Source: Curtobacterium sp. MCLR17_007
GTDB taxonomy: Bacteria; Actinomycetota; Actinomycetes; Actinomycetales; Microbacteriaceae
DNA: 64,000 bases
NCBI RefSeq assembly: GCF_003234655.2
Contig: NZ_CP126271.1
Location: 744,001-808,000, forward strand
Direction of reading: 5' to 3'
Both the position numbers and the translations under genes were made by a program. How positions within the stretch are numbered: position 1 is the first letter of the stretch; each line of letters starts with the position of its first letter. A model generated the notes under the pieces. The model was not told the origin of the DNA. It did no database searches and saw nothing but the letters and a program-made list of their open reading frames with translations. Shown here piece by piece: positions 1 to 64,000 of this stretch.

Positions 1-315
1 CGACTCCGCGCGATGGTCGAGCACGTGCACGCCCACGTCCGCGAGCCGGTGGCCGTGGCCGACCTGTCCGCCGTGTCCGGGCTGAGCGTGCGGAGCGTGC
101 AGGAGTCCTTCGCGCGGGTGCTCGGCGTCTCACCGCTGACCTACGTGCGCGAGGTGCGGCTCGACCGGGTCCGACAGGAACTCCTGCAACTCGACCCGCA
201 GGAGGTCACCGTCGGCGACGTGGCCCGACGGTGGGGCTTCGCGCACCTGGGGCGGTTCTCGGCCGTGTACCTCGACCGGTTCGGGGAGTACCCCAAGCAG
301 ACGTTGCGCCGCTGA
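1..315 (+). CDS. AraC-family regulator, C-terminal part (cut by window edge)
   Basis: The frame is open from the first base and ends at TGA 313-315, so only the last ~104 residues are present. They form the two helix-turn-helix units of an AraC/XylS DNA-binding domain: a first unit around VADLSAVSGLSVRSVQESF, then TYVREVRLDRVRQEL, and the second unit with the typical GDVARRWGFAHLGRFSAVY and closing FGEYPKQTLRR. The ligand or dimerisation half lies outside the window, so the inducer cannot be named. It ends 10 bp before the convergent LacI gene. Family assignment is firm; role unknown. Confidence 0.9.
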   Translation, partial: RLRAMVEHVHAHVREPVAVADLSAVSGLSVRSVQESFARVLGVSPLTYVREVRLDRVRQELLQLDPQEVTVGDVARRWGFAHLGRFSAVYLDRFGEYPKQTLRR

Positions 316-324
316 GGGCACGCC

Positions 325-1353
325 TCAGGACGGCGCGGGCCCGGTGCTGTGGCGCACCCGCAGGTCGGTCGTCATCCGCACATGGTCGGGCCCCGGCTCG
401 CCGCGCAGCATGGCGAGCAGCATGTCCACCGCGGCGGCACCGAGCTCGGCCAGCGGTTGGGCGACCGTGGTGAGCGGCGGGGTGGTCGTCGACGCCTGCG
501 GCACGTCGTCGAAGCCCACCACGGACAGGTCCTCCGGCACCCGGAGACCGAGCTGTGCGGCGGCGTGCAGCACGCCGAAGGCCGACGAGTCGTTCGCGGC
601 GAACACCGCGGTCGGACGGCTCGGGATCGTCAGGAGCTCGCGCGCGACGGCGGTGGCCTGGTCCTCCTGGTAGTCGCCCGCGCGGACCAGGTCCTCGTCG
701 ACGGGGATGCCGGCCGCGGCCAGGGCCTCGCGGTACCCGGCCTCGCGGAGCTGGGCGCTGGCCAGGTCGGCGCGTCCGTGGATGTGGGCGATGCGCCGGT
801 GGCCGAGCGCGACGAGGTGCTCGACGGCGCTGCGTGCTCCGCCAGCGTTGTCGGTGTCGACCGTGGCGTGTCCCTCGGGGCCGGTGTGCGGGTCGATCGC
901 GACGACGGGGATCGACGAGCTGGACAGCGCCGTCGTGGGCGTCACGACGATGGCCCCGTCGATGAGCGTGCCGGAGAGCCGCGACAGCGATCGTCGCTCC
1001 CACCCGGGCTGACTGGCGCCGGTGACCAGGCCGGCGTAGGCCAGCAGCTCGTACCCGGTGCCCGTCGCGGCGCTCGAGACACCACGGAGCAGCTCGGTGG
1101 AGAACGGCTCGAACTCGGGGACCAGGATCCCGATCACGTTGGTCCGGGTGCTGCGCAGACTGCGTGCGACGAGCGAGGTCTCGAAGCCCAGGCGCGCGAC
1201 GACCTCCTGCACCCGCAGCATCGTCGCCGGTGCGACACCGTCCCGGTTGTTGATCACCTTGGACACGGTCGGGATCGAGACGCCCGCGGCGCGCGCGACG
1301 TCGGCGATCGTCACCCGGCCGGGCCCCGGCTGCGCGCCGACAGCGGTCTCCAT
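325..1353 (-). CDS. LacI-family transcriptional regulator of the first sugar-uptake operon
   Basis: 342 residues from ATG 1353; a longer in-frame reading to 1482 exists but would run through the operator and the divergent promoter, so the shorter start is preferred. The N-terminal HTH is canonical (VTIADVARAAGVSIPTVSKVINN), followed by the hinge ARSLRSTRTNVIGILVP and a periplasmic-binding-protein-like sensor domain ending VVGFDDVPQASTTTPPLTT. It faces the lipoprotein-permease-GH3 operon across a 160-bp gap holding a perfect palindrome, so repression of that operon by binding at 1404-1426, relieved by a sugar, is the natural inference. The inducer is probably a beta-linked gluco- or xylo-oligosaccharide, judged from the GH3 gene. 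Confidence 0.9.
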   Translation of the reverse strand: METAVGAQPGPGRVTIADVARAAGVSIPTVSKVINNRDGVAPATMLRVQEVVARLGFETSLVARSLRSTRTNVIGILVPEFEPFSTELLRGVSSAATGTGYELLAYAGLVTGASQPGWERRSLSRLSGTLIDGAIVVTPTTALSSSSIPVVAIDPHTGPEGHATVDTDNAGGARSAVEHLVALGHRRIAHIHGRADLASAQLREAGYREALAAAGIPVDEDLVRAGDYQEDQATAVARELLTIPSRPTAVFAANDSSAFGVLHAAAQLGLRVPEDLSVVGFDDVPQASTTTPPLTTVAQPLAELGAAAVDMLLAMLRGEPGPDHVRMTTDLRVRHSTGPAPS

Positions 1354-1403
1354 GTGCACACCGTACCGCCGCACCGGCCCGATCTCGTTCTGCGGATCGC
1401 GCT

Positions 1404-1426
1404 TCGATAACGTTATCGATATCGAT
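1404..1426. promoter_or_regulatory. LacI operator: two overlapping perfect palindromes
   Basis: TCGATAACGTTATCGA (1404-1419) is a perfect 16-bp dyad with the central CG typical of LacI operators; ATCGATATCGAT (1415-1426) is a second, overlapping 12-bp dyad. The last base is also the first base of a TTGACA hexamer at 1426-1431. Binding here would block RNA polymerase on the uptake operon. Confidence 0.75.
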
Positions 1427-1455
1427 TGACAAGCGGCAGGAGCACCTGGCACGCT
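1426..1455 (+). promoter_or_regulatory. Probable promoter of the first sugar-uptake operon
   Basis: TTGACA at 1426-1431 is a consensus -35 box. With an 18-bp spacer the -10 would be CACGCT (1450-1455), which keeps only the A at position 2 and the T at position 6, as many actinobacterial -10 boxes do. The operator abuts the -35. Confidence 0.5.
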
Positions 1456-1515
1456 CTCAGCACGCGGCACTCGATGTCGCACTTGTCAACGACGACGACA
1501 CCGAGGAGTTCCACG

Positions 1516-2811
1516 ATGACGAGGAAGATCCGGGCCGCAGCAGCCATCGCGCTGATCGGGGCCACCGCACTCACGGCAGCGGGCTGTTCCGCCGGCGGCA
1601 ACGCCGCAGACAGCAACGGGAAGGTCTCGATGACCTTCTGGCACAACTCGACCACGGGGCCCGGCAAGGCCTTCTGGGAGAGCACGGTCAAGTCGTTCGA
1701 GAAGGCCAACCCGAACGTGACCATCAAGATCCAGGCCATTCAGAACGAGGACCTGGACGGCAAGCTCCAGACCGCGCTCAACTCCGGGTCCGCCCCCGAC
1801 GTGTTCCTGCAGCGGGGCGGCGGCAAGATGAACGCCATGGCGCAGGCCGGCCAGCTCATGGACATCACGAGCTCGATCGGCAAGAACGCCAAGAGCGAGG
1901 TCAGCGCCGGCGCGTTCAAGGGCTACGAGCTCGACGGCAAGACCTACGCCATGCCGGTCGACGTGAACCCCGAGGGCGTCTGGTACAGCCAGGACCTGTT
2001 CAAGCAGGCCGGCATCGAGGGCACGCCCACGACGATGGACGAGCTGAACGCGGACATCACCAAGCTCAAGGACGCGGGCATCCAGCCAGTGGCCGTCGGG
2101 GCGAAGGACGCCTGGCCCGCAGCGCACTGGTACTACAACTTCGCGCTGCGTGCCTGCAGCGAGAAGGTGCTGAACGGGGCCGCGAAGGACCTGAAGTTCA
2201 CGGACAGCTGCTGGAAGACCGCCGGCGAGAACACGAAGGACTTCTTCGCCACGAAGCCCTTCAACGACGGCTACCTCACCACCGCGGCACAGCAGGGCGC
2301 CGGTAGCTCGGCGGGCCTCGTCGCCAACCACAAGGCCGCCATGGAGCTCATGGGCGCGTGGGACCCGGGTGTGATCTCCTCGCTCACCCCGGACGGCAAG
2401 CCGCTGTCCGACCTCGGCTTCTTCCCCTTCCCGGAGGTCTCCGGCGGCAAGGGTGCGCCCGGCTCGATGATGGGCGCGGTCGACGGGTACTCCTGCTCGG
2501 CGAAGGCCCCGAAGAAGGAGTGCACGGCGTTCCTCAACTACATGACCGAGAAGCCCGTGCAGGAGGCCTACTACAAGGCGTTCAACGCGATCCCGGCGAA
2601 CGAGTCGGCGCAGTCGGTCGTCACCGAGCCCTACCTCAAGACGGTGCTCGAGTCCTACAACAAGGCCCCGTTCGTGTCGAACTACCTCGACACCCTGTAC
2701 GGCCAGAACGTCGGCAACGCGCTCAACACCAGCGTCGTCAACCTGCTCGCCGGCAAGGGTGACGTGTCCGACATCGTCAAGACGGTCAACCAGGCCGCGG
2801 CGAAGGGCTGA
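1516..2811 (+). CDS. Sugar ABC importer, solute-binding lipoprotein
   Basis: 431 residues. ATG 1516 is chosen because GAGGAG at 1503-1508 sits just upstream and a signal peptide begins at once: basic MTRKIR, a hydrophobic stretch, then the lipobox LTAAGC, so the mature protein is a lipid-anchored extracytoplasmic binder (SBP family 1, MalE/UgpB type). The body carries family features such as MTFWHNSTTGPGKAFWESTVKSF and the hinge region around VDVNPEGVWYSQDLFKQAGI. It opens an operon with two permeases (8-bp gap to the first) and a GH3 enzyme, which suggests uptake of an oligosaccharide that is then hydrolysed inside the cell. Confidence 0.92.
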   Translation: MTRKIRAAAAIALIGATALTAAGCSAGGNAADSNGKVSMTFWHNSTTGPGKAFWESTVKSFEKANPNVTIKIQAIQNEDLDGKLQTALNSGSAPDVFLQRGGGKMNAMAQAGQLMDITSSIGKNAKSEVSAGAFKGYELDGKTYAMPVDVNPEGVWYSQDLFKQAGIEGTPTTMDELNADITKLKDAGIQPVAVGAKDAWPAAHWYYNFALRACSEKVLNGAAKDLKFTDSCWKTAGENTKDFFATKPFNDGYLTTAAQQGAGSSAGLVANHKAAMELMGAWDPGVISSLTPDGKPLSDLGFFPFPEVSGGKGAPGSMMGAVDGYSCSAKAPKKECTAFLNYMTEKPVQEAYYKAFNAIPANESAQSVVTEPYLKTVLESYNKAPFVSNYLDTLYGQNVGNALNTSVVNLLAGKGDVSDIVKTVNQAAAKG

Positions 2812-2819
2812 CCCGCACG

Positions 2820-3851
2820 ATGGCCACCTCAGTCGCCCCCCGTCCGTCCCGCTCCGGTGAGCAGACGGACGCGGGGAAGGACCTGACCGGGGCCGACGGC
2901 ACATCGTCGTCGGCCCCGGCCGGGCGGCCGCGCGCGAAGCCGGTCGCCGACGTCCGCAAGCGGGTCGAGATCGCCCTGCTCGCCGGACCCGCGACGATCA
3001 TGTTCGTCGGGTTCGTCATCCTGCCCGTGGTGCTGGCCGCCTACTACGGCTTCTACAAGTGGCAGGGCTACGGGACCCCGACCGACTTCGTCGGGCTCGA
3101 CAACTACAAGATCATCTTCACCGACCCCGACTTCCGGGGCGTGCTGTGGCACAACGCCTTCATCGTCATCGGGTCGCTGCTGGTGCAGGGGCCGATCGCG
3201 ATCATCCTCGCGCTGCTGCTCAACCAGCGCATCCGGGGCCGCGGACTGATCCGCGTGCTCATCTTCGTGCCCTACGTCATCTCCGAGGTGATCGTCGGCA
3301 CCGGGTGGAGCCTGATGCTCTCGAGCAGCGGGGCCGCCAACGACCTCCTGCAGACGCTCGGGCTGGGGGCCCTGCGCAACGACTGGCTCTCGAACCCGGA
3401 CATCGCGATCTGGACGCTCCTGGCGATCATCTCGTGGAAGTACATCGGCTTCGCGGTGATCCTGTTCCTGGCCGGGCTGCAGAGCATCCCCGAGGAGCTG
3501 TTCGAGGCGGCACAGCTCGACGGCGCCGGCTACTGGCAGATCCAGCGGCGCATCACGCTGCCGCTCCTCGGACCGACGCTGCGCATCTGGGCCTTCCTGT
3601 CGATCATCGGGTCGCTGCAGCTCTTCGACCTCGTCTACATCATCTGGGGGCAGTACATCGCCTCGACCGCCGGGACCTCGACCATGGCGACCTACATGGT
3701 CGCGAACGGCCGCAACTCCGGCAACTACGGGTACGGCAACGCCGTCGCCGTGGTGATCTTCCTCATCTCGCTGGTGATCGCACTCGTCTACCAGCGGTTC
3801 GTCCTGCGTCGCGACACCGCCGGCGCACTCACCGAGAAGGCCACACGATGA
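2820..3851 (+). CDS. Sugar ABC importer permease (MalF/UgpA type)
   Basis: 343 residues with a polar N-terminal tail of about 50 residues and then six membrane segments. The ABC-permease EAA loop that docks the ATPase is readable near IPEELFEAAQLDGAGYWQIQRRITLPLL. It follows the binding protein by 8 bp and its stop overlaps the start of the next permease by 4 bp (ATGA), indicating translational coupling. No ATP-binding gene is present in this operon, so the ATPase must be shared from elsewhere, as with MsiK in other actinobacteria. Confidence 0.93.
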   Translation: MATSVAPRPSRSGEQTDAGKDLTGADGTSSSAPAGRPRAKPVADVRKRVEIALLAGPATIMFVGFVILPVVLAAYYGFYKWQGYGTPTDFVGLDNYKIIFTDPDFRGVLWHNAFIVIGSLLVQGPIAIILALLLNQRIRGRGLIRVLIFVPYVISEVIVGTGWSLMLSSSGAANDLLQTLGLGALRNDWLSNPDIAIWTLLAIISWKYIGFAVILFLAGLQSIPEELFEAAQLDGAGYWQIQRRITLPLLGPTLRIWAFLSIIGSLQLFDLVYIIWGQYIASTAGTSTMATYMVANGRNSGNYGYGNAVAVVIFLISLVIALVYQRFVLRRDTAGALTEKATR

Positions 3852-4729
3852 CCGCCACCGCATCGATCGTCGCTCCCCGGCGCGGCCACAAGCGGCCGAG
3901 CGACGGGCCAGTCCGCCGCGAGCGGAACCTCGGCACGTACTTCATCGCGCTGCTGTTCATCGCGGTCTGCATCGGTCCCGTCGCGTACATCGTGCTCGGC
4001 GGGTTCCGGACCAACGCGCAGATCACCGCGAGCCCGGCCGGTCTGCCCGCACCGTGGAACTTCGCGAACTACGCCGAGGTGCTCGGCAGCGGGGTCTTCT
4101 GGCAGCAGCTCGGCAACTCGCTGATCGCGGGTGTCACCACCACGGTCGGCGTGGTCGTGCTCGGCCTGATGGTGAGCTTCGTGCTCGCCCGCTACCGGTT
4201 CCGTGGCAGCGGTGCGCTGTACGCGCTGTTCGCCGCCGGCCTGATGTTCCCGATCACGGTCGCGATCACCCCGCTGTACCTGCTCGTCAAGGACCTCGGT
4301 CTGACGAACAGCCTGGCCGGGGTGATCCTGCCGCAGATCGCGTTCGGTCTGCCGACGACGGTCATCATCCTGGTGCCGTTCCTCAAGGCGATCCCCGACG
4401 AACTCGAGGAGGCGGCGTCCATCGACGGCGCGAGTCGCCTCGGGTTCTTCTTCCGGATGGTCGTGCCGCTGTCGCTGCCCGGCGTCGTCACGACCGGCAT
4501 CCTGGCGTTCATCGGCAGCTGGAACAGCTACATCCTGCCGCTGTTCATCCTCAACGACGCATCGGCCTACACGCTGCCGCTCGGGGTGCAGGCGTTCTCG
4601 TCGCAGTACTCCGTCGACACGGCCCGCGTCCTGGCGTTCACCTCGTTGTCGATGATCCCGGCGCTGGCGTTCTTCGCGGTGTTCCAGCGTCGCATCGTCG
4701 GTGGTCTGACCGGTGCGGTGAAGGGATGA
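3848..4729 (+). CDS. Sugar ABC importer permease (MalG/UgpE type)
   Basis: 293 residues from ATG 3848, inside the preceding gene's ATGA overlap. It has the MalG-like order: an N-terminal membrane helix (YFIALLFIAVCIGPVAYIVLGG), an extracytoplasmic loop, then five helices with the EAA loop at IPDELEEAASIDGASRLGFFFRMVVPLSLPG. It pairs with the upstream MalF-type permease. The GH3 gene starts inside its stop codon (ATGA), so all four genes are one transcription and translation unit. Confidence 0.93.
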   Translation: MTATASIVAPRRGHKRPSDGPVRRERNLGTYFIALLFIAVCIGPVAYIVLGGFRTNAQITASPAGLPAPWNFANYAEVLGSGVFWQQLGNSLIAGVTTTVGVVVLGLMVSFVLARYRFRGSGALYALFAAGLMFPITVAITPLYLLVKDLGLTNSLAGVILPQIAFGLPTTVIILVPFLKAIPDELEEAASIDGASRLGFFFRMVVPLSLPGVVTTGILAFIGSWNSYILPLFILNDASAYTLPLGVQAFSSQYSVDTARVLAFTSLSMIPALAFFAVFQRRIVGGLTGAVKG

Positions 4730-7230
4730 GCACGCTCGAGGGCGCGGCACCGCCCACCGGCGGACCGGAGGCCCGACCCGCGTCGACGACGTCGGCCACC
4801 GCAACCGTCAACGGACCGGAGGCGCGTGGCGGGGCCGCACCGGGCCTCCCGTCCGACCGTGCCAGCGCCCTGCTGGCGTCCATGACGCTCGAGGAGAAGA
4901 CGGCGCAGCTCGTCGGCTACTGGCTCGACCAGAACGGGGTCGTCGCGCCCATGCAGGGTGAGATGGCGGCGGCACCCGACGGCACCCTGCCCGAGATCAC
5001 CCGCCACGGCATCGGCCAGTTCACCCGCGTCTACGGCACTCGTCCCGTCGAACCCGACGAGCGCGCCGCGTGGCTGTGGACCGAGCAGCGTCGCCTGAAG
5101 CGGGAGACCCGGCTGGGGATCCCGGCGCTCGTGCACGAGGAGTGCCTGACCGGTCTGGCGGCGTGGAAGGCCGCCACGTTCCCGACGCCGCTGGCGTGGG
5201 GGGCGGCGTTCGACCCGGAGCTCGTCGAACAGGTCGGTGCCGTCATCGGCCGGTCGATGCGGCAGCTCGGCATCCACCAGGGACTGGCCCCCGTGCTCGA
5301 CGTGGTCCGCGACCCGCGTTGGGGGCGGGTCGACGAGTGCATCGGCGAGGACCCCTACCTGGTGGGCACGGTCGGCACCGCGTACGTGCGCGGCCTGCAG
5401 GGAGCGGGTGTCGACGCGACGCTCAAGCACTTCCTGGGGTACTCGGCGTCGCAGGCCGGGCGCAACCACGCGCCCGTGCACGCCGGGGCACGAGAGCTCT
5501 CCGACGTCTTCCTGCCCCCGTTCGCGATGGCCCTGCTCGACGGCGGTGCCCGGTCGGTGATGAACTCCTACGCCGAGATCGACGGGGTGCCCGTCGCGGC
5601 CAACGTCGACCTGCTGACCGGGGTGCTGCGGGACCAGCTGGGCTTCGACGGCACGGTCGTCGCCGACTACTTCTCCGTCGCGTTCCTCGAGGTCATGCAC
5701 GGCATCGCCGCCGACCGGGGCGAGGCCGCCGCGATGGCGCTCACCGCCGGCATCGACGTCGAGCTGCCGACCGGGGACGCCTACCTGGCGCCGCTGGTCG
5801 ACCGCGTCCGCACAGGCATCGTCGACGAGGCGCTCGTCGACCGCGCCGTGCTGCGGGTCCTGCGGCAGAAGGAACGGCTTGGGCTGCTCGACCCGGCCGT
5901 GTTCGAGGACGACGCCCCCACCGGCATCGACCTGGACACCGCGGAGCACCGGGACCTGGCGCGCCGACTGGCCGCCGAGTCGCTCGTGCTGCTGTCGAAC
6001 GACGGTGTCCTGCCCCTGCGGGGCCGCGACGCCGCGACCGCCTCGGCGGATGCGGGCCCGCAGACCTCGGTGGCGGTGATCGGCCCGAACGCCCACCGCC
6101 CCGAGGCCCTGCAGGGCTGCTACTCGTTCGCGAACCACGTGCTCGCGACCCACCCCGACCTGCCGCTCGGCTTCGCGATCCCGACCGTGCTCGAGGCGCT
6201 GCAGCAGACCCTCGGCGAAGCCATCTCGTCCGCGGTCGGCTGTGCCGTCGAGGGCGACGACCGCTCGCGCATCCCGGCGGCCGTGGCGGCCGCGCGGGAC
6301 GCGGACGTCGCCGTGGTCGTCGTGGGCGACCAGGCCGGGCTGTTCGGCCGCGGCACCGTCGGCGAGGGCAACGACACCGCCTCGCTCGACCTGCCCGGCG
6401 TGCAGCGCGAGCTGGTCGAGGCCGTCGTCGCCACCGGCACCCCGACCGTGATGGTCCTGCTCACGGGCCGTCCGTACGCGATCGGCTGGGCGCTCGACGG
6501 ACCCGGTCCCCGTCCGTCCGCGGTCGTCCAGGCGTTCTTCCCGGGCGAGGGCGGGGGACTCGCGATCGCCGACCTGCTCACCGGTGCGGCGGAGCCGTCC
6601 GGTCGTCTGCCCGTCTCACTGCCGCGGGCAGCCGGCGCGCAGCCGTACACGTACCTGCACCCGCGGCTCGGCGGCCCCTCGGACGTCACCGCCGCAGACT
6701 CGACACCGGTCCGGCCGTTCGGCTTCGGCCTGTCGTACACGTCGTTCGCGTACGAGGACCTGGGCGTCGACGACGCCGTCACCACCGACGGCACGTTCAC
6801 CGCGACGGTCACGGTCCGGAACGCCGGCTCGCGCGACGGCGCCGACGTCGTGCAGCTCTACGGCCACGACGTGCACGCCAGCGTCACCCGTCCGGTCGTC
6901 CAGCTGCTCGGGTACGCGCGGGTCGAGGTCCCCGCGGGGGAGTCCCGCCGGGTGTGCTTCACCGTGCCGGTGCAGCGGTTCGCCTTCAGCGGCCGTGACC
7001 TGCGCCGGGTCGTCGAGCCGGGGGACGTCCAGGTCTGGGTCGCGTCGCACGCGGCGGCGTCCCGACCGGGAGGCCCGCTCGACTCCGGCGGGATCGTCGC
7101 GGTCGGTGACGCGGCGGTCGCAGCGCCCGTGGCCGGCTCGGCCACGGACCGCGCGGTGCTGCGCGTGACCGGGCCGGTGCACGAGATCGGGCTGGCGGAT
7201 CCGCGTGTCGTCACCTGGACGGCCGACTGA
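4726..7230 (+). CDS. Glycoside hydrolase family 3 (beta-glucosidase or beta-xylosidase)
   Basis: 834 residues from ATG 4726. No signal peptide is visible, so it should act in the cytoplasm on oligosaccharides brought in by the importer encoded just before it. Family 3 hallmarks: PVLDVVRDPRWGRVDECIGEDPYLVG, the KHF motif in ATLKHFLGYS, and the nucleophile loop GTVVADYFSVAF with Asp at about residue 314. The (alpha/beta)6 sandwich domain follows (LVLLSNDGVLPL to GFGLSYTSF) and a fibronectin-III-like C-terminal domain. The wording of the nucleophile loop is closer to xylan-active members than to classic beta-glucosidases, but the substrate cannot be fixed from sequence. The N-terminus carries about 45 low-complexity residues. 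Confidence 0.9.
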   Translation: MSTLEGAAPPTGGPEARPASTTSATATVNGPEARGGAAPGLPSDRASALLASMTLEEKTAQLVGYWLDQNGVVAPMQGEMAAAPDGTLPEITRHGIGQFTRVYGTRPVEPDERAAWLWTEQRRLKRETRLGIPALVHEECLTGLAAWKAATFPTPLAWGAAFDPELVEQVGAVIGRSMRQLGIHQGLAPVLDVVRDPRWGRVDECIGEDPYLVGTVGTAYVRGLQGAGVDATLKHFLGYSASQAGRNHAPVHAGARELSDVFLPPFAMALLDGGARSVMNSYAEIDGVPVAANVDLLTGVLRDQLGFDGTVVADYFSVAFLEVMHGIAADRGEAAAMALTAGIDVELPTGDAYLAPLVDRVRTGIVDEALVDRAVLRVLRQKERLGLLDPAVFEDDAPTGIDLDTAEHRDLARRLAAESLVLLSNDGVLPLRGRDAATASADAGPQTSVAVIGPNAHRPEALQGCYSFANHVLATHPDLPLGFAIPTVLEALQQTLGEAISSAVGCAVEGDDRSRIPAAVAAARDADVAVVVVGDQAGLFGRGTVGEGNDTASLDLPGVQRELVEAVVATGTPTVMVLLTGRPYAIGWALDGPGPRPSAVVQAFFPGEGGGLAIADLLTGAAEPSGRLPVSLPRAAGAQPYTYLHPRLGGPSDVTAADSTPVRPFGFGLSYTSFAYEDLGVDDAVTTDGTFTATVTVRNAGSRDGADVVQLYGHDVHASVTRPVVQLLGYARVEVPAGESRRVCFTVPVQRFAFSGRDLRRVVEPGDVQVWVASHAAASRPGGPLDSGGIVAVGDAAVAAPVAGSATDRAVLRVTGPVHEIGLADPRVVTWTAD

Positions 7231-7323
7231 CACCCGGGTCGTCGCGTCGGGACGCCGTGGATCAGGCGGTATCGCGGCGCGGCGGCCCGGGGCACGTCCG
7301 AGGAACGTGGTGCGCGGCTGACC

Positions 7324-7791
7324 TCAGCCGACGCCCTCCTCGGCCACCCGCCAGGTCCCAGCGGCACGGTGCAGGCACAGCCCCCACGTCGCCGTGCCGG
7401 GTTCCATGCCCGTCACGCCGGATTCGCGCATCTCGAACATGAAGCACCGTTCGGCGTCGCTCGTGTCAGACCCGGGGCGGAGCCGCCGCCACGACGTCAT
7501 GCGCGGGTCGTCGCCCTGCCACCGCTCCCAGAGGCTCGCCGGACACCAGCGCGTGTCGTCGGGACGCGACAGCGATCGCAGTGATCCGCAGTCGTGCCGC
7601 ACCGCCGCGTCGAGGAACGCTGCGGCGACGGTGCGTGCCGAGGCGCCGTCGGCCGGCAGCGGAGCCGATGCGCCGGAGGGCCCGCGGACGTTCACGACCA
7701 CCACCGCGCCGACCACGACGGCGACCGCAGCCACTCCGATGCCGAGACGAGTCCGGGTGCGCACCGTGGGCCTCCTGGTCGGTGTCCTCAC
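7324..7791 (-). CDS. Membrane-anchored secreted protein of unknown function
   Basis: 155 residues from a GTG start. An arginine-rich N-terminus precedes one hydrophobic helix (LGIGVAAVAVVVGAVVVV), and the rest, with three widely spaced cysteines, would lie outside the membrane. The segment ARTVAAAFLDAAVRHDCGSLRSL resembles the start of small SnoaL/DUF4878-like lumazine-shaped domains found behind actinobacterial anchors, but I cannot confirm a family. It is convergent with the GH3 gene and divergent from the GH54 gene. Confidence 0.6.
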   Translation of the reverse strand: MRTPTRRPTVRTRTRLGIGVAAVAVVVGAVVVVNVRGPSGASAPLPADGASARTVAAAFLDAAVRHDCGSLRSLSRPDDTRWCPASLWERWQGDDPRMTSWRRLRPGSDTSDAERCFMFEMRESGVTGMEPGTATWGLCLHRAAGTWRVAEEGVG

Positions 7792-7849
7792 CGGCGGACG
7801 CTGTCCGGTCGGCGCTGTCGTGGGCTCACACCCTGACGTGGGTCCGCGG

Positions 7850-7878
7850 TATGCTGGTCGTGGTTAATCGATTAAGCA
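7850..7878 (+). promoter_or_regulatory. Promoter and LacI-type operator of the GH54 gene
   Basis: TATGCT at 7850-7855 fits a -10 box. GGTTAATCGATTAAGC at 7863-7878 follows directly and contains the perfect dyad TTAATCGATTAA (7864-7875). The same operator occurs twice in front of the LacI gene at 14752, so that regulator probably controls this gene in trans, by a roadblock at the transcription start. Confidence 0.75.
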
Positions 7879-7956
7879 GATGAGGGGCCGATCAGGTTCC
7901 CACGGTGCCGACGGTCGACCACGTCCCCAAGCAACGACGCTCGGAAGGAACCGCAC

Positions 7957-9843
7957 ATGCACATCGGATCGATCTCGAGACCTCGGCGCATCGTCGCCGC
8001 GGCACTCGGCGCCCTGGCTCTCGTCACCGGGAGCCTCTTCGCAGCGACGACCGGCGTGGGCAGCGCCGCCGCCGCCACCAACGGCCCCTGCGACACCTAC
8101 GCCGGCGCCGGCACCGCGTGTGTCGCCGCGTACAGCTCCACCCGGGCGCTGTCCTCGTCGTACAACGGGCCGCTGTACCAGGTGCAGCGCGCCTCGGACG
8201 GTGCGACCACCAACGTCGGGCTGCTCACCGCCGGCGGGTACGCCAACGCCGCCGCGCAGGACTCGTTCTGCTCCGGCACGACGTGCACCATCCCGAAGAT
8301 CTACGACCAGACGTCCAACCACAACGACCTGACGGTCGCCGGGGCCGGGGACGCCGGTCCGGCGAACCACGCGGCCGACGCCGGTGCGCTGCCGGTCACG
8401 GTGGCCGGGCACAAGGCTTACGGCATCTACATGCCGCAGCAGGTGGCCTACCGGATCTCGAGCACGGTCGCCAAGGGCACGGCGCGCGGCGCCAGCCCGG
8501 AGTCGATGTACGAGGTCGCCAGCGGCACGAACGTGAACCACGGCTGCTGTTCCGACTTCGGCAACGTCGAGACCCAGTCGAAGGACACCGGCAAGGGGCA
8601 CATGGACGCCCTCAACCTGTCGATGCTCAACGGCACGGGCAGCGCCGGACGCGGTCCGTGGGTGCAGGCAGACCTGGAGAACGGCGTCTACGAGGGCAAG
8701 ACCGCGATCAACACCGCGAACACCGGCAACACGTCGAAGTTCGTGACCGCGCTGCTCAAGAACGACGGCGTCGCGAACTTCGCGCTCAAGGGCGGGAACG
8801 CGCAGTCCGGCTCGCTGTCGAAGTGGTACGAAGGGGCGCTGCCGACCGACAAGGACGGCGACGGCCAGGGCTACACGCCGATGAAGCTCGAGGGCTCGAT
8901 CGTGCTCGGCGCCGGCGGGGACAACTCGAACCGCGGCACCCAGTCCTTCTTCGAGGGCGTCATGACCACCGGCTACTCCTCCGACGCGGCCGACAACGCC
9001 GTGCAGGCGAACGTCGTCGCGCAGAACTACCAGGGCGTCTCGACCGGCGGCGGCCCGGGTGCGGCGATCACTGGCCCCGGCGGCAAGTGCGTCGACGTCG
9101 ACGGTGACGACACCGGTGGCAACACCGCGGTCGTGCAGCTGTACGACTGCAAGACGCTCGCCGCCGACCAGCACTGGCTCGGCAACGTCTACGGCGCGCA
9201 CACCCTGAGCACGCTCGGACGCTGCCTCGACGTCAACGGCAACGGCACGGCGAACGGCACGCACGTCGAGCTCTACGACTGCAACGGCGCCGGCGGCCAG
9301 CAGTGGATCGTGCAGCCGGACGGGTCGATCAAGAACCCGCAGTCCGGACGCTGCCTCGACGACCCGTCGGGCAACACCGCGAACGGCACCGCGCTGCAGA
9401 TCTACGACTGCAACGGCAACCAGGCGCAGCGGTTCGTCGCCGCGGTCCCGATCAGGACGATCGGGGCGAAGTGCGTCGACGTGGCCGGCAACGACCTGCA
9501 GCAGAACGGCCAGCAGGTCCAGGTCTACGACTGCCAGACGCTGCTGACCGACGAGCAGACGACGGACCAGCAGTGGGCCTACAACGCCGCCGACCACACG
9601 ATCCGGACGCTCGGTCGGTGCCTGGACATCGACGGCAACGCCACCGCGAACGGCACGCATCTGGAGCTGTACACGTGCAACGGCGTCGGTGGCCAGCAGT
9701 GGGTGCCGCAGGCGAACGGCTCCGTGCTCAACCCGCAGTCCGGTCGCTGCCTCGACGTCCCGTCGGGCAACACCGCGAACACGACGCCGCTGCAGCTCTA
9801 CGACTGCAACAACCAGGCGCCGCAGGTGTTCAGCTTCAACTGA
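7957..9843 (+). CDS. Secreted alpha-L-arabinofuranosidase (GH54) with ricin-type CBM13 repeats
   Basis: 628 residues; ATG 7957 has GGAAGGAA upstream and starts a Sec signal peptide (RRIVAAALGALALVTGSLFAA, cleavage near GSAAAA). Residues ~45-340 match the GH54 catalytic domain: CDTYAGAGTACVAAYSSTRAL, LYQVQRASDGATTNVG, the pair IYDQTSNHNDLTVAG and the GCCSDFGN cysteine motif typical of arabinofuranosidase B. A glycine-rich linker leads to two ricin-B-like blocks with repeated GRCLDVxGN...Y(D/T)CN..GGQQW units, which bind xylan or galactose-containing chains. It should release arabinose side chains from arabinoxylan outside the cell. Shared operators link it to the importer at 15.9-20.4 kb. Confidence 0.92.
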   Translation: MHIGSISRPRRIVAAALGALALVTGSLFAATTGVGSAAAATNGPCDTYAGAGTACVAAYSSTRALSSSYNGPLYQVQRASDGATTNVGLLTAGGYANAAAQDSFCSGTTCTIPKIYDQTSNHNDLTVAGAGDAGPANHAADAGALPVTVAGHKAYGIYMPQQVAYRISSTVAKGTARGASPESMYEVASGTNVNHGCCSDFGNVETQSKDTGKGHMDALNLSMLNGTGSAGRGPWVQADLENGVYEGKTAINTANTGNTSKFVTALLKNDGVANFALKGGNAQSGSLSKWYEGALPTDKDGDGQGYTPMKLEGSIVLGAGGDNSNRGTQSFFEGVMTTGYSSDAADNAVQANVVAQNYQGVSTGGGPGAAITGPGGKCVDVDGDDTGGNTAVVQLYDCKTLAADQHWLGNVYGAHTLSTLGRCLDVNGNGTANGTHVELYDCNGAGGQQWIVQPDGSIKNPQSGRCLDDPSGNTANGTALQIYDCNGNQAQRFVAAVPIRTIGAKCVDVAGNDLQQNGQQVQVYDCQTLLTDEQTTDQQWAYNAADHTIRTLGRCLDIDGNATANGTHLELYTCNGVGGQQWVPQANGSVLNPQSGRCLDVPSGNTANTTPLQLYDCNNQAPQVFSFN

Positions 9844-9854
9844 ACCGCGTGACG

Positions 9855-9894
9855 GACGGGAGGCCCGGTGCCAGCTGGCACCGGGCCTCCCGTC
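9855..9894 (+). terminator. Strong terminator after the GH54 gene
   Basis: A perfect 40-bp dyad with 20-bp arms (GACGGGAGGCCCGGTGCCAG and its complement) starts 11 bp after the GH54 stop. It also lies just beyond the 3' end of the convergent MarR-type gene, so it probably serves both strands. Confidence 0.85.
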
Positions 9895-9930
9895 TGTCGG
9901 CCCCCGACGCGCTCGACGGCGTGGTCCCCG

Positions 9931-10380
9931 TCACTGCTGCCGGGTCTGCCGCCAGCGCGTGACGATCTGCGGGAGCTCTGCGCGCAGGAAGGCGAAGAAG
10001 TCGGCCGTCTCGAGGAGACGGGCCGACGTCCTGGAGTCGCTGGCCGTCCGCGCGCCGTCCGTCAGGATGCCCTCGAGGTCGCGCAGCGCGTTGTCTTGGT
10101 GCGCGACGGCCTCCATCCAGGCGTCGGGGCGCACCTCGTACGCGATCTGCCGATCGTTCTGGCGGGTCACGTCGACCAGGCTGAGCGACCGCAGCATCTT
10201 CGCCCCGTTCGAGACGGCCGACGCTCCGACGCCGAGGGCTGCCGACAGCTCCGCCGCAGTGGAGACCCCGCCCGCCGTCGCCATCAGGCTCGCGAAGATC
10301 CGCGCTGACATCCGCGGCCACCCGGAGCGGGCGAGCACGTCGGCGAACCGTTCGACGAACCTGTCGTTGTCGTCAGCCAC
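9931..10380 (-). CDS. GbsR/MarR-family regulator
   Basis: 149 residues from a GTG start. The winged-helix core is readable: WPRMSARIFASLMAT, then STAAELSAALGVGASAVSNGAKMLRSLSLVDV as the HTH, and a C-terminal helical dimerisation arm (FFAFLRAELPQIVTRWRQT). It is divergent from the ABC exporter, with a near-perfect palindrome between them, so it most likely represses that exporter and itself. The effector is unknown. Confidence 0.85.
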   Translation of the reverse strand: MADDNDRFVERFADVLARSGWPRMSARIFASLMATAGGVSTAAELSAALGVGASAVSNGAKMLRSLSLVDVTRQNDRQIAYEVRPDAWMEAVAHQDNALRDLEGILTDGARTASDSRTSARLLETADFFAFLRAELPQIVTRWRQTRQQ

Positions 10381-10429
10381 GGTGGACCTCGGTGCATCCC
10401 ATGCGACGACGGTACATGCACTACACAGA

Positions 10430-10460
10430 ATTCACGAACTTCATGAATAGCGTGTACTGT
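10430..10460 (+). promoter_or_regulatory. Operator and leaderless promoter of the ABC exporter
   Basis: ATTCACGAACTTCATGAAT (10430-10448) is a 19-bp dyad matching its complement at all but the central base and one base pair, typical of a MarR/GbsR site. It covers a TTCACG -35 (10431-10436); 18 bp later TACTGT (10455-10460) fits a -10. The ATG at 10468 is only 8 bp beyond the -10, so the exporter mRNA is probably leaderless. Confidence 0.7.
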
Positions 10461-10467
10461 CGCGACC

Positions 10468-11379
10468 ATGACCGACATCGTCGAGCTGGACGGGATCACC
10501 AAGTCCTTCGGCCGCGTCCGGGCGCTCGACGGCGTGACCCTCTCGGTCCGGCAGGGCGAGGTGCACGGACTGCTGGGGCCGAACGGTGCGGGCAAGTCCA
10601 CGATCATCCGGGTGCTGCTCGGGATGCTGCACGCCGACGGCGGCCGGGCGCGGGTCTTCGGGAAGGACCCGTGGTCGTCTGCCCCGGTGGTCCGAGCCCG
10701 CCTGGCGTACGTGCCCGGGGACGTCAGTCTGTGGCCGAACCTGACGGGAGGGGAAGTCATCGACCTCCTCGCCCGCATGCACGGTGGTGAGGACCGGGCG
10801 AAGCGTGACGAGCTGGTCGAGCGCTTCGACCTCGATCCCAGGAAGCGATCGCGCACGTACTCCAAGGGGAACCGTCAGAAGGTGGGTCTGATCTCGGCGC
10901 TGAGCGTCACGACCGACCTGCTGGTCCTCGACGAGCCCACCTCGGGACTCGACCCGCTGATGGAGGCGGTGTTCAAGGACTGCGTGCGCGAGGCCCGCGC
11001 CGCCGGACGGACGGTCCTGCTCTCCAGCCACATCCTGTCGGAGGTGGAGCAGCTCTGTGACCGTGTCAGCGTCGTCCGGGACGGCAGGGTGGTCGACACC
11101 GGCACCCTCGGGGAGCTGCGCGGGCACGCGTCGACGGTCGTCACTGCGACCCTCGCCCGCCCTCCCGTCGGTCTGGAAGCGACCCCCGGGGTGACGGACG
11201 TCCGCATCGACGGACTCCGGGTCACCCTGACCACGACGCGTCTCGACGAGGTCATGACCCGTCTCGCAGCGGCCGGCATCGAGACGCTCAGCGTCGCCCC
11301 GCCGACACTGGAGGACCTCTTCCTGCACTGGTACGACCGTGCCAGCGGTGCGGAGAACCGACCGGTCGCGAGCGCGTGA
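10468..11379 (+). CDS. ABC exporter ATP-binding protein (DrrA/CcmA type)
   Basis: 303 residues. The nucleotide-binding motifs are complete: Walker A GPNGAGKST, a signature variant YSKGNRQKVGLI, Walker B LLVLDEPTSGLDP and the switch histidine in SSHILSEVEQLC. A C-terminal extension of about 80 residues is typical of drug and lipid exporters. It overlaps the permease gene by 4 bp (GTGA). The divergent regulator suggests induction by a toxic compound. Confidence 0.93.
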   Translation: MTDIVELDGITKSFGRVRALDGVTLSVRQGEVHGLLGPNGAGKSTIIRVLLGMLHADGGRARVFGKDPWSSAPVVRARLAYVPGDVSLWPNLTGGEVIDLLARMHGGEDRAKRDELVERFDLDPRKRSRTYSKGNRQKVGLISALSVTTDLLVLDEPTSGLDPLMEAVFKDCVREARAAGRTVLLSSHILSEVEQLCDRVSVVRDGRVVDTGTLGELRGHASTVVTATLARPPVGLEATPGVTDVRIDGLRVTLTTTRLDEVMTRLAAAGIETLSVAPPTLEDLFLHWYDRASGAENRPVASA

Positions 11380-12929
11380 ACGCCGTCACGGGACTCCGGT
11401 CGTCCCTCCACCTCGTGCTCCGTCGAGAACGTGTGCACGGAGCCGCCTGGTACGTGCTGACCGCGCTGCTGGCGCTCCTGGTGGCCGCAGGGATCGCCTC
11501 GACGTACCCGACACTGGCGAGCCGAGAGGCGCTCGCGTCCTCCGTCAACCGCAGCGCCGGGGAGTTGTTCATCATCGGGCCCGTCGCCAGCGTCGATCCC
11601 GGGGGCGTCGAACTGTGGCGGATCCTCGGTGCTGCGACGATCTTCATCAGCCTCGCGTCGGTGTCCACCGTCGTCCGGAACACCCGGGCGACCGAGGAGG
11701 ACGGGACCAGCGAGCTGTCGGGATCGGCGGCGATCGGACGTGCCGCGCCGCTCGTGGCGGTGCTCGTCGTCACGGCTGCGGGCTCCCTGCTCGCCGGGGC
11801 CATCGTGACCTCGGGGTTCATCGGTACCGGTGCCGGTGTCCTGGGCTCGACACTCGCCGGCGCGCAGATCACGATGACCGGCCTGCTCGGAGCGTCGCTC
11901 GCGGCGCTGACCGGGCAGCTCATGCGGACGGCCCGCGGAGCCACGGGTGTCGCGATCGCCGTCGTGGCAGCCAGCTTCCTGCTGCGCGGCGCCGGTGACG
12001 TCATGGGCGGAGACGCCTTCTGGCTCTCGCCGTTCGGCTGGATCTCCGCCGTCCGTCCCTTCGCCGCCGACGACGCCGCCATGCTGTTGCCGGCGCTGGC
12101 GCTGGCCGCACTCCTGGCAGCCGTGGCCGTCCGGGTCGCCGCGGGCCGGGACCTGGGCGCCGGGATGGTCGCGGAGCGCACCGGCCCCGCTCGGGCGGGG
12201 AGATCGCTGCGCGGCCCGGTGTCGCTCGCCCTGCGGACCACCCGGGGGACGATCCTCGGGTGGGGCGTCGGCGCACTCGTCGTGGGGGTCCTGATCGGCG
12301 GCGTCGCCACGACCGTCGACACGCAGGTCGAGCTCGCGCTCGGGAGCGGAGCGGGCAGCGGCTCCGGGCTCGTCGACGTCGCCCTGTACCTCGCACCGCT
12401 CTTCGCGACGGTCCTCGGCCTCCAGGTGGTCCTGCGACTGCGCGGCGAGGTCGCGTCCGGGCGCGCAGAAGCAGTGTTGTCCCGCCCCGTCGGGCGCGAC
12501 CGCTGGCTGCTCGCCCACGTCGCCGCGGCAGTGCTCGGCGCGGCGATCGTCCTGCTGGCCTTCGGGCTGGGGATCGCGATCGCGTCGCTGGGCACGTTCC
12601 CTGGACGCTTCGCTCCGACAGCCGCCGCCGGTGTCCTGCGATCGCCGGCGCCGTGGGTGTTCATCACGCTGGGGGCGGTGCTCCTGGCGGTCATCCCGCG
12701 CGCGGCGGCGGTGGTCGCGTACACGGTCGTGGCTGCGTTCCAAGCGCTGGAGTTCGCGGTGGAGTTCCGCCTGCTGCCGGCGGACGCGCTCCTGGCATCA
12801 CCGTTCGCGGTCGTCCCGCAGGCGCCTGACGGTGCGGCGCACGTCTGGCAGACGATCGTCCTGGTGCTGGTCGCCGCCACGCTGGGTCTGCTCGCGGCGA
12901 TCGCCGTGCGGCACCGGGACCTGCGCTAG
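11376..12929 (+). CDS. ABC exporter permease, two six-helix halves
   Basis: 517 residues from GTG 11376. About twelve hydrophobic segments are arranged as two similar halves, each with a long loop between helices 1 and 2 and a conserved ATEEDGTSELSGSAAIGRAAPL / ASGRAEAVLSRPVGRDRWLL amphipathic helix. This duplicated layout is that of actinobacterial polyketide/tetronasin-type ABC-2 exporters. Its ATPase is encoded immediately upstream. The substrate is not evident. Confidence 0.88.
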   Translation: MNAVTGLRSSLHLVLRRERVHGAAWYVLTALLALLVAAGIASTYPTLASREALASSVNRSAGELFIIGPVASVDPGGVELWRILGAATIFISLASVSTVVRNTRATEEDGTSELSGSAAIGRAAPLVAVLVVTAAGSLLAGAIVTSGFIGTGAGVLGSTLAGAQITMTGLLGASLAALTGQLMRTARGATGVAIAVVAASFLLRGAGDVMGGDAFWLSPFGWISAVRPFAADDAAMLLPALALAALLAAVAVRVAAGRDLGAGMVAERTGPARAGRSLRGPVSLALRTTRGTILGWGVGALVVGVLIGGVATTVDTQVELALGSGAGSGSGLVDVALYLAPLFATVLGLQVVLRLRGEVASGRAEAVLSRPVGRDRWLLAHVAAAVLGAAIVLLAFGLGIAIASLGTFPGRFAPTAAAGVLRSPAPWVFITLGAVLLAVIPRAAAVVAYTVVAAFQALEFAVEFRLLPADALLASPFAVVPQAPDGAAHVWQTIVLVLVAATLGLLAAIAVRHRDLR

Positions 12930-13011
12930 CGACCGGATGGCCGTCGGCGGCCGCGGCCGGTCAGCTCCACCCCCCGTGCTCATCGGACCCCGTCCATCGG
13001 CTCACGCGGTG

Positions 13012-13449
13012 TCACCGTGCTGACGTCGCCTCCGGACCACCTGAGGCGACGGCCTGGCGGTACGCGGCGATCTTCCGTTCCAGTGCGGCCAGGTGCCGCT
13101 GAACTTCGGCCTGCCGTTCGAGAACGGTCGCGTGGTGCTGTTCGAGGAGCGCGAGACGCTCGGCGTCGTCCGCGCCGGCGCGGTACGCGGCGGCGTACTC
13201 GCGCATCTCGTGGACGCTCATCCCCGTCCCGCGGAGCATCACCGTGCCGGCGAGCCAGCTCAGCGCGGCCGTGTCGTACCGACGCCACCCGTCCGGACCG
13301 CGATCGGGGGCGGGCGTGATGCCTTCCTTCTCGTAGTAGCGGATCGTGTCGACGGTGACGCCGAGCAGGTCCGCGGCGACGCTGATCGTGACGGGCTCGT
13401 CGACGTGGACCTCCGGGAGCAGCACGGACCCGAGTCTTGCACTTGACAT
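13012..13449 (-). CDS. MerR-family regulator
   Basis: 145 residues taking ATG 13449; a GTG three codons upstream is an alternative. The winged HTH is clear: ISVAADLLGVTVDTIRYYEKEGI, then RYDTAALSWLAG, followed by a long dimerisation helix (ERLALLEQHHATVLERQAEVQRHLAALERKIAAY). No metal-binding cysteines are present, which favours the branch that controls aldo-keto reductases and stress genes rather than metal sensors. It is divergent from the aldo-keto reductase, whose upstream region carries TTGACA at 13443-13448 overlapping this start. Confidence 0.88.
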   Translation of the reverse strand: MSSARLGSVLLPEVHVDEPVTISVAADLLGVTVDTIRYYEKEGITPAPDRGPDGWRRYDTAALSWLAGTVMLRGTGMSVHEMREYAAAYRAGADDAERLALLEQHHATVLERQAEVQRHLAALERKIAAYRQAVASGGPEATSAR

Positions 13450-13514
13450 GGTGCGCACACCAGGGTCGAGAGTCGGGTCGTCCGGGGCGACCCGGCAGTG
13501 AACGGAGAACGCAC

Positions 13515-14498
13515 ATGCAGCAGATCCCTCTCGGCTCCCAGGGCCTCGTCACGTCCGCGCTCGGTCTCGGGTGCATGGGGATGAGCGCCTTCTACGGCGG
13601 GGCCACCGAAGCCGGCTCGGTCGAGACCATCCGCCGCGCGCTCGACCTCGGGATCACCCTGTTCGACACGGCGGAGGCGTACGGGCCGTTCGAGAACGAG
13701 AAGCTGCTCGGCCGGGTCCTCGGCGCCGACCGGGACCGGGTGGTCGTCGCCTCGAAGTTCGCCACCGACTTCACCGACGACGGCCAGCCGATCGGCCTCG
13801 ACGGCTCCCCGGAGCACGCCCGCCGCGCCATCGACCGGTCCCTCGGTCATCTCGGTACCGACCACGTCGACCTCTGGTACCTGCACCGCGCAGACCCCGA
13901 CGTGCCGATCGAGGACACGATCGGTGCGATGAGCGAAGCCGTCACCGCCGGCAAGGCCCGCACCATCGGCGTCTCGGAGACCTCTGCCGAGACCCTGCGC
14001 CGCGCGCACGCGACGTTCCCGATCACCGCGATCCAGTCCGAGTACAGCCTGTTCGAGCGGGATGCCGAGCACAACGGCGTCCTCGAGACCGCCTCGGAGC
14101 TCGGCATCGGGTTCGTCCCGTTCTCCCCGCTCGGGCGCGGGTTCCTGTCCGGCACCGTGACCCGCAGAGACGACCTGCCCGAGGGTGATGCCCGCCGGGA
14201 CCTCCCCAGGTTCTCGGACGACGCCATCGACGCGAACCTGCGCGTCGTCGACGCACTCACGGTCATCGCCGACGAGAAGGGCGTCACCACCGCGCAGCTC
14301 GCACTCGCGTGGCTGATCCGGGCCGGCACCGTCCCGATCCCCGGGACCACCAAGGCTTCCCGTGTCGAGGAGAACGCCGCCGCCGTCGACGTCGTGCTCA
14401 CCGCGAACGACCTCGACCGCATCGAGGTGGCTGCACCGCACGGCGTGGCTGTCGGCACCCGCAACACCGCGGCGGGGATGGCTCGCGACCGCGACTGA
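13515..14498 (+). CDS. NADPH-dependent aldo-keto reductase
   Basis: 327 residues from ATG 13515 (GGAG at 13504-13507); an upstream in-frame GTG would overlap the MerR gene. The (alpha/beta)8 reductase catalytic set is present: Asp and Tyr in LFDTAEAYGPFENE, Lys in VVASKFA, His in LWYLHRAD, and the cofactor loop VPIPGTTKASRVEENAAA. The overall sequence is of the YajO/AKR13 type that detoxifies aldehydes and ketones. A divergent MerR regulator probably controls it. Confidence 0.92.
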   Translation: MQQIPLGSQGLVTSALGLGCMGMSAFYGGATEAGSVETIRRALDLGITLFDTAEAYGPFENEKLLGRVLGADRDRVVVASKFATDFTDDGQPIGLDGSPEHARRAIDRSLGHLGTDHVDLWYLHRADPDVPIEDTIGAMSEAVTAGKARTIGVSETSAETLRRAHATFPITAIQSEYSLFERDAEHNGVLETASELGIGFVPFSPLGRGFLSGTVTRRDDLPEGDARRDLPRFSDDAIDANLRVVDALTVIADEKGVTTAQLALAWLIRAGTVPIPGTTKASRVEENAAAVDVVLTANDLDRIEVAAPHGVAVGTRNTAAGMARDRD

Positions 14499-14570
14499 GC
14501 CCGCACCGGTGCTGCCGATCACCATCGTCGTCCGGGCGTCCACGCGACTGATGCTCGCGAGTGACCCGGC

Positions 14571-14632
14571 AGCGGAAGCGACATGGCGGCACCCTTCGCG
14601 CGTCGCATCCGGTGCCACGATGTCGCTTCGGC
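14571..14632. repeat. Intergenic palindromic repeat, diverged copy
   Basis: AGCGGAAGCGACATGGCGGC at the left and its near-complement GATGTCGCTTCGGCT at the right bracket a ~30-bp centre. The same GCGACATGGCGGC / TGTCGCTT core occurs in the two copies at 20441-20508 and 20591-20654, so this is a dispersed REP-like element. Confidence 0.55.
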
Positions 14633-14675
14633 TGTCCGATTCGGGCCGTCGACCACGGCGGATGCGATCCGGGGC

Positions 14676-14726
14676 TTGCTTCATCGATTAAGCACGTGCA
14701 TGATGTGACCAGTTAATCGATAAAGC
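14676..14726 (+). promoter_or_regulatory. Promoter with paired LacI operators
   Basis: GCTTCATCGATTAAGC (14678-14693) and AGTTAATCGATAAAGC (14711-14726) are two copies of one operator, the same as that before the GH54 gene. The first overlaps a TTGCTT -35 (14676-14681); CATGAT (14699-14704) is the likely -10, and the second copy lies downstream of the start point. This is autoregulation of the LacI gene and its operon, possibly by looping. Confidence 0.75.
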
Positions 14727-14751
14727 AACCGACTCGAAGGAGGCGACCCCC

Positions 14752-15801
14752 ATGCCGAAGTCCGTCACCCTCAAGGACGTGGCCGCGAAGGTCGGCGTGA
14801 CGTCCGCCGCCGCCAGCATGGCGCTCTCCGGGCACGAGCGCATCAGCGAGAAGACCCGCGCCGCCGTCAAGCAGGCCGCCGACGAACTCGGCTACGTCCC
14901 GAGCTCGGCCGGCCGGGCACTCCGCAGCCAGCGCGCCGACGCCGTGGCGCTCATCGTGCCGAACTCGTCCGCACACGTGTTCGGACACCTCTACTTCATG
15001 CACGTGCTGACGGGGATGTCGACCGCGGCGAACGCCCACGACGCCCAGGTGATCGTGTCCACGAACGCCGACGCCAGCTCGGGCGACGTCGCGTACGAGC
15101 GGGTCATGCGTTCCCGGACGGCCGACGGCGCCATCGTCACCAGCGCCGCGGTCGACGACGACCACGTGCAGGGGCTCGTGGCGAGCGGCCTGCCCGCCGT
15201 GCTCATCGGCAACTACCCGCACCTGGCCGACGCGGTCACGGTCGGCATCGACGACGTCACCGCGACCGAACGTCTGGTCGACCACCTGGTCGAGGTCCAC
15301 GGTCGTCGCCGCCTGCTGCACGTGACGGGCACACTCGACCACCAGACGGGCCTCGACCGCCGCCAGGGCTTCCTGCGTGCCACCGAACGGCACGGCCTGA
15401 CCGACGTCACGGTGATCGAGGGCGACCTGTCCGAGACGTCCGGCGCAGCCGCCATGGAGCAGATGCTCGCGGGTGACGCCGGCACCCGACCCGACGGCGT
15501 CGTGTTCGCGAACGACGACATGGCGGTCGGTGGCCTGCACACCCTGCGCCGTGCGGGCGTCGACGTCCCCGGCGACGTCGCCGTCGTCGGGTTCGACGAC
15601 TTCGGGCTCGCCCGCGTCACGACTCCGGGCATCACGACCGTGCGCGTCCCCGCCGAGGAGATGGGCCGCATCGCGACCGAGCGGCTCTTCGACCTGGTCG
15701 ACCACCGTGGCGGCCAGCCCGCCCGCACCGAACTCCCCGTCGAGCTCGTCGTCCGCGCCTCGTGCGGCTGCGACCCCGACGCGGAACGCGTCCGAACCTG
15801 A
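14752..15801 (+). CDS. LacI-family regulator of the arabinoxylan regulon
   Basis: 349 residues; AAGGAGG lies upstream of ATG 14752. HTH: VTLKDVAAKVGVTSAAASMALSGHERISEKTRAAV, then the hinge GRALRSQRADAVALIVP and a sugar-sensor domain ending VVGFDDFGLARVTTPGITTVRVP. Unlike most LacI genes it is the first gene of the operon it controls, with a binding lipoprotein, two permeases and a GH1-like enzyme downstream. Its probable operators lie before itself and before the GH54 gene 7 kb upstream. Confidence 0.9.
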   Translation: MPKSVTLKDVAAKVGVTSAAASMALSGHERISEKTRAAVKQAADELGYVPSSAGRALRSQRADAVALIVPNSSAHVFGHLYFMHVLTGMSTAANAHDAQVIVSTNADASSGDVAYERVMRSRTADGAIVTSAAVDDDHVQGLVASGLPAVLIGNYPHLADAVTVGIDDVTATERLVDHLVEVHGRRRLLHVTGTLDHQTGLDRRQGFLRATERHGLTDVTVIEGDLSETSGAAAMEQMLAGDAGTRPDGVVFANDDMAVGGLHTLRRAGVDVPGDVAVVGFDDFGLARVTTPGITTVRVPAEEMGRIATERLFDLVDHRGGQPARTELPVELVVRASCGCDPDAERVRT

Positions 15802-15915
15802 CCGACGAACCCCGCACCACACCACCCAGCACCACCGCACCCGACACCCAACGCACAGCACCGAACACGACACCGAACACCCACCCCACCCCGCATCACC
15901 CCTGCGAGCACAGCA
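15802..15915 (+). other. C-rich, G-poor untranslated leader inside the operon
   Basis: Between the LacI stop and the lipoprotein gene runs a stretch of short CACC/ACCG/ACAC words with very few G or T residues on the coding strand and no palindromes. Such C-over-G bubbles are the known signature of Rho utilisation sites, so this spacer may allow Rho-dependent down-tuning of the transporter genes relative to the regulator. That role is inference. Confidence 0.35.
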
Positions 15916-15935
15916 ACGCAAAGGAGCGTTCCCCG

Positions 15936-17198
15936 ATGAAGCACGCACGCACGACCCTCGCGATCGGCGCCGTCGCCGCCGTGGCGGCCCTCACCCTGTC
16001 CGGCTGCTCGGCCGGTGGCAACGCCAGCACCGACGGCCCCGCCACCCTCAAGGTCTGGACCGGGTTCACCGGCGGCGACCGCCCCGGCTACGCCACGATC
16101 GTCAAGGACTTCGAGAAGTCCCACCCGGACATCAAGATCGACATGACCGTCCAGCCGTGGGACACGATCCAGCAGAAGCTGCCCAGCGCCTGGCTCACCG
16201 GCCAGGGCCCGGACGTCGCCGCCGTCAGCTCGGACCCGAACGCCGTCGCGCAGTACGTCAAGACGAACTCCGTGCTGCCGATCACGATGACCGGCAGCGG
16301 CGACAGCAAGATCAACACGTCCGAGTTCGCCCCGGGCACCGTCAAGGAGTTCACCTACGACGGCAAGCTCTACGGCGTCCCCGCCAACTTCGCCACGCTG
16401 AGCCTGTACTACAACAAGAAGCTCTTCGAGGCGGCCGGCATCACGAACCCGCCGTCGACCGTCGCCGAGATGGCGACCGACGCGCAGAAGCTGACCGCGG
16501 ACGGCAAGTACGGCATCGCGCTGGCCGACAACCAGACGATCCAGATGTGGCCGGTGCTGCAGTGGCTCGAGGGCGGCGACATCGTCAACGGCAAGAACTG
16601 CAGCGTCGTGCAGTCGAGCGACGGCAAGCAGAGCCTGAAGACCTGGGCCGACCTGGTCGCGAAGGACAAGGTCAGCCCCGTCGGGCTCACCGGTGCCGAG
16701 GCCGACTCGCTCTTCTCGGCGGGCAAGGCCGCGATGGAGATCAACGGACCGTGGGCTGCCTCGGGCTACAAGTCGGCGGGCATCGACCTCGGCATCGTGA
16801 AGGTCCCGGTCGGCGTCGACGGCAAGTCCTCGACGCTCGGCTCGATCGCGCCGCTGTCGATCTCGGCGAAGACCAAGTACCCGAAGCAGGCACAGGAGTT
16901 CCTGGCCTACTGGACGTCGAAGACCGCGCAGCAGAAGTTCTCGCTGCAGACCGGGTTCCCGCCGCTGCGCACCGACCTGTCCGACGACGCCCAGCTCAAG
17001 GCCGACCCGACCGTGTCGGTCTTCGCCAGCCAGGTCCCGGACGCGCGGCTGTACCTGCCGCACGTACCGAACGCCACCAAGGTCGACTCCGACGGCTACG
17101 TCCCGCTGATCGGCGAGATCACCCGCGGCAAGTCGATCGACGACGCCACGAAGAGCGCCGGTCAGACGATCGACGGCCTCACCGGCTGCGGCCAGTGA
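15936..17198 (+). CDS. Sugar ABC importer, solute-binding lipoprotein (second system)
   Basis: 420 residues from ATG 15936 (AAGGAG at 15921-15926). The signal peptide ends in the lipobox LTLSGC, followed by a serine/glycine-rich tether. Family 1 binding-protein features: LKVWTGFTGGDRPGYATIVKDFEKSHPDIKI, LYGVPANFATLSLYYNKKLFEAAGI and AAMEINGPWAASGYKSAGI. It should present an arabinoxylan-derived oligosaccharide to the permeases that follow; the next gene begins in a GTGA overlap. Confidence 0.92.
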   Translation: MKHARTTLAIGAVAAVAALTLSGCSAGGNASTDGPATLKVWTGFTGGDRPGYATIVKDFEKSHPDIKIDMTVQPWDTIQQKLPSAWLTGQGPDVAAVSSDPNAVAQYVKTNSVLPITMTGSGDSKINTSEFAPGTVKEFTYDGKLYGVPANFATLSLYYNKKLFEAAGITNPPSTVAEMATDAQKLTADGKYGIALADNQTIQMWPVLQWLEGGDIVNGKNCSVVQSSDGKQSLKTWADLVAKDKVSPVGLTGAEADSLFSAGKAAMEINGPWAASGYKSAGIDLGIVKVPVGVDGKSSTLGSIAPLSISAKTKYPKQAQEFLAYWTSKTAQQKFSLQTGFPPLRTDLSDDAQLKADPTVSVFASQVPDARLYLPHVPNATKVDSDGYVPLIGEITRGKSIDDATKSAGQTIDGLTGCGQ

Positions 17199-18163
17199 CC
17201 GACCAGCTCACCGGGGCGGCTCCGCCACGCAAACCGCGTGGCGGGGCCCCCGCCTCCGGCAGGGACACCGGACTGGAGGCCCGCCCCACCCGCCGCCGAG
17301 CGCGCCGGTTCCAGCCGGCCTGGCTCTTCATGGCCCCGTCGCTGCTCATCCTGGGCGCGTTCGTGGTCTTCCCGATCCTGCGGTCGCTCTACTACTCGTT
17401 CTTCGACTGGACGGTCGGCGCCGTGTCGCAGCCGTTCGTCGGGTTCGGCAACTACACGAAGCTGTTCCACGACCAGCAGTTCTGGAACGCCCTGCGGATC
17501 ACGCTCGAGTACACGATCGTGTCCGTCGTGCTGCTCGTCGTCCTCGGGTTCGTCGCGGCACTGCTGCTGCAGCGGGACACCCTGGCGAACCGGATCGTCC
17601 GGTCGGTGTTCTTCTTCCCGACGATCGTGTCGCTCGTCACGATCGGCCTGGTGTGGAAGTTCCTGCTCGACCCGGACATCGGTCTGGTCGGCGGCATCAC
17701 CGCGGCCCTCGGACTGCCGAGCGTCGCCTGGCTGCAGTCCACCACACTCGCCCTGCCGACGATCGTCTTCGTGTCGGTCTGGAAGAGCATCGGCTTCGCG
17801 ATGATCCTGTTCGTCGCCGGACTCAAGGGCGTGCCCGCCGAACGGTACGAGGCAGCCGAGCTCGACGGCGCGAACCGCTGGCAGACCGTCTGGCGGATCA
17901 CCCTGCCGAGCATCCGCCCGACCATGCTCTTCACGTCGATGATCCTGACGATCCAGTCATTCCAGGTCTTCGACCTCGTGTACGTCATGACCGGCGGCGG
18001 ACCGGTCTTCCACACGGACACGCTCGTGAACCTGCTCTACCGCGACGGGTTCGTCAACTACCAGACCGGCTACGCGTCGGCCATCTCCTGGGTCCTCTTC
18101 GTGATCATCATGCTCATCTCCCTCCTGCAGCTCCGGCTCTTCCGCTACGACGATGTCGACTGA
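17195..18163 (+). CDS. Sugar ABC importer permease (MalF/UgpA type, second system)
   Basis: 322 residues from GTG 17195, which overlaps the preceding stop. A polar N-terminal tail precedes six membrane helices beginning AWLFMAPSLLILGAFVVFPI; the EAA loop is VPAERYEAAELDGANRWQTVWRITLPSI. It ends 11 bp inside the start of the next permease gene. No ATPase gene is linked. Confidence 0.93.
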   Translation: MTDQLTGAAPPRKPRGGAPASGRDTGLEARPTRRRARRFQPAWLFMAPSLLILGAFVVFPILRSLYYSFFDWTVGAVSQPFVGFGNYTKLFHDQQFWNALRITLEYTIVSVVLLVVLGFVAALLLQRDTLANRIVRSVFFFPTIVSLVTIGLVWKFLLDPDIGLVGGITAALGLPSVAWLQSTTLALPTIVFVSVWKSIGFAMILFVAGLKGVPAERYEAAELDGANRWQTVWRITLPSIRPTMLFTSMILTIQSFQVFDLVYVMTGGGPVFHTDTLVNLLYRDGFVNYQTGYASAISWVLFVIIMLISLLQLRLFRYDDVD

Positions 18164-19070
18164 GGCGCGCGTCCGGCGACCGTCCCTGACGGAGCCGGCC
18201 CGGGCCTCCCGTCCGGACCCCACCCGCGACCGGCGACACGGCCGCCGGACCGGTGCCGCTCGCACCGGTTCCGTCCTGAAGTGGGTGTACCTCGGCATCG
18301 GACTCGTGGTCGCGCTCGTGCCGTTCGTCTGGATGGTGAGCGGCTCGTTCCGATCGGAGTCGGACCTGTTCGGCCACCCGGCCAGCCTGTTCCCGACGAG
18401 CATCACGCTGCACGGCTACGTCGGCGTCTGGCAGCAGCTGCCGTTCCTGCGCCTGCTGCTCAACTCGTTCGTGTTCACCGTCGTGACCACCGTGCTGACG
18501 TTGTTCTTCGACTCGATGTGCGCCTACGCGCTGGCGCGGATGCGGTTCGTCGGGCGGAACGTCGCGTTCGTGCTCGTCATCGCCACGCTCATGGTGCCGT
18601 TCCAGGTGACGCTCATCCCGGTGTTCGTGGAGCTGTTCCACCTGGGCTGGCTGAACACCTACCAGGGGCTCATCATCCCGCGGGCGACGAGCGCGTTCGG
18701 GATCTTCCTGTTCCGGCAGTTCTTCATCGACATCCCCGTCGAGCTGGACGAGGCTGCCCGCATCGACGGTGCCGGACACTGGCGCATCTACTGGCAGGTC
18801 ATCCTGCCGCTCGCGAAGCCCGCGATCGCCACGGTCGCCGTGCTGAACGGGATGGCGCTGTGGAACGACCTGCTCTGGCCGCTCGTCGTCACGACCTCGA
18901 ACGACATGCTGACGCTGCCCGCCGGGTTGACGCTGTTCGGGGGAGCGCACGTGACCGACCACGCGGTCCTGCTGGCCGGTGCGGTGATCTCGCTGCTGCC
19001 GATCGCCGTCGGGTTCTTCTTCGCACAGAAGTTCTTCGTCGCCGGTGTGGCGACCACGGGGCTGAAGTGA
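18153..19070 (+). CDS. Sugar ABC importer permease (MalG/UgpE type, second system)
   Basis: 305 residues from ATG 18153. An arginine-rich cytoplasmic tail of about 45 residues leads into VYLGIGLVVALVPFVWMVSG and five further helices; the EAA loop is IPVELDEAARIDGAGHWRIYWQVILPL. It partners the upstream MalF-type permease. Its stop overlaps the start of the GH1-like gene (GTGA). Confidence 0.93.
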   Translation: MSTEARVRRPSLTEPARASRPDPTRDRRHGRRTGAARTGSVLKWVYLGIGLVVALVPFVWMVSGSFRSESDLFGHPASLFPTSITLHGYVGVWQQLPFLRLLLNSFVFTVVTTVLTLFFDSMCAYALARMRFVGRNVAFVLVIATLMVPFQVTLIPVFVELFHLGWLNTYQGLIIPRATSAFGIFLFRQFFIDIPVELDEAARIDGAGHWRIYWQVILPLAKPAIATVAVLNGMALWNDLLWPLVVTTSNDMLTLPAGLTLFGGAHVTDHAVLLAGAVISLLPIAVGFFFAQKFFVAGVATTGLK

Positions 19071-20419
19071 GCGAGCCGACCCGGCCGGGTGCGGGGGTCG
19101 CTCCGCGGGTCCGCGCCTTCGCCCCGGGGACCTTCACCTTCGTCGCGGGCATCGAGGACACGTGCGTCTACCCGCCCGCGCACTTCGCGATGGCCCCGCT
19201 CGACGAGCACGAGCTGACCGGGCACGACCGTGCCTGGCGCGAGGACCTCGACACCGTGGCCGCCCTCGGCGCCACCGCGCTGCGCTACGGCGTGGACTGG
19301 CCGCGGGTGCACGTCGCACCGGGTGTGTTCGACTGGGCGGTCCTCGACGAGCGGTTGGCGTACGCGGCGTCGCTCGGGATCACCGTCATCGCGGACCTGG
19401 TGCACTACGGCACGCCCACGTGGCTCGAGCAGTCGTTCGCGGACCCGGGGTACCCGGCGGCGGTCGCGTCCTTCGCGGGGGCGTTCGCCGGACGGTACGC
19501 GGGTGTGGTCGACCACGTGACCCCGCTCAACGAGCCGATCACGACCGCGTCGTTCGCCGGGCTGCGCGGGGTGTGGCCTCCGGCGCTGACCGGGTGGGAC
19601 GGGTGGACCCGCGTCGTGCTCGGGATCGCCGCGGGTCTGCAGCAGTCCGTCGCCGCGGTCCGGTCCGCGAACCCGGATGCCGTGATCGTGCACGTGGAGG
19701 CCTCATCGCTGGTCACGGTGGCGTCGTCGGCGGCACCGGCGGCGGCGTCGTCGTCCCGCGCGTCGGCGCTCGTCGCCGAGGCGGCCATGCTCGAGGCGCT
19801 CGGCTTCCTGCCGACCGACCTGGTCCTCGGCCGCGTCGACGCGATGCACCCGTCCCACGCCTGGCTGCTGTCCCACGGGGCGTCCGCCGCAGCGTTGGAC
19901 GAGCTCGTCGACGGCGCCGTGACGATCGACGTGCTCGGCGTCAACTACTACCCGGACCTGTCACCTCGGCGGCTCGAGGACGGACCCGACGGCACCGTGC
20001 AGCACGCCCACGACCGCTGGACCGAGGGCCTCGTGGAGTCCCTCACCCGGTTCGACGCGCGGTACGGGCTGCCGATGGTCGTCACCGAGACGTCGATCGA
20101 GGGCGACGACGCGGTCCGGTCGGCCTGGGTGCGGGACTCCGTCGTCGCGGTCCGCTCGCTCGCCGACGCCGGGGTCGACGTGCGTGGGTGGACGTGGTGG
20201 CCGGTCTTCGACTTCGTGGACTGGTCGTACGCGTCCGGTGGTCGGAACGTCGAGGAGTTCACCGTCGCACCGGACGTCGTCGCCGAGCGCACCGGATCGG
20301 GACGGAAGACGCCGTACCTGCGGCGGATGGGGCTCGTCCGGCTCGAGGAGCAGCTCGACGGCACCCTGGTCCGGGTACCCACGGCCGCCGCTGAGGCCTA
20401 CCGCACCGCGGCGGGGTAG
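19067..20419 (+). CDS. GH1-like (clan GH-A) beta-glycosidase
   Basis: 450 residues from GTG 19067, translationally coupled to the permease. No signal peptide, so intracellular. The TIM-barrel carries the acid/base Asn-Glu in HVTPLNEPITTAS and a nucleophile-like Glu in MVVTETSIEGDD, where classic GH1 enzymes have TENG; the W-W pair in VRGWTWWPVFDFVDW matches the GH1 aglycone region. The divergence from TENG means it may belong to a sister family. It probably hydrolyses the oligosaccharide imported by this operon. Confidence 0.8.
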   Translation: MSEPTRPGAGVAPRVRAFAPGTFTFVAGIEDTCVYPPAHFAMAPLDEHELTGHDRAWREDLDTVAALGATALRYGVDWPRVHVAPGVFDWAVLDERLAYAASLGITVIADLVHYGTPTWLEQSFADPGYPAAVASFAGAFAGRYAGVVDHVTPLNEPITTASFAGLRGVWPPALTGWDGWTRVVLGIAAGLQQSVAAVRSANPDAVIVHVEASSLVTVASSAAPAAASSSRASALVAEAAMLEALGFLPTDLVLGRVDAMHPSHAWLLSHGASAAALDELVDGAVTIDVLGVNYYPDLSPRRLEDGPDGTVQHAHDRWTEGLVESLTRFDARYGLPMVVTETSIEGDDAVRSAWVRDSVVAVRSLADAGVDVRGWTWWPVFDFVDWSYASGGRNVEEFTVAPDVVAERTGSGRKTPYLRRMGLVRLEEQLDGTLVRVPTAAAEAYRTAAG

Positions 20420-20440
20420 CGGCGGCGCGCTCGCGCGGGT

Positions 20441-20508
20441 GGTGGCAGCAAAAGCGACAACGCAGCGTGTTCTGCGCCGCGCATTCGCTGCCGCCATGTC
20501 GCTTTCGG
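20441..20508. repeat. Intergenic inverted repeat unit, copy 1
   Basis: GGTGGCAGCAAAAGCGACAA at the left and TGTCGCTTTCGG at the right form an imperfect hairpin with a ~40-bp GC-rich centre. It is nearly identical over ~60 bp to copy 2 at 20591-20654. The 20420-20728 gap holds no gene other than these repeats and short GGTGGTGGCAGCG reiterations around 20565-20600. Confidence 0.75.
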
Positions 20509-20590
20509 GAACGACTCCGGCGCTGCCGAGGAGTGCGGCGGGCTCGCGCGGTCGCGGGGTGGTGGCAGCGCGGGTGGTGGCTGCGCGGGG

Positions 20591-20654
20591 TGGTGGCAGC
20601 GAAAGCGACAACGGAGCGTGTTCTGCGCCGCGCGTTCGCTGCCGCCATGTCGCG
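20591..20654. repeat. Intergenic inverted repeat unit, copy 2
   Basis: A direct copy of the unit at 20441-20508 (left arm GGTGGCAGCGAAAGCGACAA; shared centre GCGTGTTCTGCGCCGCGC). Its right arm is cut short after CCGCCATGTCGC. The related third copy is at 14571-14632. Confidence 0.75.
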
Positions 20655-20728
20655 TCAGCGGTGCGACCCCGTCGGAACCCCGTCCACCGTGGCCACCCGA
20701 GTCGGGTCCGCCGTGCCAGGCTGGCCCC

Positions 20729-21457
20729 GTGGACGAGCCCGACGACCCCGACGAGCCCGACGAGCCCGACGAGCCCGACGCGCCCGACGAACCCGACGTG
20801 CCCTGGCTGCAGCGCCTGCGCGACGGGGTCGTCCCGCCCGCACGGTGGTTGTTCGTCACGCTCGGCGCCCTCACCGCCGCGGGTGCCCTCCTGCTGTGGG
20901 CCGAGGCACTGCACCTCGAGTGGGTCGCCGACCTGTGGGAGCACACACAGCGCATCGGGGCCGTCGTCCTCGTCCCACCCGTGCTCGTCGTCACCGGCCC
21001 GGTCGTCGCGCTCGCTGCCTGGTGGTCGGGACGACGGGACCGCCGGGTCCTCGCCCGCATCCGCGCGAGGGGCGACGACGTCGCGCTCCACCTGCCCGTG
21101 ACGACGCCGTCCATCCGCGAACCCGACGAGCTGTCCGACCCCGCGCCGGTGCTCTGGACGGTCGACTCCGACGGCCTACACGGCTGGTCCTCCCATGCGG
21201 ATCGTCCGGTGCACGACCTGCCGTGGCAGCGGATCCGGCGGATCGACGTCGCGACGCACACCGTGCGCGGACAGGACCAGGACTTCGGCATCTGGATCGA
21301 CCTCGACCGGGGGCACCTCGTCCTGGCACCGCGGGCAGCACTCGGACGGCCGTTCGCGGCGAGCGGCGCGCAGTGGGCGACGCTCGTGCGGGTCCTCCGA
21401 GCGCTGCGCAGCAGGGCCGCGGGGGCGTCGCCAGCGGTGCCGGGACCGACGACGTGA
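20729..21457 (+). CDS. Two-helix membrane protein with an acidic DEP repeat
   Basis: 242 residues from GTG 20729. The first ~22 residues are a run of Asp-Glu-Pro triplets encoded by a GACGAGCCC microsatellite. Two membrane helices follow (PARWLFVTLGALTAAGALLLW and AVVLVPPVLVVTGPVVALAAWW), and the C-terminal half (LWTVDSDGLHGWSSH...LPWQRIRRIDV) reads like a small PH-like beta domain with the two-helix anchor seen in other bacterial PH-domain membrane proteins. Function unknown. The repeat is a likely site of length variation. Confidence 0.65.
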   Translation: MDEPDDPDEPDEPDEPDAPDEPDVPWLQRLRDGVVPPARWLFVTLGALTAAGALLLWAEALHLEWVADLWEHTQRIGAVVLVPPVLVVTGPVVALAAWWSGRRDRRVLARIRARGDDVALHLPVTTPSIREPDELSDPAPVLWTVDSDGLHGWSSHADRPVHDLPWQRIRRIDVATHTVRGQDQDFGIWIDLDRGHLVLAPRAALGRPFAASGAQWATLVRVLRALRSRAAGASPAVPGPTT

Positions 21458-21503
21458 CGGACAGGAGGCTCGTGGCGGCGCCGCCACGAGCCTCCTGTCC
21501 GTC
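21456..21503 (+). terminator. 48-bp perfect palindrome acting as terminator
   Basis: Two 24-bp arms (GACGGACAGGAGGCTCGTGGCGGC and complement in outline) meet without a gap, starting at the stop codon of the preceding gene. Its GACGG...GGAGGC theme is the same as in the terminator at 9855-9894, so this host seems to use a recurring GACGGGAGGC-type hairpin. Confidence 0.8.
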
Positions 21504-21577
21504 GTCCTGAACGAACTGCAGGCCAACGAGCCGCCGCTGGCGGCTGGATCATCGGCAGCGGCGGGACAGTTCCCACC

Positions 21578-23716
21578 ATGACCCGCACGAACGGCTTCCA
21601 CATGCGCACCGCGCGCTGGACCCAGCAGCCCAGGCACGAGCGCCTGACGCTCGCCGCGATCATCGTCCTCGGCGCCGTGCTGACGAGCTGGAACCTGGCC
21701 CGCGGGGGTGACTCGGAGTTCTACGCCGCGGCTGCCCGGTCGATGTCCGAGTCGTGGCCGGCGTTCCTGAGCGGCGCGTTCGACCCCGGCGCGACCGTGA
21801 CCCTCGACAAGCTGGCGGGCTTCGCGGTGCCCCAGGCGGTGAGCGTGCGGGTCTTCGGCATGTCGACGGCGGCCCTGGCGTTGCCGCAGGTCCTCGAGGG
21901 CATCGTCACCGTCTGGGCCGTCTCGCTCGTCGGACTCCGCTGGGCGGGATCGCGCGTCGGGCTGGTCGCGGCAGCGCTCGCCGCGAGCACGCCGATCTTC
22001 GTGTCGATGTTCGGCCACCCGATGGAGGACGGCCTGCTCACCATGGCGCTCGCCGTCGCGCTGGTGTGGTGGCAGCGGGCGGCGCTCGCCGGGACGTGGT
22101 GGCCGCTGCTGCTGTCGGGGCTCTTCGTCGGCGTCGGGTTCCAGGCGAAGATGCTGCAGGCGTGGCTGATCCTGCCCGCGCTCGTCGTCGGCACGGTCGT
22201 CGCGTCCGGGACCGGCGGGGCACGCGTGCGGCGCGGCATCGGGCACGCGGCCGTGCTCGTCGGCGCCGCGGTGGTCGCGTCGCTGTCCTGGTCGGTCGTG
22301 CTGGCGCTGCTGCCGACGTCCGCTCACCCGTACTTCGACGGGTCGACCGACGACGACGTCTTCGCGATGGTGTTCGGGTACAACGGCGTCGACCGGTTCC
22401 TGCCCGGGCTCTGGCCCGGAGCTGTCGGGGCGCTCGGCGCGGTCGGTCATGCCGTCGGGCACGCCGTCGGAGGTGCCGCCCGGCACTTCGGGGCCGGCGG
22501 CGGGCACCGGGACCTGCTACAGCTGTTCTCCGCGCGGTACGCCTCGCAGGTGGGATGGTCGTGGCCAGCAGCACTCGTCGGTGTCGGCATCGGTGCCGCA
22601 AGCTGGTGGCGCGCTCGCACCGATCGGGAGGCCCGACCTGCCTCCGCCACGCTCGTCACGCTGGTCGTGTGGCTGGTCACCGCGAGTGTGGTGCTGTCCG
22701 TCCTGCGGCTCCCGCACACCGCGTATGTCGCGGCGGTCGGTGTGCAGCTCGCGGTGCTCGCCGCCGTCGGCTGGTCGGGTGCTGCTCGGTGCGTCACGGC
22801 GTCGGACCGGCGCCTGCTGGCCGTGCCGGCAGGACTGCTCGTGGTGCAGGGGGCGTGGTGGGTGTGGCTCGCGTCGGCGAGCGACGAGCCCGTGCTGCTC
22901 GGAGGGGCCGCGGTCGGCGTGACCGGCGTGGCCCTCGTGGCGGTGCTCGTCGTCGGACTGCGGTCGGGGACGTTCCCGGCTCCCGGTACCGGCGCTGGTG
23001 TCGTGGCCGGTGCCGGTGCTGGTCGTCTGTCCCGTCGGGTGGCTGCGGCGCTGCTCGTCACCGCGGTGGTGGCGGGGCCGGCGTGCTTCTCGCTGCAGGC
23101 GCTCGACGCCGCGCGGGACGGAAGCGGTGGAGACGCCTCGGTCGGCGCCGTGCCGGGGCAGTTCGGGCAGTTCGTACAGCCGGCGCGTGCCGGGGCGGTG
23201 GGCGTCGCTCGCGCGGGTGGTGTCGGCACGCGGAGTCGTCTCGACGCCCGCGGCGGCTCCGTCGCGCGTGGCGGGTCCGGGACGACGTCCGGGTTCCACG
23301 TGTCGGCACCCGCCATCGTGGGCGGGCGGCTGTCGCTGCCCGCGTCGGAAGCCTCCCTCGTCGGCGATGCCGAGCAGGACGGCGGTGGCCGGGGCGGAGC
23401 GCCGCTGTTCCTGACCGACTCGTGGCGGGTGTCGGCCGACGTCATCGAGACCACCGGGGACGAGGTCCTGACCGACGGCGGGTTCTCCGGGCAGGCACCG
23501 GTGTTCACGACGGCGCAGATCGAGTCCATGGTGCACAGCGGCCGGGTGCACCTGCTCGTGGTCGCGGCGTCCTCACGGGTGCACGACCCGGTCCGGCAGG
23601 CGGGAGCCGACCTCGGCTGCACGGTGGTGCACCGGTGGGGGAGCGCCACGAGCGGCTTCGGCGGGCGGGGCGGCTTCGGCAGCCCGACGTCGTTCGCGCT
23701 CGAGCGCTGTGCGTGA
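21578..23716 (+). CDS. GT39/ArnT-like membrane glycosyltransferase
   Basis: 712 residues from ATG 21578. A polytopic protein with about eleven hydrophobic segments and a large C-terminal extracytoplasmic region. The first loop GGDSEFYAAAARSMSESWPAF carries the acidic pair expected of the catalytic loop in polyprenyl-phosphate-dependent GT-C enzymes, and GHPMEDGLLTM is the second conserved loop of this actinobacterial group (putative mannosyltransferase). It would move a sugar from a lipid carrier to a cell-surface acceptor. The Gly/Ala-rich segment 3' of the helices is weakly conserved. Confidence 0.8.
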   Translation: MTRTNGFHMRTARWTQQPRHERLTLAAIIVLGAVLTSWNLARGGDSEFYAAAARSMSESWPAFLSGAFDPGATVTLDKLAGFAVPQAVSVRVFGMSTAALALPQVLEGIVTVWAVSLVGLRWAGSRVGLVAAALAASTPIFVSMFGHPMEDGLLTMALAVALVWWQRAALAGTWWPLLLSGLFVGVGFQAKMLQAWLILPALVVGTVVASGTGGARVRRGIGHAAVLVGAAVVASLSWSVVLALLPTSAHPYFDGSTDDDVFAMVFGYNGVDRFLPGLWPGAVGALGAVGHAVGHAVGGAARHFGAGGGHRDLLQLFSARYASQVGWSWPAALVGVGIGAASWWRARTDREARPASATLVTLVVWLVTASVVLSVLRLPHTAYVAAVGVQLAVLAAVGWSGAARCVTASDRRLLAVPAGLLVVQGAWWVWLASASDEPVLLGGAAVGVTGVALVAVLVVGLRSGTFPAPGTGAGVVAGAGAGRLSRRVAAALLVTAVVAGPACFSLQALDAARDGSGGDASVGAVPGQFGQFVQPARAGAVGVARAGGVGTRSRLDARGGSVARGGSGTTSGFHVSAPAIVGGRLSLPASEASLVGDAEQDGGGRGGAPLFLTDSWRVSADVIETTGDEVLTDGGFSGQAPVFTTAQIESMVHSGRVHLLVVAASSRVHDPVRQAGADLGCTVVHRWGSATSGFGGRGGFGSPTSFALERCA

Positions 23717-23771
23717 CGGGGAAAGCGGTCAGCCGATCGCCGCTGGCGCCACTTCGCTGCGACACTGGGAC

Positions 23772-24275
23772 ATGCTCGAGTTGGTGCGTCCGCAGTCGGC
23801 GTTGCACGAGGCGTGGGCCGAGGCCCACGCCGAGTGGGGTCCGGGCCTGCACGAGGACGGGTTCGGGATCGCCGCACACGACGACGTCGACAGCGACGAC
23901 GGGTTCCGCACGTGGGTCGGTCGACTGCGCGCTGAGCCCGGCGTGCTCTGGTGGATCGTCGAGGACGGGCGGGTCCTCGGTGGGATCGCACTCCGCGCTC
24001 CGGGCGATCCGAGCGTGCAGCTGCTCGGCCACGTCGGGTACGGGATCCGCCCGTCGGCACGAGGCCGCGGCGTCGCGACGTGGGCCCTGGGCCAGGTGCT
24101 CGCACATGCGGCACGCGTCGGGATCGACCCCGTGGTCGCTGTCTGCCGCGAGGACAACGCGGGCTCGATCGGGACGCTCGAGCACTACGACGCGGTGCTC
24201 CTCGCCACCGAACTCCGCGAGGGGACGCGGCTGCGTCGCTACGCCATCTCGCGGTCGCACAAGCGTCCGGGGTAG
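23772..24275 (+). CDS. GNAT-family N-acetyltransferase
   Basis: 167 residues from ATG 23772; an in-frame GTG at 23709 would overlap the glycosyltransferase stop and add a non-family tail. The acetyl-CoA-binding motif A is VGYGIRPSARGRGVATWALGQVL and motif B is VCREDNAGSIGTLEHYDAVLL. It is of the RimJ/YobR-like protein type. The acceptor is unknown. Confidence 0.85.
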   Translation: MLELVRPQSALHEAWAEAHAEWGPGLHEDGFGIAAHDDVDSDDGFRTWVGRLRAEPGVLWWIVEDGRVLGGIALRAPGDPSVQLLGHVGYGIRPSARGRGVATWALGQVLAHAARVGIDPVVAVCREDNAGSIGTLEHYDAVLLATELREGTRLRRYAISRSHKRPG

Positions 24276-24282
24276 CGCCCGC

Positions 24283-24558
24283 TCAGTCCTCGTCCTGCGC
24301 GCGAGACCGAGTGGCTCGGGCGATCTGCCAGACGGAGACACCGACCACGGCGGCACCGACGACACCGGCGATCCACGAGCCCGCGACTCCGATCAGTGGC
24401 TGCGTCGTGCAGGAACTCGTCCCGCCGCCGCCCGGCGCGGCATCGGCACAGCTGCTCACCTGCATCAGGGTCAGGAGCAGGGCGGTCACCGCTGTGACGA
24501 CGGCGACGGTGCTCCAGCCGATCACTCGATCCACAACGCGCTCCGTCCACGACACCAC
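24283..24558 (-). CDS. Small two-helix membrane protein
   Basis: 91 residues from a GTG start. Helix 1 (STVAVVTAVTALLLTLMQV) and helix 2 (IAGVVGAAVVGVSVWQIA) flank a loop with two cysteines that could form a disulfide outside the membrane. No recognised family. It is convergent with the GNAT gene. Confidence 0.6.
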   Translation of the reverse strand: MVSWTERVVDRVIGWSTVAVVTAVTALLLTLMQVSSCADAAPGGGGTSSCTTQPLIGVAGSWIAGVVGAAVVGVSVWQIARATRSRAQDED

Positions 24559-24599
24559 CTACCGTGTCCGCCTACCCCGTAGGGGTGTAGACAACCTGT

Positions 24600-25064
24600 G
24601 TGAGCGACGACGGGGCCCGGCAGCGCGGACACCTGGCGGTCCCGATCCGCCGTGTCTTCCCCTGGTGGTACCTGGTCGGCGCGGTCGTGACGGCCGCCGT
24701 CCTGATCCTGCTGGACCCGGACGGCAACCAGGCGATGATCGCCTTCTGGGGACCGGCGATCGGGATCACGATCCGCGAGCGCGAGCAGACCGCACGGGCC
24801 CGCTCGGACCAGGGGCTGCCCGTCGACGGTGCGTCGCTCCGGTCGGAGCCTTGGCTCGAGCCGCTGAGCGCAACGCTGCTCACCGGGGCCGCCGTGGGCA
24901 TCGGCCTCCTGCTGGACGCGCTGTTCGGTCATCGGACGTTCGTCACGACGTGGGTCGGCGCAGGCTTCCTGGTGGCCAGTGCCGTCTGCTTCCTCGCGGT
25001 GCTCCTGGTCCTCCGCGCGCGGCGTCGGCGACGGCGGGCAGCCGCGGCGCGACCCGTCTCATGA
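24600..25064 (+). CDS. Membrane protein of unknown function
   Basis: 154 residues from GTG 24600. Four hydrophobic helices in two pairs (WWYLVGAVVTAAVLILL, QAMIAFWGPAIGITI, TLLTGAAVGIGLLLDALF, FLVASAVCFLAVLLVL) and an arginine-rich C-terminus. No recognised family; divergent from the preceding small membrane protein and convergent with the TetR gene. Confidence 0.6.
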   Translation: MSDDGARQRGHLAVPIRRVFPWWYLVGAVVTAAVLILLDPDGNQAMIAFWGPAIGITIREREQTARARSDQGLPVDGASLRSEPWLEPLSATLLTGAAVGIGLLLDALFGHRTFVTTWVGAGFLVASAVCFLAVLLVLRARRRRRRAAAARPVS

Positions 25065-25066
25065 CG

Positions 25067-25726
25067 TCACTCGACAGGGTGATCGGCCTCGTGCCGGAAG
25101 ATGCCCTGCAGGTCGCGCATCGAGATGGGCTCGCCGGGCAGCGGGTTGCGGCTGCCGTCGGCGCGGAGACCGTCGAGCACGATGCCGACCTGTCTGCCGA
25201 TGATGCGCCCGGCGTCGTCCGGGGGCAGGTTCGAGTAGCTGCCGATGCGGAAGGCGGCGAACGTCACGTCGTTCGCGGTGACGTCGGGTCGGAGTGACCC
25301 CTCGTCCTGCGCGGCCCGGACCAGTGCGTCGAGCTGGTCGTTCCACGTCGAGGTGAACCGGTCGCTGTCGTCCAGCGCCACCATCTTCCGGTTGAGGCGC
25401 GGGATCGCGGGGTGCTCCTGCAGGACGTCGACGATGCCCATCACCAGCGCGACGACGGCGTCCCACGCGGTGGACCGTGCGGCGACCATCTCCTCCACCC
25501 GAGCGAAGTTGCCGAGGAGTCGGGCGTGGAGTTCCCGGATGACGTCGTCGACGCTGGCGTACCGGCGGTAGAGCGTGGCGATCCCGACACCGGCGAGCTG
25601 CGCCAACTGCACCATCGACGGGTCGGCGTCCTTGACCGCGTAGTGGGCTTCCGCTGCCGCGAGGATCGCCTCGCGACTGCGCCGCACTTCGACACGTTCC
25701 GCTCGCACGCGAGGGATCTCCGACAT
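25067..25726 (-). CDS. TetR-family regulator
   Basis: 219 residues. The N-terminal HTH reads RRSREAILAAAEAHYAV ... MVQLAQLAGVGIATLYRRYASVDDVIREL. The C-terminal ligand domain is of the type with LVMGIVDVLQEHPAI and AFRIGSYSNLPPDDAGRIIGRQVGIVLDGL. An 18-bp dyad upstream indicates autoregulation. No obvious target gene is divergent from it within 160 bp, so any target lies elsewhere. Confidence 0.88.
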   Translation of the reverse strand: MSEIPRVRAERVEVRRSREAILAAAEAHYAVKDADPSMVQLAQLAGVGIATLYRRYASVDDVIRELHARLLGNFARVEEMVAARSTAWDAVVALVMGIVDVLQEHPAIPRLNRKMVALDDSDRFTSTWNDQLDALVRAAQDEGSLRPDVTANDVTFAAFRIGSYSNLPPDDAGRIIGRQVGIVLDGLRADGSRNPLPGEPISMRDLQGIFRHEADHPVE

Positions 25727-25750
25727 GGCAGCAACCTAGCCGCTTCTCAT

Positions 25751-25768
25751 GTGGAGAGATCACTCCAC
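25751..25768. promoter_or_regulatory. TetR operator
   Basis: GTGGAGAGATCACTCCAC is an 18-bp dyad matching its complement at 16 of 18 bases, 25 bp before the start of the TetR gene. Its position suits autorepression. Confidence 0.65.
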
Positions 25769-25873
25769 TTAGGAGTATCGTTGCGGAGCGGTCCAGCCCC
25801 ACCCAGGCGACCGCCACCCGGCGCTGCGACGGGGCGACGTCGTGCGACGAGCGCCCCCGCGGAGCCGGACGAC

Positions 25874-25916
25874 GAGGGCGCCTGCTTCCAGACCCGAACT
25901 CGAAGCAGGCGCCCTC
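25874..25916 (-). terminator. Terminator after the kinase gene
   Basis: Arms GAGGGCGCCTGCTTC and GAAGCAGGCGCCCTC (15 bp each) enclose a 13-bp loop, 10 bp past the stop of the minus-strand kinase gene. The stem is perfect. Confidence 0.8.
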
Positions 25917-25925
25917 GCCCCGTCG

Positions 25926-26435
25926 TCAGGCGCGCGCGCGGAGGAACTCGAGCGCCTCGAGGACGGTCTGCTCGAGCGGACGGGTGCTGTCGACCACGAG
26001 ACGCTCGTCGGTGCGGGGCACGTACTGCTCCTCGGCGCGCTGCACGTCGTCCCACGTCGGCAGGGTGAAGTCGGGGAGGTCCTTCACCCGCTGCTCAACG
26101 CGCCGCCGGTGCTCCTCGGGGTCAGGACACACGACCTCGATCACCCGCAGCTGGGCACCGGCCTCCCGTGCGGCCGACACCCACCCGGCGCGCGCGGGCT
26201 CGACACCACTGACGGCGTCGGCGAGGACGGTCTGCCCGCGGCGCAGGTTCGGCACGGCGATCGCGTGCATCACCGAGTACGCCGCGATCCCCGACTGCTC
26301 CGGCGGGATCCCGTACTTCCACATCGCCGCTTCGATCGCGTCCACCCGGAGCGTCTGCGCGGGCAGTCGCTCAGCGATCGCAGCGGAGAGCGTCGACTTG
26401 CCAGCGCCGGGCAGCCCACAGACCTGGATCAGCAT
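25926..26435 (-). CDS. Small P-loop kinase (AAA_33-type)
   Basis: 169 residues from ATG 26435; the protein begins directly with the P-loop (MLIQVCGLPGAGKSTLS), which makes this start more likely than the longer in-frame reading. VDAIEAAMWKYGIP is the likely acceptor-binding loop and VCPDPEEHRRRVEQRVKD the lid. It resembles small-molecule kinases of the gluconate-kinase/chloramphenicol-phosphotransferase group; the substrate is not evident. Confidence 0.8.
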   Translation of the reverse strand: MLIQVCGLPGAGKSTLSAAIAERLPAQTLRVDAIEAAMWKYGIPPEQSGIAAYSVMHAIAVPNLRRGQTVLADAVSGVEPARAGWVSAAREAGAQLRVIEVVCPDPEEHRRRVEQRVKDLPDFTLPTWDDVQRAEEQYVPRTDERLVVDSTRPLEQTVLEALEFLRARA

Positions 26436-26499
26436 CGTCAGTCCCGTCGTCGTGGCCAGCGTGATCTGGTCCGTCCCCTGGGTGGGGCGGACTCGAGCC

Positions 26500-27222
26500 T
26501 CAGAGCGCGTGCGCGCCGAGCAGTGTCCCCGCCAGCCACGTCGCCGCCAGTGCTGCCGCTCCACCGATCACGACCCGCAGTGTCGCACGGCCCCGGGGTG
26601 CGCCGCCGAGCACCGCACCCGTGGTGCCCGTCGCCGCCAGCGCGACGAGCACGGCCACGACGACCACGGCGATCCGCACCGAGGCGGGCACGAGCAGCGT
26701 CGCGAGGAACGGCAGCAGGCCGCCGACGGTGAAGGTCGCCGCAGACACCCACGCTGCACGCCAGGGGCTCACCACGTCGTCCTGCGCTGCCTGTTCCTCG
26801 GCGGCGACCCAGCGCTCGCGGACCTCGGGGCGACCGAGCTCGTCGGCGATGGAACGCGCCGCGGCCTCGGAGACACCGATGGCCCGGTAGGCGGCGACGA
26901 TGTCGGAGGGCTCGGCCGCGTCCGTCGCCCGACGTGCCGCGTGCGCCGCCTGCCCGGTCCGTTGGGCGTCGCGTGCTCCGCTCACCGAGACGTACTCGCC
27001 GAGCGCCATCGACACCGCACCCCCGACCAGCGCCGCGCCGCCCGCCGCGAGGACCGGTCCGACGGGTGCGCCGGCACCAGCGACGCCGACGACGACCGCG
27101 GCGACGGAGACGATGCCGTCGTTCGCGCCGAGCAACCCGGCGCGCAACCAGTTGAGCCGGGCCGCGCTCGTGGACTCACGGGGTGCGACGCTCGGCAGTG
27201 CGGGGACGGAGATGGTGGCCAT
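26500..27222 (-). CDS. VIT/CCC1-family Fe2+/Mn2+ transporter
   Basis: 240 residues from ATG 27222. Family pattern: NWLRAGLLGANDGIVSVAAVVVGVAGAG (helix 1), ALVGGAVSMALGEYVSVSGARDAQRT (helix 2 with conserved Met and Glu), a soluble metal-binding helical insert (AAYRAIGVSEAAARSIADELG ... WVAAEEQAAQ), then three C-terminal helices. Such proteins remove excess iron or manganese from the cytosol. Two DtxR/IdeR-like boxes lie 40-90 bp upstream, which would turn the gene on or off with iron status. Confidence 0.92.
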   Translation of the reverse strand: MATISVPALPSVAPRESTSAARLNWLRAGLLGANDGIVSVAAVVVGVAGAGAPVGPVLAAGGAALVGGAVSMALGEYVSVSGARDAQRTGQAAHAARRATDAAEPSDIVAAYRAIGVSEAAARSIADELGRPEVRERWVAAEEQAAQDDVVSPWRAAWVSAATFTVGGLLPFLATLLVPASVRIAVVVVAVLVALAATGTTGAVLGGAPRGRATLRVVIGGAAALAATWLAGTLLGAHAL

Positions 27223-27259
27223 GTGGACCAGGAAAGCACTCGAACGCCCGGTCCGCCAG

Positions 27260-27308
27260 CCAGGGAAGGCTGCCCTGACCTGGGGTTTCTCAGGCCAGGC
27301 TACCCTCA
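27260..27308 (-). promoter_or_regulatory. Two tandem DtxR/IdeR-like iron boxes
   Basis: TCAGGCCAGGCTACCCTCA (27290-27308) matches 14 of 19 bases of the known DtxR/IdeR consensus TTAGGTTAGSCTAACCTAA, and CCAGGGAAGGCTGCCCTGA (27260-27278) matches 12. They are 30 bp apart, on one face of the helix, and upstream of the VIT-family gene; the upper box includes the stop codon of the preceding gene. Confidence 0.65.
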
Positions 27309-27769
27309 CTCCGAGCCGACGGCTCGGCCGACGGCTCGACCGAGGGCTCGGCCGACGGCTCGGCCGACGGCAGCGCCGACGTCTCGGTCGACGGCAGACC
27401 CGCCGGGGGTGCCGGAGCGGGAGCCCCCAACCCCTCGATCACCCGGACCGAGACCGTGATCAGGTCAGGGTGCTCGCCAGCGGCGGTGAGCTCGTCCCGC
27501 ACGCGCTCGCCGACCTCGCGGAGCGTGTCGCCGGCGGGTCGTCCGTCGTCGGCCGCGATGCCGGCCCTGACGGTCACCGAGCTGCCGGCATCGCTGCCGC
27601 CCGATCGGTCGATGTCGACGAGCACGTCGGGCTGCCGCAGCGCGAGCTTGACCGCGATGGCGTCGGCTGCCGCCTCGACGACGGGCTGGGCGGGGAAGAC
27701 GTCGTCGACGCCGTCGATCGTGCGGAGCAGCGCGGTCAGGCGCTGCGACAGGTCCTGGTCGTCGGGCAC
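27290..27769 (-). CDS. Small protein with Pro-Ser-Ala-Glu repeat tail, linked to the Asp23 gene
   Basis: 159 residues from GTG 27769 (GAGGAG just upstream). The first ~115 residues are a mixed alpha/beta domain (LTALLRTIDGVDDVFPAQPVVEAAADAIAVKLA ... TLREVGERVRDELTA) that echoes Asp23/Gls24-like folds. The tail is a run of PSAEPSAEPS-type units followed by SARSEGSLA. It is the third gene of the ECF-sigma operon, 8 bp after the Asp23 gene. Function unknown. Confidence 0.65.
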   Translation of the reverse strand: MPDDQDLSQRLTALLRTIDGVDDVFPAQPVVEAAADAIAVKLALRQPDVLVDIDRSGGSDAGSSVTVRAGIAADDGRPAGDTLREVGERVRDELTAAGEHPDLITVSVRVIEGLGAPAPAPPAGLPSTETSALPSAEPSAEPSVEPSAEPSARSEGSLA

Positions 27770-27777
27770 CGTGCTCC

Positions 27778-28362
27778 TCAGGGGACGTGGACGTCGTCGA
27801 ACACGACGTCGATGCGGTCGATGCGCAGGTCCGTGTGGCGGGCGAGGGCGTCCTCGATCCGGGCACGGAGCCGCTCGGCGGTCTGGTCGGCGACGAGTCC
27901 GTACGCGATGCTCGCGGTGACCTCGACGCGGATCGGGGCACCGGGGACGCCGAGTTCGCCGTCGAGCGTGCACCGTCCCATCACGACACCGCCCATGGTG
28001 TCGCCGGTCCGCCGGACCAGCCCGCGTACGGCCGCCTCGGTGATCGTCAGGCGCAGCAGCGGGTCCGGGTGCGCCACGGGGACGTCCCGACCGGCGCGGA
28101 CCTCGGAGCGGATCGTCTCGAGCAGACCGGAGATCCAAACCGAGTCACGGTCTGGCTCGGCGTCGGCCCGGTGCTGCATGGCGTCCCACGACAGCTCGCG
28201 CAGTCGCTGCATGCCGGACAGGGCGAGCCGGCACGCAGGGGAGGCCTCGATGGCGGGGTCCCGCGGGGTGCGCCCGCGGTCGAGGTACGCGCCGAGTTCC
28301 TCCATCGTGTGGCCGTCGAGGTCGTCCTCGGGCACAGGGACATCGTCGAACGTCATCGCCAT
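27778..28362 (-). CDS. Asp23/Gls24-family envelope stress protein
   Basis: 194 residues from ATG 28362 (a second ATG at 28356 gives an ATGA overlap with the sigma gene and is equally possible). The N-terminal ~90 residues include DDVPVPEDDLDGHTMEELGAYLD and a zf-like position-conserved CRLALSGMQRLREL; the C-terminal part, VEVTASIAYGLVADQTAERLRARIEDALARHTDLRIDRIDVVFDDV, is the Asp23 core. Genes of this type sit next to ECF sigma factors in many actinobacteria, as here, and are tied to envelope stress. Confidence 0.8.
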   Translation of the reverse strand: MAMTFDDVPVPEDDLDGHTMEELGAYLDRGRTPRDPAIEASPACRLALSGMQRLRELSWDAMQHRADAEPDRDSVWISGLLETIRSEVRAGRDVPVAHPDPLLRLTITEAAVRGLVRRTGDTMGGVVMGRCTLDGELGVPGAPIRVEVTASIAYGLVADQTAERLRARIEDALARHTDLRIDRIDVVFDDVHVP

Positions 28363-28910
28363 GCCTCCATCTCCTGGAGCAGGAACCGCCTGGCCCGGGC
28401 GAGCAGCCCCCGGACGGTCGAGGTCGGCAACTCGAGGGCGTCGGCGATCTCCTGGTAGCTGTACCCGGCCGTCTCGCGGAGCAGCCAGCACCGGCGTTGG
28501 TCCTCGGGGAGCTTGTCGAGCGCTTCCCACACCGCGTCGAGCTGCAGTCGCGCTTCCACGATACGCTCCGGCGAGTGCACGGCATCAGCTGCCGGGTCGA
28601 CGGCATCCACGTCGTCGTGGTGCCGACGCGCGCGGATTCGGTCGAGGGCCTTGCGCGTGATGATCTGCGTCACCCACGGGCGGAAGCGTGCGGGCGTCTC
28701 GAGTTCCGACAGCCGTCGCCATGCGGTCAGGAACGACTCCTGCACGACGTCGTCGGACTCGAGGTTCGAGCCGAGCATCTTGGCGGCGAACACCCGCATC
28801 AGCGGACCGTGTCGTCGCGCCAGGACCTCGAACGCCCGCACGTCGCCGTCGGCCGCACGGACGACGAGCGTCGCGTCCTCGGCGCCGGAGAGCGAGTCGT
28901 CGTGGTCCAT
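28353..28910 (-). CDS. ECF-type RNA polymerase sigma factor
   Basis: 185 residues from ATG 28910. Region 2 is readable as VVRAADGDVRAFEVLARRHGPLMRVFAAKML and DDVVQESFLTAWRRL; region 4 as LDKLPEDQRRCWLLRETAGYSYQEIADALELPTSTVRGLLARARRFL. No anti-sigma gene is adjacent; instead the Asp23 and repeat-tail genes follow in overlap. It should direct transcription of an envelope-stress regulon. Confidence 0.92.
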   Translation of the reverse strand: MDHDDSLSGAEDATLVVRAADGDVRAFEVLARRHGPLMRVFAAKMLGSNLESDDVVQESFLTAWRRLSELETPARFRPWVTQIITRKALDRIRARRHHDDVDAVDPAADAVHSPERIVEARLQLDAVWEALDKLPEDQRRCWLLRETAGYSYQEIADALELPTSTVRGLLARARRFLLQEMEAWR

Positions 28911-29103
28911 CCTCGCCTTCCGGTCGGGTCTCGACCGCGGTGCGCTCGAAGGGGTCCCCTCGTCCGAGCATGCACCAGACCCACTGGCGATGCCCGGGGA
29001 ACGCCCTGGACGACCGGTCCCGCGTCGGCTACGGTGTCCCACTGAGGGAAAGACGCGCACCGCTCGCCGGTGCACGAGGACACGCGGCCCGAGCGGGACG
29101 CCA

Positions 29104-29119
29104 CTTCACGATCGTGAAG
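29104..29119. promoter_or_regulatory. Perfect palindromic operator before the MFS gene
   Basis: CTTCACGATCGTGAAG is a perfect 16-bp dyad ending in the AAGGAG ribosome-binding site (29117-29122). A repressor bound here would act next to the start codon. No regulator gene is adjacent. Confidence 0.6.
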
Positions 29120-29128
29120 GAGTTCCCC

Positions 29129-30661
29129 GTGTCCCCCATTTCATCTCGTGTGTCCGCGCCCAGCGCGAGCACGAACCCGAGCACCGGTCGCGACGGCCCG
29201 TCCCGTCTGCGCGACGCCTGGGTCGCCCTCGCCGGCCTGTCCGCCGTCTTCCTGTTCGAGATGCTCGACAACTCGATCCTCACCGTCGCCCTGCCGACGA
29301 TCGGCCGCGACCTGCACGCCTCCACCACCGGCCTGCAGTGGGTCACCGGCGCGTACTCGGTCGCGTTCGGCGGCCTCATGCTGCTGTTCGGGGCCGTCGC
29401 CGACCGGATCGGCCGCCGACGCGTGATGCTCGTCGGGCTCGTGCTGCTCGCCGTAGCCAGCGCCGCGACGGCGTTCGTCGACTCGACGGGGGAGCTCATC
29501 GCCGTCCGGGTGCTCATGGGGGTCGCCGCCGCGATGACGACACCGGGCTCGATGGCCCTGGCGTTCCGTCTGTTCGCCGCCGAGGACCTGCGCGTGCGTG
29601 CCCTCACCGTGATCTCCACCGCCGGCCTGGTCGGGCTCGCCGTGGGCCCCACCGTCGGGGGCTTCGTGCTCGCGGTCGCGCCCTGGCAGGTCCTGCTGCT
29701 GGCGAACGTGCCCATCGCGATCCTGGCCCTGGTCGGGATCGCCACCGGGGTGGCCGCCGACCAGCGGTCGGACCTGCGGCCCGACCCCGTCGACGTGACC
29801 GGCGCGCTGCTCGGCACCGCCGCGGTGGTGGGCGTCCTGCTCACCCCCACCGTCGTCGTGGAGTCGGGATGGGCCTCCCGGGAGGCCCTGGTCGCCGTCG
29901 CGGCGACCGTCGCCGCCGTCATCGGGTTCGGGATCCGCGTGTCCACGGCCCGCCACCCCGTCCTCGACCTGCGCATGGTCGCCCGCCCGCTCGTGGCGAG
30001 CGGACTGGCCTACAAGGCCGCCTCGGGCCTGGCCGTCGCGGGGCTGTCGTACCTGGTGACGCTGCAACTGCAGTTCGCCTGGGGCTGGCCGCCGGCGCTC
30101 GCCGCGATCGGCACGCTGCCCCAGGTGGTGGTGCTGCTCGCCGGTGGCCGGTTCGTCGGGCCGGTCGTGCAGCGGCTCGGCCTCGGCCGCGCCGCCTGGG
30201 TGAGCGCCGCAGCCGTCGTGTCCGGGCTGGCCGTGTTCGGGGCGCTGAGCCGCTTCGGCTACGGCTGGGTCGTCGTCGCGCTGGTCCTGGTCGCCGCCGG
30301 GATGCGGGTCGTCGGCGCGGTCGCCGGCACGAGCGTGCTGACGGGGCTGCCGGCCGACCGGACCGGTGTCGGCGCGGCGCTCGTCGACACGGCGAGCGAA
30401 CTCGCGAGCGGCGTGGGTGTGGCGGTCACCGGCACCGTCGTGGCCGCACTGGTCGCTGGCAGCATCACCACCACCCACTGGTCGCCCGCGCGGCTCGATG
30501 CCTTCCAGGGTGCGCTCACCGTGTCCGGCCTGTCCCTGGCGCTCGTCGCCGCGCTGCTCGTCGTGGTCGGGCTCGTCCGTTCCCGCTCCGCGCCCGTCCG
30601 TCCCCGCTCCACCCCGTCCCGTCCCGTCCCCGCTGCTGACCAGGAGTCCACGCATGTCTGA
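29129..30661 (+). CDS. MFS multidrug exporter, 14-helix (DHA2) type
   Basis: 510 residues from GTG 29129. Fourteen hydrophobic segments can be followed; motif C-like and motif A elements are present (LDNSILTVALPTIGRDLHAS, FGAVADRIGRRRVMLVGLVLLAV, GPTVGGFVLAVAPWQVLLLANVP). This is the QacA/EmrB-like drug:H+ antiporter pattern. The esterase gene overlaps its end by 8 bp, so the pair may export or inactivate the same compound. A perfect palindrome upstream suggests inducible expression. Confidence 0.9.
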   Translation: MSPISSRVSAPSASTNPSTGRDGPSRLRDAWVALAGLSAVFLFEMLDNSILTVALPTIGRDLHASTTGLQWVTGAYSVAFGGLMLLFGAVADRIGRRRVMLVGLVLLAVASAATAFVDSTGELIAVRVLMGVAAAMTTPGSMALAFRLFAAEDLRVRALTVISTAGLVGLAVGPTVGGFVLAVAPWQVLLLANVPIAILALVGIATGVAADQRSDLRPDPVDVTGALLGTAAVVGVLLTPTVVVESGWASREALVAVAATVAAVIGFGIRVSTARHPVLDLRMVARPLVASGLAYKAASGLAVAGLSYLVTLQLQFAWGWPPALAAIGTLPQVVVLLAGGRFVGPVVQRLGLGRAAWVSAAAVVSGLAVFGALSRFGYGWVVVALVLVAAGMRVVGAVAGTSVLTGLPADRTGVGAALVDTASELASGVGVAVTGTVVAALVAGSITTTHWSPARLDAFQGALTVSGLSLALVAALLVVVGLVRSRSAPVRPRSTPSRPVPAADQESTHV

Positions 30662-31652
30662 CACCACCACCGACACCGCCGTCCGTCCGCCCTTCGACCC
30701 CGAGTACGTGCCCTTGCTCCGCGCGTTCGCCGAGCGCGGCCCGATGGTGCTGACGCCCGAGGCGCTGCCGGCGATGCGCGCGCTCGACACCACCGAGGAC
30801 GAGCTCGACGCGGTCCTGCGGGGCAAGGGTCTGGAGCGCTCGAGCATCACCGTGCCGGGGTACGGCGGCGACCCGATCACCCTGGCCGTCGTGCAGCGCA
30901 CCGGGCGAACCGGGACCGCCGCGTGCGCCTACACGATCCACGGTGGCGGGATGGTGTTCGGCCACCACCTCGGCAACCTGGACTCCTACGACGAGTGGCT
31001 GTTCCCGAACGACGTCGTGCTCGTGAGCGTCGACTACCGCCTGGCGCCCGAGCACCCCGACCCCACCCCGGTCGAGGACTGCTACGCCGGCCTGGTGTGG
31101 GTGTCCGAGCACGCCGCCGAACTCGGCGTCGACCCGGACCGGGTGTTCCTGGTGGGGCAGAGCGCCGGCGGCGGACTCGCCGCCGGGACGGCCCTGCTCG
31201 CCCGGGACCGTCGCGGCCCGGGCATCGCGGCGCAGGTGCTGGTCAGCCCCATGCTCGACGACCGGCTGGACACCGTGTCCGCGCGCCAGTTCGACGGCGT
31301 CGGGGTCGCGGACCGCGAGATGTGCCGCTTCGGCTGGGACGCCCTGCTCGGCGACCGACGGGGGACGGACGCGGTGTCGGCTGCAGCGGCCCCGGCACGT
31401 GCCGAGGACCTGACCGGATTGCCGCCGACGTACATCGACTGCGGCAGCGCCGAGGTATTCCGGGACGAGACCGTCGCGTTCGCCGGACGCCTGTGGGCGG
31501 CCGGGGTGGCCGCCGAGCTGCACGTCTGGCCCGGGGGGTTCCACGGCTTCAGCGGGATGGCGCCTGGATCGTGGCTCGCGCATCAGGCGAACCGCGCGCT
31601 CGGGGCGTGGACCGCGCGGATGCTCGACCGGACCGGGACCACTGCCGGGTAG
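30654..31652 (+). CDS. Alpha/beta hydrolase, HSL (HGGG) esterase family
   Basis: 332 residues from ATG 30654. Oxyanion motif HGGGMVFG, nucleophile elbow GQSAGG, YRLAPEHPDPTPVEDC, catalytic Asp near CGSAEVFRDE and His in PGGFHGFSG: the full set of hormone-sensitive-lipase-type esterases. Co-transcribed with the MFS exporter through an 8-bp overlap. Likely substrate: a short acyl ester or an ester-containing xenobiotic. Confidence 0.9.
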   Translation: MSDTTTDTAVRPPFDPEYVPLLRAFAERGPMVLTPEALPAMRALDTTEDELDAVLRGKGLERSSITVPGYGGDPITLAVVQRTGRTGTAACAYTIHGGGMVFGHHLGNLDSYDEWLFPNDVVLVSVDYRLAPEHPDPTPVEDCYAGLVWVSEHAAELGVDPDRVFLVGQSAGGGLAAGTALLARDRRGPGIAAQVLVSPMLDDRLDTVSARQFDGVGVADREMCRFGWDALLGDRRGTDAVSAAAAPARAEDLTGLPPTYIDCGSAEVFRDETVAFAGRLWAAGVAAELHVWPGGFHGFSGMAPGSWLAHQANRALGAWTARMLDRTGTTAG

Positions 31653-31765
31653 GGACCGACAGTCGGCCCTCGGTCCGTCACCCGTCGCTGAGCATCCCGA
31701 CGCATTCCGTGACGAATGTGCCCCTCGATTCGTCTGTAGGAGGGAGACACACGACCGAGGGATGC

Positions 31766-32014
31766 ATGGAAGACCAGCACGACACCGTCAGCGGGAGCCT
31801 CGCCGACGACCTGCACCGCGGTGACCGGTGCCCCAGCACGTTCGACCGGTGGCGGTGCGGGCTGCCCGCGCACCACGTCGGTCCGCACCGGTCGTGCGAA
31901 GCGTCGCAGCGTGCGGAGTGGAACGACCGCGCGAGCGGCCGACGGCTGCGGGACCTCGCCCGTCCAGCTGAGCACGCCGAACGAGCGGCCCGCGCCGTCA
32001 GCGACCCGTCGTGA
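31766..32014 (+). CDS. Small Cys/His-containing protein of unknown function
   Basis: 82 residues from ATG 31766, preceded by GAGGG. CPSTFDRWRCGLPAHHVGPH followed by RSC gives a C-x8-C and H-x4-H-x2-C spacing that could bind one zinc ion; similar short proteins occur in Microbacteriaceae. The 3' end overlaps the convergent GH10 fragment by 17 bp. Gap 31653-31765 holds nothing recognised. Confidence 0.45.
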   Translation: MEDQHDTVSGSLADDLHRGDRCPSTFDRWRCGLPAHHVGPHRSCEASQRAEWNDRASGRRLRDLARPAEHAERAARAVSDPS

Positions 32015-32888
32015 CCAGGCGCACCGTGTCCGGAGTGCTCGTGACCGTGAAGGGCGTCGCGACGTCGCCGACCGTGGCCTGGTACTCGCCACGGAACCCG
32101 CGCACCGCCAGCCGACCGTCCGCGTCCGTCCTGGACACGGTCGGGGCGTGCCACCAGTCCTCCTTGACCAGCTGACGCAGCGCCTCGTAGGACGGCTTCG
32201 GGGTCCCGTCGGCCCGGACCAGCCCGATCGGTGCGCCGAGCCAGGCACCGGCGTCGGTGATGCCCCAGTAGGTGACGGCCTCGACCGCCGGGTGCCCGAC
32301 CAGACTCCGGTAGTGCCGCACGAGGTCGTCGGCCTGTCGCGCCTCGCCCTCGGGTGTCGACGGCCACGAGGGGACCCGGTGGTCGTTGAGGTCGACGACG
32401 TCGGCGGGCATGAGGTCACCCGACACGAGTGACGTCTCGGTCAGGTGGATCGGCAGACCGTACCGGGCGAACCGGTCGACGATCGCCAGGACGGCGTCCT
32501 CGCCCCGGTACCCCTGGTGCATGTGGGTCTGCAGCCCGATGGCGTCGACGGCGATGCCGGCTTCGAGCACGCCCTCGATCAGGCACTCGTACGCGGTCGA
32601 CAGGTCGAAGTCGTTGAGCAGCAGCGTCGCGTGCGGGTTCGTCGCGCGGGCCTCCTCGAACGCCATCCGGATCATCGCGATGCGCCCGCGGTCGAGCGCG
32701 AGCGGGGTGATCGCGTTCGGACCGTTGTCGAACACCGGCATGATGACGACCTCGTTGATGGCGTCCCACGTGTCGACGAGCCCGGTGAAGTCCCCGACCT
32801 CGCGCCGGATCCGCTCCCGCTGCAGCCGCTCGACCTCGTCGAGGGGCAGCCCGAGCAGCCAGTCCTGTTGCACCGTGTGCCACACGAG
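31998..32888 (-). pseudogene. GH10 endo-1,4-beta-xylanase, C-terminal fragment
   Basis: 296 residues of a split gene, beginning inside the conserved GH10 motif (L-V-W-H-T-V). Both catalytic glutamates are here: acid/base in DTWDAINEVVIMPVF and nucleophile in PIHLTETSLVSG; QTHMHQGYRG and EAVTYWGITDAGAWLG are also standard GH10 segments. An Ig-like tail (TDADGRLAVRGFRGEYQATVG) closes it. The missing N-terminal third lies 23 kb away at 56073-56413 in the same orientation; joined, they give a ~410-residue enzyme. The break is made by the transposon at 32890. This fragment lacks any natural start. Confidence 0.92.
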
Positions 32889-32889
32889 C

Positions 32890-32898
32890 GTTATCCGG
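32890..32898 (+). repeat. Left terminal inverted repeat of the transposon
   Basis: GTTATCCGG, matched in inverse orientation by CCGGATAAC at 56060-56068. It begins one base after the GH10 flank. Confidence 0.7.
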
Positions 32899-32912
32899 TG
32901 CCCGAACTAGCA

Positions 32913-32979
32913 TGTCAGGCACTGTCAGGGACATTGGGTTGAGTCAGGTCGGCTGACAGCCCGGCCCGCAGGTGTCAGG
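32913..32979 (+). repeat. Left subterminal TGTCAGG cluster
   Basis: TGTCAGG occurs at 32913, 32923 and 32973, with GAGTCAGG at 32941 and inverted CTGACA at 32953. The first two are 10 bp apart and reappear inverted with the same spacing at the right end, so they are probable recombinase-binding sites. The rest of 32980-33717 shows no supported gene. Confidence 0.65.
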
Positions 32980-33717
32980 GACTGGCTCCGGCAGGGACCG
33001 TCGCGTCGAGTCGAACGATGCGCTGGAGGCTGACGTCGCGCACGAAGCCATTGAACCGGCTCGACATCGACAGCCGGATACGCGTGAATCCTGTTTGATC
33101 GATGGAAGCCCGTCGCGGTTGACGGGATTTCTTGCTCCCGAGCGGGCGCGGACCACGGAACCTGGGCGCGCGAGCTGCTCTCGCGACGCGCGCTCCGAGC
33201 ATGAGTCCTGGGGGAGTCGCCTTCTCGGTCCCGACCGGTCGCAGCCTGCTTCAAGTAGCGCGCCGTACAGCATATGCGAGTTCTGCTCGCCGGTTGACAC
33301 TCGGCGTAGGCAAACATCTGGCTCAGGATGGACTGTAGCGACACTCCTGAAAGAGGTCAGCTTGTGCGCATTTGAACACGAGACGGTCAGGCGGCGGAGA
33401 TTGGCTTGAGATCGTGCCGACCCGCAAAACGCGGTATTGCAGAAATGGTCATCTCTGCGAGACACGCAAAGCGGCGGAGCCGGGTCACAGGCGAACGCCG
33501 CCGTGTCCCGTGACTTGTGAAGGGAGAGGCACAATAGTTCTTAGAGATCGCCACGGGCCCGAGGGGACGCTGGCGGCCCTCGACAACTGAGCCCATAAGC
33601 CGGTAAACGGGGGTTTCATCCGAGAAGACACGTCCTAGGCCGTGGTGCCGATACGGTGGACGCAACGCGTGAACATGTTCGCGTACTTATCAGACCTTCA
33701 TGGGCAACGGGGAGATC

Positions 33718-35520
33718 GTGGCAGAAGAGAACACCCCGCGATTGCGCGTGCACGAGTTCGCGAGCCGGAGCGGCGTCAAGACCCGCGATGTCCTCCAAGC
33801 CTTGGCGGACATGAACGAGTATGTACGCTCGCCATCAAGTGTCTTGCCTCCGCCGGTCGTGCGGCGATTAGGAGTGGCGCTCGGTGTTGATCCCACGCTC
33901 TTGGTCGACGAACCTGTCGCTCGCACGCCACCCGTGGAAGCGGTACGCGAGACGGAGGCGTTCTCCAATGACTACGGATGGCATTCGGGGGCTGTTAAAG
34001 CGCCCCGGAGCGTTGCGCTGCAACGCGAGCTCGAAGCCGTTGAGGCGAGATATCCGGCGCTGGTGGAACATCGGCGCCAGCTCGCATCCATGGGGTCTCA
34101 GGTCATCAGAGCATCACTGATCAAGGGCGGCCCGTTGAGCGGTGGCGCGAACCTCCGCATCCGGTTCAGCGAAGCCATCGAGTCCGCGTTCGGGCTTACC
34201 CGCGAGGTGCTCGCGATCTACCTGCCATACGAGGATTTCCAGATGCGCTCCTATGAGGCAGTGCTCCGCCAACTCAAGGACGAACGACACGTCGTGACGC
34301 CGGACGTCATCCTTATCTGGACTCCCGACGAGCGTCTTGGAACGAAGCTAGCCGAATGGAGGAATCTGCGTACAGTAGCCATCCCATTCAAGCTGGACAG
34401 CGTGAACTCCTTCGGGCTCATAGAACTCCTCCAGAATCACATCCACATCCGCAATCTCTTCGAGGTCACGACCCCCGTGTCGGGCGACACATTCTTCGGC
34501 CGTAGAACGGTCCTCCAAAGTCTGCGCGAAGATGTACTAGCCCAACGGGCAGCAGGCATCTTTGGACTCCGAAAAGCGGGAAAGACCAGCATTCTTCTGG
34601 AGCTTTCGGATGAGCTGCGTGCGGACGGCGTGCTGCCCGTTCTCATCGATCTTGAGGCGCTACCGTCCCCGCCAGTTGACCCGACCGACGATCTGCTCGC
34701 TCTGTTGCGCCTGCGCATGATGGAAGCGCTGAAGGGTCAAGAACTACGCGTGAAGGAACTGGCGGAGCTTCCGGACTTCCCAAGCACCATGCAGTTCAAG
34801 ATCGCGGTGCAGAAACTTCTCCGACACCTCGGCTCGAGCGGGACTCGTGTGCTACTGATGCTGGACGAGATCGAGTACGTGACACCGAGCGGAAAAGCTG
34901 GGGCGGCGGCTGCTGACCTGCCCCGGGTTGCACAGGTGCTGGCCACGCTTCGAAGCTTGACCCAAGAGTCCGACAACATGTCCCTTCTCCTCGCAGGTCT
35001 GACTAGCTCGATTGTGGAGGACGGGACACTTCACGGTAGGCCGAACCCATTCTTTTCCTGGGCACGGAAGGTGTATCTCGGTCCCCTCGAGCGGGATGAA
35101 GCGGCAGATCTTGCTCTCTCTCTGGGCCGGCGGATGGGCATATTCATAACGGAAGGCGGGCTGGACGCACTGTACGAGGCCTCAGGTGGGCACGCCTACC
35201 TCTATCGCCATCTTGCGTCGACCGTCGTCAAGACGCTCCCAGTCAACTTGACCAATCGGATCATGGCACGCAGGGATGTGCTGAGCGCGCTCAGCGCCTG
35301 GAAGTCTGAGGTGCACGCCCACATAGTCGAGATGATCCGGCACGTCGAGGGTTACTACCCCGTTGAATCCGTCCTCTTGGATGCGCTCCGCGCTGCTCCG
35401 GATCTGTTCAACGAGTTCGCTGACTCGGAGATCGATGCGACCCGCCACTTGGTGGATCTGGGCCTATTGGAATCCACAGATGGCGGGTACCGTCCCGCTG
35501 CGCTGCTGGAGCTATTGTGA
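33718..35520 (+). CDS. IF2-N-domain / P-loop ATPase, first gene of a putative defence pair
   Basis: 600 residues. GTG 33718 is preferred over ATG 33700 because CGGGGAG sits at the right distance. Residues ~9-54 (LRVHEFASRSGVKTRDVLQA ... SSVLPPPVVRRLG) match the small helical IF2_N module of translation factor IF-2. A middle region (~130-250) reads as an alpha/beta domain with LPYEDFQMRSYEAVLRQL and PDVILIWTPDERLGTKLAEW. The ATPase has Walker A GLRKAGKTS (~283-291) and Walker B VLLMLDE (~378-384), then a STAND/ORC-like C-terminal helical and winged part. The nuclease gene starts within its stop codon. Not a family I can name; a sensor-ATPase role is inferred. Confidence 0.75.
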   Translation: MAEENTPRLRVHEFASRSGVKTRDVLQALADMNEYVRSPSSVLPPPVVRRLGVALGVDPTLLVDEPVARTPPVEAVRETEAFSNDYGWHSGAVKAPRSVALQRELEAVEARYPALVEHRRQLASMGSQVIRASLIKGGPLSGGANLRIRFSEAIESAFGLTREVLAIYLPYEDFQMRSYEAVLRQLKDERHVVTPDVILIWTPDERLGTKLAEWRNLRTVAIPFKLDSVNSFGLIELLQNHIHIRNLFEVTTPVSGDTFFGRRTVLQSLREDVLAQRAAGIFGLRKAGKTSILLELSDELRADGVLPVLIDLEALPSPPVDPTDDLLALLRLRMMEALKGQELRVKELAELPDFPSTMQFKIAVQKLLRHLGSSGTRVLLMLDEIEYVTPSGKAGAAAADLPRVAQVLATLRSLTQESDNMSLLLAGLTSSIVEDGTLHGRPNPFFSWARKVYLGPLERDEAADLALSLGRRMGIFITEGGLDALYEASGGHAYLYRHLASTVVKTLPVNLTNRIMARRDVLSALSAWKSEVHAHIVEMIRHVEGYYPVESVLLDALRAAPDLFNEFADSEIDATRHLVDLGLLESTDGGYRPAALLELL

Positions 35521-37277
35521 CTTCGCCGAGTAGCCAGGCACATTGGCCAGGGTGGGCTAACTCAATCGCAGAGCAGACCACTGTTAGCAGTATCGTCTTT
35601 CTTCAACTCGGCTCCAGCTACCTCGCGACCGCAGACGTCTTGTCCAGCGCTGGATTCGTTCTCGTGGACGCGGATGCGTTCCTCGACGGTGAAGACGTCG
35701 AGGGAAACCTCGTCGTATTGACCGATCTCGACGCCCTCTCGTCACCCGCAAGCGCAGCGCGCATGGGCAAGCTCCGTATGAAAGTGCACGCTGAGGTCAA
35801 GGCTGGCCGGCGGTTCGTGCTGCAATCCCGCGCTCCCCGCCTCATCTACGCATCTCGGGGAAGTTTGTTGGCGCAGGACGCGACGTTCGCCACGGGGCCG
35901 TCCCGCAGCTCGTGGGCTGATCCACACCACGCGACTCCAGTGTTCGAAGCCGAGCTGGACGAGACCCGGCCCTTTCGGACGGTGCTGCGGCAAACGCTCA
36001 CAGAACTTGGCGTATCCGTGTGTGCGCGGCTTGACCGGCTCGTCTACGAATCGGGCAACCCCGCCCCCGGAGTTCATGAGCTGGACGCGACGGAAGTAGA
36101 GGCTCTACGAGGGGCTGGCCTCGTCGACAGTGTCGGGGGCTGGCAAGTCGAAGACCTCGCGGCCGTCCTTCGTCGAGAACTCACGGACGTACTCGACGAA
36201 GGGCGGGATGGTTCCAGCTACCTCAGCGATGTAGTAGTCGAGTTCGACGCCCTGACCTCAGCGCTTCGCAGGACTGTACGTGCTGCCGCTCGAGCACGCT
36301 GGGGTCCCAGCTGGGCGTCGGAGTGCCTACCTGAAGCGGTTGCCCTTGAGGTGGTCAAACGGGCATCCAGCGAATTGGCGCCGATGGTGGAATCGATTGA
36401 GGATATTCGGGACGCGCTCGCTTGGTTGAGTGCGAAAGAGCTGCTGGGACTTCGTCGGGAGAGTGCGCTCGGGGGCCTCGGGATGTCTGAGAGCATGTGG
36501 AAGGCGGCCGAACGAGAACTAGCGGCAGTCGAAGATCGGCTTCGTTTCTTTGGGCATCTCACACGTCAGGACGAGGCTTGCGTAAAGAAGTGGAGCGGTT
36601 GGTTGGGCCAAAAGCTCTCACACACGAGTCACCTCAGCCCTGATAGCGGGCTCGCCATCGAGTCGGCCAATGAAGGGGCACTGCTCCGTCAGATCAGAGA
36701 TGGCCTGCTCCACAACCCCGCCTTCTCTACGGCGTCGGGAGCCGCGTTCATGCAGCTCGTGACTTCGACTCTGCGCTTCCTGAGGCTCGCTGCGGACCAC
36801 CGCGCCCCGTACACACGTCCGTTCCCTAAGGGGAAAGCGCCGTTAGAAGCAGCGCTGCAGGAGCACTACTTCTGGTACCTCGGTGCGACGGGCCTAGGAG
36901 ACAGTACGTTCATGGAAGTGCCTAACATCTCCACTGGGCGCGTGGATGTGCTCGTGGTGGGGGAGGGTGGCAAGCGCTTCGTCACCGAGGTCAAACGGGA
37001 GCTGAGCGACGCGTCATTTCCAGCGATTGCGGATGCGTACTTCGGTCAGGCAGCGGACTATCACGTCAACAGCGATCCACTCGGTCAGCTGCTTGTTTTA
37101 GACCTTACCGATCACTCAGAGGGAGTGCCGGCGGTCGCGAATTCCATCAGCGTGGAAACGCGCGACGTAGGTGGGAGCTTGCGATCCATTGTGATTTACG
37201 TAGTCCGCGGCAATCGACCCGAACCGAGCGCGACCAAATCCCCGCGTCCGGTGCAGTCGGGTCCGGAAAACGAATAG
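35517..37277 (+). CDS. Putative PD-(D/E)XK nuclease, second gene of the defence pair
   Basis: 586 residues from GTG 35517 (GTGA overlap). N-terminal ~130 residues form an alpha/beta domain with NLVVLTDLDALSS and RRFVLQSRAPRLIYAS; a long helical middle follows. The C-terminal domain carries a restriction-nuclease signature: Glu446/449 in LEAALQEHYFWYLGAT, Asp477 in GRVDVLVV, Glu491 and Lys493 in VTEVKRE, and Gln511-x3-Tyr515 in FGQAADY, the QxxxY element of RecB/Cas4-type nucleases. It probably cuts DNA when licensed by the ATPase encoded upstream. No homologue is recognised by name. Confidence 0.75.
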   Translation: MTSPSSQAHWPGWANSIAEQTTVSSIVFLQLGSSYLATADVLSSAGFVLVDADAFLDGEDVEGNLVVLTDLDALSSPASAARMGKLRMKVHAEVKAGRRFVLQSRAPRLIYASRGSLLAQDATFATGPSRSSWADPHHATPVFEAELDETRPFRTVLRQTLTELGVSVCARLDRLVYESGNPAPGVHELDATEVEALRGAGLVDSVGGWQVEDLAAVLRRELTDVLDEGRDGSSYLSDVVVEFDALTSALRRTVRAAARARWGPSWASECLPEAVALEVVKRASSELAPMVESIEDIRDALAWLSAKELLGLRRESALGGLGMSESMWKAAERELAAVEDRLRFFGHLTRQDEACVKKWSGWLGQKLSHTSHLSPDSGLAIESANEGALLRQIRDGLLHNPAFSTASGAAFMQLVTSTLRFLRLAADHRAPYTRPFPKGKAPLEAALQEHYFWYLGATGLGDSTFMEVPNISTGRVDVLVVGEGGKRFVTEVKRELSDASFPAIADAYFGQAADYHVNSDPLGQLLVLDLTDHSEGVPAVANSISVETRDVGGSLRSIVIYVVRGNRPEPSATKSPRPVQSGPENE

Positions 37278-37303
37278 GCGCAAGGTAAAGGTTCGACCTA
37301 GAG

Positions 37304-37560
37304 GCTCCGGGCACGCTGTCGGACCTGGGGCGCTCGTTCCACGGCACGCTCCGCAACGGCGTGCTCGTCTACGTGGAGCGCGACCCGCCACAGACGCCGC
37401 ATTGCATCTCACCCTCACCAAGGAGCGGCTCATCCGCCTCGCCGGCGGAGGCCTCGACGCCGAGGGCCTGGACGTGCGCGGCGACCTCGGCGTCCTGAAG
37501 CAGTTGCTCAGGGTGCTGAGCCCCGGGAGACCCGGCGTTCGAGATCGTGCTGCCGTGAGG
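37304..37560 (+). pseudogene. Remnant of an alkyl-sulfatase C-terminal domain
   Basis: One frame gives LSDLGRSFHGTLRNGVLVYVERDP and, after a frameshift near 37395, another gives LHLTLTKERLIRLAGGGLDA then RGDLGVLKQLLRVLS, the usual ending of BDS1-type alkyl sulfatases (metallo-beta-lactamase fold). Only the last ~90 residues are left and the reading frame is broken. GC content is higher than that of the neighbouring island genes. The rest of 37278-37920 holds nothing else recognised. Confidence 0.6.
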
Positions 37561-37921
37561 ACGCGGCAGAAAGGCCAGCGAAGCAGAAGCTGACACGCAC
37601 GCAGTGTCCGTCGCGGTCGCGACCGTCATCCCCTCACGGATTCCGACAGTTGGCTGGCGACGGGAGCGGACCGTCGTCGTGCCCCTACCAAGCCCGGCCA
37701 CGCGGGACACACCGACGGGCTTTCGCGCGGGCAATGGCTCAGCAAACCACGCTGTCCGACGGCTCGCGGCGAGCCCGCCACTACGTGCCGCAGGCCTGTC
37801 CAAGACACCGCGATGGTTGGGAACTGTCCGCCGCAGGGTCGAGCCCCAGGGCATGCGCGCGAGCAGATGTCGGTTGGTAGCTAAGCCTTGCGCCCTAGGA
37901 CGTTATCGAGGAGGATAACCT

Positions 37922-37939
37922 TTGGACTCTTGAGTCCAA
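37922..37939. promoter_or_regulatory. Island operator, copy a (thioredoxin)
   Basis: TTGGACTCTTGAGTCCAA: perfect 8-bp arms around TT, 27 bp before the thioredoxin start. It shares the TTGGAC...GTCCAA frame and 18-bp length with copies at 40459, 42567, 44594 and 46566. Confidence 0.7.
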
Positions 37940-37965
37940 TCAGGTTGGCCGACCCGAAGGGCTTT

Positions 37966-38346
37966 ATGATGGCGACCGTCGAGGTAACAGACAACAATTT
38001 CCGGGAGATCGTAGAACGCGATGGGATCGTCATTCTCGATTTCTGGGCCGAGTGGTGCGGAGCGTGCAGGTCGTTCGCACCTGTGTACGAGGCCGCGTCC
38101 GAGAAGCATTCGGACGTTGTGTTTGGCAAGGTGGACGCCGACGCTGCCACTCGGCTTTCAATCTCCACCGGCATCCGCGCGCTGCCCACCGTCGCGGTCT
38201 ATCGTGATTCGATCCGGGTGTTCTTCCAGGCGGGGGCTCTGCCGAAGCCCGCGCTGGAGGACCTGATCGGGCAGGTCAGGGCGCTGGACATGGATCGGGT
38301 CCGCGCGGAGCTTGATGCCCATGGTTCTGGCCACGTCCATTCATAG
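37966..38346 (+). CDS. Thioredoxin-family protein
   Basis: 126 residues from ATG 37966 (a second ATG follows at 37969; CGAAGGG is upstream). The fold is full length: VILDFWAEWCGACRSFAPVYE, FGKVDADAATRLSISTGIRALPTVAVY with the cis-proline. The active site is WCGAC (Cys31, Cys34 in this numbering) rather than the common WCGPC; Ala in place of Pro usually shifts the redox potential. It is well placed to re-reduce the MsrA/MsrB proteins encoded downstream. Confidence 0.92.
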   Translation: MMATVEVTDNNFREIVERDGIVILDFWAEWCGACRSFAPVYEAASEKHSDVVFGKVDADAATRLSISTGIRALPTVAVYRDSIRVFFQAGALPKPALEDLIGQVRALDMDRVRAELDAHGSGHVHS

Positions 38347-38508
38347 CCGTAGATGGCCGGCACAGCGTTGCGCCGGCTGACGTGTAGTGAAGGAGGATGC
38401 ACTTGGAGGTCTCGACGATCAGTGCTGATCAACTAGCGGGCTTGAGCGGTACCGTCTCAATGGGCGGCCTCATACAGGGGACGTCAATGCTTCGTCCGGG
38501 ACGCTGCC

Positions 38509-39009
38509 ATGTCTGAGGTGAAATCTCCGATCCGGATCGGAGACGACGCGGCCTTGCTTGAACTTGTGCCGTCTACGTCGGGTGTGCCGACAGCCGAAGA
38601 CCAGCGGATGGTATTGGCTGCATACCATGTCTCAGGAAAGCTGGGCTATCGCGCCCGGAGGTCCGAGGCCGCACGGATTCGAGATGAAGTTGTTGCGTCG
38701 TTGCGCGAGGTCCAACCCCGCACGGTGGTCGCGGTTTTCGGGGGCTCCCACGGGGCGTCTCGACGACGTGTCGATCGTATGGCGCGCCGGATCACCCGTG
38801 GCGTCAGCGTGATCGCGACGAACACGGTCGGTTCCGATACGACGGTGATCGGCCTTGTGATTATGTCTGGCCAGGAGCGAGATCTCGCCGCGACGTGCGT
38901 GCGGCACGTCGCAACGGAGCCGCCAGCGAGGGGCGACGGACTCGTCTTCCACGCTGCCGATCTCCGCCGCGCGAACATCTACGAACTCATCGAAGAGGCG
39001 GTCGTCTGA
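38509..39009 (+). CDS. Protein of unknown function in the oxidative-repair cargo
   Basis: 166 residues from ATG 38509. No family is recognised. An N-terminal helical part (EDQRMVLAAYHVSGKLGYRARR) leads to an alternating beta/alpha core (TVVAVFGGSHGASRRRVDRMARRITRGVSVIATNT, TTVIGLVIMSG), one cysteine in AATCVRHVAT, and an acidic C-terminus. It lies between the thioredoxin gene and the convergent msrA1. Confidence 0.5.
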   Translation: MSEVKSPIRIGDDAALLELVPSTSGVPTAEDQRMVLAAYHVSGKLGYRARRSEAARIRDEVVASLREVQPRTVVAVFGGSHGASRRRVDRMARRITRGVSVIATNTVGSDTTVIGLVIMSGQERDLAATCVRHVATEPPARGDGLVFHAADLRRANIYELIEEAVV

Positions 39010-39318
39010 GGCCGCCCACATGCAGTTCGAGCCGCGGACCGTGAGAGGTTCAAGCGATGAAGAAGGGCGACAATATCCTTGCGCGGGACATCCCCTGCGC
39101 GTGACAAGAATCCCCGTGAGTTGCGGTGAACAGTCGTAGCCGCCCATGTAACCGGGATGAGGTTCCGCAACGATAGTTACGTAGCCAACCGCCGCTATGA
39201 CGTGCCTACTCCCGCCGATATGCTCGTCCAGCAATTTGGCGAATCGACCGACGATAAGGGTTGTTGAAGCATCGCGCCGAGGCCCCTCAGGTCAGCGAGA
39301 ACACTCAAAACCGCAGAG

Positions 39319-39349
39319 GAGGGCGTGCTCAGCAACTGAGCACGCCCTC
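39319..39349 (-). terminator. Terminator after msrA1
   Basis: Arms GAGGGCGTGCTCAG and CTGAGCACGCCCTC (14 bp) with a CAA loop, 14 bp past the msrA1 stop; a GGTTTTGAG run follows on the minus strand. The remaining gap 39010-39318 shows no supported feature. Confidence 0.8.
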
Positions 39350-39362
39350 TGCCATTCATTGA

Positions 39363-39932
39363 TCAGCTTGTCGTCGCGCGCGCCGGCCGGGCCGAGCGGG
39401 TCGACAGCACCCATTCTGGGCGCTCATAGTGGCACGTGTACCCGTTCGGATAACGCTCCAGATAGTCCTGATGCTCAGGCTCCGCTTCCCAGAACGGACC
39501 TGCCGACTCGATAGTGGTGACTACTCTGCCCGGCCACGCGCCTGAAGCGTTCACGTCCGCAATAGTGTCGCGGGCGATCTGCGCCTGCTCCGGTGTGAGT
39601 GGGAAGATCGTGGAACGGTAGCTCAGACCGACATCGTTACCCTGCCGGGTGGGTGTCGTCGGGTCATGGATCTGGAAGAAGTACTCCAGGATGTCTCGAT
39701 AGGTCGTTTTGGCCGGGTCGAAGACGACCTCCAGAGCTTCGGCGTGACCCGGATGGTCTCGATACGTGGCGTGGCTGTTCCGACCGCCGGTGTAACCGAC
39801 ACGCGTCTGCAGCACACCGGGCCGGCGACGAATGAGCTGCTGCATGCCCCAAAAACATCCGCCGGCGATGACAGCTGTCTCAGTGCCCGGCGTGCTGGTG
39901 ATCTGTCCGGTGTCCTGAATGCCGCTGGTCAT
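39363..39932 (-). CDS. msrA: Peptide methionine-S-sulfoxide reductase, copy 1
   Basis: 189 residues, starting in an ATGA overlap with msrB1. Catalytic Cys26 is in GGCFWGM; RVGYTGG and [20 protein letters not shown] are the family segments, and the recycling cysteine is in [11 protein letters not shown]. It reduces the S-epimer of oxidised methionine in the cytosol, using thioredoxin. It should be well expressed only if ribosomes pass the nonsense codon in msrB1 or reinitiate at ATG 40138. Confidence 0.93.
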
Positions 39933-40402
39933 GATGCGTTCTCCTCAGTTGTGTCAGTAGTGTCGAACAGCGAGCGATACTCGCCGTACCCCTCGGCATC
40001 GAGTTCGGCCACGGGGATGAAGCGGAGGGCTGCGGAATTCATGCAGTAGCGCAGGCCCCCAGCCTCGGCGGGGCCGTCATCGAACACGTGCCCCAGATGG
40101 CTGTCGGCACCGCTGGAGCGGGCCTCAGTCCGCTCCATTCAGAGCGTTCTGTCCGTCTTGGTCCGGACGGCATCCGGCTGGATAGGCCTGGTGAAGCTCG
40201 GCCATCCGGTACCGCTTTCGTACTTGTCGGTGGAAGAGAACAGGGGCTGACCCGAGACGACATCGACGTAGATGCCGGGCTCGTGGTTGCTCCAGTACTC
40301 ATTGCGGAACGACGGCTCGGTGCCGTCCTCCTGTGTGACGCGGTACTGCAGTGGGGTGAGGCGGCTGAGCGCCTCGGGAGTCTTGCGATAGTCGTTGGAC
40401 AC
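39929..40402 (-). pseudogene. msrB: Peptide methionine-R-sulfoxide reductase, copy 1, with in-frame stop
   Basis: Reads in one frame from GTG 40402 (AGGAGG upstream) to 39929 except for TGA at 40141-40139. Alignment with copy 3 ([19 protein letters not shown] against [22 protein letters not shown]) puts the stop where copy 3 has Gly, a one-base GGA to TGA change. The first part holds [16 protein letters not shown] and TGWPSF; the catalytic cysteine ([11 protein letters not shown]) lies after the stop, so the truncated product would be inactive. The stop is not at the position where selenoprotein MsrB enzymes carry selenocysteine. Confidence 0.85.
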
Positions 40403-40458
40403 GATTCCTCCTGTTCGGACGCCGCTGGCGTGCGGTGTCACTAGATGGAACGCATCAG

Positions 40459-40476
40459 TTGGACCATTTGGTCCCA
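40459..40476. promoter_or_regulatory. Island operator, copy b (msrB1-msrA1)
   Basis: TTGGACCATTTGGTCCCA: arms TTGGACCA and TGGTCCCA differ from perfect symmetry at one pair. It lies 57 bp before the msrB1 start. Confidence 0.75.
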
Positions 40477-40553
40477 TTATCCTGAGAGCCGGCTGTGACT
40501 TCAGCCCCGTTCCTTGTTCGCGCTGCTTACGTGCTCTGTCTCGGACCAGGACC

Positions 40554-41036
40554 TCAGGAGAGGTGCCCGTCGGCGTCGCGGGCGCGCACCGGATGTTCGC
40601 TCAAGATTGAGATTCTGTTGAAGAGGTTGATGGACGTTGCTACCCATTCGGCGCTGACGAAGCTTACCTCCCCTAGGGCGTGCCGGGCAGCGATGAGGTC
40701 CGCTTTGCTGTTCTCGCTCAGCGGCACGGCTGTCGCTGTCTCAGCGACAGCGAGCAGGGCTGTTTCCCGGCTGGTGAACAGTGTCGTTTCTCGCCACGCA
40801 GGTAGCAGGTCCAGCTTCTGCTGGGGCACGCCGTGCTTTCGAGCTTGACGTGAGTGCAGATCCAGGCAGAACACGCATCCGTTGAGTTGGGATACGCGCA
40901 CTTTGATGATCTCGCTCTCGGCGAGAGTCAACCCGCTGGCGGTTGCACTGGAGATGGCAGTTGCGAACTCGCCCGCCGCTTTCCACGCATCGGGCAGAGC
41001 TTTGTCCATGTAAGGAAGATCTTCAGCGTGCATCAT
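40554..41036 (-). CDS. AhpD-like carboxymuconolactone-decarboxylase-family protein, copy 1
   Basis: 160 residues from ATG 41036 (GTG 41039 and ATG 41033 are alternatives). Active site Cys54-x2-Cys57 with His61 in [20 protein letters not shown], the peroxidase/disulfide-reductase centre of AhpD proteins; [11 protein letters not shown] supplies the proton-relay glutamate. It is the last of four co-directional genes starting with msrB2 (12-bp gap to the acetyltransferase). Likely a thiol-based reductant or peroxidase in oxidant defence. Confidence 0.88.
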
Positions 41037-41048
41037 CACGCCGATGCC

Positions 41049-41468
41049 TCAGTGACGGCGTCCATGCTGACGCGAACTCGCATTGCCCGGGAAGGCAGGG
41101 TCGACGATGTCTGCGTACTCCGGGTGTGTCTTCACGAACGCCGTGGCGAAGGGGCACGTCAGAGTCACGGTTCGTCCCTGTGAGCGGAGCATATCGAGGA
41201 CTCCACCAAGTAGTTTGCCTGCGATTCCGTGTCCGCGGAACTCGGGGAAGACGGAAGTCGCCAGAAGTGTGACTCGCGTCCCTGTTTCCTGGTAAAGGAG
41301 TCCTGCTGCCGCACGACCCTCGACCGTGTACTCGTACACGGCGGCCTCCTTATTGTCGGTGATGCTGAATGGTTCCGCATCGAGTTCGGCTGACGCAGTC
41401 GCTACGAGTTCCTCCGTCATTCGATCAGTGTCCGTGAGCGTGATCATTCGCGGTTGATTCGAGTCCAT
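41049..41468 (-). CDS. NATD1-type small acetyltransferase, copy 1
   Basis: 139 residues from ATG 41468; a longer in-frame reading runs into msrA2. The short GNAT core of the COG2388 kind is clear: AAVYEYTVEGRAAAGLLYQE, then VTLLATSVFPEFRGHGIAGKLLGGVL (CoA loop), and TLTCPFATAFVKTHPEYADIV at the end. Members are compact and lack motif D partners; substrate unknown. A paralogue is encoded at 42708-43148. Confidence 0.85.
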   Translation of the reverse strand: MDSNQPRMITLTDTDRMTEELVATASAELDAEPFSITDNKEAAVYEYTVEGRAAAGLLYQETGTRVTLLATSVFPEFRGHGIAGKLLGGVLDMLRSQGRTVTLTCPFATAFVKTHPEYADIVDPAFPGNASSRQHGRRH

Positions 41469-41490
41469 GTGTCCTGCCTGTGTCTTGTTG

Positions 41491-42051
41491 TCACGCCTGT
41501 GGGTTCTCCTCAGGGCGCCTGGGTAGCACCCATTCGGCGCGTTCGAAGTGGCAGGTGTAGCCATGGGGGTAGGTGACCAGATAGTCCTGATGCTCGGGCT
41601 CGGCTTCCCAGAATGCGTCGGCAGGTTCGATGGTGGTGACGGCCGGGCCTGGCCAGAGTCCTGATGCGTCAACGTCTGCGACTGTGTCTCGCGCGATCTG
41701 CTCCTGACGCATCGAGATGGGGAAGATCGCGGAGCGATAGCTGCTGCCGTAATCGTTGCCTTGGCTGTTCAGCGTTGTGGGGTCGTGCACCTGGAAGAAG
41801 TAGGCGAGTACCTCGCGATATGTCGTGACGGTCGGATCGAACTCGATCTCGATTGCCTCGGCGTGCCCCGGATGATTGCCGTAGGTTGCGTGGTCGTTCT
41901 CGCCGCCGGTGTAGCCGACACGTGTGTTGACCACGCCCGGCTGGTGACGGAACAGGTCCTCCATGCCCCAGAAGCACCCGCCTGCGAGGACAGCCGTCTC
42001 GGTGTCCGGGTTGTCGGTTATGTTCCCGGTGTCGTCGACACCGCTGGTCAC
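41491..42051 (-). CDS. msrA: Peptide methionine-S-sulfoxide reductase, copy 2
   Basis: 186 residues from a GTG in overlap with msrB2. [46 protein letters not shown] and [11 protein letters not shown] match copies 1 and 3 closely, so the three arose by duplication or repeated capture. Complete catalytic and recycling cysteines. Confidence 0.94.
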
Positions 42052-42521
42052 GCCACGTGGCCCTTCTCTTCAGCGTCGAAGGTGAACAGGGAGCGGTATG
42101 CTCCGTACCCCTCCTCCTCGAGCGACGAAACGGGGACGAAGCGGAGGGCCGCCGAGTTCATGCAGTAGCGAAGCCCGCCAGCCTCCTGCGGCCCGTCGGT
42201 GAACAGGTGACCGAGATGGCTGTCCGCACCCGCCGAGCGCACTTCGGTGCGTGGTTCGCTTAACTGGAAGTCGGATCTGGTGTCCACAGCATCCCGAGTG
42301 ATCGGCTTGGTGAAACTCGGCCAGCCCGTTCCACTGTCGTACTTGTCGGTCGACGAGAACAGAGGCTCCCCGGAGACGATGTCGACATAGATACCCGGTT
42401 CATCGTTTGCCCAATACTCGTTGTCGAAAGCTGGCTCAGTGCCCTCTTCCTGAGTGACGTAGTGCTGGTGCTCCGTCAGGCGGCTCAGCGCCTCCTTCTT
42501 GGCGTGATTCTGCGAGCTCAC
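42048..42521 (-). CDS. msrB: Peptide methionine-R-sulfoxide reductase, copy 2
   Basis: 157 residues, uninterrupted. [46 protein letters not shown] and the catalytic cysteine in [14 protein letters not shown] are intact. The two CxxC zinc motifs found in many MsrB proteins are absent, as in the other two copies. Start at 42521 is supported by GAGGAGGAG. It heads the operon msrB2-msrA2-acetyltransferase-ahpD1. Confidence 0.94.
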
Positions 42522-42566
42522 AGCTCCTCCTCCTCGTTGGGTCCGTCCTCACACCATAGAACATTT

Positions 42567-42584
42567 TGGGACCCCTGGGTCCAA
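42567..42584. promoter_or_regulatory. Island operator, copy c, in a divergent promoter
   Basis: TGGGACCCCTGGGTCCAA has the same arms as the complement of copy b. It lies between -10 boxes of two divergent promoters: TATGGT (complement of 42553-42558) towards msrB2 and TATGCT (42602-42607) towards the acetyltransferase. Binding would cover both -35 regions. Confidence 0.8.
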
Positions 42585-42615
42585 AAACTGCTATCCGCAG
42601 GTATGCTCGACAGAC

Positions 42616-42711
42616 ATGAGCCGGTCTGACGAGGCGACGGCAAAGCTAGCTCGGATGCGCGAGAGCCCGGCAACTGCAGGCACTCCGTTGGACTCGAAAG
42701 GCCCGGTATGA
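42616..42711 (+). CDS. 31-residue leaderless upstream ORF
   Basis: ATG 42616 lies 8 bp past the TATGCT -10, so it would be at or next to the 5' end of the mRNA. It encodes MSRSDEATAKLARMRESPAT and 11 more residues, and its TGA overlaps the acetyltransferase ATG (ATGA), which means the downstream gene would be translated by coupling. Could be a leader peptide; it lacks homology I can see. Confidence 0.45.
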   Translation: MSRSDEATAKLARMRESPATAGTPLDSKGPV

Positions 42712-43148
42712 ACGACTCGAACTCCCCGCCTCGGCCCGCCGCTGACGCTACCGATCCGAAGCAGCACAGAGCCCCAGTGATCTCCTCTGAGCAGCGTGCT
42801 CTCATTGAAGAGATGGAGAGGACTGCGCCAACGGAAGGACGGTTCTCGATAACGCGTGACGATGCCGCTGGCCTTTTCGTGGCTGCGAAGGATGACGTCG
42901 AGTTCGGTGGCGTGCTGTTCGCCGAGAGTGATGGTCAGGTGTTGCTTCTGTCGACATCGATCCTGCCGGCTTTCCGCGGCCAGGGCCTCGCTACCGAACT
43001 CACTCGGCGCGTACTCAACCTGCTGCGCGCCGAGGGAAAGAGTGTGACCGTCAGGTGCCCGGTGTTCAGGTCCTTCTTGCAGCACTACCCGGAGTATGAA
43101 CAGCCTCTGCACGAACGGCCCGAAAGTGATCGGAACGAGGATGGTTAG
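42708..43148 (+). CDS. NATD1-type small acetyltransferase, copy 2
   Basis: 146 residues from ATG 42708. A ~45-residue polar N-terminus precedes the compact GNAT core: AGLFVAAKDDVEFGGVLFAESDGQVLLLSTSILPAFRGQG and VTVRCPVFRSFLQHYPEY. Paralogue of copy 1 but transcribed divergently. The following ahpD2 gene overlaps it by 8 bp. Confidence 0.85.
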   Translation: MNDSNSPPRPAADATDPKQHRAPVISSEQRALIEEMERTAPTEGRFSITRDDAAGLFVAAKDDVEFGGVLFAESDGQVLLLSTSILPAFRGQGLATELTRRVLNLLRAEGKSVTVRCPVFRSFLQHYPEYEQPLHERPESDRNEDG

Positions 43149-43674
43149 TCAGATGAACGACTTCGGTCCTGTCCTTGAGACAGTGAGCTTCACGAACACG
43201 CGGTTCGACCCCAACCAGACCCGCTTCGGCCACTTGGCGGGCGAAATGGCAGCAGCCTTCGGATACGCGGCGGAACTCGTCGGAGATTCGCGCCTGATGC
43301 AACTTCTCAGGCTGCGCGTTGCGCAGCTGAACCCGTGCTCTTACTGCCTCATCTTGCATAGTGAGGTCGCAGCCAAGATCGGGATCTCCTCGGTCGTCAT
43401 CGCGCACCTACCCTCATGGCGAGAGAGCAGGATGTTCTCCGAACCTGAACGAGCTGCTCTCGGGTACTGCGAAGCACTCACCATTTTCGACCAGGAGAGG
43501 TTCGAGACGGCGCATGACGAGCTGCGTGCCTACTTCAATGAGCGGGACGTCGCGGAGATCGCCGCGGTGGTGATTAACATGAACGTGTGGACCCGGCTCA
43601 AGCTCGCACAAGGTGCCGTGCCTGTCGCCGCGGATGAAGGAACGCGAAACCGCGCGGAGGACGACTCTGTGTGA
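43141..43674 (+). CDS. AhpD-like carboxymuconolactone-decarboxylase-family protein, copy 2
   Basis: 177 residues from ATG 43141 (ATG 43153 possible). Active site Cys66-x2-Cys69-x3-His73 in LNPCSYCLILHSEVAAKIG; the N-terminal FTNTRFDPNQTRFG is shared with copy 3. The C-terminal half (WRESRMFSEPERAALGYCEAL ... IAAVVINMNVWTRLKLAQG) is complete, unlike copy 3. Coupled to the acetyltransferase. Confidence 0.88.
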   Translation: MVSQMNDFGPVLETVSFTNTRFDPNQTRFGHLAGEMAAAFGYAAELVGDSRLMQLLRLRVAQLNPCSYCLILHSEVAAKIGISSVVIAHLPSWRESRMFSEPERAALGYCEALTIFDQERFETAHDELRAYFNERDVAEIAAVVINMNVWTRLKLAQGAVPVAADEGTRNRAEDDSV

Positions 43675-43717
43675 GTCTCTTCGTACCCCAGGCGCGGCCC
43701 TAGCTGATGTCGCCCGC

Positions 43718-44350
43718 TCAGGCCGGCGCCTCGAAGGCTTTGACCTGGGCCAACGCTGCGTCGAGAGCGGCACGCATGGGATAGACATCCCGCGTAGCTT
43801 TGGCTAGCAGGTAGCCACCTTGCATGGCGGCCAGCAGAGTATTCGCGAGCGCCCGGGAGTCTGCTTCAGCCTGAAGAACACCGTGGGTCTTGAGCCGGTC
43901 AAGTGCCTTCCCTAGCACCTCGAGCCACTCGTCGAAGTGCGCAGCGATAGCGCGTCGTGCATCCTCGTCGTGATCGGCAAGCTCGTTCGCAATCGAACCA
44001 AGCGGGCAACCGTACGCGCCGTGACGGATCGCGTTGCGGTCGACGAGCTCGTCCCGCCACAGCTCGAACCCTCGAAGCGAGACGACTTTGTCGAGCCTGC
44101 TCCGCTGCTGCGCGAGCAGACTTTCGGCCCGAACATCGATAACCGTCCGAACGAGATCCCGCTTGTCGGGGAAGTGCTGGTAGAGCTGAGACTTGGACGT
44201 GGCGCTGGCGATACGCACGTCGCTCAGCGTGGTAGCGGCCACACCGCGCTCGCTGATCAAAGCATCTGCCGCCTCGATGATGCGCACCTTCGTCGCCGCC
44301 CCGCGCGCCGTCAAGCGGCGTTGGGGCCGTGGTTGGCCGCTGTTGCTCAC
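43718..44350 (-). CDS. TetR-family regulator with a single redox-type cysteine (NemR/LmrA-like)
   Basis: 210 residues from a GTG start. HTH: KVRIIEAADALISERGVAATTLSDVRIASATSKSQLYQHFPDKRDLV. The C-terminal domain has YGCPLGSIANELADHDEDARRAIAAHFDEWLEVL, the pattern of the LmrA/YxaF/NemR branch; Cys115 is the only cysteine and corresponds roughly to the region where NemR senses electrophiles and hypochlorous acid. NemR and LmrA bind AGACC-GGTCT dyads, close to the GGACC-N4-GGTCC boxes found across this island. It is the best candidate for the island's shared regulator. Confidence 0.85.
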   Translation of the reverse strand: MSNSGQPRPQRRLTARGAATKVRIIEAADALISERGVAATTLSDVRIASATSKSQLYQHFPDKRDLVRTVIDVRAESLLAQQRSRLDKVVSLRGFELWRDELVDRNAIRHGAYGCPLGSIANELADHDEDARRAIAAHFDEWLEVLGKALDRLKTHGVLQAEADSRALANTLLAAMQGGYLLAKATRDVYPMRAALDAALAQVKAFEAPA

Positions 44351-44593
44351 ATGAACCAGGATATCCCGCTCGCACCGTACTCGACTGGAACGCTACGGAC
44401 CGCTGCTAGCGGGCATTCGGGGGATCGAGGCGGGCCGCTGGCCGAGCTCGCATGGCGCGCCGCCCTTACCGAGACGAGCGCATCCCGTGCGTTCGTGGTC
44501 TCCAGATCTGGTCCGATCCAGAAACTCGTGGACCAGCATGTCCAGAAGTGACATGAGCAGCGCGCGCAGATAGACACTTCTTGTCTCAGATAA

Positions 44594-44623
44594 TCGGACC
44601 CCCTAGTCCATCCGCGCTATGCT
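44594..44623 (+). promoter_or_regulatory. Island operator, copy d, with leaderless promoter
   Basis: TCGGACCCCCTAGTCCAT (44594-44611) is a weaker copy of the operator. TATGCT at 44618-44623 is a good -10; the CorA-like ATG lies 7 bp beyond it, so the transcript would begin at or near the start codon. The arrangement mirrors that at 42567-42616. Confidence 0.65.
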
Positions 44624-44629
44624 CGGGCG

Positions 44630-45634
44630 ATGACTACGGAACTGTCTGGAAACGTGCATCAGGAAGAGCCGAAGGGTTCGGCCCCGCGTGAAGCCGCCAC
44701 GCTTCGAGCCTCGATCAGCGACGCAACGCCCCTGCAGGAACTACAGGCGCTCATCAGTGGAACGTCGTCGTCGGGCGTCATCGGCTGCAGCTGCGGCCTT
44801 GACCATTCCCTGGACCAACTGGCCGTCGAGTTCGACTTTCCCGAGGCATTGCGTGAGAGCTTGTTGATGGCAGGAACGCGTCCGAAGCTCGAAATTCACG
44901 GGAAGTCGTACCTGCTCCGCATCACGCGTGCATCCTTCGTCTCCAATGAAGTCGTGATCGCGCCGGTCCAGGTGGTGTGCCACGGACAGTGGATGGTCGT
45001 CTTCGAGGATCCGCACGAGGCTGCGACCGCGTGGCATCCGACTTCCACTGCCCCCGAGGGGGCAGGAATCGCGGGCGACACGAGCGGGGTACTGTCCGGC
45101 CTCATCGATGCGTCGGTCCAGTCCCATCGCCACGCAATCGACATGATCGAAGACGCGATGATCGATAGCGAAGCGCACGTTTTCAATCGCGAGGGCGAGG
45201 GAGTGGAAAGCGTCTACCGTCTCGGACAGCAGGTGACCACGCTCAAGGCTTCACTAACGACCCTGGCGCGGTTCATCAGACAGATCCCGCCGCCCGACGC
45301 GATGAACGACCATGACTGGGGCGCAATCATCGTCGGTCATTCAAACGAGGTGGCCGATATTCTCACGCACGTCGTCGACATACATGCGCAACTGACCCAG
45401 CTGGTCGCTGTCAACACCGCTCTGATCGCGCGGCGCCAGAACGACGACATGAAGAGAATATCCGCATGGGCGGCGATCCTTTTCGCGCCAACGCTTGTCG
45501 GTGCTATTTACGGCATGAACTTCGCCGTGATGCCTGAGCTTGAGTGGACTTTCGGATATCCTCTTGCCATCGGAGCCATGTTCGCCATCGGCGTGATTCT
45601 CTTTGTCATCTTCCGTCGTCAGCGGTGGCTGTGA
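44630..45634 (+). CDS. CorA-like divalent cation transporter
   Basis: 334 residues. A cytosolic N-terminal domain (LEIHGKSYLLRITRASF, VCHGQWMVVFEDP) and a long helical stalk (SHRHAIDMIEDAMIDSEAHVF ... DILTHVVDIHAQLTQLVAVNTALIARRQND) lead to two membrane helices. The signature GMN is present as IYGMNFAVMPELEW. Ion: Mg2+, Co2+ or another divalent metal. A cysteine pair near residue 53 (GCSCG) is unusual for the family. Divergent from the TetR gene and preceded by the island operator. Confidence 0.9.
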   Translation: MTTELSGNVHQEEPKGSAPREAATLRASISDATPLQELQALISGTSSSGVIGCSCGLDHSLDQLAVEFDFPEALRESLLMAGTRPKLEIHGKSYLLRITRASFVSNEVVIAPVQVVCHGQWMVVFEDPHEAATAWHPTSTAPEGAGIAGDTSGVLSGLIDASVQSHRHAIDMIEDAMIDSEAHVFNREGEGVESVYRLGQQVTTLKASLTTLARFIRQIPPPDAMNDHDWGAIIVGHSNEVADILTHVVDIHAQLTQLVAVNTALIARRQNDDMKRISAWAAILFAPTLVGAIYGMNFAVMPELEWTFGYPLAIGAMFAIGVILFVIFRRQRWL

Positions 45635-45732
45635 TCCGCCCCGAGGCAGGAGCGCATCTCCGCTGGTACTGCGGGTGATGACCTGATCGAAGTACGAGGC
45701 GTCGGGCCGATCCCGGGGCGACTCCGGCTGAC

Positions 45733-46428
45733 TCAGCGCTCGGTTCCGTCGGCGATCCCACCCACTTCCTCCAGGGCTATCGCGGCGCGATGAGAGGAAT
45801 CATCCCGCCGAATCTGATGAGCGTCCTCGAGAACTCGATCAATGTCTGACTCGGGAATGAAGACAGCGCCGGAAGCGTCGCAGAATACGTACTGACCAGG
45901 ATGCACACCTACCCCACCGATAACAACGGGGACGTTCGTCTGATAGGGCGTCACGTCACCGCCACCCCATGCGATGGCTTCAGCTGAGCACCAGGCCGCG
46001 TAAGGCTCGTCGGCCAGCTCGCCGAAATCGCGCAATCGACCATCAGTCAGAACCCCGGCAAGTCCGGCATTCGCGAGCCGAGAAAGCTTGGTTCCTCCTG
46101 CAAGGGAAGTGTCGGTGTAGCCGTTGCTCGCCATGACGAGGACAGTGTTTTCAAGCGCTGTCTGCGCACCGGCCACCGCCTGATGGAACAGGCGTCCGAA
46201 ATTGTAGTGGGCGGGATCCAGAGCCGCAGCGCACGACGGGAAGAACGAGATCGTGATAACTCGTCCGAACAGTTTTCGGTCGGGAGTGGGGCTCACAAGC
46301 CCCGTGATATGGGCTCGGTGTCCATGCAGCCTGCCCAAAGCGTCGGTGATGTCGGCGCTTGTGAGCTCCGCCGACAAGCCCACGCGTCGTGCATCGGCCG
46401 CTTCCGATTTGATAACTGCGTCGCCCAT
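45733..46428 (-). CDS. RraA-like / HMG-aldolase-family protein
   Basis: 231 residues. LTSADITDALGRL at the start, GRVITISFFPSCAAALDP, the conserved GGTKLSRLANAGLAGVLTDGRLRD (substrate and metal loop) and VPVVIGGVGVHPGQYVFCDASGAVFIP identify the RraA-like fold shared by 4-hydroxy-4-methyl-2-oxoglutarate aldolases and the RNase E inhibitor. The Arg-Asp pair of the aldolase site is present, so an aldolase or decarboxylase activity is possible. An operator copy lies 138 bp upstream. Why it travels with Msr genes is unclear. Confidence 0.85.
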   Translation of the reverse strand: MGDAVIKSEAADARRVGLSAELTSADITDALGRLHGHRAHITGLVSPTPDRKLFGRVITISFFPSCAAALDPAHYNFGRLFHQAVAGAQTALENTVLVMASNGYTDTSLAGGTKLSRLANAGLAGVLTDGRLRDFGELADEPYAAWCSAEAIAWGGGDVTPYQTNVPVVIGGVGVHPGQYVFCDASGAVFIPESDIDRVLEDAHQIRRDDSSHRAAIALEEVGGIADGTER

Positions 46429-46565
46429 GGTTGTTCCTCCAGGTCGGTTGTGCGCCGGTCGCGTGGGGCTCTTCCGATCCCCGTTGGCGGCGTCCTATCG
46501 TCAGCCAATGCCGAGGCATCACCCGAGCGAAGGCTTTCCGGCGGGTCTATCCACCGTAGGGCATG

Positions 46566-46583
46566 TTGGACCCCAAAGACCAT
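46566..46583. promoter_or_regulatory. Island operator, copy e
   Basis: TTGGACCCCAAAGACCAT: left arm perfect, right arm matching at four of seven positions. It lies between the RraA-like gene and the start of the decayed DUF1772 gene, so it may have served either. Confidence 0.5.
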
Positions 46584-46584
46584 A

Positions 46585-46965
46585 TGACGAGTGGCTCCGC
46601 CAAAATGATCAAGAAGAGCTCAAACTCGGTCTGGGCCGCACCAATGACGAGACATTCGTGACGTCGATGCGGTCGATCAACCGCGTGGTGGTAAACCCGT
46701 TGTTCCTGCTGCCGATCTTCTTGCCCCGGTGATCCTCGGTGGGCGGGGCTGCTCGATCAGAGTCAGCCCCGCTGATGGATGCTCGTCACCAGCGGTGTCG
46801 TCTTCTTTGCCGGAGCGACCCTCGTCACGGTCGCCGGCAACGTCCCGTTGAACACCGCGTTGGATGACTCGACGTCGGCTGCGACGGGGGCACGCGCTGC
46901 ATTCGAGCGTCGATGGAACGTGCTGAATGGGGTACGCTCGGCGTCATCGTCGGCTCGGTACGCCC
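46585..46965 (+). pseudogene. Decayed DUF1772 (anthrone-oxygenase-like) membrane protein gene
   Basis: Two pieces in different frames. The first, ending at 46732, gives TFVTSMRSINRVVVNPLFLLPIF, which resembles the family's A-M-Q-x-I-N-R-x-x-V-N-P-x-F motif. The second, from TTG/ATG near 46779, gives TLVTVAGNVPLNTALDDS and RAAFERRWNVLNGVRS, the family's VPLN and W-N-x-x-R motifs. A deletion and frameshift separate them and the last helix is missing. Preceded by an operator copy, so it was probably a member of the regulon. Confidence 0.6.
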
Positions 46966-47013
46966 GCTCGAGGAGGCGGCGGACGCATTCCAGAGGCGAG
47001 CACGCATGCAGGG

Positions 47014-47048
47014 AAAGGTCATCATCCGCGTTGCGGATGATGACCTTT
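47014..47048 (+). terminator. Hairpin after the DUF1772 remnant
   Basis: AAAGGTCATCATCCGC and GCGGATGATGACCTTT (16-bp perfect arms, GTT loop). A/T-tailed on both sides, so it may end transcripts from either strand. Confidence 0.75.
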
Positions 47049-47077
47049 CGGGGTGACCCTCGTCCGAGGAGTGGAGA

Positions 47078-47116
47078 CCGGGGCGCCCAGGGGTGTGGGG
47101 GGGCTGGGCGCCCCGG
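47078..47116 (-). terminator. Terminator after msrA3
   Basis: CCGGGGCGCCCAG and CTGGGCGCCCCGG (13-bp perfect arms) around a G-rich 13-base loop, 11 bp beyond the msrA3 stop. Confidence 0.75.
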
Positions 47117-47126
47117 GGCTTTGTGA

Positions 47127-47678
47127 TCAGGCAGACGCTGTCCGCTTGGGCAGCACCCATTCCGGGCGCACGAAGTGGCAGGTGTAGCCATTCGGGTAGG
47201 TGATCAGGTAGTCCTGATGTTCGGGCTCCGCCTCCCAGAACGGCCCGGCCCGCTCGATGGTCGTCACCGCATCGCCGGGCCAGAGCCCCGAGGCGTTCAC
47301 GTCCGCAATGGTTTCCCGTGCGACCTCTTCCTGCTCTGAGGTGAGAGGGAAGATGGCAGAACGGTAGCTGGAGCCGAAGTCGTTGCCCTGGCTGTTCAGC
47401 GTCGTCGGGTCATGCACCTGGAAGAAGAACGCCAGGATGTCCCGATACGTCGTCTCCGTCGCGTCGAAGACGATCTCAACCGCCTCCGCGTGTCCGGGGT
47501 GGTTGCGGTACGTCGCGTGGTCGTTCTCGCCGCCGGTATAGCCCACGCGGGTGTCGAGCACACCGGGCTGTCGGCGGATGAGGTCTTCCAGCCCCCAGAA
47601 GCAGCCGCCGGCGAGGACGGCAGTCTCTGTCCCTGGGGTGCGGGTGACCTCGCCGGTGTCATCGATTCCACTGGTCAT
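47127..47678 (-). CDS. msrA: Peptide methionine-S-sulfoxide reductase, copy 3
   Basis: 183 residues in ATGA overlap with msrB3. Catalytic [42 protein letters not shown], and [11 protein letters not shown] with the recycling cysteine. Intact. Its codon use is more GC-rich than copies 1 and 2, closer to the host. Confidence 0.94.
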
Positions 47679-48166
47679 GATGCCTCCTCCTGAATGGGGG
47701 TTTCGTTGCTCGCGGCGTTCGAAGCCTCGAACAGGCCCTTGTACTGGCCGTAGCCCTGCGCGTCCAGCTCGCTGACGGGAACGAATCGGAGGGCCGCGGA
47801 GTTCATGCAGTAGCGCTCCCCGCCCTTGGCGGTGGGGCCGTCGCCGAAGATGTGGCCAAGATGGCTGTCCGCGCCACTCGAACGAGCTTCAATGCGCACC
47901 ATGCCGTGAGACCTGTCGGTGACGCTGACCACCGCCTTGGGACTGATGGGTCGGGTGAAGCTCGGCCATCCCGTGCCGCTGTCGTACTTGTCCGTAGACG
48001 AGAACAGGGGCTGACCGGAGACCACGTCGACGTAGATGCCGGGCTCGTGATGGTCCCAATATTCGTTCCCGAACGCGGGCTCTGTCGCCGACTCTTGAGT
48101 GACGCGGCGCTGGCGTTCGGTGAGACGGCTGATGGCCTCGGGGGTCTTGCTGTACTCGGTTGACAT
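47675..48166 (-). CDS. msrB: Peptide methionine-R-sulfoxide reductase, copy 3
   Basis: 163 residues from ATG 48166 (AAGGAG upstream). [55 protein letters not shown] and [14 protein letters not shown] are intact. It is the intact counterpart that shows where copy 1 acquired its stop codon. The GGTCC-type island operator is not found upstream; a different palindrome is. Confidence 0.93.
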
Positions 48167-48184
48167 TGTGCTCTCCTTAGTAAC

Positions 48185-48203
48185 TGTGGCTACCGAAGCC
48201 ACA
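48185..48203. promoter_or_regulatory. Palindrome in the msrB3 leader
   Basis: TGTGGCTACCGAAGCCACA has 7-bp perfect arms and a 5-base centre, 19 bp before the msrB3 start. Either an operator distinct from the TTGGACC type or an RNA hairpin next to the ribosome-binding site. The remaining gap 48204-48707 shows no supported gene. Confidence 0.45.
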
Positions 48204-48707
48204 AGATGGGGAAAAGTTGCTGGTGCTGTGCCGACTCCGCTGACTGTGGGGAACTCATGTCGCGCGCCACGGGTCGCGTGGCAACAGGTCATGCGCCGCA
48301 ACAGCAGCGACAAGACCCTGCAGTATTTGTCCGCAGGGCCGACAGTTGACGAAATGATCAGCGGTTCTGGGGCTCCTGGACGGAGCATCTACTCCCGCGC
48401 GAAGCTCGTCGACGTACACATTCACCACGGACTGAGCGGCAACGCACGCGAGGCCGCGATGATCTGCGGCCAGCGAACGACGCCTCATCCCACGCTTCGC
48501 CATCGCCTTCTTCCCTTCCGCCGGATTTTGCTGTCCATCTATCCATGAGCGACGCTGAGGCTGAGAACCTTACGCGCTGATCTGCCGGCACTCATACTGG
48601 ACGAAACAATCCCATATGGAGTAGGAAGGGACCGGGTCCCGTAATCCGATTGCGTCTCGAAGCTGTGGCGCCGGCCCGTACAGGACCACCGAGGAACTGG
48701 AGCAAGC

Positions 48708-49055
48708 GTGTCGCAGAATCAAGAGCCACCCGCGGAAGGAATTCGAGACGGCGATCCCATTGGGATGGACGCCCTTGCCGGCGCTCTGACGCGTTCACCG
48801 CTCGCCTATAGCGATGGAACTGCGCAGGTCTTCCTGCCCGACGGGAGCACGACGTTCACCGAGCGTGACGGCAGCAGGACAACCGGCGAATGGGGGGTCG
48901 ATGAGGGGGGACGGTTCTGGTCGTTCTGGCCCCCGTCATACCGCGCGGAGTACGACGTGTCTTGGGCTGTGGAGTCCACTCGCGTGGTCGGTGTGAGATT
49001 TCAAGAACGAGCGCGAGGGGCAACCTCGGACGGCAGATATGTGGACGGTGATTAG
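48708..49055 (+). CDS. Small protein of unknown function, upstream of the MsrP-like operon
   Basis: 115 residues from GTG 48708. Beta-rich pattern: GTAQVFLPDGSTTFTERDGSRTTGEWGVDEGGRFWSFW, then YRAEYDVSWAVESTRVVGVRFQE. The alternating turns and the W-S-F-W-P-P motif look like a small extracellular-type beta sandwich or lipocalin-like fold, but no signal peptide is visible. It lies 5 bp before the molybdoenzyme gene, so it is probably part of that operon. Confidence 0.6.
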   Translation: MSQNQEPPAEGIRDGDPIGMDALAGALTRSPLAYSDGTAQVFLPDGSTTFTERDGSRTTGEWGVDEGGRFWSFWPPSYRAEYDVSWAVESTRVVGVRFQERARGATSDGRYVDGD

Positions 49056-49060
49056 GGATC

Positions 49061-49642
49061 ATGGCTGTATTCGGAGCTCGACGGCGTAACAATGACCCGG
49101 CCTTGCCGCCCGGTCAGCACTTGACGGAGTCCTTTCCGGTGCTCTCAGCCGGCCCCACCCCTCGGATCGAAAGAGAAACATGGTCGTTCTCCATCGAAAC
49201 CGAGTCCGGTGACGTCCACCGGTGGTCGTGGGAGGAGTTCGTGGCTCTTCCCTCGGAGGAGATCTCTACAGACATCCACTGCGTCACTAGCTGGTCGAAG
49301 CTGGGCACGAGCTGGCGCGGTGTGTCGTTGGACACGCTCTTCGCTGACGTCCAGACGAGTCGTCAGTTCGTCATGGCGCACTCCTACGGCGGCTACACGA
49401 CCAACCTTCCGCTAGCCGATCTCCTGAATGGTCGAGCCTGGATCGCCAATGAGTACGGCGGGGGACCACTCGACCCCGAGCACGGCGGGCCGGCTCGCCT
49501 GCTGGTTCCGCACCTGTACTTCTGGAAGAGCGCGAAGTGGGTTCGCGGCCTCGTGATGCAGGACGCGAACCGTCCAGGGTTCTGGGAGCAGTACGGTTAC
49601 CATCTGCATGGTGACCCGTGGCGGGAAGAACGGTATTCGTGA
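49061..49642 (+). CDS. Cytoplasmic MsrP/sulfite-oxidase-like molybdoenzyme
   Basis: 193 residues. The Mo-pterin fold of the SUOX/MsrP family is shown by the Mo-ligand Cys74 in DIHCVTSWSKLGTSWRGV, then FVMAHSYGGYTTNLPL, WIANEYGGGPLDPEHGGPARLLVPHLYFWKSAKWVRGL. There is no Tat signal, unlike periplasmic MsrP, so it works in the cytosol. The next two genes overlap it and encode a flavin reductase and a zinc-ribbon protein, which probably deliver electrons. Likely role: reduction of methionine sulfoxide or another S- or N-oxide. Confidence 0.88.
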   Translation: MAVFGARRRNNDPALPPGQHLTESFPVLSAGPTPRIERETWSFSIETESGDVHRWSWEEFVALPSEEISTDIHCVTSWSKLGTSWRGVSLDTLFADVQTSRQFVMAHSYGGYTTNLPLADLLNGRAWIANEYGGGPLDPEHGGPARLLVPHLYFWKSAKWVRGLVMQDANRPGFWEQYGYHLHGDPWREERYS

Positions 49643-50364
49643 CCGACTCCACGTTCGCCTGGAGGAAGGGACGGCTGGCGCAGTCCGCGACGCTGAGTTC
49701 ATCGGCGCGCAGTCTGACCTTCGACGTTCCCGGATGGTCGGGAAATCAGCCCGGACAGCATGTTGACGTTCGCCTCACGGCGCCGGACGGCTATCAGGCG
49801 GTGCGGTCGTACTCACTTGCCAACTCGGGCGCCGGGGAAAGTCTCGAGTTGGCCGTTGAACGGCTGCCTGACGGTGAGGTGTCTCCATTTCTCGTCGATG
49901 AACTGGAAGTTGGCGATGAGGTCGAATTACGTGGTCCCCTCGGGCGGTGGTTCGTGTGGCAGCCCGAGGAAACCCGGCCCGTGCAATTGATCGGCGGGGG
50001 ATCGGGTGTTGTTCCACTCGTCGCGATGATTCGTGCCCATGCGGACGCGGGTAGCTTCATTCCCATGCAGCTCCTGTATTCGCTGCGTTCCCCCGAGAAC
50101 GCGCTGTATCAGGAGGAACTGCGTTCCCTGTCCGACACAGCGGCCACGACATGGCACTACACACGAGTGGCGCCCGAAGGTTGGGCAGGCAAGCCTGCCC
50201 GTCTTACCGCCGAGGTGCTACGGGCCAAAACGCTTGCGCCAGAGAGCGACCCGATCATTTACATCTGCGGGCCCACGGGATTCGTCGAATCGGTCGCGCA
50301 CGAGCTGATACGGCTCGGTCACGACCCGGAGGGCATCCGCACCGAACGTTTCGGAGGGGCATGA
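49639..50364 (+). CDS. FNR-type FAD/NAD(P)H oxidoreductase
   Basis: 241 residues from GTG 49639 (GTGA overlap). FAD-binding RSYSLANS, then PLGRWFVWQPEETRPVQLIGGGSGVVPLVAMIRAH (pyridine-nucleotide loop) and PIIYICGPTGFVESVAHELIRLGHDPEGIRTERFGG at the end. It stops there and lacks the 2Fe-2S ferredoxin domain of longer relatives, so it hands electrons directly or through the zinc-ribbon partner to the molybdoenzyme. Part of a three-gene overlapping unit. Confidence 0.9.
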   Translation: MTDSTFAWRKGRLAQSATLSSSARSLTFDVPGWSGNQPGQHVDVRLTAPDGYQAVRSYSLANSGAGESLELAVERLPDGEVSPFLVDELEVGDEVELRGPLGRWFVWQPEETRPVQLIGGGSGVVPLVAMIRAHADAGSFIPMQLLYSLRSPENALYQEELRSLSDTAATTWHYTRVAPEGWAGKPARLTAEVLRAKTLAPESDPIIYICGPTGFVESVAHELIRLGHDPEGIRTERFGGA

Positions 50365-50666
50365 TGACTCATCTAGACGGCAACGTTCTCGCGGGCGTCG
50401 CCTCATCATTGTTCGCGTTTGACCTTCCGACGGCAACCGGACAGTGCGATGCGTGCCTAGATGTCGCATCACTCGCGGAAGCGATGGTCTACGGCGCGCC
50501 TATGGGCTTCGTCGTCCGTTGCCGAAACTGCTGTGGGGTATTGGCGCTTCTCGTGGAACGCCCGGGGGACCTGAGGTTGGACATGCGCGGTTTACGGTGG
50601 CTCACGCCGTCGGCGGCTGACTACCATCGTCCGGCTGCGGTCGCGGAAGGAACCCGCTCTCCGTGA
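50361..50666 (+). CDS. DUF6510-type zinc-ribbon protein
   Basis: 101 residues from ATG 50361 (ATGA overlap). Two cysteine pairs, CDAC near residue 29 and CRNC near residue 54, spaced for a zinc ribbon. Small proteins of this kind accompany the molybdoenzyme-reductase pair in other actinobacteria. Its role in the complex is not known. Confidence 0.75.
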   Translation: MMTHLDGNVLAGVASSLFAFDLPTATGQCDACLDVASLAEAMVYGAPMGFVVRCRNCCGVLALLVERPGDLRLDMRGLRWLTPSAADYHRPAAVAEGTRSP

Positions 50667-50857
50667 TTGTGCCGCTCGCAGGAAGGTAGCGGGCGCGGAG
50701 CTTACATCCACATGTCGGCGGGCAAGGCGAGTCTCCTCGGCGTGCAACCACGTCCACGGGCTTCGCTCTTTGAAGGTGTGGCCGACGTTGTAGCTGGCTG
50801 CCCGACCTCTCGTCACGACCGCAGCTCTTGAGATCAGCTCTGCGAAAGGGGCACGGC

Positions 50858-51181
50858 ATGAACCAGCTTCAGTACACCAACACCAGGTTCGATCCGAATA
50901 GGACCAGACTGCACGACATCGCAAAGGACATGGCGGAGGCATTCGGGTACACAGCAACGCTCGGGATCGATAGTGAACTCGCGCAGCTACTCCGCCTGCG
51001 GGTGGCTCAGCTGAACCCCTGCTCGTACTGCCTCATTCTGCATACAGAGGCTGCGCACGCCGCGGGGTCCACGCCGGCGAAGGTGGCGCATTTGCTGAGC
51101 TGGCGAGAGAGCACCCTCTTCTCGCCGGAAAGCGCGGCGCTCGAGTGGCTGGTGCCGCGCTACCTGAGATTCTTCCGGTAA
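50858..51181 (+). pseudogene. AhpD-like protein, copy 3, C-terminally truncated
   Basis: 107 residues from ATG 50858. The first ~92 residues align with copy 2 (YTNTRFDPNRTRLHDIA, LRLRVAQLNPCSYCLILHTE with Cys55, Cys58 and His62, LSWRESTLFSPESAAL). It then diverges into EWLVPRYLRFFR and stops where copy 2 continues for ~75 residues including the helices needed for oligomerisation. The loss lies at the edge of the transposase region, so the end was probably cut off by recombination. Activity doubtful. Confidence 0.75.
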
Positions 51182-51424
51182 GCCGCTTGTCGTGGATGCT
51201 TCATGAACGCTGTCGGCAAGCAGCACCGCTACTCCTTCTGATCAACGAGAAGATGGAGCGCCCCCAACGCCCGGCACTTTGGCGTCGCCACAAAGACCTC
51301 TCGATCCAGTAAGCTTCGCCGGCCTCACTGTGGAGTCGGTCGCCATGTCCGCCCTTCTTCATCGCGCAGCGATCGCAGACCAGGGTCCTTGCAACGCCTC
51401 CAAGCGAGCGGGGGACCTCGCGAT

Positions 51425-51446
51425 TACATTGGACATGTCCAACGTA
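51425..51446. promoter_or_regulatory. Palindrome upstream of the transposase genes
   Basis: A 22-bp dyad, symmetric but for one pair, with core TTGGACATGTCCAA at 51429-51442. The half-site TTGGAC is that of the island operator but the arms are 4 bp closer. It could regulate the transposase genes or be a resolution site. The rest of 51182-51663 shows nothing else supported. Confidence 0.5.
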
Positions 51447-51663
51447 AATACCCGTTCAGTAGGGAAAAAACCTCTGATACGGTAGCGACCTGTGAGGCAT
51501 TCATCAGCGGCTCGGACCACCAACCCGTCACTAGCGCGCACTATGTCGGGCTGCTCTCCGGTGTCGGGATGGATGAGCGGACAACAACGGCCGTCGGGCC
51601 GGCCTATCGCCTCCGTGTCGCGAGTGAGGTGGGACCATCTCACTACCTGACGGCCCCTATCGC

Positions 51664-52788
51664 TTGGACGTCGCGACACTTCCCGGTGGTGAGCGGAGGT
51701 TCGTCATCGTGGACGCGTATGACCACCTGCACGCATCTTCTTCATGGCTCGCAGCCCTCGAAGACCTTGACAGATCTCCGAACACCGCGGAGCACTACGG
51801 GCGCCGTGTTGTCCGGTACCTGAACTGGACGCTCACAACGGCCGACTGGCGGGCGGTTTCCGTGAATCACCTCGTGTTGTGGCGGCGCGCGCTCATGGCG
51901 ACCTCGACCATGAACGCGGAAACTGTTGACGCGCACATTATCGCTATCCGATCATTCTACGAATGGGCAGCCACCAGGGAGTTGGTCCGGCCGTCCGTGG
52001 CAGCCCAGTTTTCAGAGATGAAGTGGTTCGCCCCGGGAAGTCCCGCTGGCGGCGAGCACGGACGTCATCGTTCGGTGACCGCGGAGAGGCTCCGCGGGGA
52101 GCCCCGGAAACCGTCTCCGCCACCTCGGTGGATTAGCGACCGTGGCGCGCGCGACAGGCTGGAGACCCTTGCTCTCCCGGCTCGCGACCGATTCCTCATC
52201 GATCTCCTGTACTTCACGGGAATTCGGGTGGGCGAGGCGGCCTCGTTGTTCACAGCCGACATGCACTTGGGTGGGGGAACCCGCAGTTCGGGGTGCAACA
52301 TTCGTGACCCCCACTTCCACGTCAAGATGGACAACCCTGTGACCAACGGCGCCCGCGCGAAGGGGGCCGAACGCACGCTGTTTGCAAAACAACTGCTTGT
52401 CGATGGGTACATCGACTACGTCATTCAGCGCAGGGAAATCCTCGGCAATAGTGATAACTCGCCGCACATGCTCGTAAATCTCTACACCCACGGGCGCGCA
52501 CTGGGCGAAGCCATGAAGGAGGATCGGATAGCAGAGATTGTCGAAGAGTGCGGCAAGAAGATTGACTATCCACTGAGTGGGCCGCACATGCTTCGGCACA
52601 CCTTCGCCACTCGGCTCGTGCGAGGGTACGACGTCCCTAAACAGCCCCTCGAAGTGGTGCAAGCCCTCATGGGGCACCGCAGCAAGCAATCAACCCAGAT
52701 CTATGTGCATGACGTTGAGATCGCGATGGTGGCTGCTCTCGACAGCCTTCCGACGCGTCGCCTCAACCTGGAGACACGCCGTGACTGA
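51664..52788 (+). CDS. tnpA: TnpA-like tyrosine recombinase
   Basis: 374 residues from TTG 51664; GTG 51709, which has GGAGG upstream, is a plausible alternative. The N-terminal SAM-like domain (SPNTAEHYGRRVVRYLNWTL) is followed by the catalytic domain with Arg188 (FTGIRVGEA), His308 and Arg311 (PHMLRHTFATR), His338 (LMGHRSKQ) and nucleophile Tyr347 (TQIYVHD). It is the first gene of the Tn554-type triad; the second overlaps it by 8 bp. It should catalyse excision and insertion with TnpB. Confidence 0.9.
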   Translation: MDVATLPGGERRFVIVDAYDHLHASSSWLAALEDLDRSPNTAEHYGRRVVRYLNWTLTTADWRAVSVNHLVLWRRALMATSTMNAETVDAHIIAIRSFYEWAATRELVRPSVAAQFSEMKWFAPGSPAGGEHGRHRSVTAERLRGEPRKPSPPPRWISDRGARDRLETLALPARDRFLIDLLYFTGIRVGEAASLFTADMHLGGGTRSSGCNIRDPHFHVKMDNPVTNGARAKGAERTLFAKQLLVDGYIDYVIQRREILGNSDNSPHMLVNLYTHGRALGEAMKEDRIAEIVEECGKKIDYPLSGPHMLRHTFATRLVRGYDVPKQPLEVVQALMGHRSKQSTQIYVHDVEIAMVAALDSLPTRRLNLETRRD

Positions 52789-55354
52789 ATTCGCTAACGA
52801 CTTTCGCACCTCGACGAGCCACGAACTGACGCCCTCACAAGAATGGGCAAATTACATTCGAGGTCGCGTGATGATGGACTGGCGGCCCGGTGAGTTCGAT
52901 CCCGACACTCTTGTATACACGCCTGACGTCGATAGGGCGGACACGTACCTGAGCCGGTGTTCGAAAGCAGGGTGCGAGACCAGGGTCCAGGGCAAGCTGT
53001 GCCCCGTGTGTCATAAAGAACGTAAGCGCCTCATGGCCGAGGGCGCCGACGCATTCAACCTTGCCGAATGGCTCGAAGTCCCACGCGAAAAGATCGAGCG
53101 GCCGACCAGTTGTGTGATCACCGGGTGTCAGCGCAGTGTCGTGAATACCGGGTTGTGCGTGAATCACCGAACTGCGTGGTGGGGCTGGAAGCGTCGCACG
53201 GGGAGGTCGGACATGGGGGAGTGGATCACTGAGCGGCGTCCGAAGCCCTTCCCTCCAGCCGAGCAAAAGTGTCGGGCGGTGATCTGTAAGCGGGATGGTG
53301 CGGGAGCTTGGGTCCTTTGTGACGTCCACGAAGGAGCCTGCCGTTCTTGGGCGAAGCGAATGGGCATCGGGAAGCCCAACCCTGCTGATGTCGAGAGTTG
53401 GCTGCACAATTATTTCGAGCTGCCTGTTTCCGCAGACCAGAAGTACACATACGCGCAGCGCACCGCGACGCCATTTCATCTACTTCGAGAGCCGATCCGG
53501 TCCGAGTTGCTGTTCGCCCTGCAGCAGAGAGACATATCCGCCAACGCGCACATCCCACCGATCCTCGTTCGCCGCGTGTATCAGTTGCTTCGCAACTCCG
53601 AGCACGAGACGCTCGTCGGTCTCAACGCCTTGAACCTCCCGACGCCACACGCGAACATCGCAGGCTTCTATCGGGATCTGCAGTCCAGGATTGACCAGGC
53701 GCATCGTGAGTGGGCGGGGGAGCAGGGGCGGACGTTTGGGCTGTATTTCCTCACAGACCTCGACTTGAAATACTCAGTGAAGCCAGTCCACCGGCGGACG
53801 CGGATCGACCTGCGTGAACTGAGGCTACGTTGGTGGGTGGAAAGCGTGGATTCATACATCCTCGAGGCTGGTCCCCATGGGCGGAACAAGCTCGAAGCCG
53901 CGGTTCGAGTCGCACGGATTGTCGACCAAGTTCTTCACGCGAGAGGAACGCCCGTTGAAGCGCTCGGAGGGGCCGACGCCACCGCCGTCCTGAAAGCGAT
54001 TCGTAAGGCGTGGGACACGATCCACGCTCAACGGCTCGCCCTCGCCGCGCTGAGGGGAATGCTTGATTTCTTTCGCGCCTCGGAGGACTTTCTCCCGGTC
54101 TGGCGACGGCTGCCAGCCACCTTCGACCGCGAATTCCTGCGTCAAAAGGCTGTTGGCAAACCGCCGGGCGGCAAGGAGCATGATGACTCTTTCCGATTCA
54201 TCCCGCAACCAATTGTCGACTGGTTGATGGACCACCTGCATCTCCTACAGCGACACTCAGCCCTAGTCACGGCCGAAGCGAAGGTCATGATCTACTTGCA
54301 AGAGCGATGCGGACGTCGAACTTCTGAGACGGTTCGGCTAAAGGAAGAATGCATCTCGTATGACAGTGCCGGGCAGGCCTACCTCGAGTGGGATCGCGTC
54401 AAGCCACCCTTCGGTCGTGGCACGCGTCTCCCGATCCACAAGGATGTTCACGATGCAATCAGGCAATGGCAAGAAATCAAGATCGAGCACGGCATCGAGT
54501 CTCAGTGGCTCTTTCCTACGGACCGAGGAAGAAAGGACGCGCCGCGTTCAGCAGCATTCTTGAACGCAAGGATCGACGAGCTCGTAGCCGTTGTGCTCGA
54601 CGAAGCTCCGTTCATGGAAGAGGTGGAAGGCGCAGACGGAAACTACATCAGGTTCGATCTGACAACTATCGACGCGTACGCCTTTCGCCATGCATTCGCG
54701 CAACGTCATGCCGATGCGACCGACCGTGAGGGGCGTCCGACTTGCACTCCGGAGGAACTGCAGGAGTGGATGGGCCATAAGAGTTTCAAGACGACGATGA
54801 ACTACTTTCTCATCACCAGCAGACGAAAGCGGCACGCGATGTCGTCGCTTCCCTCGCGGCGGCTCAACTGGTCAGGTGAAGCAGTTACTGTGGATCGAGA
54901 GCGCGATGGTTTCACCAAGTTGGCTGTCTCTCTTGGGTCATGCACGGAGCCCGCTAACGTGGCGGCCGGCGGTGCTGCATGTGCGATGGATCATGTCTGC
55001 GAATCATGCCCGTTCTTCCTGGTCGATCCTTTCGAAAGAGACGGACTGCTAGCAAAGCGTCTGTATCTGCAGGCACAGATTGAGCGCGTGCGAATCATCG
55101 CGCCGGACAGTCACATGATTAGTCACTACGAGCGCAGAACACGCGACTGCGACCGAATTCTCGCCGGCATTGATTCCTACATCGATAATCTGCCTGAAAT
55201 GGAAAGGTCATCAATACACCTAGCTCTCGAGAAGATGGAGGACATTCGGCGTCGAGCTGGCGCTCCCCGTCGTATCGACCTTCGTGCTATTCATGGCGAA
55301 TTCTCGCATCTGTCGGACATCGAGCGCGCCGGCGCAACGAAGGGCATCGAATGA
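52781..55354 (+). CDS. tnpB: TnpB-like large tyrosine recombinase with zinc-finger N-terminus
   Basis: 857 residues from GTG 52781, longer than the ~630 of Tn554 TnpB. The added N-terminus holds three similar cysteine units: CSKAGCETRVQGKLCPVCHK, CVITGCQRSVVNTGLCVNH and CRAVICKRDGAGAWVLCDVH, likely small zinc fingers for DNA binding. The recombinase part has Arg513 in CGRRTSETVRL, AYAFRHAFAQRH (the usual first His replaced by Tyr), WMGHKSFKTT and the nucleophile in NYFLIT. A Cys-rich segment (CAMDHVCESCPFF) lies after the active site, as in TnpB relatives. Confidence 0.88.
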   Translation: MTEFANDFRTSTSHELTPSQEWANYIRGRVMMDWRPGEFDPDTLVYTPDVDRADTYLSRCSKAGCETRVQGKLCPVCHKERKRLMAEGADAFNLAEWLEVPREKIERPTSCVITGCQRSVVNTGLCVNHRTAWWGWKRRTGRSDMGEWITERRPKPFPPAEQKCRAVICKRDGAGAWVLCDVHEGACRSWAKRMGIGKPNPADVESWLHNYFELPVSADQKYTYAQRTATPFHLLREPIRSELLFALQQRDISANAHIPPILVRRVYQLLRNSEHETLVGLNALNLPTPHANIAGFYRDLQSRIDQAHREWAGEQGRTFGLYFLTDLDLKYSVKPVHRRTRIDLRELRLRWWVESVDSYILEAGPHGRNKLEAAVRVARIVDQVLHARGTPVEALGGADATAVLKAIRKAWDTIHAQRLALAALRGMLDFFRASEDFLPVWRRLPATFDREFLRQKAVGKPPGGKEHDDSFRFIPQPIVDWLMDHLHLLQRHSALVTAEAKVMIYLQERCGRRTSETVRLKEECISYDSAGQAYLEWDRVKPPFGRGTRLPIHKDVHDAIRQWQEIKIEHGIESQWLFPTDRGRKDAPRSAAFLNARIDELVAVVLDEAPFMEEVEGADGNYIRFDLTTIDAYAFRHAFAQRHADATDREGRPTCTPEELQEWMGHKSFKTTMNYFLITSRRKRHAMSSLPSRRLNWSGEAVTVDRERDGFTKLAVSLGSCTEPANVAAGGAACAMDHVCESCPFFLVDPFERDGLLAKRLYLQAQIERVRIIAPDSHMISHYERRTRDCDRILAGIDSYIDNLPEMERSSIHLALEKMEDIRRRAGAPRRIDLRAIHGEFSHLSDIERAGATKGIE

Positions 55355-55989
55355 GTCGTGGCGCAATTCAAGGCCTCCATGCAAGTCGTAGACAAGCGTC
55401 TCTTGACAAAAGAGCGGCGGTGTTACGGGCCTTGGACGCGGCGATGGATTCAAGCGAGAAGATCACCATATCCGGAGTCGCCCGTGAAGCGCGCGTCTCG
55501 CGCGAGTTCATTCATACTCAGGGTGATCTGGCCGAGCGTATTCGTCAGTCGGGTCGCCAGCAGGCAGAATTACGGCGCCGGCTTGAAAGCGACGAGGCGA
55601 ACTGGCGCGAGGGTCAGGCGGTAGATCGAGCGACCTTGATGAAGAAGCTTGTAGAGCAGCGCAAACGAATCGGTAGTCTCGAACAGAAAGTCGATGAACT
55701 GCGAGCCGCAAGGAGGCGCCTACTAGGCGAGCGGCTGGTCGCGCTTGACTCCCCCAGCTCAATCGAAACGCTCGAGGCGCTGGTGACCTCGGAACACTTC
55801 GCTTCAGAGAACGAACGACTGCAACGCGAGCTGGACGAAGCAGTCAAACTGTCCACCCGGTTGAGGGGTGAACTCGGAGGCGCTCGTGAGCTACTACGTG
55901 AGTTACTCCGCGACTCGGCCGGGGAAGAGGCATTGCGTCCCATCGTCCCCATTCGTTCAGCCGACCCTAGACCTGGTGATTCGGTTTAG
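55351..55989 (+). CDS. tnpC: TnpC-like coiled-coil protein (DUF6262)
   Basis: 212 residues, ATGA overlap with tnpB. An N-terminal basic HTH-like part (RAAVLRALDAAMDSSEKITISGVAREARVSREFIHT) and a long coiled coil (LMKKLVEQRKRIGSLEQKVDELRAARRRLL and onward). This matches the accessory protein of Tn554-type elements, thought to orient or stimulate the recombinases. It ends ~80 bp from the right terminus. Confidence 0.82.
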   Translation: MSRGAIQGLHASRRQASLDKRAAVLRALDAAMDSSEKITISGVAREARVSREFIHTQGDLAERIRQSGRQQAELRRRLESDEANWREGQAVDRATLMKKLVEQRKRIGSLEQKVDELRAARRRLLGERLVALDSPSSIETLEALVTSEHFASENERLQRELDEAVKLSTRLRGELGGARELLRELLRDSAGEEALRPIVPIRSADPRPGDSV

Positions 55990-56003
55990 CCACGACGGCC
56001 GTG

Positions 56004-56020
56004 CCTGACAGAGCCTGACA
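56004..56020 (-). repeat. Right subterminal TGTCAGG pair
   Basis: CCTGACA at 56004 and 56014, the inverse of the left-end pair and with the same 10-bp spacing. Confidence 0.65.
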
Positions 56021-56059
56021 CCCCTGGGCCCGCTACTACGGGCAGATCGTTCGTCGACC

Positions 56060-56068
56060 CCGGATAAC
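56060..56068 (-). repeat. Right terminal inverted repeat of the transposon
   Basis: CCGGATAAC, the inverse complement of GTTATCCGG at 32890-32898, four bases inside the resumption of GH10 coding sequence. Confidence 0.7.
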
Positions 56069-56072
56069 CTCA

Positions 56073-56413
56073 GGGTGGCCCTTGAGTGCGACGCCGCGCT
56101 CCCGGAACCAGCGCGCCGCCTGCTGCAGCCGCCCGGTGTCGGGCTTCCCGCGCTCCGGCTCGAACCGACCCCAGTAGAACGGCAGCGTCGCGGTGTTGAA
56201 GACGTCCGTGTACAGCGCGGCCAGGTCCTCGGTGCCGACCGGGTCCGTTTCGCCGTTGGCCAGCGGGACGAAGTCGAAGCCGATGTTGCCGAAGGCGAAC
56301 GCGTGCCGGGTCTGCGCCACCGTGACCGCGACGTCGGGCAGCGGTGCTCCCGCGGCGTCGACGACGGTCAGGACGGTCTCGCCGAACCGGTGCGCGGGAG
56401 CGGACGTCGGCAT
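56073..56413 (-). pseudogene. GH10 endo-1,4-beta-xylanase, N-terminal fragment
   Basis: 114 residues from ATG 56413, starting in overlap with the esterase stop. RFGETVLTVVDAAGAPLPDVAVTVAQTRHAFAFGNIGFDF is the GH10 N-terminal strand region with a short CBM-like lead, and FNTATLPFYWGRFEPERGKPDT with RGVALKGHP are core GH10 motifs. After GHP the frame runs into transposon sequence for 11 meaningless codons and stops at 56036. No signal peptide, so the intact enzyme was intracellular. Catalytic residues are in the other fragment. Confidence 0.92.
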
Positions 56414-57426
56414 CAGCGCCGCCCGTCACGTTCGCGCAGGAAGGCCACCTGCCGCTCCCAGTGCCGGAAGCCACCGCCCCCGTGGCCGTTGTACGGGTAG
56501 ACCTCGATCTGTCGGTCCGTCGATGCCAGGGCGTTGTACGCCGCGAACGTCGTCCGCGGGGGCACGACCTCGTCCATGAGCGCGACGGAGAACAGCGCGG
56601 GTGCGTCGATCCGCGCGGCGAAGTTGACGCCGTCCAGGTAGGACGCGGTCGTCCACACGGTCTCGGCCGCATCCCGGTGCACGGCCAGGTAGCGGACGAG
56701 CTCCTGGTACGGGTCGCTCAGCGCCACGAGCGCGCCGTGCTCCCAGTCGCACAGGAACGCCACGTCGGGCAGCACGGCCACGATCGGTCCCACGTGCGCC
56801 TGGACCAGCGCTGCGGCCGCGATCGCGATCCCGCCCCCCTGGCTGCCGCCGGTGAGCGCGATCCGGTCCGGGTCGACGCCGGGCAGCGTGCGGACCGCGT
56901 CGACGAGCCGCACGGCGTCGGTGTAGACGCGGCGGTAGTGGTGGTCCTCGGGGCGGTCGATCCCGCTCGTCATCCAGCCGCCGATGTGCGGGCCGGCACC
57001 GTGTGGGTCCGGGGTGTCGCCCCCGCCCCACCCGCTGCCCTGACCGCGGGTGTCCATCACGACGTGCACATACCCGGCGAGCGCCCATGCGACTCGTTCT
57101 CCCGGGCGACCGCGACCTCCGTTGTAGCCGAGGAACTCGACCACGACCGGCAGCCGTGCGTCGTCCGATCCGGAGCTGGCTCCCGCTGGACGGGTCACCC
57201 AGGCGCGGACGGGGTCGGCCGCGAACCCCGGGAAGGTCAGGTCCTCGATCACGAGCCCCGTCACCGGGGTGTCCGCGGGGACGGTCACGGGGTGGGCGCC
57301 GGTCTGCTCGGCGGCGGCGCGGGCCTGGGCGATCGTGTCGGCCCAGAAGGCGTCGAAGTCCTCGGGCTCACGGACGCTCGGGCGGTGGGAACGCAGTTCC
57401 TCGAGGGGCAGGTCGGTCAGCGGCAT
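56413..57426 (-). CDS. Acetyl xylan esterase / cephalosporin-C deacetylase (CE7)
   Basis: 337 residues. CE7 pattern: VEFLGYNGGRG, DTRGQGSGWGGGDTPD, nucleophile elbow TGGSQGGGIAIAAAAL, catalytic Asp near SVALMDEVVPPRT and His in NGHGGGGFRHWERQ. It removes acetyl groups from xylo-oligosaccharides inside the cell. It was co-transcribed with the GH10 gene (1-bp stop/start overlap), so the transposon cut the second gene of a xylan operon. Confidence 0.93.
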   Translation of the reverse strand: MPLTDLPLEELRSHRPSVREPEDFDAFWADTIAQARAAAEQTGAHPVTVPADTPVTGLVIEDLTFPGFAADPVRAWVTRPAGASSGSDDARLPVVVEFLGYNGGRGRPGERVAWALAGYVHVVMDTRGQGSGWGGGDTPDPHGAGPHIGGWMTSGIDRPEDHHYRRVYTDAVRLVDAVRTLPGVDPDRIALTGGSQGGGIAIAAAALVQAHVGPIVAVLPDVAFLCDWEHGALVALSDPYQELVRYLAVHRDAAETVWTTASYLDGVNFAARIDAPALFSVALMDEVVPPRTTFAAYNALASTDRQIEVYPYNGHGGGGFRHWERQVAFLRERDGRR

Positions 57427-57447
57427 CGGTGTCCTCCGGGGACGGTG

Positions 57448-57481
57448 GTGCCCCCGACACCCGAGCGGGTGCCGGGGGCAC
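57448..57481 (-). terminator. Terminator between xylB and the esterase
   Basis: GTGCCCCCGACACCC and GGGTGCCGGGGGCAC, 15-bp arms with one mismatch and a GAGC loop, 15 bp past the xylB stop. It separates the xylAB unit from the esterase-GH10 unit. Confidence 0.75.
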
Positions 57482-57495
57482 GGTGGTGATGTGGG

Positions 57496-59007
57496 TCAGG
57501 ACGCGGCGACGGCGTCCCGGTAGTGCTGCAGGACCTCGGGTCGCGGGTCCGCGGCGACGGTCGTCGTCGCGAGCATCCACGTCGGCAGGGTCCCGGTGAG
57601 CGCCCAGGCGGCCTGTCGCGCAGCGCCGGCGGCGACGTACTCGCCCGGTTCGGGCAGGTGCACGTCGCGCCCGAACACCTGCGCGGCGATCGTCCGGACG
57701 GCCTCGTTGCGCGCAGCCCCGCCGATCAGCAGGAGTCGGTCCACGGTGACACCCGACGCCTCGACAGCAGCGAGGCCGTCCGCGAGCGCGCAGAGCATGC
57801 CCTCGAACGCCGCGCGGGCCAGGTGCTCCCGGTCGGTCGTCCCCGGGGTCATGCCGACGAGCGACGCCGTGGCGTCCGGTCGGTTCGGGGTGCGCTCGCC
57901 GACGAAGTACGGCACGAGCACCAGCCCCTCGGCGCCGGCAGGAGCACGCAGTGCCAGCTCGCCGAGCTCGCCGTGGTCGACGCCGAGCAGGCCGCCGATC
58001 ACCTCGAGCACGCGGGCCGCGTTGAGCGTCGTGACGATCGGGAGGCGCGCCCCCGTCGCGTCGGCGAAGCCCGCCACGGTCCCGCTCGGGTCCGCGAGCG
58101 CGGCGTCGGTCACGCCGAACACCGTCCCGCTGGTCCCGAGGGACACCGCGACGTCGCCCGGGCCGAGGCCCAGGCCGAGCGCCGCGCCCGCGTTGTCGCC
58201 GGTGCCGGCGCCGACGACGAGTCCGCGGTGCAGGACACCGCCGCCGGGCAGCGGCACGTCGGTCTCGAGCGTGCCCATCGCCTGGTCGGGGTCGACGACC
58301 CGGGGGACGACGACCGCGTCCTCGTCGCCGGTGCCCGCGATGCGCATCCGGCGTCCCAGGGCGAGCTCGAACAGCTCCGGGTCGTACTCGCGTCGAGCCG
58401 GGTCCCAGTACGCGGTGCCGCTGGCGTCCGACGCGTCGGTCGCCAGGGCGTCGAGGTCGGCGCCGAGCGGGCTCTCGTCCGCCGGGCCGTACCCGCGCAG
58501 CCGCCATGACAGCCAGTCGTGGGGGAGTGCCACGGCCGCCACCCGGCCTGCGTTCTCCGGCTCGGCGTCGCGGAGCCACCGCAGCTTGGTCCCGGTGAAC
58601 GAGGCCACCGGGACCAGTCCCGTGCGGGTGACCCAGGCTTCCCGACCGAGCTCGTCGACCATCTGGGCGGCCGCGTCGGCGCTGCGGACGTCGTTCCACA
58701 GGAGTGCGTCGCGGACGACCCGGCCGTCCTCGTCCAGCGCGACCATGCCGTGCTGCTGGCCGGCGACGGCGATCGCCGCGACGTCGTCGAGCCCGCCGGC
58801 GTCCGCGATCGCGGTGCCGAGCGCGGTCCACCAGTGCTCGGGATCGACCGAGGTGCCGTCCGGGTGGGACGCGCGGCCCTCACGGACGATCGCTCCGGTG
58901 TGGGCGTCGCGGATGGTGACCTTGCAGGACTGGGTCGAGGAGTCGACCCCGGCGACGAGCGTGCCGTCGCCGGAGTCGACCGTGCCCGGACGGATGTCAG
59001 ACGTCAA
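57496..59007 (-). CDS. xylB: Xylulokinase
   Basis: 503 residues from TTG 59007, inside a TTGA overlap with the xylA stop; no ATG or GTG is available near the family start. FGGY kinase features: [67 protein letters not shown] and [29 protein letters not shown]. It phosphorylates D-xylulose for the pentose phosphate pathway. Confidence 0.94.
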
Positions 59008-60197
59008 TTCCGCGCGCCCATGAGGTGCTCGACGGCGAGCTGCTGCAGGCGGACGAACCCGAAGCCCTTGGCGCCGAAGTACGCGTCGGCGTCGAAGTCC
59101 TCGTACGCCGAGCGGTCGGCGAGCACGTCGTCGTAGGACTCGCCCGGGTTGAGCGTCGGGGTGCTCAGCTCGTCGACCTTCGACGCCTGCAGCGCCGCCT
59201 GGACCTCGGGGTCGGCGCGGAATGCCTGCGCACGCTCCTTGAGCAGCAGGTACATGCGCATGTTCGCCGCCGCGGAGTCCCAGACGCCCGAGATGTCCTC
59301 GGTGCGGCTCGGCTTGTAGTCGAAGTGGCGGGGGCCGTCGTATGCGACGCCGCCCTGGGGTGCGCCGTGTTCGAGCAGGTCGACGAGCGAGAACGCGTTC
59401 TGCAGGTCGCCGTGACCGAAGACCAGGTCCTGGTCGTACTTGATGCCGCGCTGCCCGTTGAGGTCGATGTGGAAGAGCTTGCCCTGGTAGAGCGCCTGGG
59501 CGATGCCGGCCGTGAAGTTCAGGCCCGCCATCTGCTCGTGGCCGACCTCGGGGTTCACGCCGAACAGCTCCGGACGCTCGAGGGTGTCGATGAAGGCGAT
59601 CGCGTGGCCGAGGGTCGGCAGCAGGATGTCGCCGCGGGGCTCGTTCGGCTTCGGCTCGATCGCGAAGCGGATGTCGTAGCCCTTGTCGGTGACGTACTGC
59701 GCGAGCAGGTCGACCGACTCCTTGTAGCGGGAGAGCGCGGCCTGCACGTCCTTGGCGGAGTCGTACTCGGCGCCCTCGCGGCCACCCCACATCACGAAGG
59801 TCTTCGCACCGAGCTCGGCGGCGAGGTCGACGTTGCGGAGCACCTTGCGGAGCGCGAAGCGGCGGACCTGGCGGTCGTTCGAGGTGAAGCCGCCGTCCTT
59901 GAAGACGGGGGCGGAGAACAGGTTCGTCGTGACCATCGGCACGACGATCCCGGTGGACTCGAGCGCGCCCTTGAGGCGGTCGATCTGGGTCTGGCGCTCG
60001 GCGTCGGTCGAGCCGAACGCGAACAGGTCGTCGTCGTGGAAGGTCAGGCCGTAGGCGCCGAGCTCGTCGAGCTTCTCGACCGCCTCGACCACGTCGAGCT
60101 GGGGGCGGGTGGGCCCGCCGAAGGGGTCCGAGCCGTTGTAGCCGATGGTCCAGAGACCGAAGGAGAACTTGTCTGCACGGGTGGGCGTCGCTGCCAT
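59004..60197 (-). CDS. xylA: Xylose isomerase (group I)
   Basis: 397 residues from ATG 60197. [22 protein letters not shown], catalytic His in [11 protein letters not shown], metal-site segments [47 protein letters not shown] and PRHFDYKP are complete; length is typical of the short actinobacterial class. It converts D-xylose to D-xylulose. The divergent promoter region holds a dyad probably bound by a ROK-type XylR not encoded in this window. Confidence 0.96.
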
Positions 60198-60225
60198 GGT
60201 GGTCACCGTTCGTCGTCGAAACAAA

Positions 60226-60244
60226 ATGTTGCCGCGCCCAACAT
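60226..60244. promoter_or_regulatory. XylR-type operator between xylA and the divergent operon
   Basis: ATGTTG and CAACAT, 6-bp perfect arms around 7 bp, in an A/T-rich patch. It overlaps a possible -35 TTGCCG (60229-60234) whose -10 would be TAGTGT (60251-60256) for the rightward operon. Similar dyads bind ROK-family xylose repressors. Confidence 0.65.
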
Positions 60245-60294
60245 AAGCGGTAGTGTTGACTCTGGCAAGGACGTGATCGCAAGGGAGCGAACGG

Positions 60295-61494
60295 ATGGCA
60301 CGCAGACCCCTCCGGGTGGCGATGATCGGGCACGGCTTCATGGGAGCCGCGCACTCACAGGCATGGCGGACGGCGCCCAGGTTCTTCGACCTCGACGCCG
60401 AGCCCGAGATGACCGTGGTCGTCGGACGTGATCCCGACCGCACCGAAGCAGCGCGCGAGCAGTACGGGTGGCAGACGGCCTCGACCGACTGGCGTGCCGT
60501 GGTCGCAGACCCGGACATCGACGTCGTCGACGTGGTCTCGCCGGGGTCCTCGCACGTCGAGGTCGCCGTCGCGGCGCTGCGGGCCGGCAAGCACGTGCTG
60601 TGCGAGAAGCCCCTCGCCAACACCGTCGCCGAGGCCGAGGCGATGGTCGCCGCAGCAGCCGAGGCCCGGCAGCACGGCGTGCGCGCCATGGTCGGGTTCA
60701 GCTACCGCCGCGTCCCCGCGATCGCGTTCGCCCGCCAGCTGGTGCAGGACGGGAGGATCGGGACCATCCGTCAGGTCCGCGCGCTCTACCTGCAGGACTG
60801 GCTGACCGACGAGGAGGGCCCGATGACGTGGCGCCTCGACAAGTCGCTGGCCGGTTCCGGCTCGCTCGGTGACATCGGCGCACACGCGATCGACATGGCC
60901 GAGTTCGTCACCGGCGCGCAGCTCGCCAGTGTCTCCGGCACCCTCGAGACCTTCGTGCACGAGCGCCCGCTGCTCGGCGAGGGCGTCGGGCTGTCCGGCA
61001 CCGCGTCGAGCGAGCGGGGCCAGGTCACCGTCGACGACGCCGCGTTCTTCCTCGGCCGGCTCACCGGCGGCGCTGCCGACGGCGCGATCGGCACCTTCGA
61101 GGCCACGCGCTACGCGACCGGACGGAAGAACGGGCTCACGCTCGAGGTCTCCGGCTCGACGGGTGCGATCCAGTTCGACCTCGAGTCGATGAACGAACTG
61201 CGCCTGTACGAGTCGTCGGCGCCCGCGGGGGAGCAGGGCTTCCGCCGGATCCTGGTCACCGAGCCCGAGCACCCCTACATGGCCGCGTGGTGGCCGACGG
61301 GGCACCTGATCGGGTACGAGCACACCTTCAGCCACCAGGTGAAGGACTTCGTGGACGCCATCACCGCCGGCACCGACCCGTCGCCGTCGTTCGAGGACGG
61401 CCTGCACGTGCAGCGTGTGCTCGACGCCGTCGAACGCAGCGCCGCCGACGGCAGCAGCTGGACGCCCACCACCACCGGATCGGAACCCGCATGA
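60295..61494 (+). CDS. Gfo/Idh/MocA-family sugar dehydrogenase
   Basis: 399 residues from ATG 60295. Rossmann start [17 protein letters not shown], catalytic region [39 protein letters not shown] and [21 protein letters not shown](P)-dependent oxidation of a sugar or inositol-like polyol is expected. It opens a four-gene overlapping operon with a ThuA-like protein, a second dehydrogenase and an isomerase. Confidence 0.92.
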
Positions 61495-62189
61495 GCCCCC
61501 AGCGCCAGGCCCTCGTCGTCCGCGGGGGCTGGGACGGGCACCAGCCCGTCGAGACCACCGACGCCTTCGTGCCGTTCCTGCGGGACAACGGCTTCGACGT
61601 CGCGGTCCACGACTCCACCGCGGTCTACGCCGACCCGTCCGTGATGGACACGGTCGACCTCATCGTGCAGGTCGTCACGATGTCGACCATCGCCGACGAC
61701 GAGTTCGCCGGGCTGCAGCGTGCCGTGCTCGGCGGTGCCGGACTGGCCGGGTGGCACGGTGGCATCGCCGACGCGTTCCGGAACACGGCCGACTACCTGC
61801 ACATGGTCGGCGGGCAGTTCGCCCACCACGCCGCCAAGCCCCCGGCAGAGCGCACCGGGGAGCAGTCGGACAACTACATCCCGTACACGGTCCACATCAC
61901 CGCGGCCGGGCACGAGCACCCGATCACGCAGGGCATCGAGGACTTCGACCTGGTCACCGAGCAGTACTGGGTCCTCAGTGACGAGTACAACGACGTGCTG
62001 GCCACCACCACGCAGGCAGCGCGCGACTTCGACGCCTGGAACCGCCCGGTCACGGCGCCGGCGATCTGGACCCGGCAGTGGGGACAGGGCCGCGTGTTCG
62101 TCTCCGCACCCGGGCACCGGCTCGAGGTCGTCGAGTCGCAGCCGCTCCGCACGGTCATCGAACGGGGGCTCCTGTGGGCAGCACGATGA
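61491..62189 (+). CDS. ThuA-like glutamine-amidotransferase-fold protein
   Basis: 232 residues from ATG 61491 (ATGA overlap). [50 protein letters not shown] and [25 protein letters not shown] are ThuA signatures; the family is linked to trehalose and other sugar catabolism by 3-keto intermediates, and often accompanies Gfo/Idh dehydrogenases as here. The classic amidotransferase cysteine is replaced. Confidence 0.9.
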
Positions 62190-63271
62190 GGGTCGGCATG
62201 GTCGGCGTCGGCAACATCAGCCGCCAGTACCTGCAGCACCTGCCCGACCTGGCGAACCTGCGCCTGACCGCGGTCGCCGACCTCGACACCGAGCGGGCGG
62301 CGGCCGTCGCGGGCGAGCAGGGCGTCCTGGCGCTCGACGTCGACGAGCTGCTGGCCCACGACGAGGTCGACGTGGTGCTCAACCTGACGATCCCCGCGGC
62401 GCACGCCGAGGTCGCGGAGCGCGCGCTCGCCGCCGGCAAGCACGTCTACGGCGAGAAGCCGCTCGCCACGAGCACCGCCGAGGCCGCGCCCGTGCTCGAA
62501 CACGCCCGCGCCGCCGGTCTGCGGGTCGGCAGCGCGCCGGACACCGTGCTCGGCACCGGCATCCAGACGGCCAGGGCCGCGCTCGACGAGGGCATGATCG
62601 GCTCCCCGGTCGGCGCTGCCGTGTCCTGGAGCGCACCGGGCCACGAGCTCTGGCACCCGGCTCCGGCGTTCTACTACCAGCCGGGCGGCGGTCCGCTGCT
62701 CGACATGGGGCCGTACTACCTGACCAGCCTGGTGTCGTTCTTCGGCCCGGTCGTCCGGGTCAGCGGCAGTGCGACCCGGTCCTCCCGCGAGCGCACCGTC
62801 GCCACCGGGCCCCTGGCGGGCACCCCGATCCCGGTCGACGTCGACACCCACGTGGTGGCCGTCCTCGAACACGAGAGCGGGGTCGTCTCGACGGTCACCG
62901 TGTCCTTCGAGGTCTGGGCCACCCGGTCGCCGCTGTTCGAGGTGTACGGCACGGCGGGCACCCTGGCCGTGCCCGACCCGAACGCGTTCTCGGAGACCGC
63001 GGCCATCGCGACGGCCGACGACCGCACCTGGCGGGACCTGCCCGTCCGGGGCGGGTACGCCGACGCCGGACGGGGCTACGGCCTGGCCGACATGGCGCAC
63101 GCGATCGAGACCGGCCGTCCACACCGGGCGTCCGGGGAACTGGCGTACCACGTGCTCGAGGTGATGGAAGCGGTCGGCACCGCGTCCCGCGAGCACACGG
63201 TCGTGCCCGTGACCTCCCGGGTCGAGCGACCGGCGACGGTGCCGCTCGGCGCGCGACCCGACACCTGGTGA
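62186..63271 (+). CDS. Gfo/Idh/MocA-family dehydrogenase, second copy
   Basis: 361 residues from ATG 62186 (ATGA overlap). [80 protein letters not shown]. It is not a close duplicate of the first dehydrogenase, which suggests successive steps on one substrate. Confidence 0.92.
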
Positions 63272-63294
63272 CCACTGTGACGGAAGGAAGCACC

Positions 63295-64000
63295 ATGACG
63301 GACGAACCACGAGCCTCCAGGCCGGTGACCCTGTTCACCGGGCAGTGGGCAGACCTGCCCTTCGAGGAGGTGGCCCGACTCGCCGGTGCGTGGGGCTACG
63401 ACGGACTCGAGATCGCCTGCTGGGGTGACCACCTGGACGTGCGTCGCGCCGCGACGGACCCGGAGTACGTCGCCGACCGCAAGCGCATCCTCAGTGAGAA
63501 CGGCCTGCAGGTCTGGACGATCGCGAACCACCTGGTGGGCCAGGCCGTGTGCGACGACCCGATCGACCAGCGCCACGAGGACATCGTCCCGCCGCACGTG
63601 TGGGGCGACGGCGACCCCGAGGGAGTGCGGCAGCGTGCCGCCGAGGAACTGCAGTGGACCGCCCGCGCCGCCGCGGCGATGGGCGTCGACACCGTGACCG
63701 GGTTCTCCGGGTCCTCGATCTGGAAGACCGTCGCCGGGTTCCCGCCGGTGCCGCCGTCGATGATCGACGCCGGGTACCAGGACTTCCACGACCGGTGGTC
63801 GCCGATCCTGGACGTCTTCGAGGAAGTGGGGGTCCGCTTCGCGCTCGAGGTGCACCCCTCCGAGATCGCCTACGACTACTGGACCGCCAAGCGGACGCTC
63901 GAGGTCTTCGCCGACCGTCCGGCGTTCGGGTTCAACTTCGACCCGTCGCACTTCGTCTGGCAGGACCTCGACCCCGCCGCGTTCCTGCTCGACTTCGCGG
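63295..64000 (+). CDS. Sugar phosphate isomerase/epimerase (TIM barrel), cut by window edge
   Basis: 235 residues are visible from ATG 63295 (GGAAGGAAG upstream); the frame is open to the last base. [37 protein letters not shown] and the metal-binding region [21 protein letters not shown] ... [15 protein letters not shown] are typical of the AP-endonuclease-family-2 fold sugar epimerases. Last gene of the dehydrogenase operon seen here. Confidence 0.92.

Follow-up and report, generated by a model that had tools for sequence, protein, structure and literature searches.

Two adjoining genes, here called A and B, in a 64,000-nucleotide stretch of DNA from Curtobacterium sp. MCLR17_007 (the window) raise the question of whether an ATPase and a nuclease carried together in mobile DNA form a defense system and, if so, what its constant parts are. 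Both lie on the forward strand, as do their domains and the recombinase genes of the window described below. Gene A (33718..35520) encodes an IF2_N-like domain, a conserved alpha/beta domain, and a STAND ATPase; gene B (35517..37277) encodes a protein of 586 amino acids. The corresponding open reading frames (33700-35520 and 35517-37277) have 4 nucleotides in common. An ATG at 33700 is also open for A, and the GTG at 33718 is preferred as its start because it better fits homolog N termini: translation from this codon reads (M)AEENTPRLRV, compared with MTEENVPRLRV in P0002 and MAEETVPRMRV in P0003. This agrees with the start chosen in an earlier sequence-only reading of the window, which had also described the genes as translationally coupled. 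The overlap recurs in relatives. A genome scan with A found 107 relatives, from which 79 loci were kept, 20 of them close (L002 to L021, 39 to 72% identity). Pairs were counted at 18 of these 20, as the L007 contig stops within A and the A frame of L020 stops at 455 amino acids. The L020 stop lies 53 bases before the end of that locus. At all 18 loci with sequence 3' of A, an overlapping gene with the N-terminal part of B follows, so the pairing is beyond chance.

The pair lies in an insertion of 23.2 kb (32891..56072) with a GC content of 61.8%, compared with about 72% outside. Genome G1171 of the same species lacks 32891-56072 and aligns to the window at 27675-32890 and 56073-64000 with no gap between. 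The insertion has imperfect inverted ends that share GTTATCCGG. Its left end cuts into a GH10 gene, and the first 82 positions of the profile are missing from the match to that gene. At the right end is a recombinase block of three genes (51664..55989): a Phage_integrase recombinase (51664-52788), a longer recombinase (52577-55354) whose Phage_integrase match is below the Pfam cutoff, and a DUF6262-like gene (55351-55989) just below its cutoff. We take this trio to be a Tn554-like layout. With the left boundary at 32891, the pair starts some 0.8 kb into the element, and the recombinases lie at the far end; the earlier reading had likewise placed the pair just inside a transposon end.

The N terminus of A matches IF2_N (PF04760; 33739..33846, residues 14 to 49 counted from the ATG at 33700) with a Pfam E value of 2e-4, at 21.5 bits against a cutoff of 25.3 and thus subthreshold. 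The protein search with A, in which the 7,998 candidates sharing the most words were scored, returned 237 homologs; PF04760 is precomputed on 73 of the best 120, which are the ones listed, and the fusion of an IF2_N-like module to an ATPase noted earlier is supported. PPR proteins that phmmer listed as relatives of A were dropped, as those matches contained no stretch that passed independently. A conserved alpha/beta domain follows (33976..34449, about residues 93 to 250), is retained in distant single-chain relatives, and is a possible sensor. The STAND/AAA+ ATPase module (34453..35517, residues 252 to 606) contains a Walker A P loop, GLRKAGKTS (34564-34590), and a Walker B at D389-E390 (34864-34869). 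All 120 listed homologs have the Walker A pattern GxxxxGK[ST], and 118 of 120 have the Walker B pattern [LIV]DE[IV]E. The domain has a STAND fold with a winged helix and belongs to the CED-4 class of ATPases; AAA_22 matches it with a Pfam E value of 2.6e-5, just under the cutoff.

Gene B begins with an AAA/STAND-like fold (35523..36155, residues 3 to 213), itself a weak match, in which Walker A is missing from all 136 B proteins considered; this part is possibly a pseudo-ATPase with a winged helix. Profile comparison of A with short forms of B gave a probability of 3%, which leaves kinship of the two unsupported. A HEPN-like helical domain follows (36156..36626, residues 214 to 370), its canonical active-site residues gone, and then a predicted PD-(D/E)XK nuclease domain (36663..37247, residues 383 to 577). 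Pfam assigned no domain to B, giving a single chance-level match (E = 0.39). The nuclease signature reported at the C terminus nevertheless holds up well: D477 (36945-36947), E491 and K493 (36987-36995), and Q511 and Y515 (37047-37061) are invariant across 19 aligned sequences (B and 18 homologs), and the pattern D...E-x-K with QxxxY matches 19 of 19 B-type nuclease proteins.

This nuclease domain is not new to defense databases. In PADLOC, residues 353 to 574 of B match positions 425 to 653 of the 655 positions of LmuA (PDLC03853), that is, its C terminus, with an E value of 4.4e-50. Proteins P0137 to P0139 match LmuA over almost its full length; LmuB adjoins LmuA-type genes at all four loci tested (L117, L129, L130, and L132), and LmuC is present at L129, the one locus where it was looked for. 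The domain is therefore common to B and genuine Lamassu operons. The pair itself is not a Lamassu system (LmuA-LmuB-LmuC), in which LmuA sits beside LmuB: the remainder of LmuA is unmatched by B, which is thus no full-length LmuA, and A is a STAND ATPase without a PADLOC match to the SMC-like LmuB. The domain may have been transferred from Lamassu to B.

The nuclease is also not what unites the family. At 15 of the 18 close loci the counterpart of B is 367 to 390 amino acids long, ends before the nuclease, and has a HEPN-like C-terminal domain (short B); nuclease-carrying counterparts (fused B) were found at L002, L008, and L009, with the frameshifted L008 gene represented by its two open reading frames, used separately. 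The earlier description of a two-gene ATPase-nuclease module in mobile cargo thus fits the window and does not extend to the family core. Judged from these sequences, that constant core is a STAND ATPase with a HEPN-bearing partner, and the nuclease is a lineage-specific addition. By indirect genome matching, a listed A protein apparently co-occurs with 7 of the 16 fused B proteins and with 24 of the 120 short ones, in keeping with A and B being a fixed pair.

Several comparisons favor the HEPN assignment, and one counts against it. UniRef names four listed short B proteins Swt1-like HEPN, and the PADLOC model PDC-M34B matches two of four short B proteins scanned as well as the C terminus of L022, a single-chain STAND protein. 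Short B and the C terminus of 27 such single-chain proteins, compared profile to profile, matched with an E value of 2.9e-6 (probability, 88%); on cropped regions the E value was 8.9e-5 (probability, 60%), compared with 0.5% or less for four control pairings. L022, one of four single-chain proteins scanned, matched HEPN_Swt1 weakly (E = 0.027). Against the assignment, Pfam HEPN models matched none of nine short B proteins scanned.

Presence of the HEPN motif follows the absence of the nuclease. The comparison covered 157 B-type rows, 139 from protein searches and 18 from loci, with some near duplicates. Of the 135 that lack a nuclease, 134 retain R-[NH]-x3-H (the second position is N in 133 and H in one), the sole short B without it being P0205; R, N, and H are invariant in all 14 short B proteins from loci. 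The other 22 rows have a nuclease, and P0137 to P0139 were set aside as LmuA proteins with another N terminus. (P0137 happens to read RNAMAH at the motif columns.) The motif is lost in all 19 remaining fused proteins. These share ancestry, so the loss represents one or at most a few evolutionary events rather than 19. Where short B has R-N-x3-H, window B has a degenerate motif, EDRLRFFGH (36531..36557, residues 339 to 347), with EDRLRF at the aligned site. Conservation across the domain is uneven: 26 HEPN positions reach at least 95% conservation among short B proteins (L003 numbering), and of these 13 are unchanged in 19 of 19 fused proteins (R252, A255, W263, R279, A280, R295, D296, W300, E305, L318, W325, D349, and W356), four are partly retained, and nine, including R336, N337, H341, and E244/R245/E299, are retained in at most 4 of 19. 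In the alignments, P0136, L008, and L009 retain E244, R245, and E299 and look like intermediates.

An alternative explanation, which we judge unlikely, is that window B is a dual effector, whose HEPN domain is still an RNase through a shifted R-x5-H and whose nuclease is a second activity. Such a motif is present a few residues downstream in 15 of 19 fused proteins (residues 341 to 347 in the window), and the HEPN region is still under purifying selection between the window and L002 (pN/pS = 0.27, with synonymous sites saturated). However, most fused proteins have other residues in place of the canonical R, N, and H and of E244/R245/E299, and four of 19 (P0124, P0136, L008, and L009) lack even the shifted motif. 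Moreover, in R341-L-x4-H347 the residue after R341 is nonpolar, which places window B outside the HEPN RNase pattern of R-x4-6-H with a polar residue after R. These observations favor replacement of the HEPN effector over its coexistence with the nuclease.

Phylogenies indicate in which direction such a replacement would have run. With five rows omitted, the remaining 152 B rows gave a tree in which the 18 fused ones all fall on one side of a branch with an SH-aLRT of 99. A smaller tree of 54 rows, comprising 13 fused and 40 short rows, was rooted on L136, a divergent B that has an intact RNRFAH and adjoins an A-like gene. There the fused rows form one branch, with group support of 91/99, that is nested within the short ones with moderate support; the nesting forks have bootstraps of 84 to 88, and the outgroup branch is very long. 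Because of this nesting, the HEPN-bearing short B is most likely the ancestral state. In a 26-row tree of the nuclease domain, the domain of B is placed among LmuA domains; this tree needs two changes, with the LmuA protein P0137 between L008/L009 and the rest at weak support, and there might have been two separate nuclease captures in fused B. The single fused clade of the B-body tree would fit one capture, and we are unsure of the choice, since long branches make both trees unsure on the number.

The pair is rare in order, class, and family genomes. With few candidates scored per genome, matches came from 2 of the 395 other genomes in the order (one being the divergent L136), 2 of the 393 in the class (one a weak match to a different protein; E = 3.8e-4), and 3 of the 397 in the family (L115, L116, and L117), where L115 is a true short pair and L117 is LmuA. 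A phylum-wide search with A, scoring at most three candidates per genome, was dominated by the IF2_N of other long proteins, and among the matches listed, full length was reached only in the window's genome. Phage records gave no match to A; plasmid records gave 20 matches to A and 24 to B, none spanning 80% of the query; and viral contigs contained two distant relatives of A, L133 and L134, the former a single-chain STAND-HEPN protein.

Some relatives adjoin defense-type genes. Ten neighboring proteins, chosen rather than randomly sampled, were scanned: L005 has an Avs1b-like neighbor, L009 a PDC-S39 match, and L002 both a PDC-S48 match and a TnsB-like protein; the neighbor at L117 is LmuB; and five of the ten (two at L003 and one each at L004, L010, and L013) had no match. 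In further scans, the L017 neighbor had no match, and those of L006 and L011 matched PDC-S68 and RecD-like models and, from their sequence starts, are probably relaxases. The flanking genes at L003 encode PIN domains, and integrases occur in the vicinity of L010. A candidate defense neighbor is thus present at 3 of 18 relatives. No third gene common to all lies downstream of B in the 18 loci and the window; L006 and L011 have a downstream neighbor in common, as do L015 and L019.

Pfam, PADLOC, PHROGs, NCBIfam, and the open-license PMC literature searched yielded no named system spanning both genes, in line with the earlier reading. A similar layout is nonetheless already in print. The closest described, in the sections of PMC8195603 consulted, is a set of predicted mobile two-gene operons with one active and one eroded STAND NTPase, the eroded one most commonly fused to GT4 or HEPN. 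The nSTAND2 operons described there, with intact and eroded NTP-binding motifs and an effector, often HEPN, on the eroded partner, resemble the window pair in being mobile and made up of two genes and may resemble it in this division between the partners; unlike them, window B has lost the HEPN motif and gained a fused PD-(D/E)XK domain, and the data of that survey may list such members. The term IF2 is absent from the same sections (PMC8195603). The nSTAND2 profile does not recognize the pair: it had no match up to an E value of 10 in the window's genome, and none of six related genomes had one over the cutoff. Single-chain STAND-HEPN proteins of the L022 type, from other phyla, share an A-like middle domain, a STAND module, and a C-terminal HEPN-like domain but form one chain, and IF2_N and PD-(D/E)XK were unmatched in the four scanned with Pfam. 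Swt1-like HEPN coupled to AAA+ in a defense setting is described for the Ava_2192 type, which, according to the relevant part of PMC3710099, differs in its restriction-modification linkage, its other ATPase (DUF499), and its single fused chain. In the open-license PMC literature searched, no paper brought IF2_N together with HEPN or a STAND ATPase.

A defense role for the pair is plausible, and, with moderate confidence, we think it probable that A and B constitute a mobile two-component STAND-type defense system, likely abortive, in which a DNase-type nuclease took the place of a HEPN RNase effector. This reading builds on the pairing, the domain content, the loss of the HEPN motif, the gain of a nuclease domain in common with Lamassu, and the mobile location, as these are read from sequence. 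We infer complex formation, activation by ATP, nuclease and RNase activity, defense, and an abortive outcome. A would be the switch, a CED-4/NLR-like STAND ATPase whose IF2_N-like and middle domains would detect infection and which would assemble in the ATP-bound state. B would be the effector subunit, docking on A through an AAA/STAND-like module without nucleotide motifs and carrying its effector domains behind it. Short B, the most frequent and probably ancestral form, would have a HEPN RNase as its effector. In the window's lineage, a PD-(D/E)XK nuclease of the type found at the LmuA C terminus was fused to B and the old HEPN domain lost its canonical active-site residues while conserved structural ones stayed, so that the active complex would cut DNA and no longer RNA. 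The IF2_N-like domain may direct the sensor of A at the translation or transcription machinery; in Escherichia coli, domain I of IF2 binds NusA, according to the portion of PMC12297416 consulted. It is a tentative proposal that the pair is a guard-type switch that uses a mimic of the IF-2 N terminus to watch this machinery, forms a hetero-oligomer of active and dead STAND subunits, and in one lineage has had its RNase effector functionally replaced by a DNase captured from Lamassu.

Two further alternatives are less probable than a dual effector. In the first, which we doubt, A would act as an ORC/TnsC-like AAA+ protein that loads onto foreign DNA, and the PD-(D/E)XK domain of B would cut only that DNA in a restriction or antiplasmid complex that the host survives; the effector in the main form of the family, however, is of the HEPN type and not a DNase, which fits a general toxic effector better than a DNA restriction enzyme. 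The least probable is a toxin-antitoxin or element-maintenance role, in which A would restrain B and the pair retain the transposon without acting on phages, as the tight overlap, fixed gene order, and location in an insertion with recombinases would allow, but A is a full CED-4-class STAND ATPase, atypical as an antitoxin, the nuclease domain of B is common to Lamassu effectors, and a candidate defense gene adjoins the pair in 3 of the 18 relatives.

If the preferred reading of a STAND-type defense system with a replaced effector is true, the family would clearly document how one effector replaced another in nature: the HEPN site decays in the branch that gains a nuclease also present in an unrelated defense system, and the sensor-switch A remains in place. 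That another defense system uses the same nuclease domain suggests that defense systems may trade effectors, and the retained and lost HEPN residues are directly testable. A piece of a translation initiation factor on an immune switch would likewise make the guarding of the gene expression machinery testable.

The left end of the insertion truncates a glycoside hydrolase gene of the GH10 family (positions 31998 to 32885); alignment revealed that the same site is intact in the same-species genome G1171. Besides the A/B pair, the cargo of the insertion includes, at 39363 to 48388, several genes for methionine sulfoxide reductases. Two encode MsrA (39363 to 39932 and 47127 to 47678) and two encode SelR/MsrB (42048 to 42521 and 47675 to 48388), and two candidate ORFs (40139 to 40477 and 41491 to 42051) resemble methionine sulfoxide reductases by eye. 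Together with genes for thioredoxin, carboxymuconolactone decarboxylases, CorA, and molybdopterin/flavin oxidoreductases, this cargo is of an oxidative-stress type.

Domains of the pair were also observed in other settings. On linear Streptomyces plasmids, the Lamassu component LmuA carries the B-type nuclease domain at L129, L130, and L132, the three tested as LmuA among 24 plasmid matches, many of which lie within ∼20 kb of a plasmid end. A HEPN-like C-terminal domain occurs on single-chain STAND proteins beyond Actinomycetota (L022 and 26 similar loci), in which R539, N631, R635, and H639 are invariant; an AAA-like relative was found on 16 Klebsiella plasmid records.

At L064, L065, L066, L070, L073, L075, L076, and L079, mostly cyanobacterial loci, the gene downstream of an A-like STAND gene overlaps it, and its product begins with a sequence resembling RPFDNFRVAITDPxxFFGR. 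These pairs appear to constitute another two-STAND pair family. At L136, a divergent 425-residue B with an intact RNRFAH motif adjoins a divergent A-like gene, and this pair represents an additional subfamily of the A/B system.
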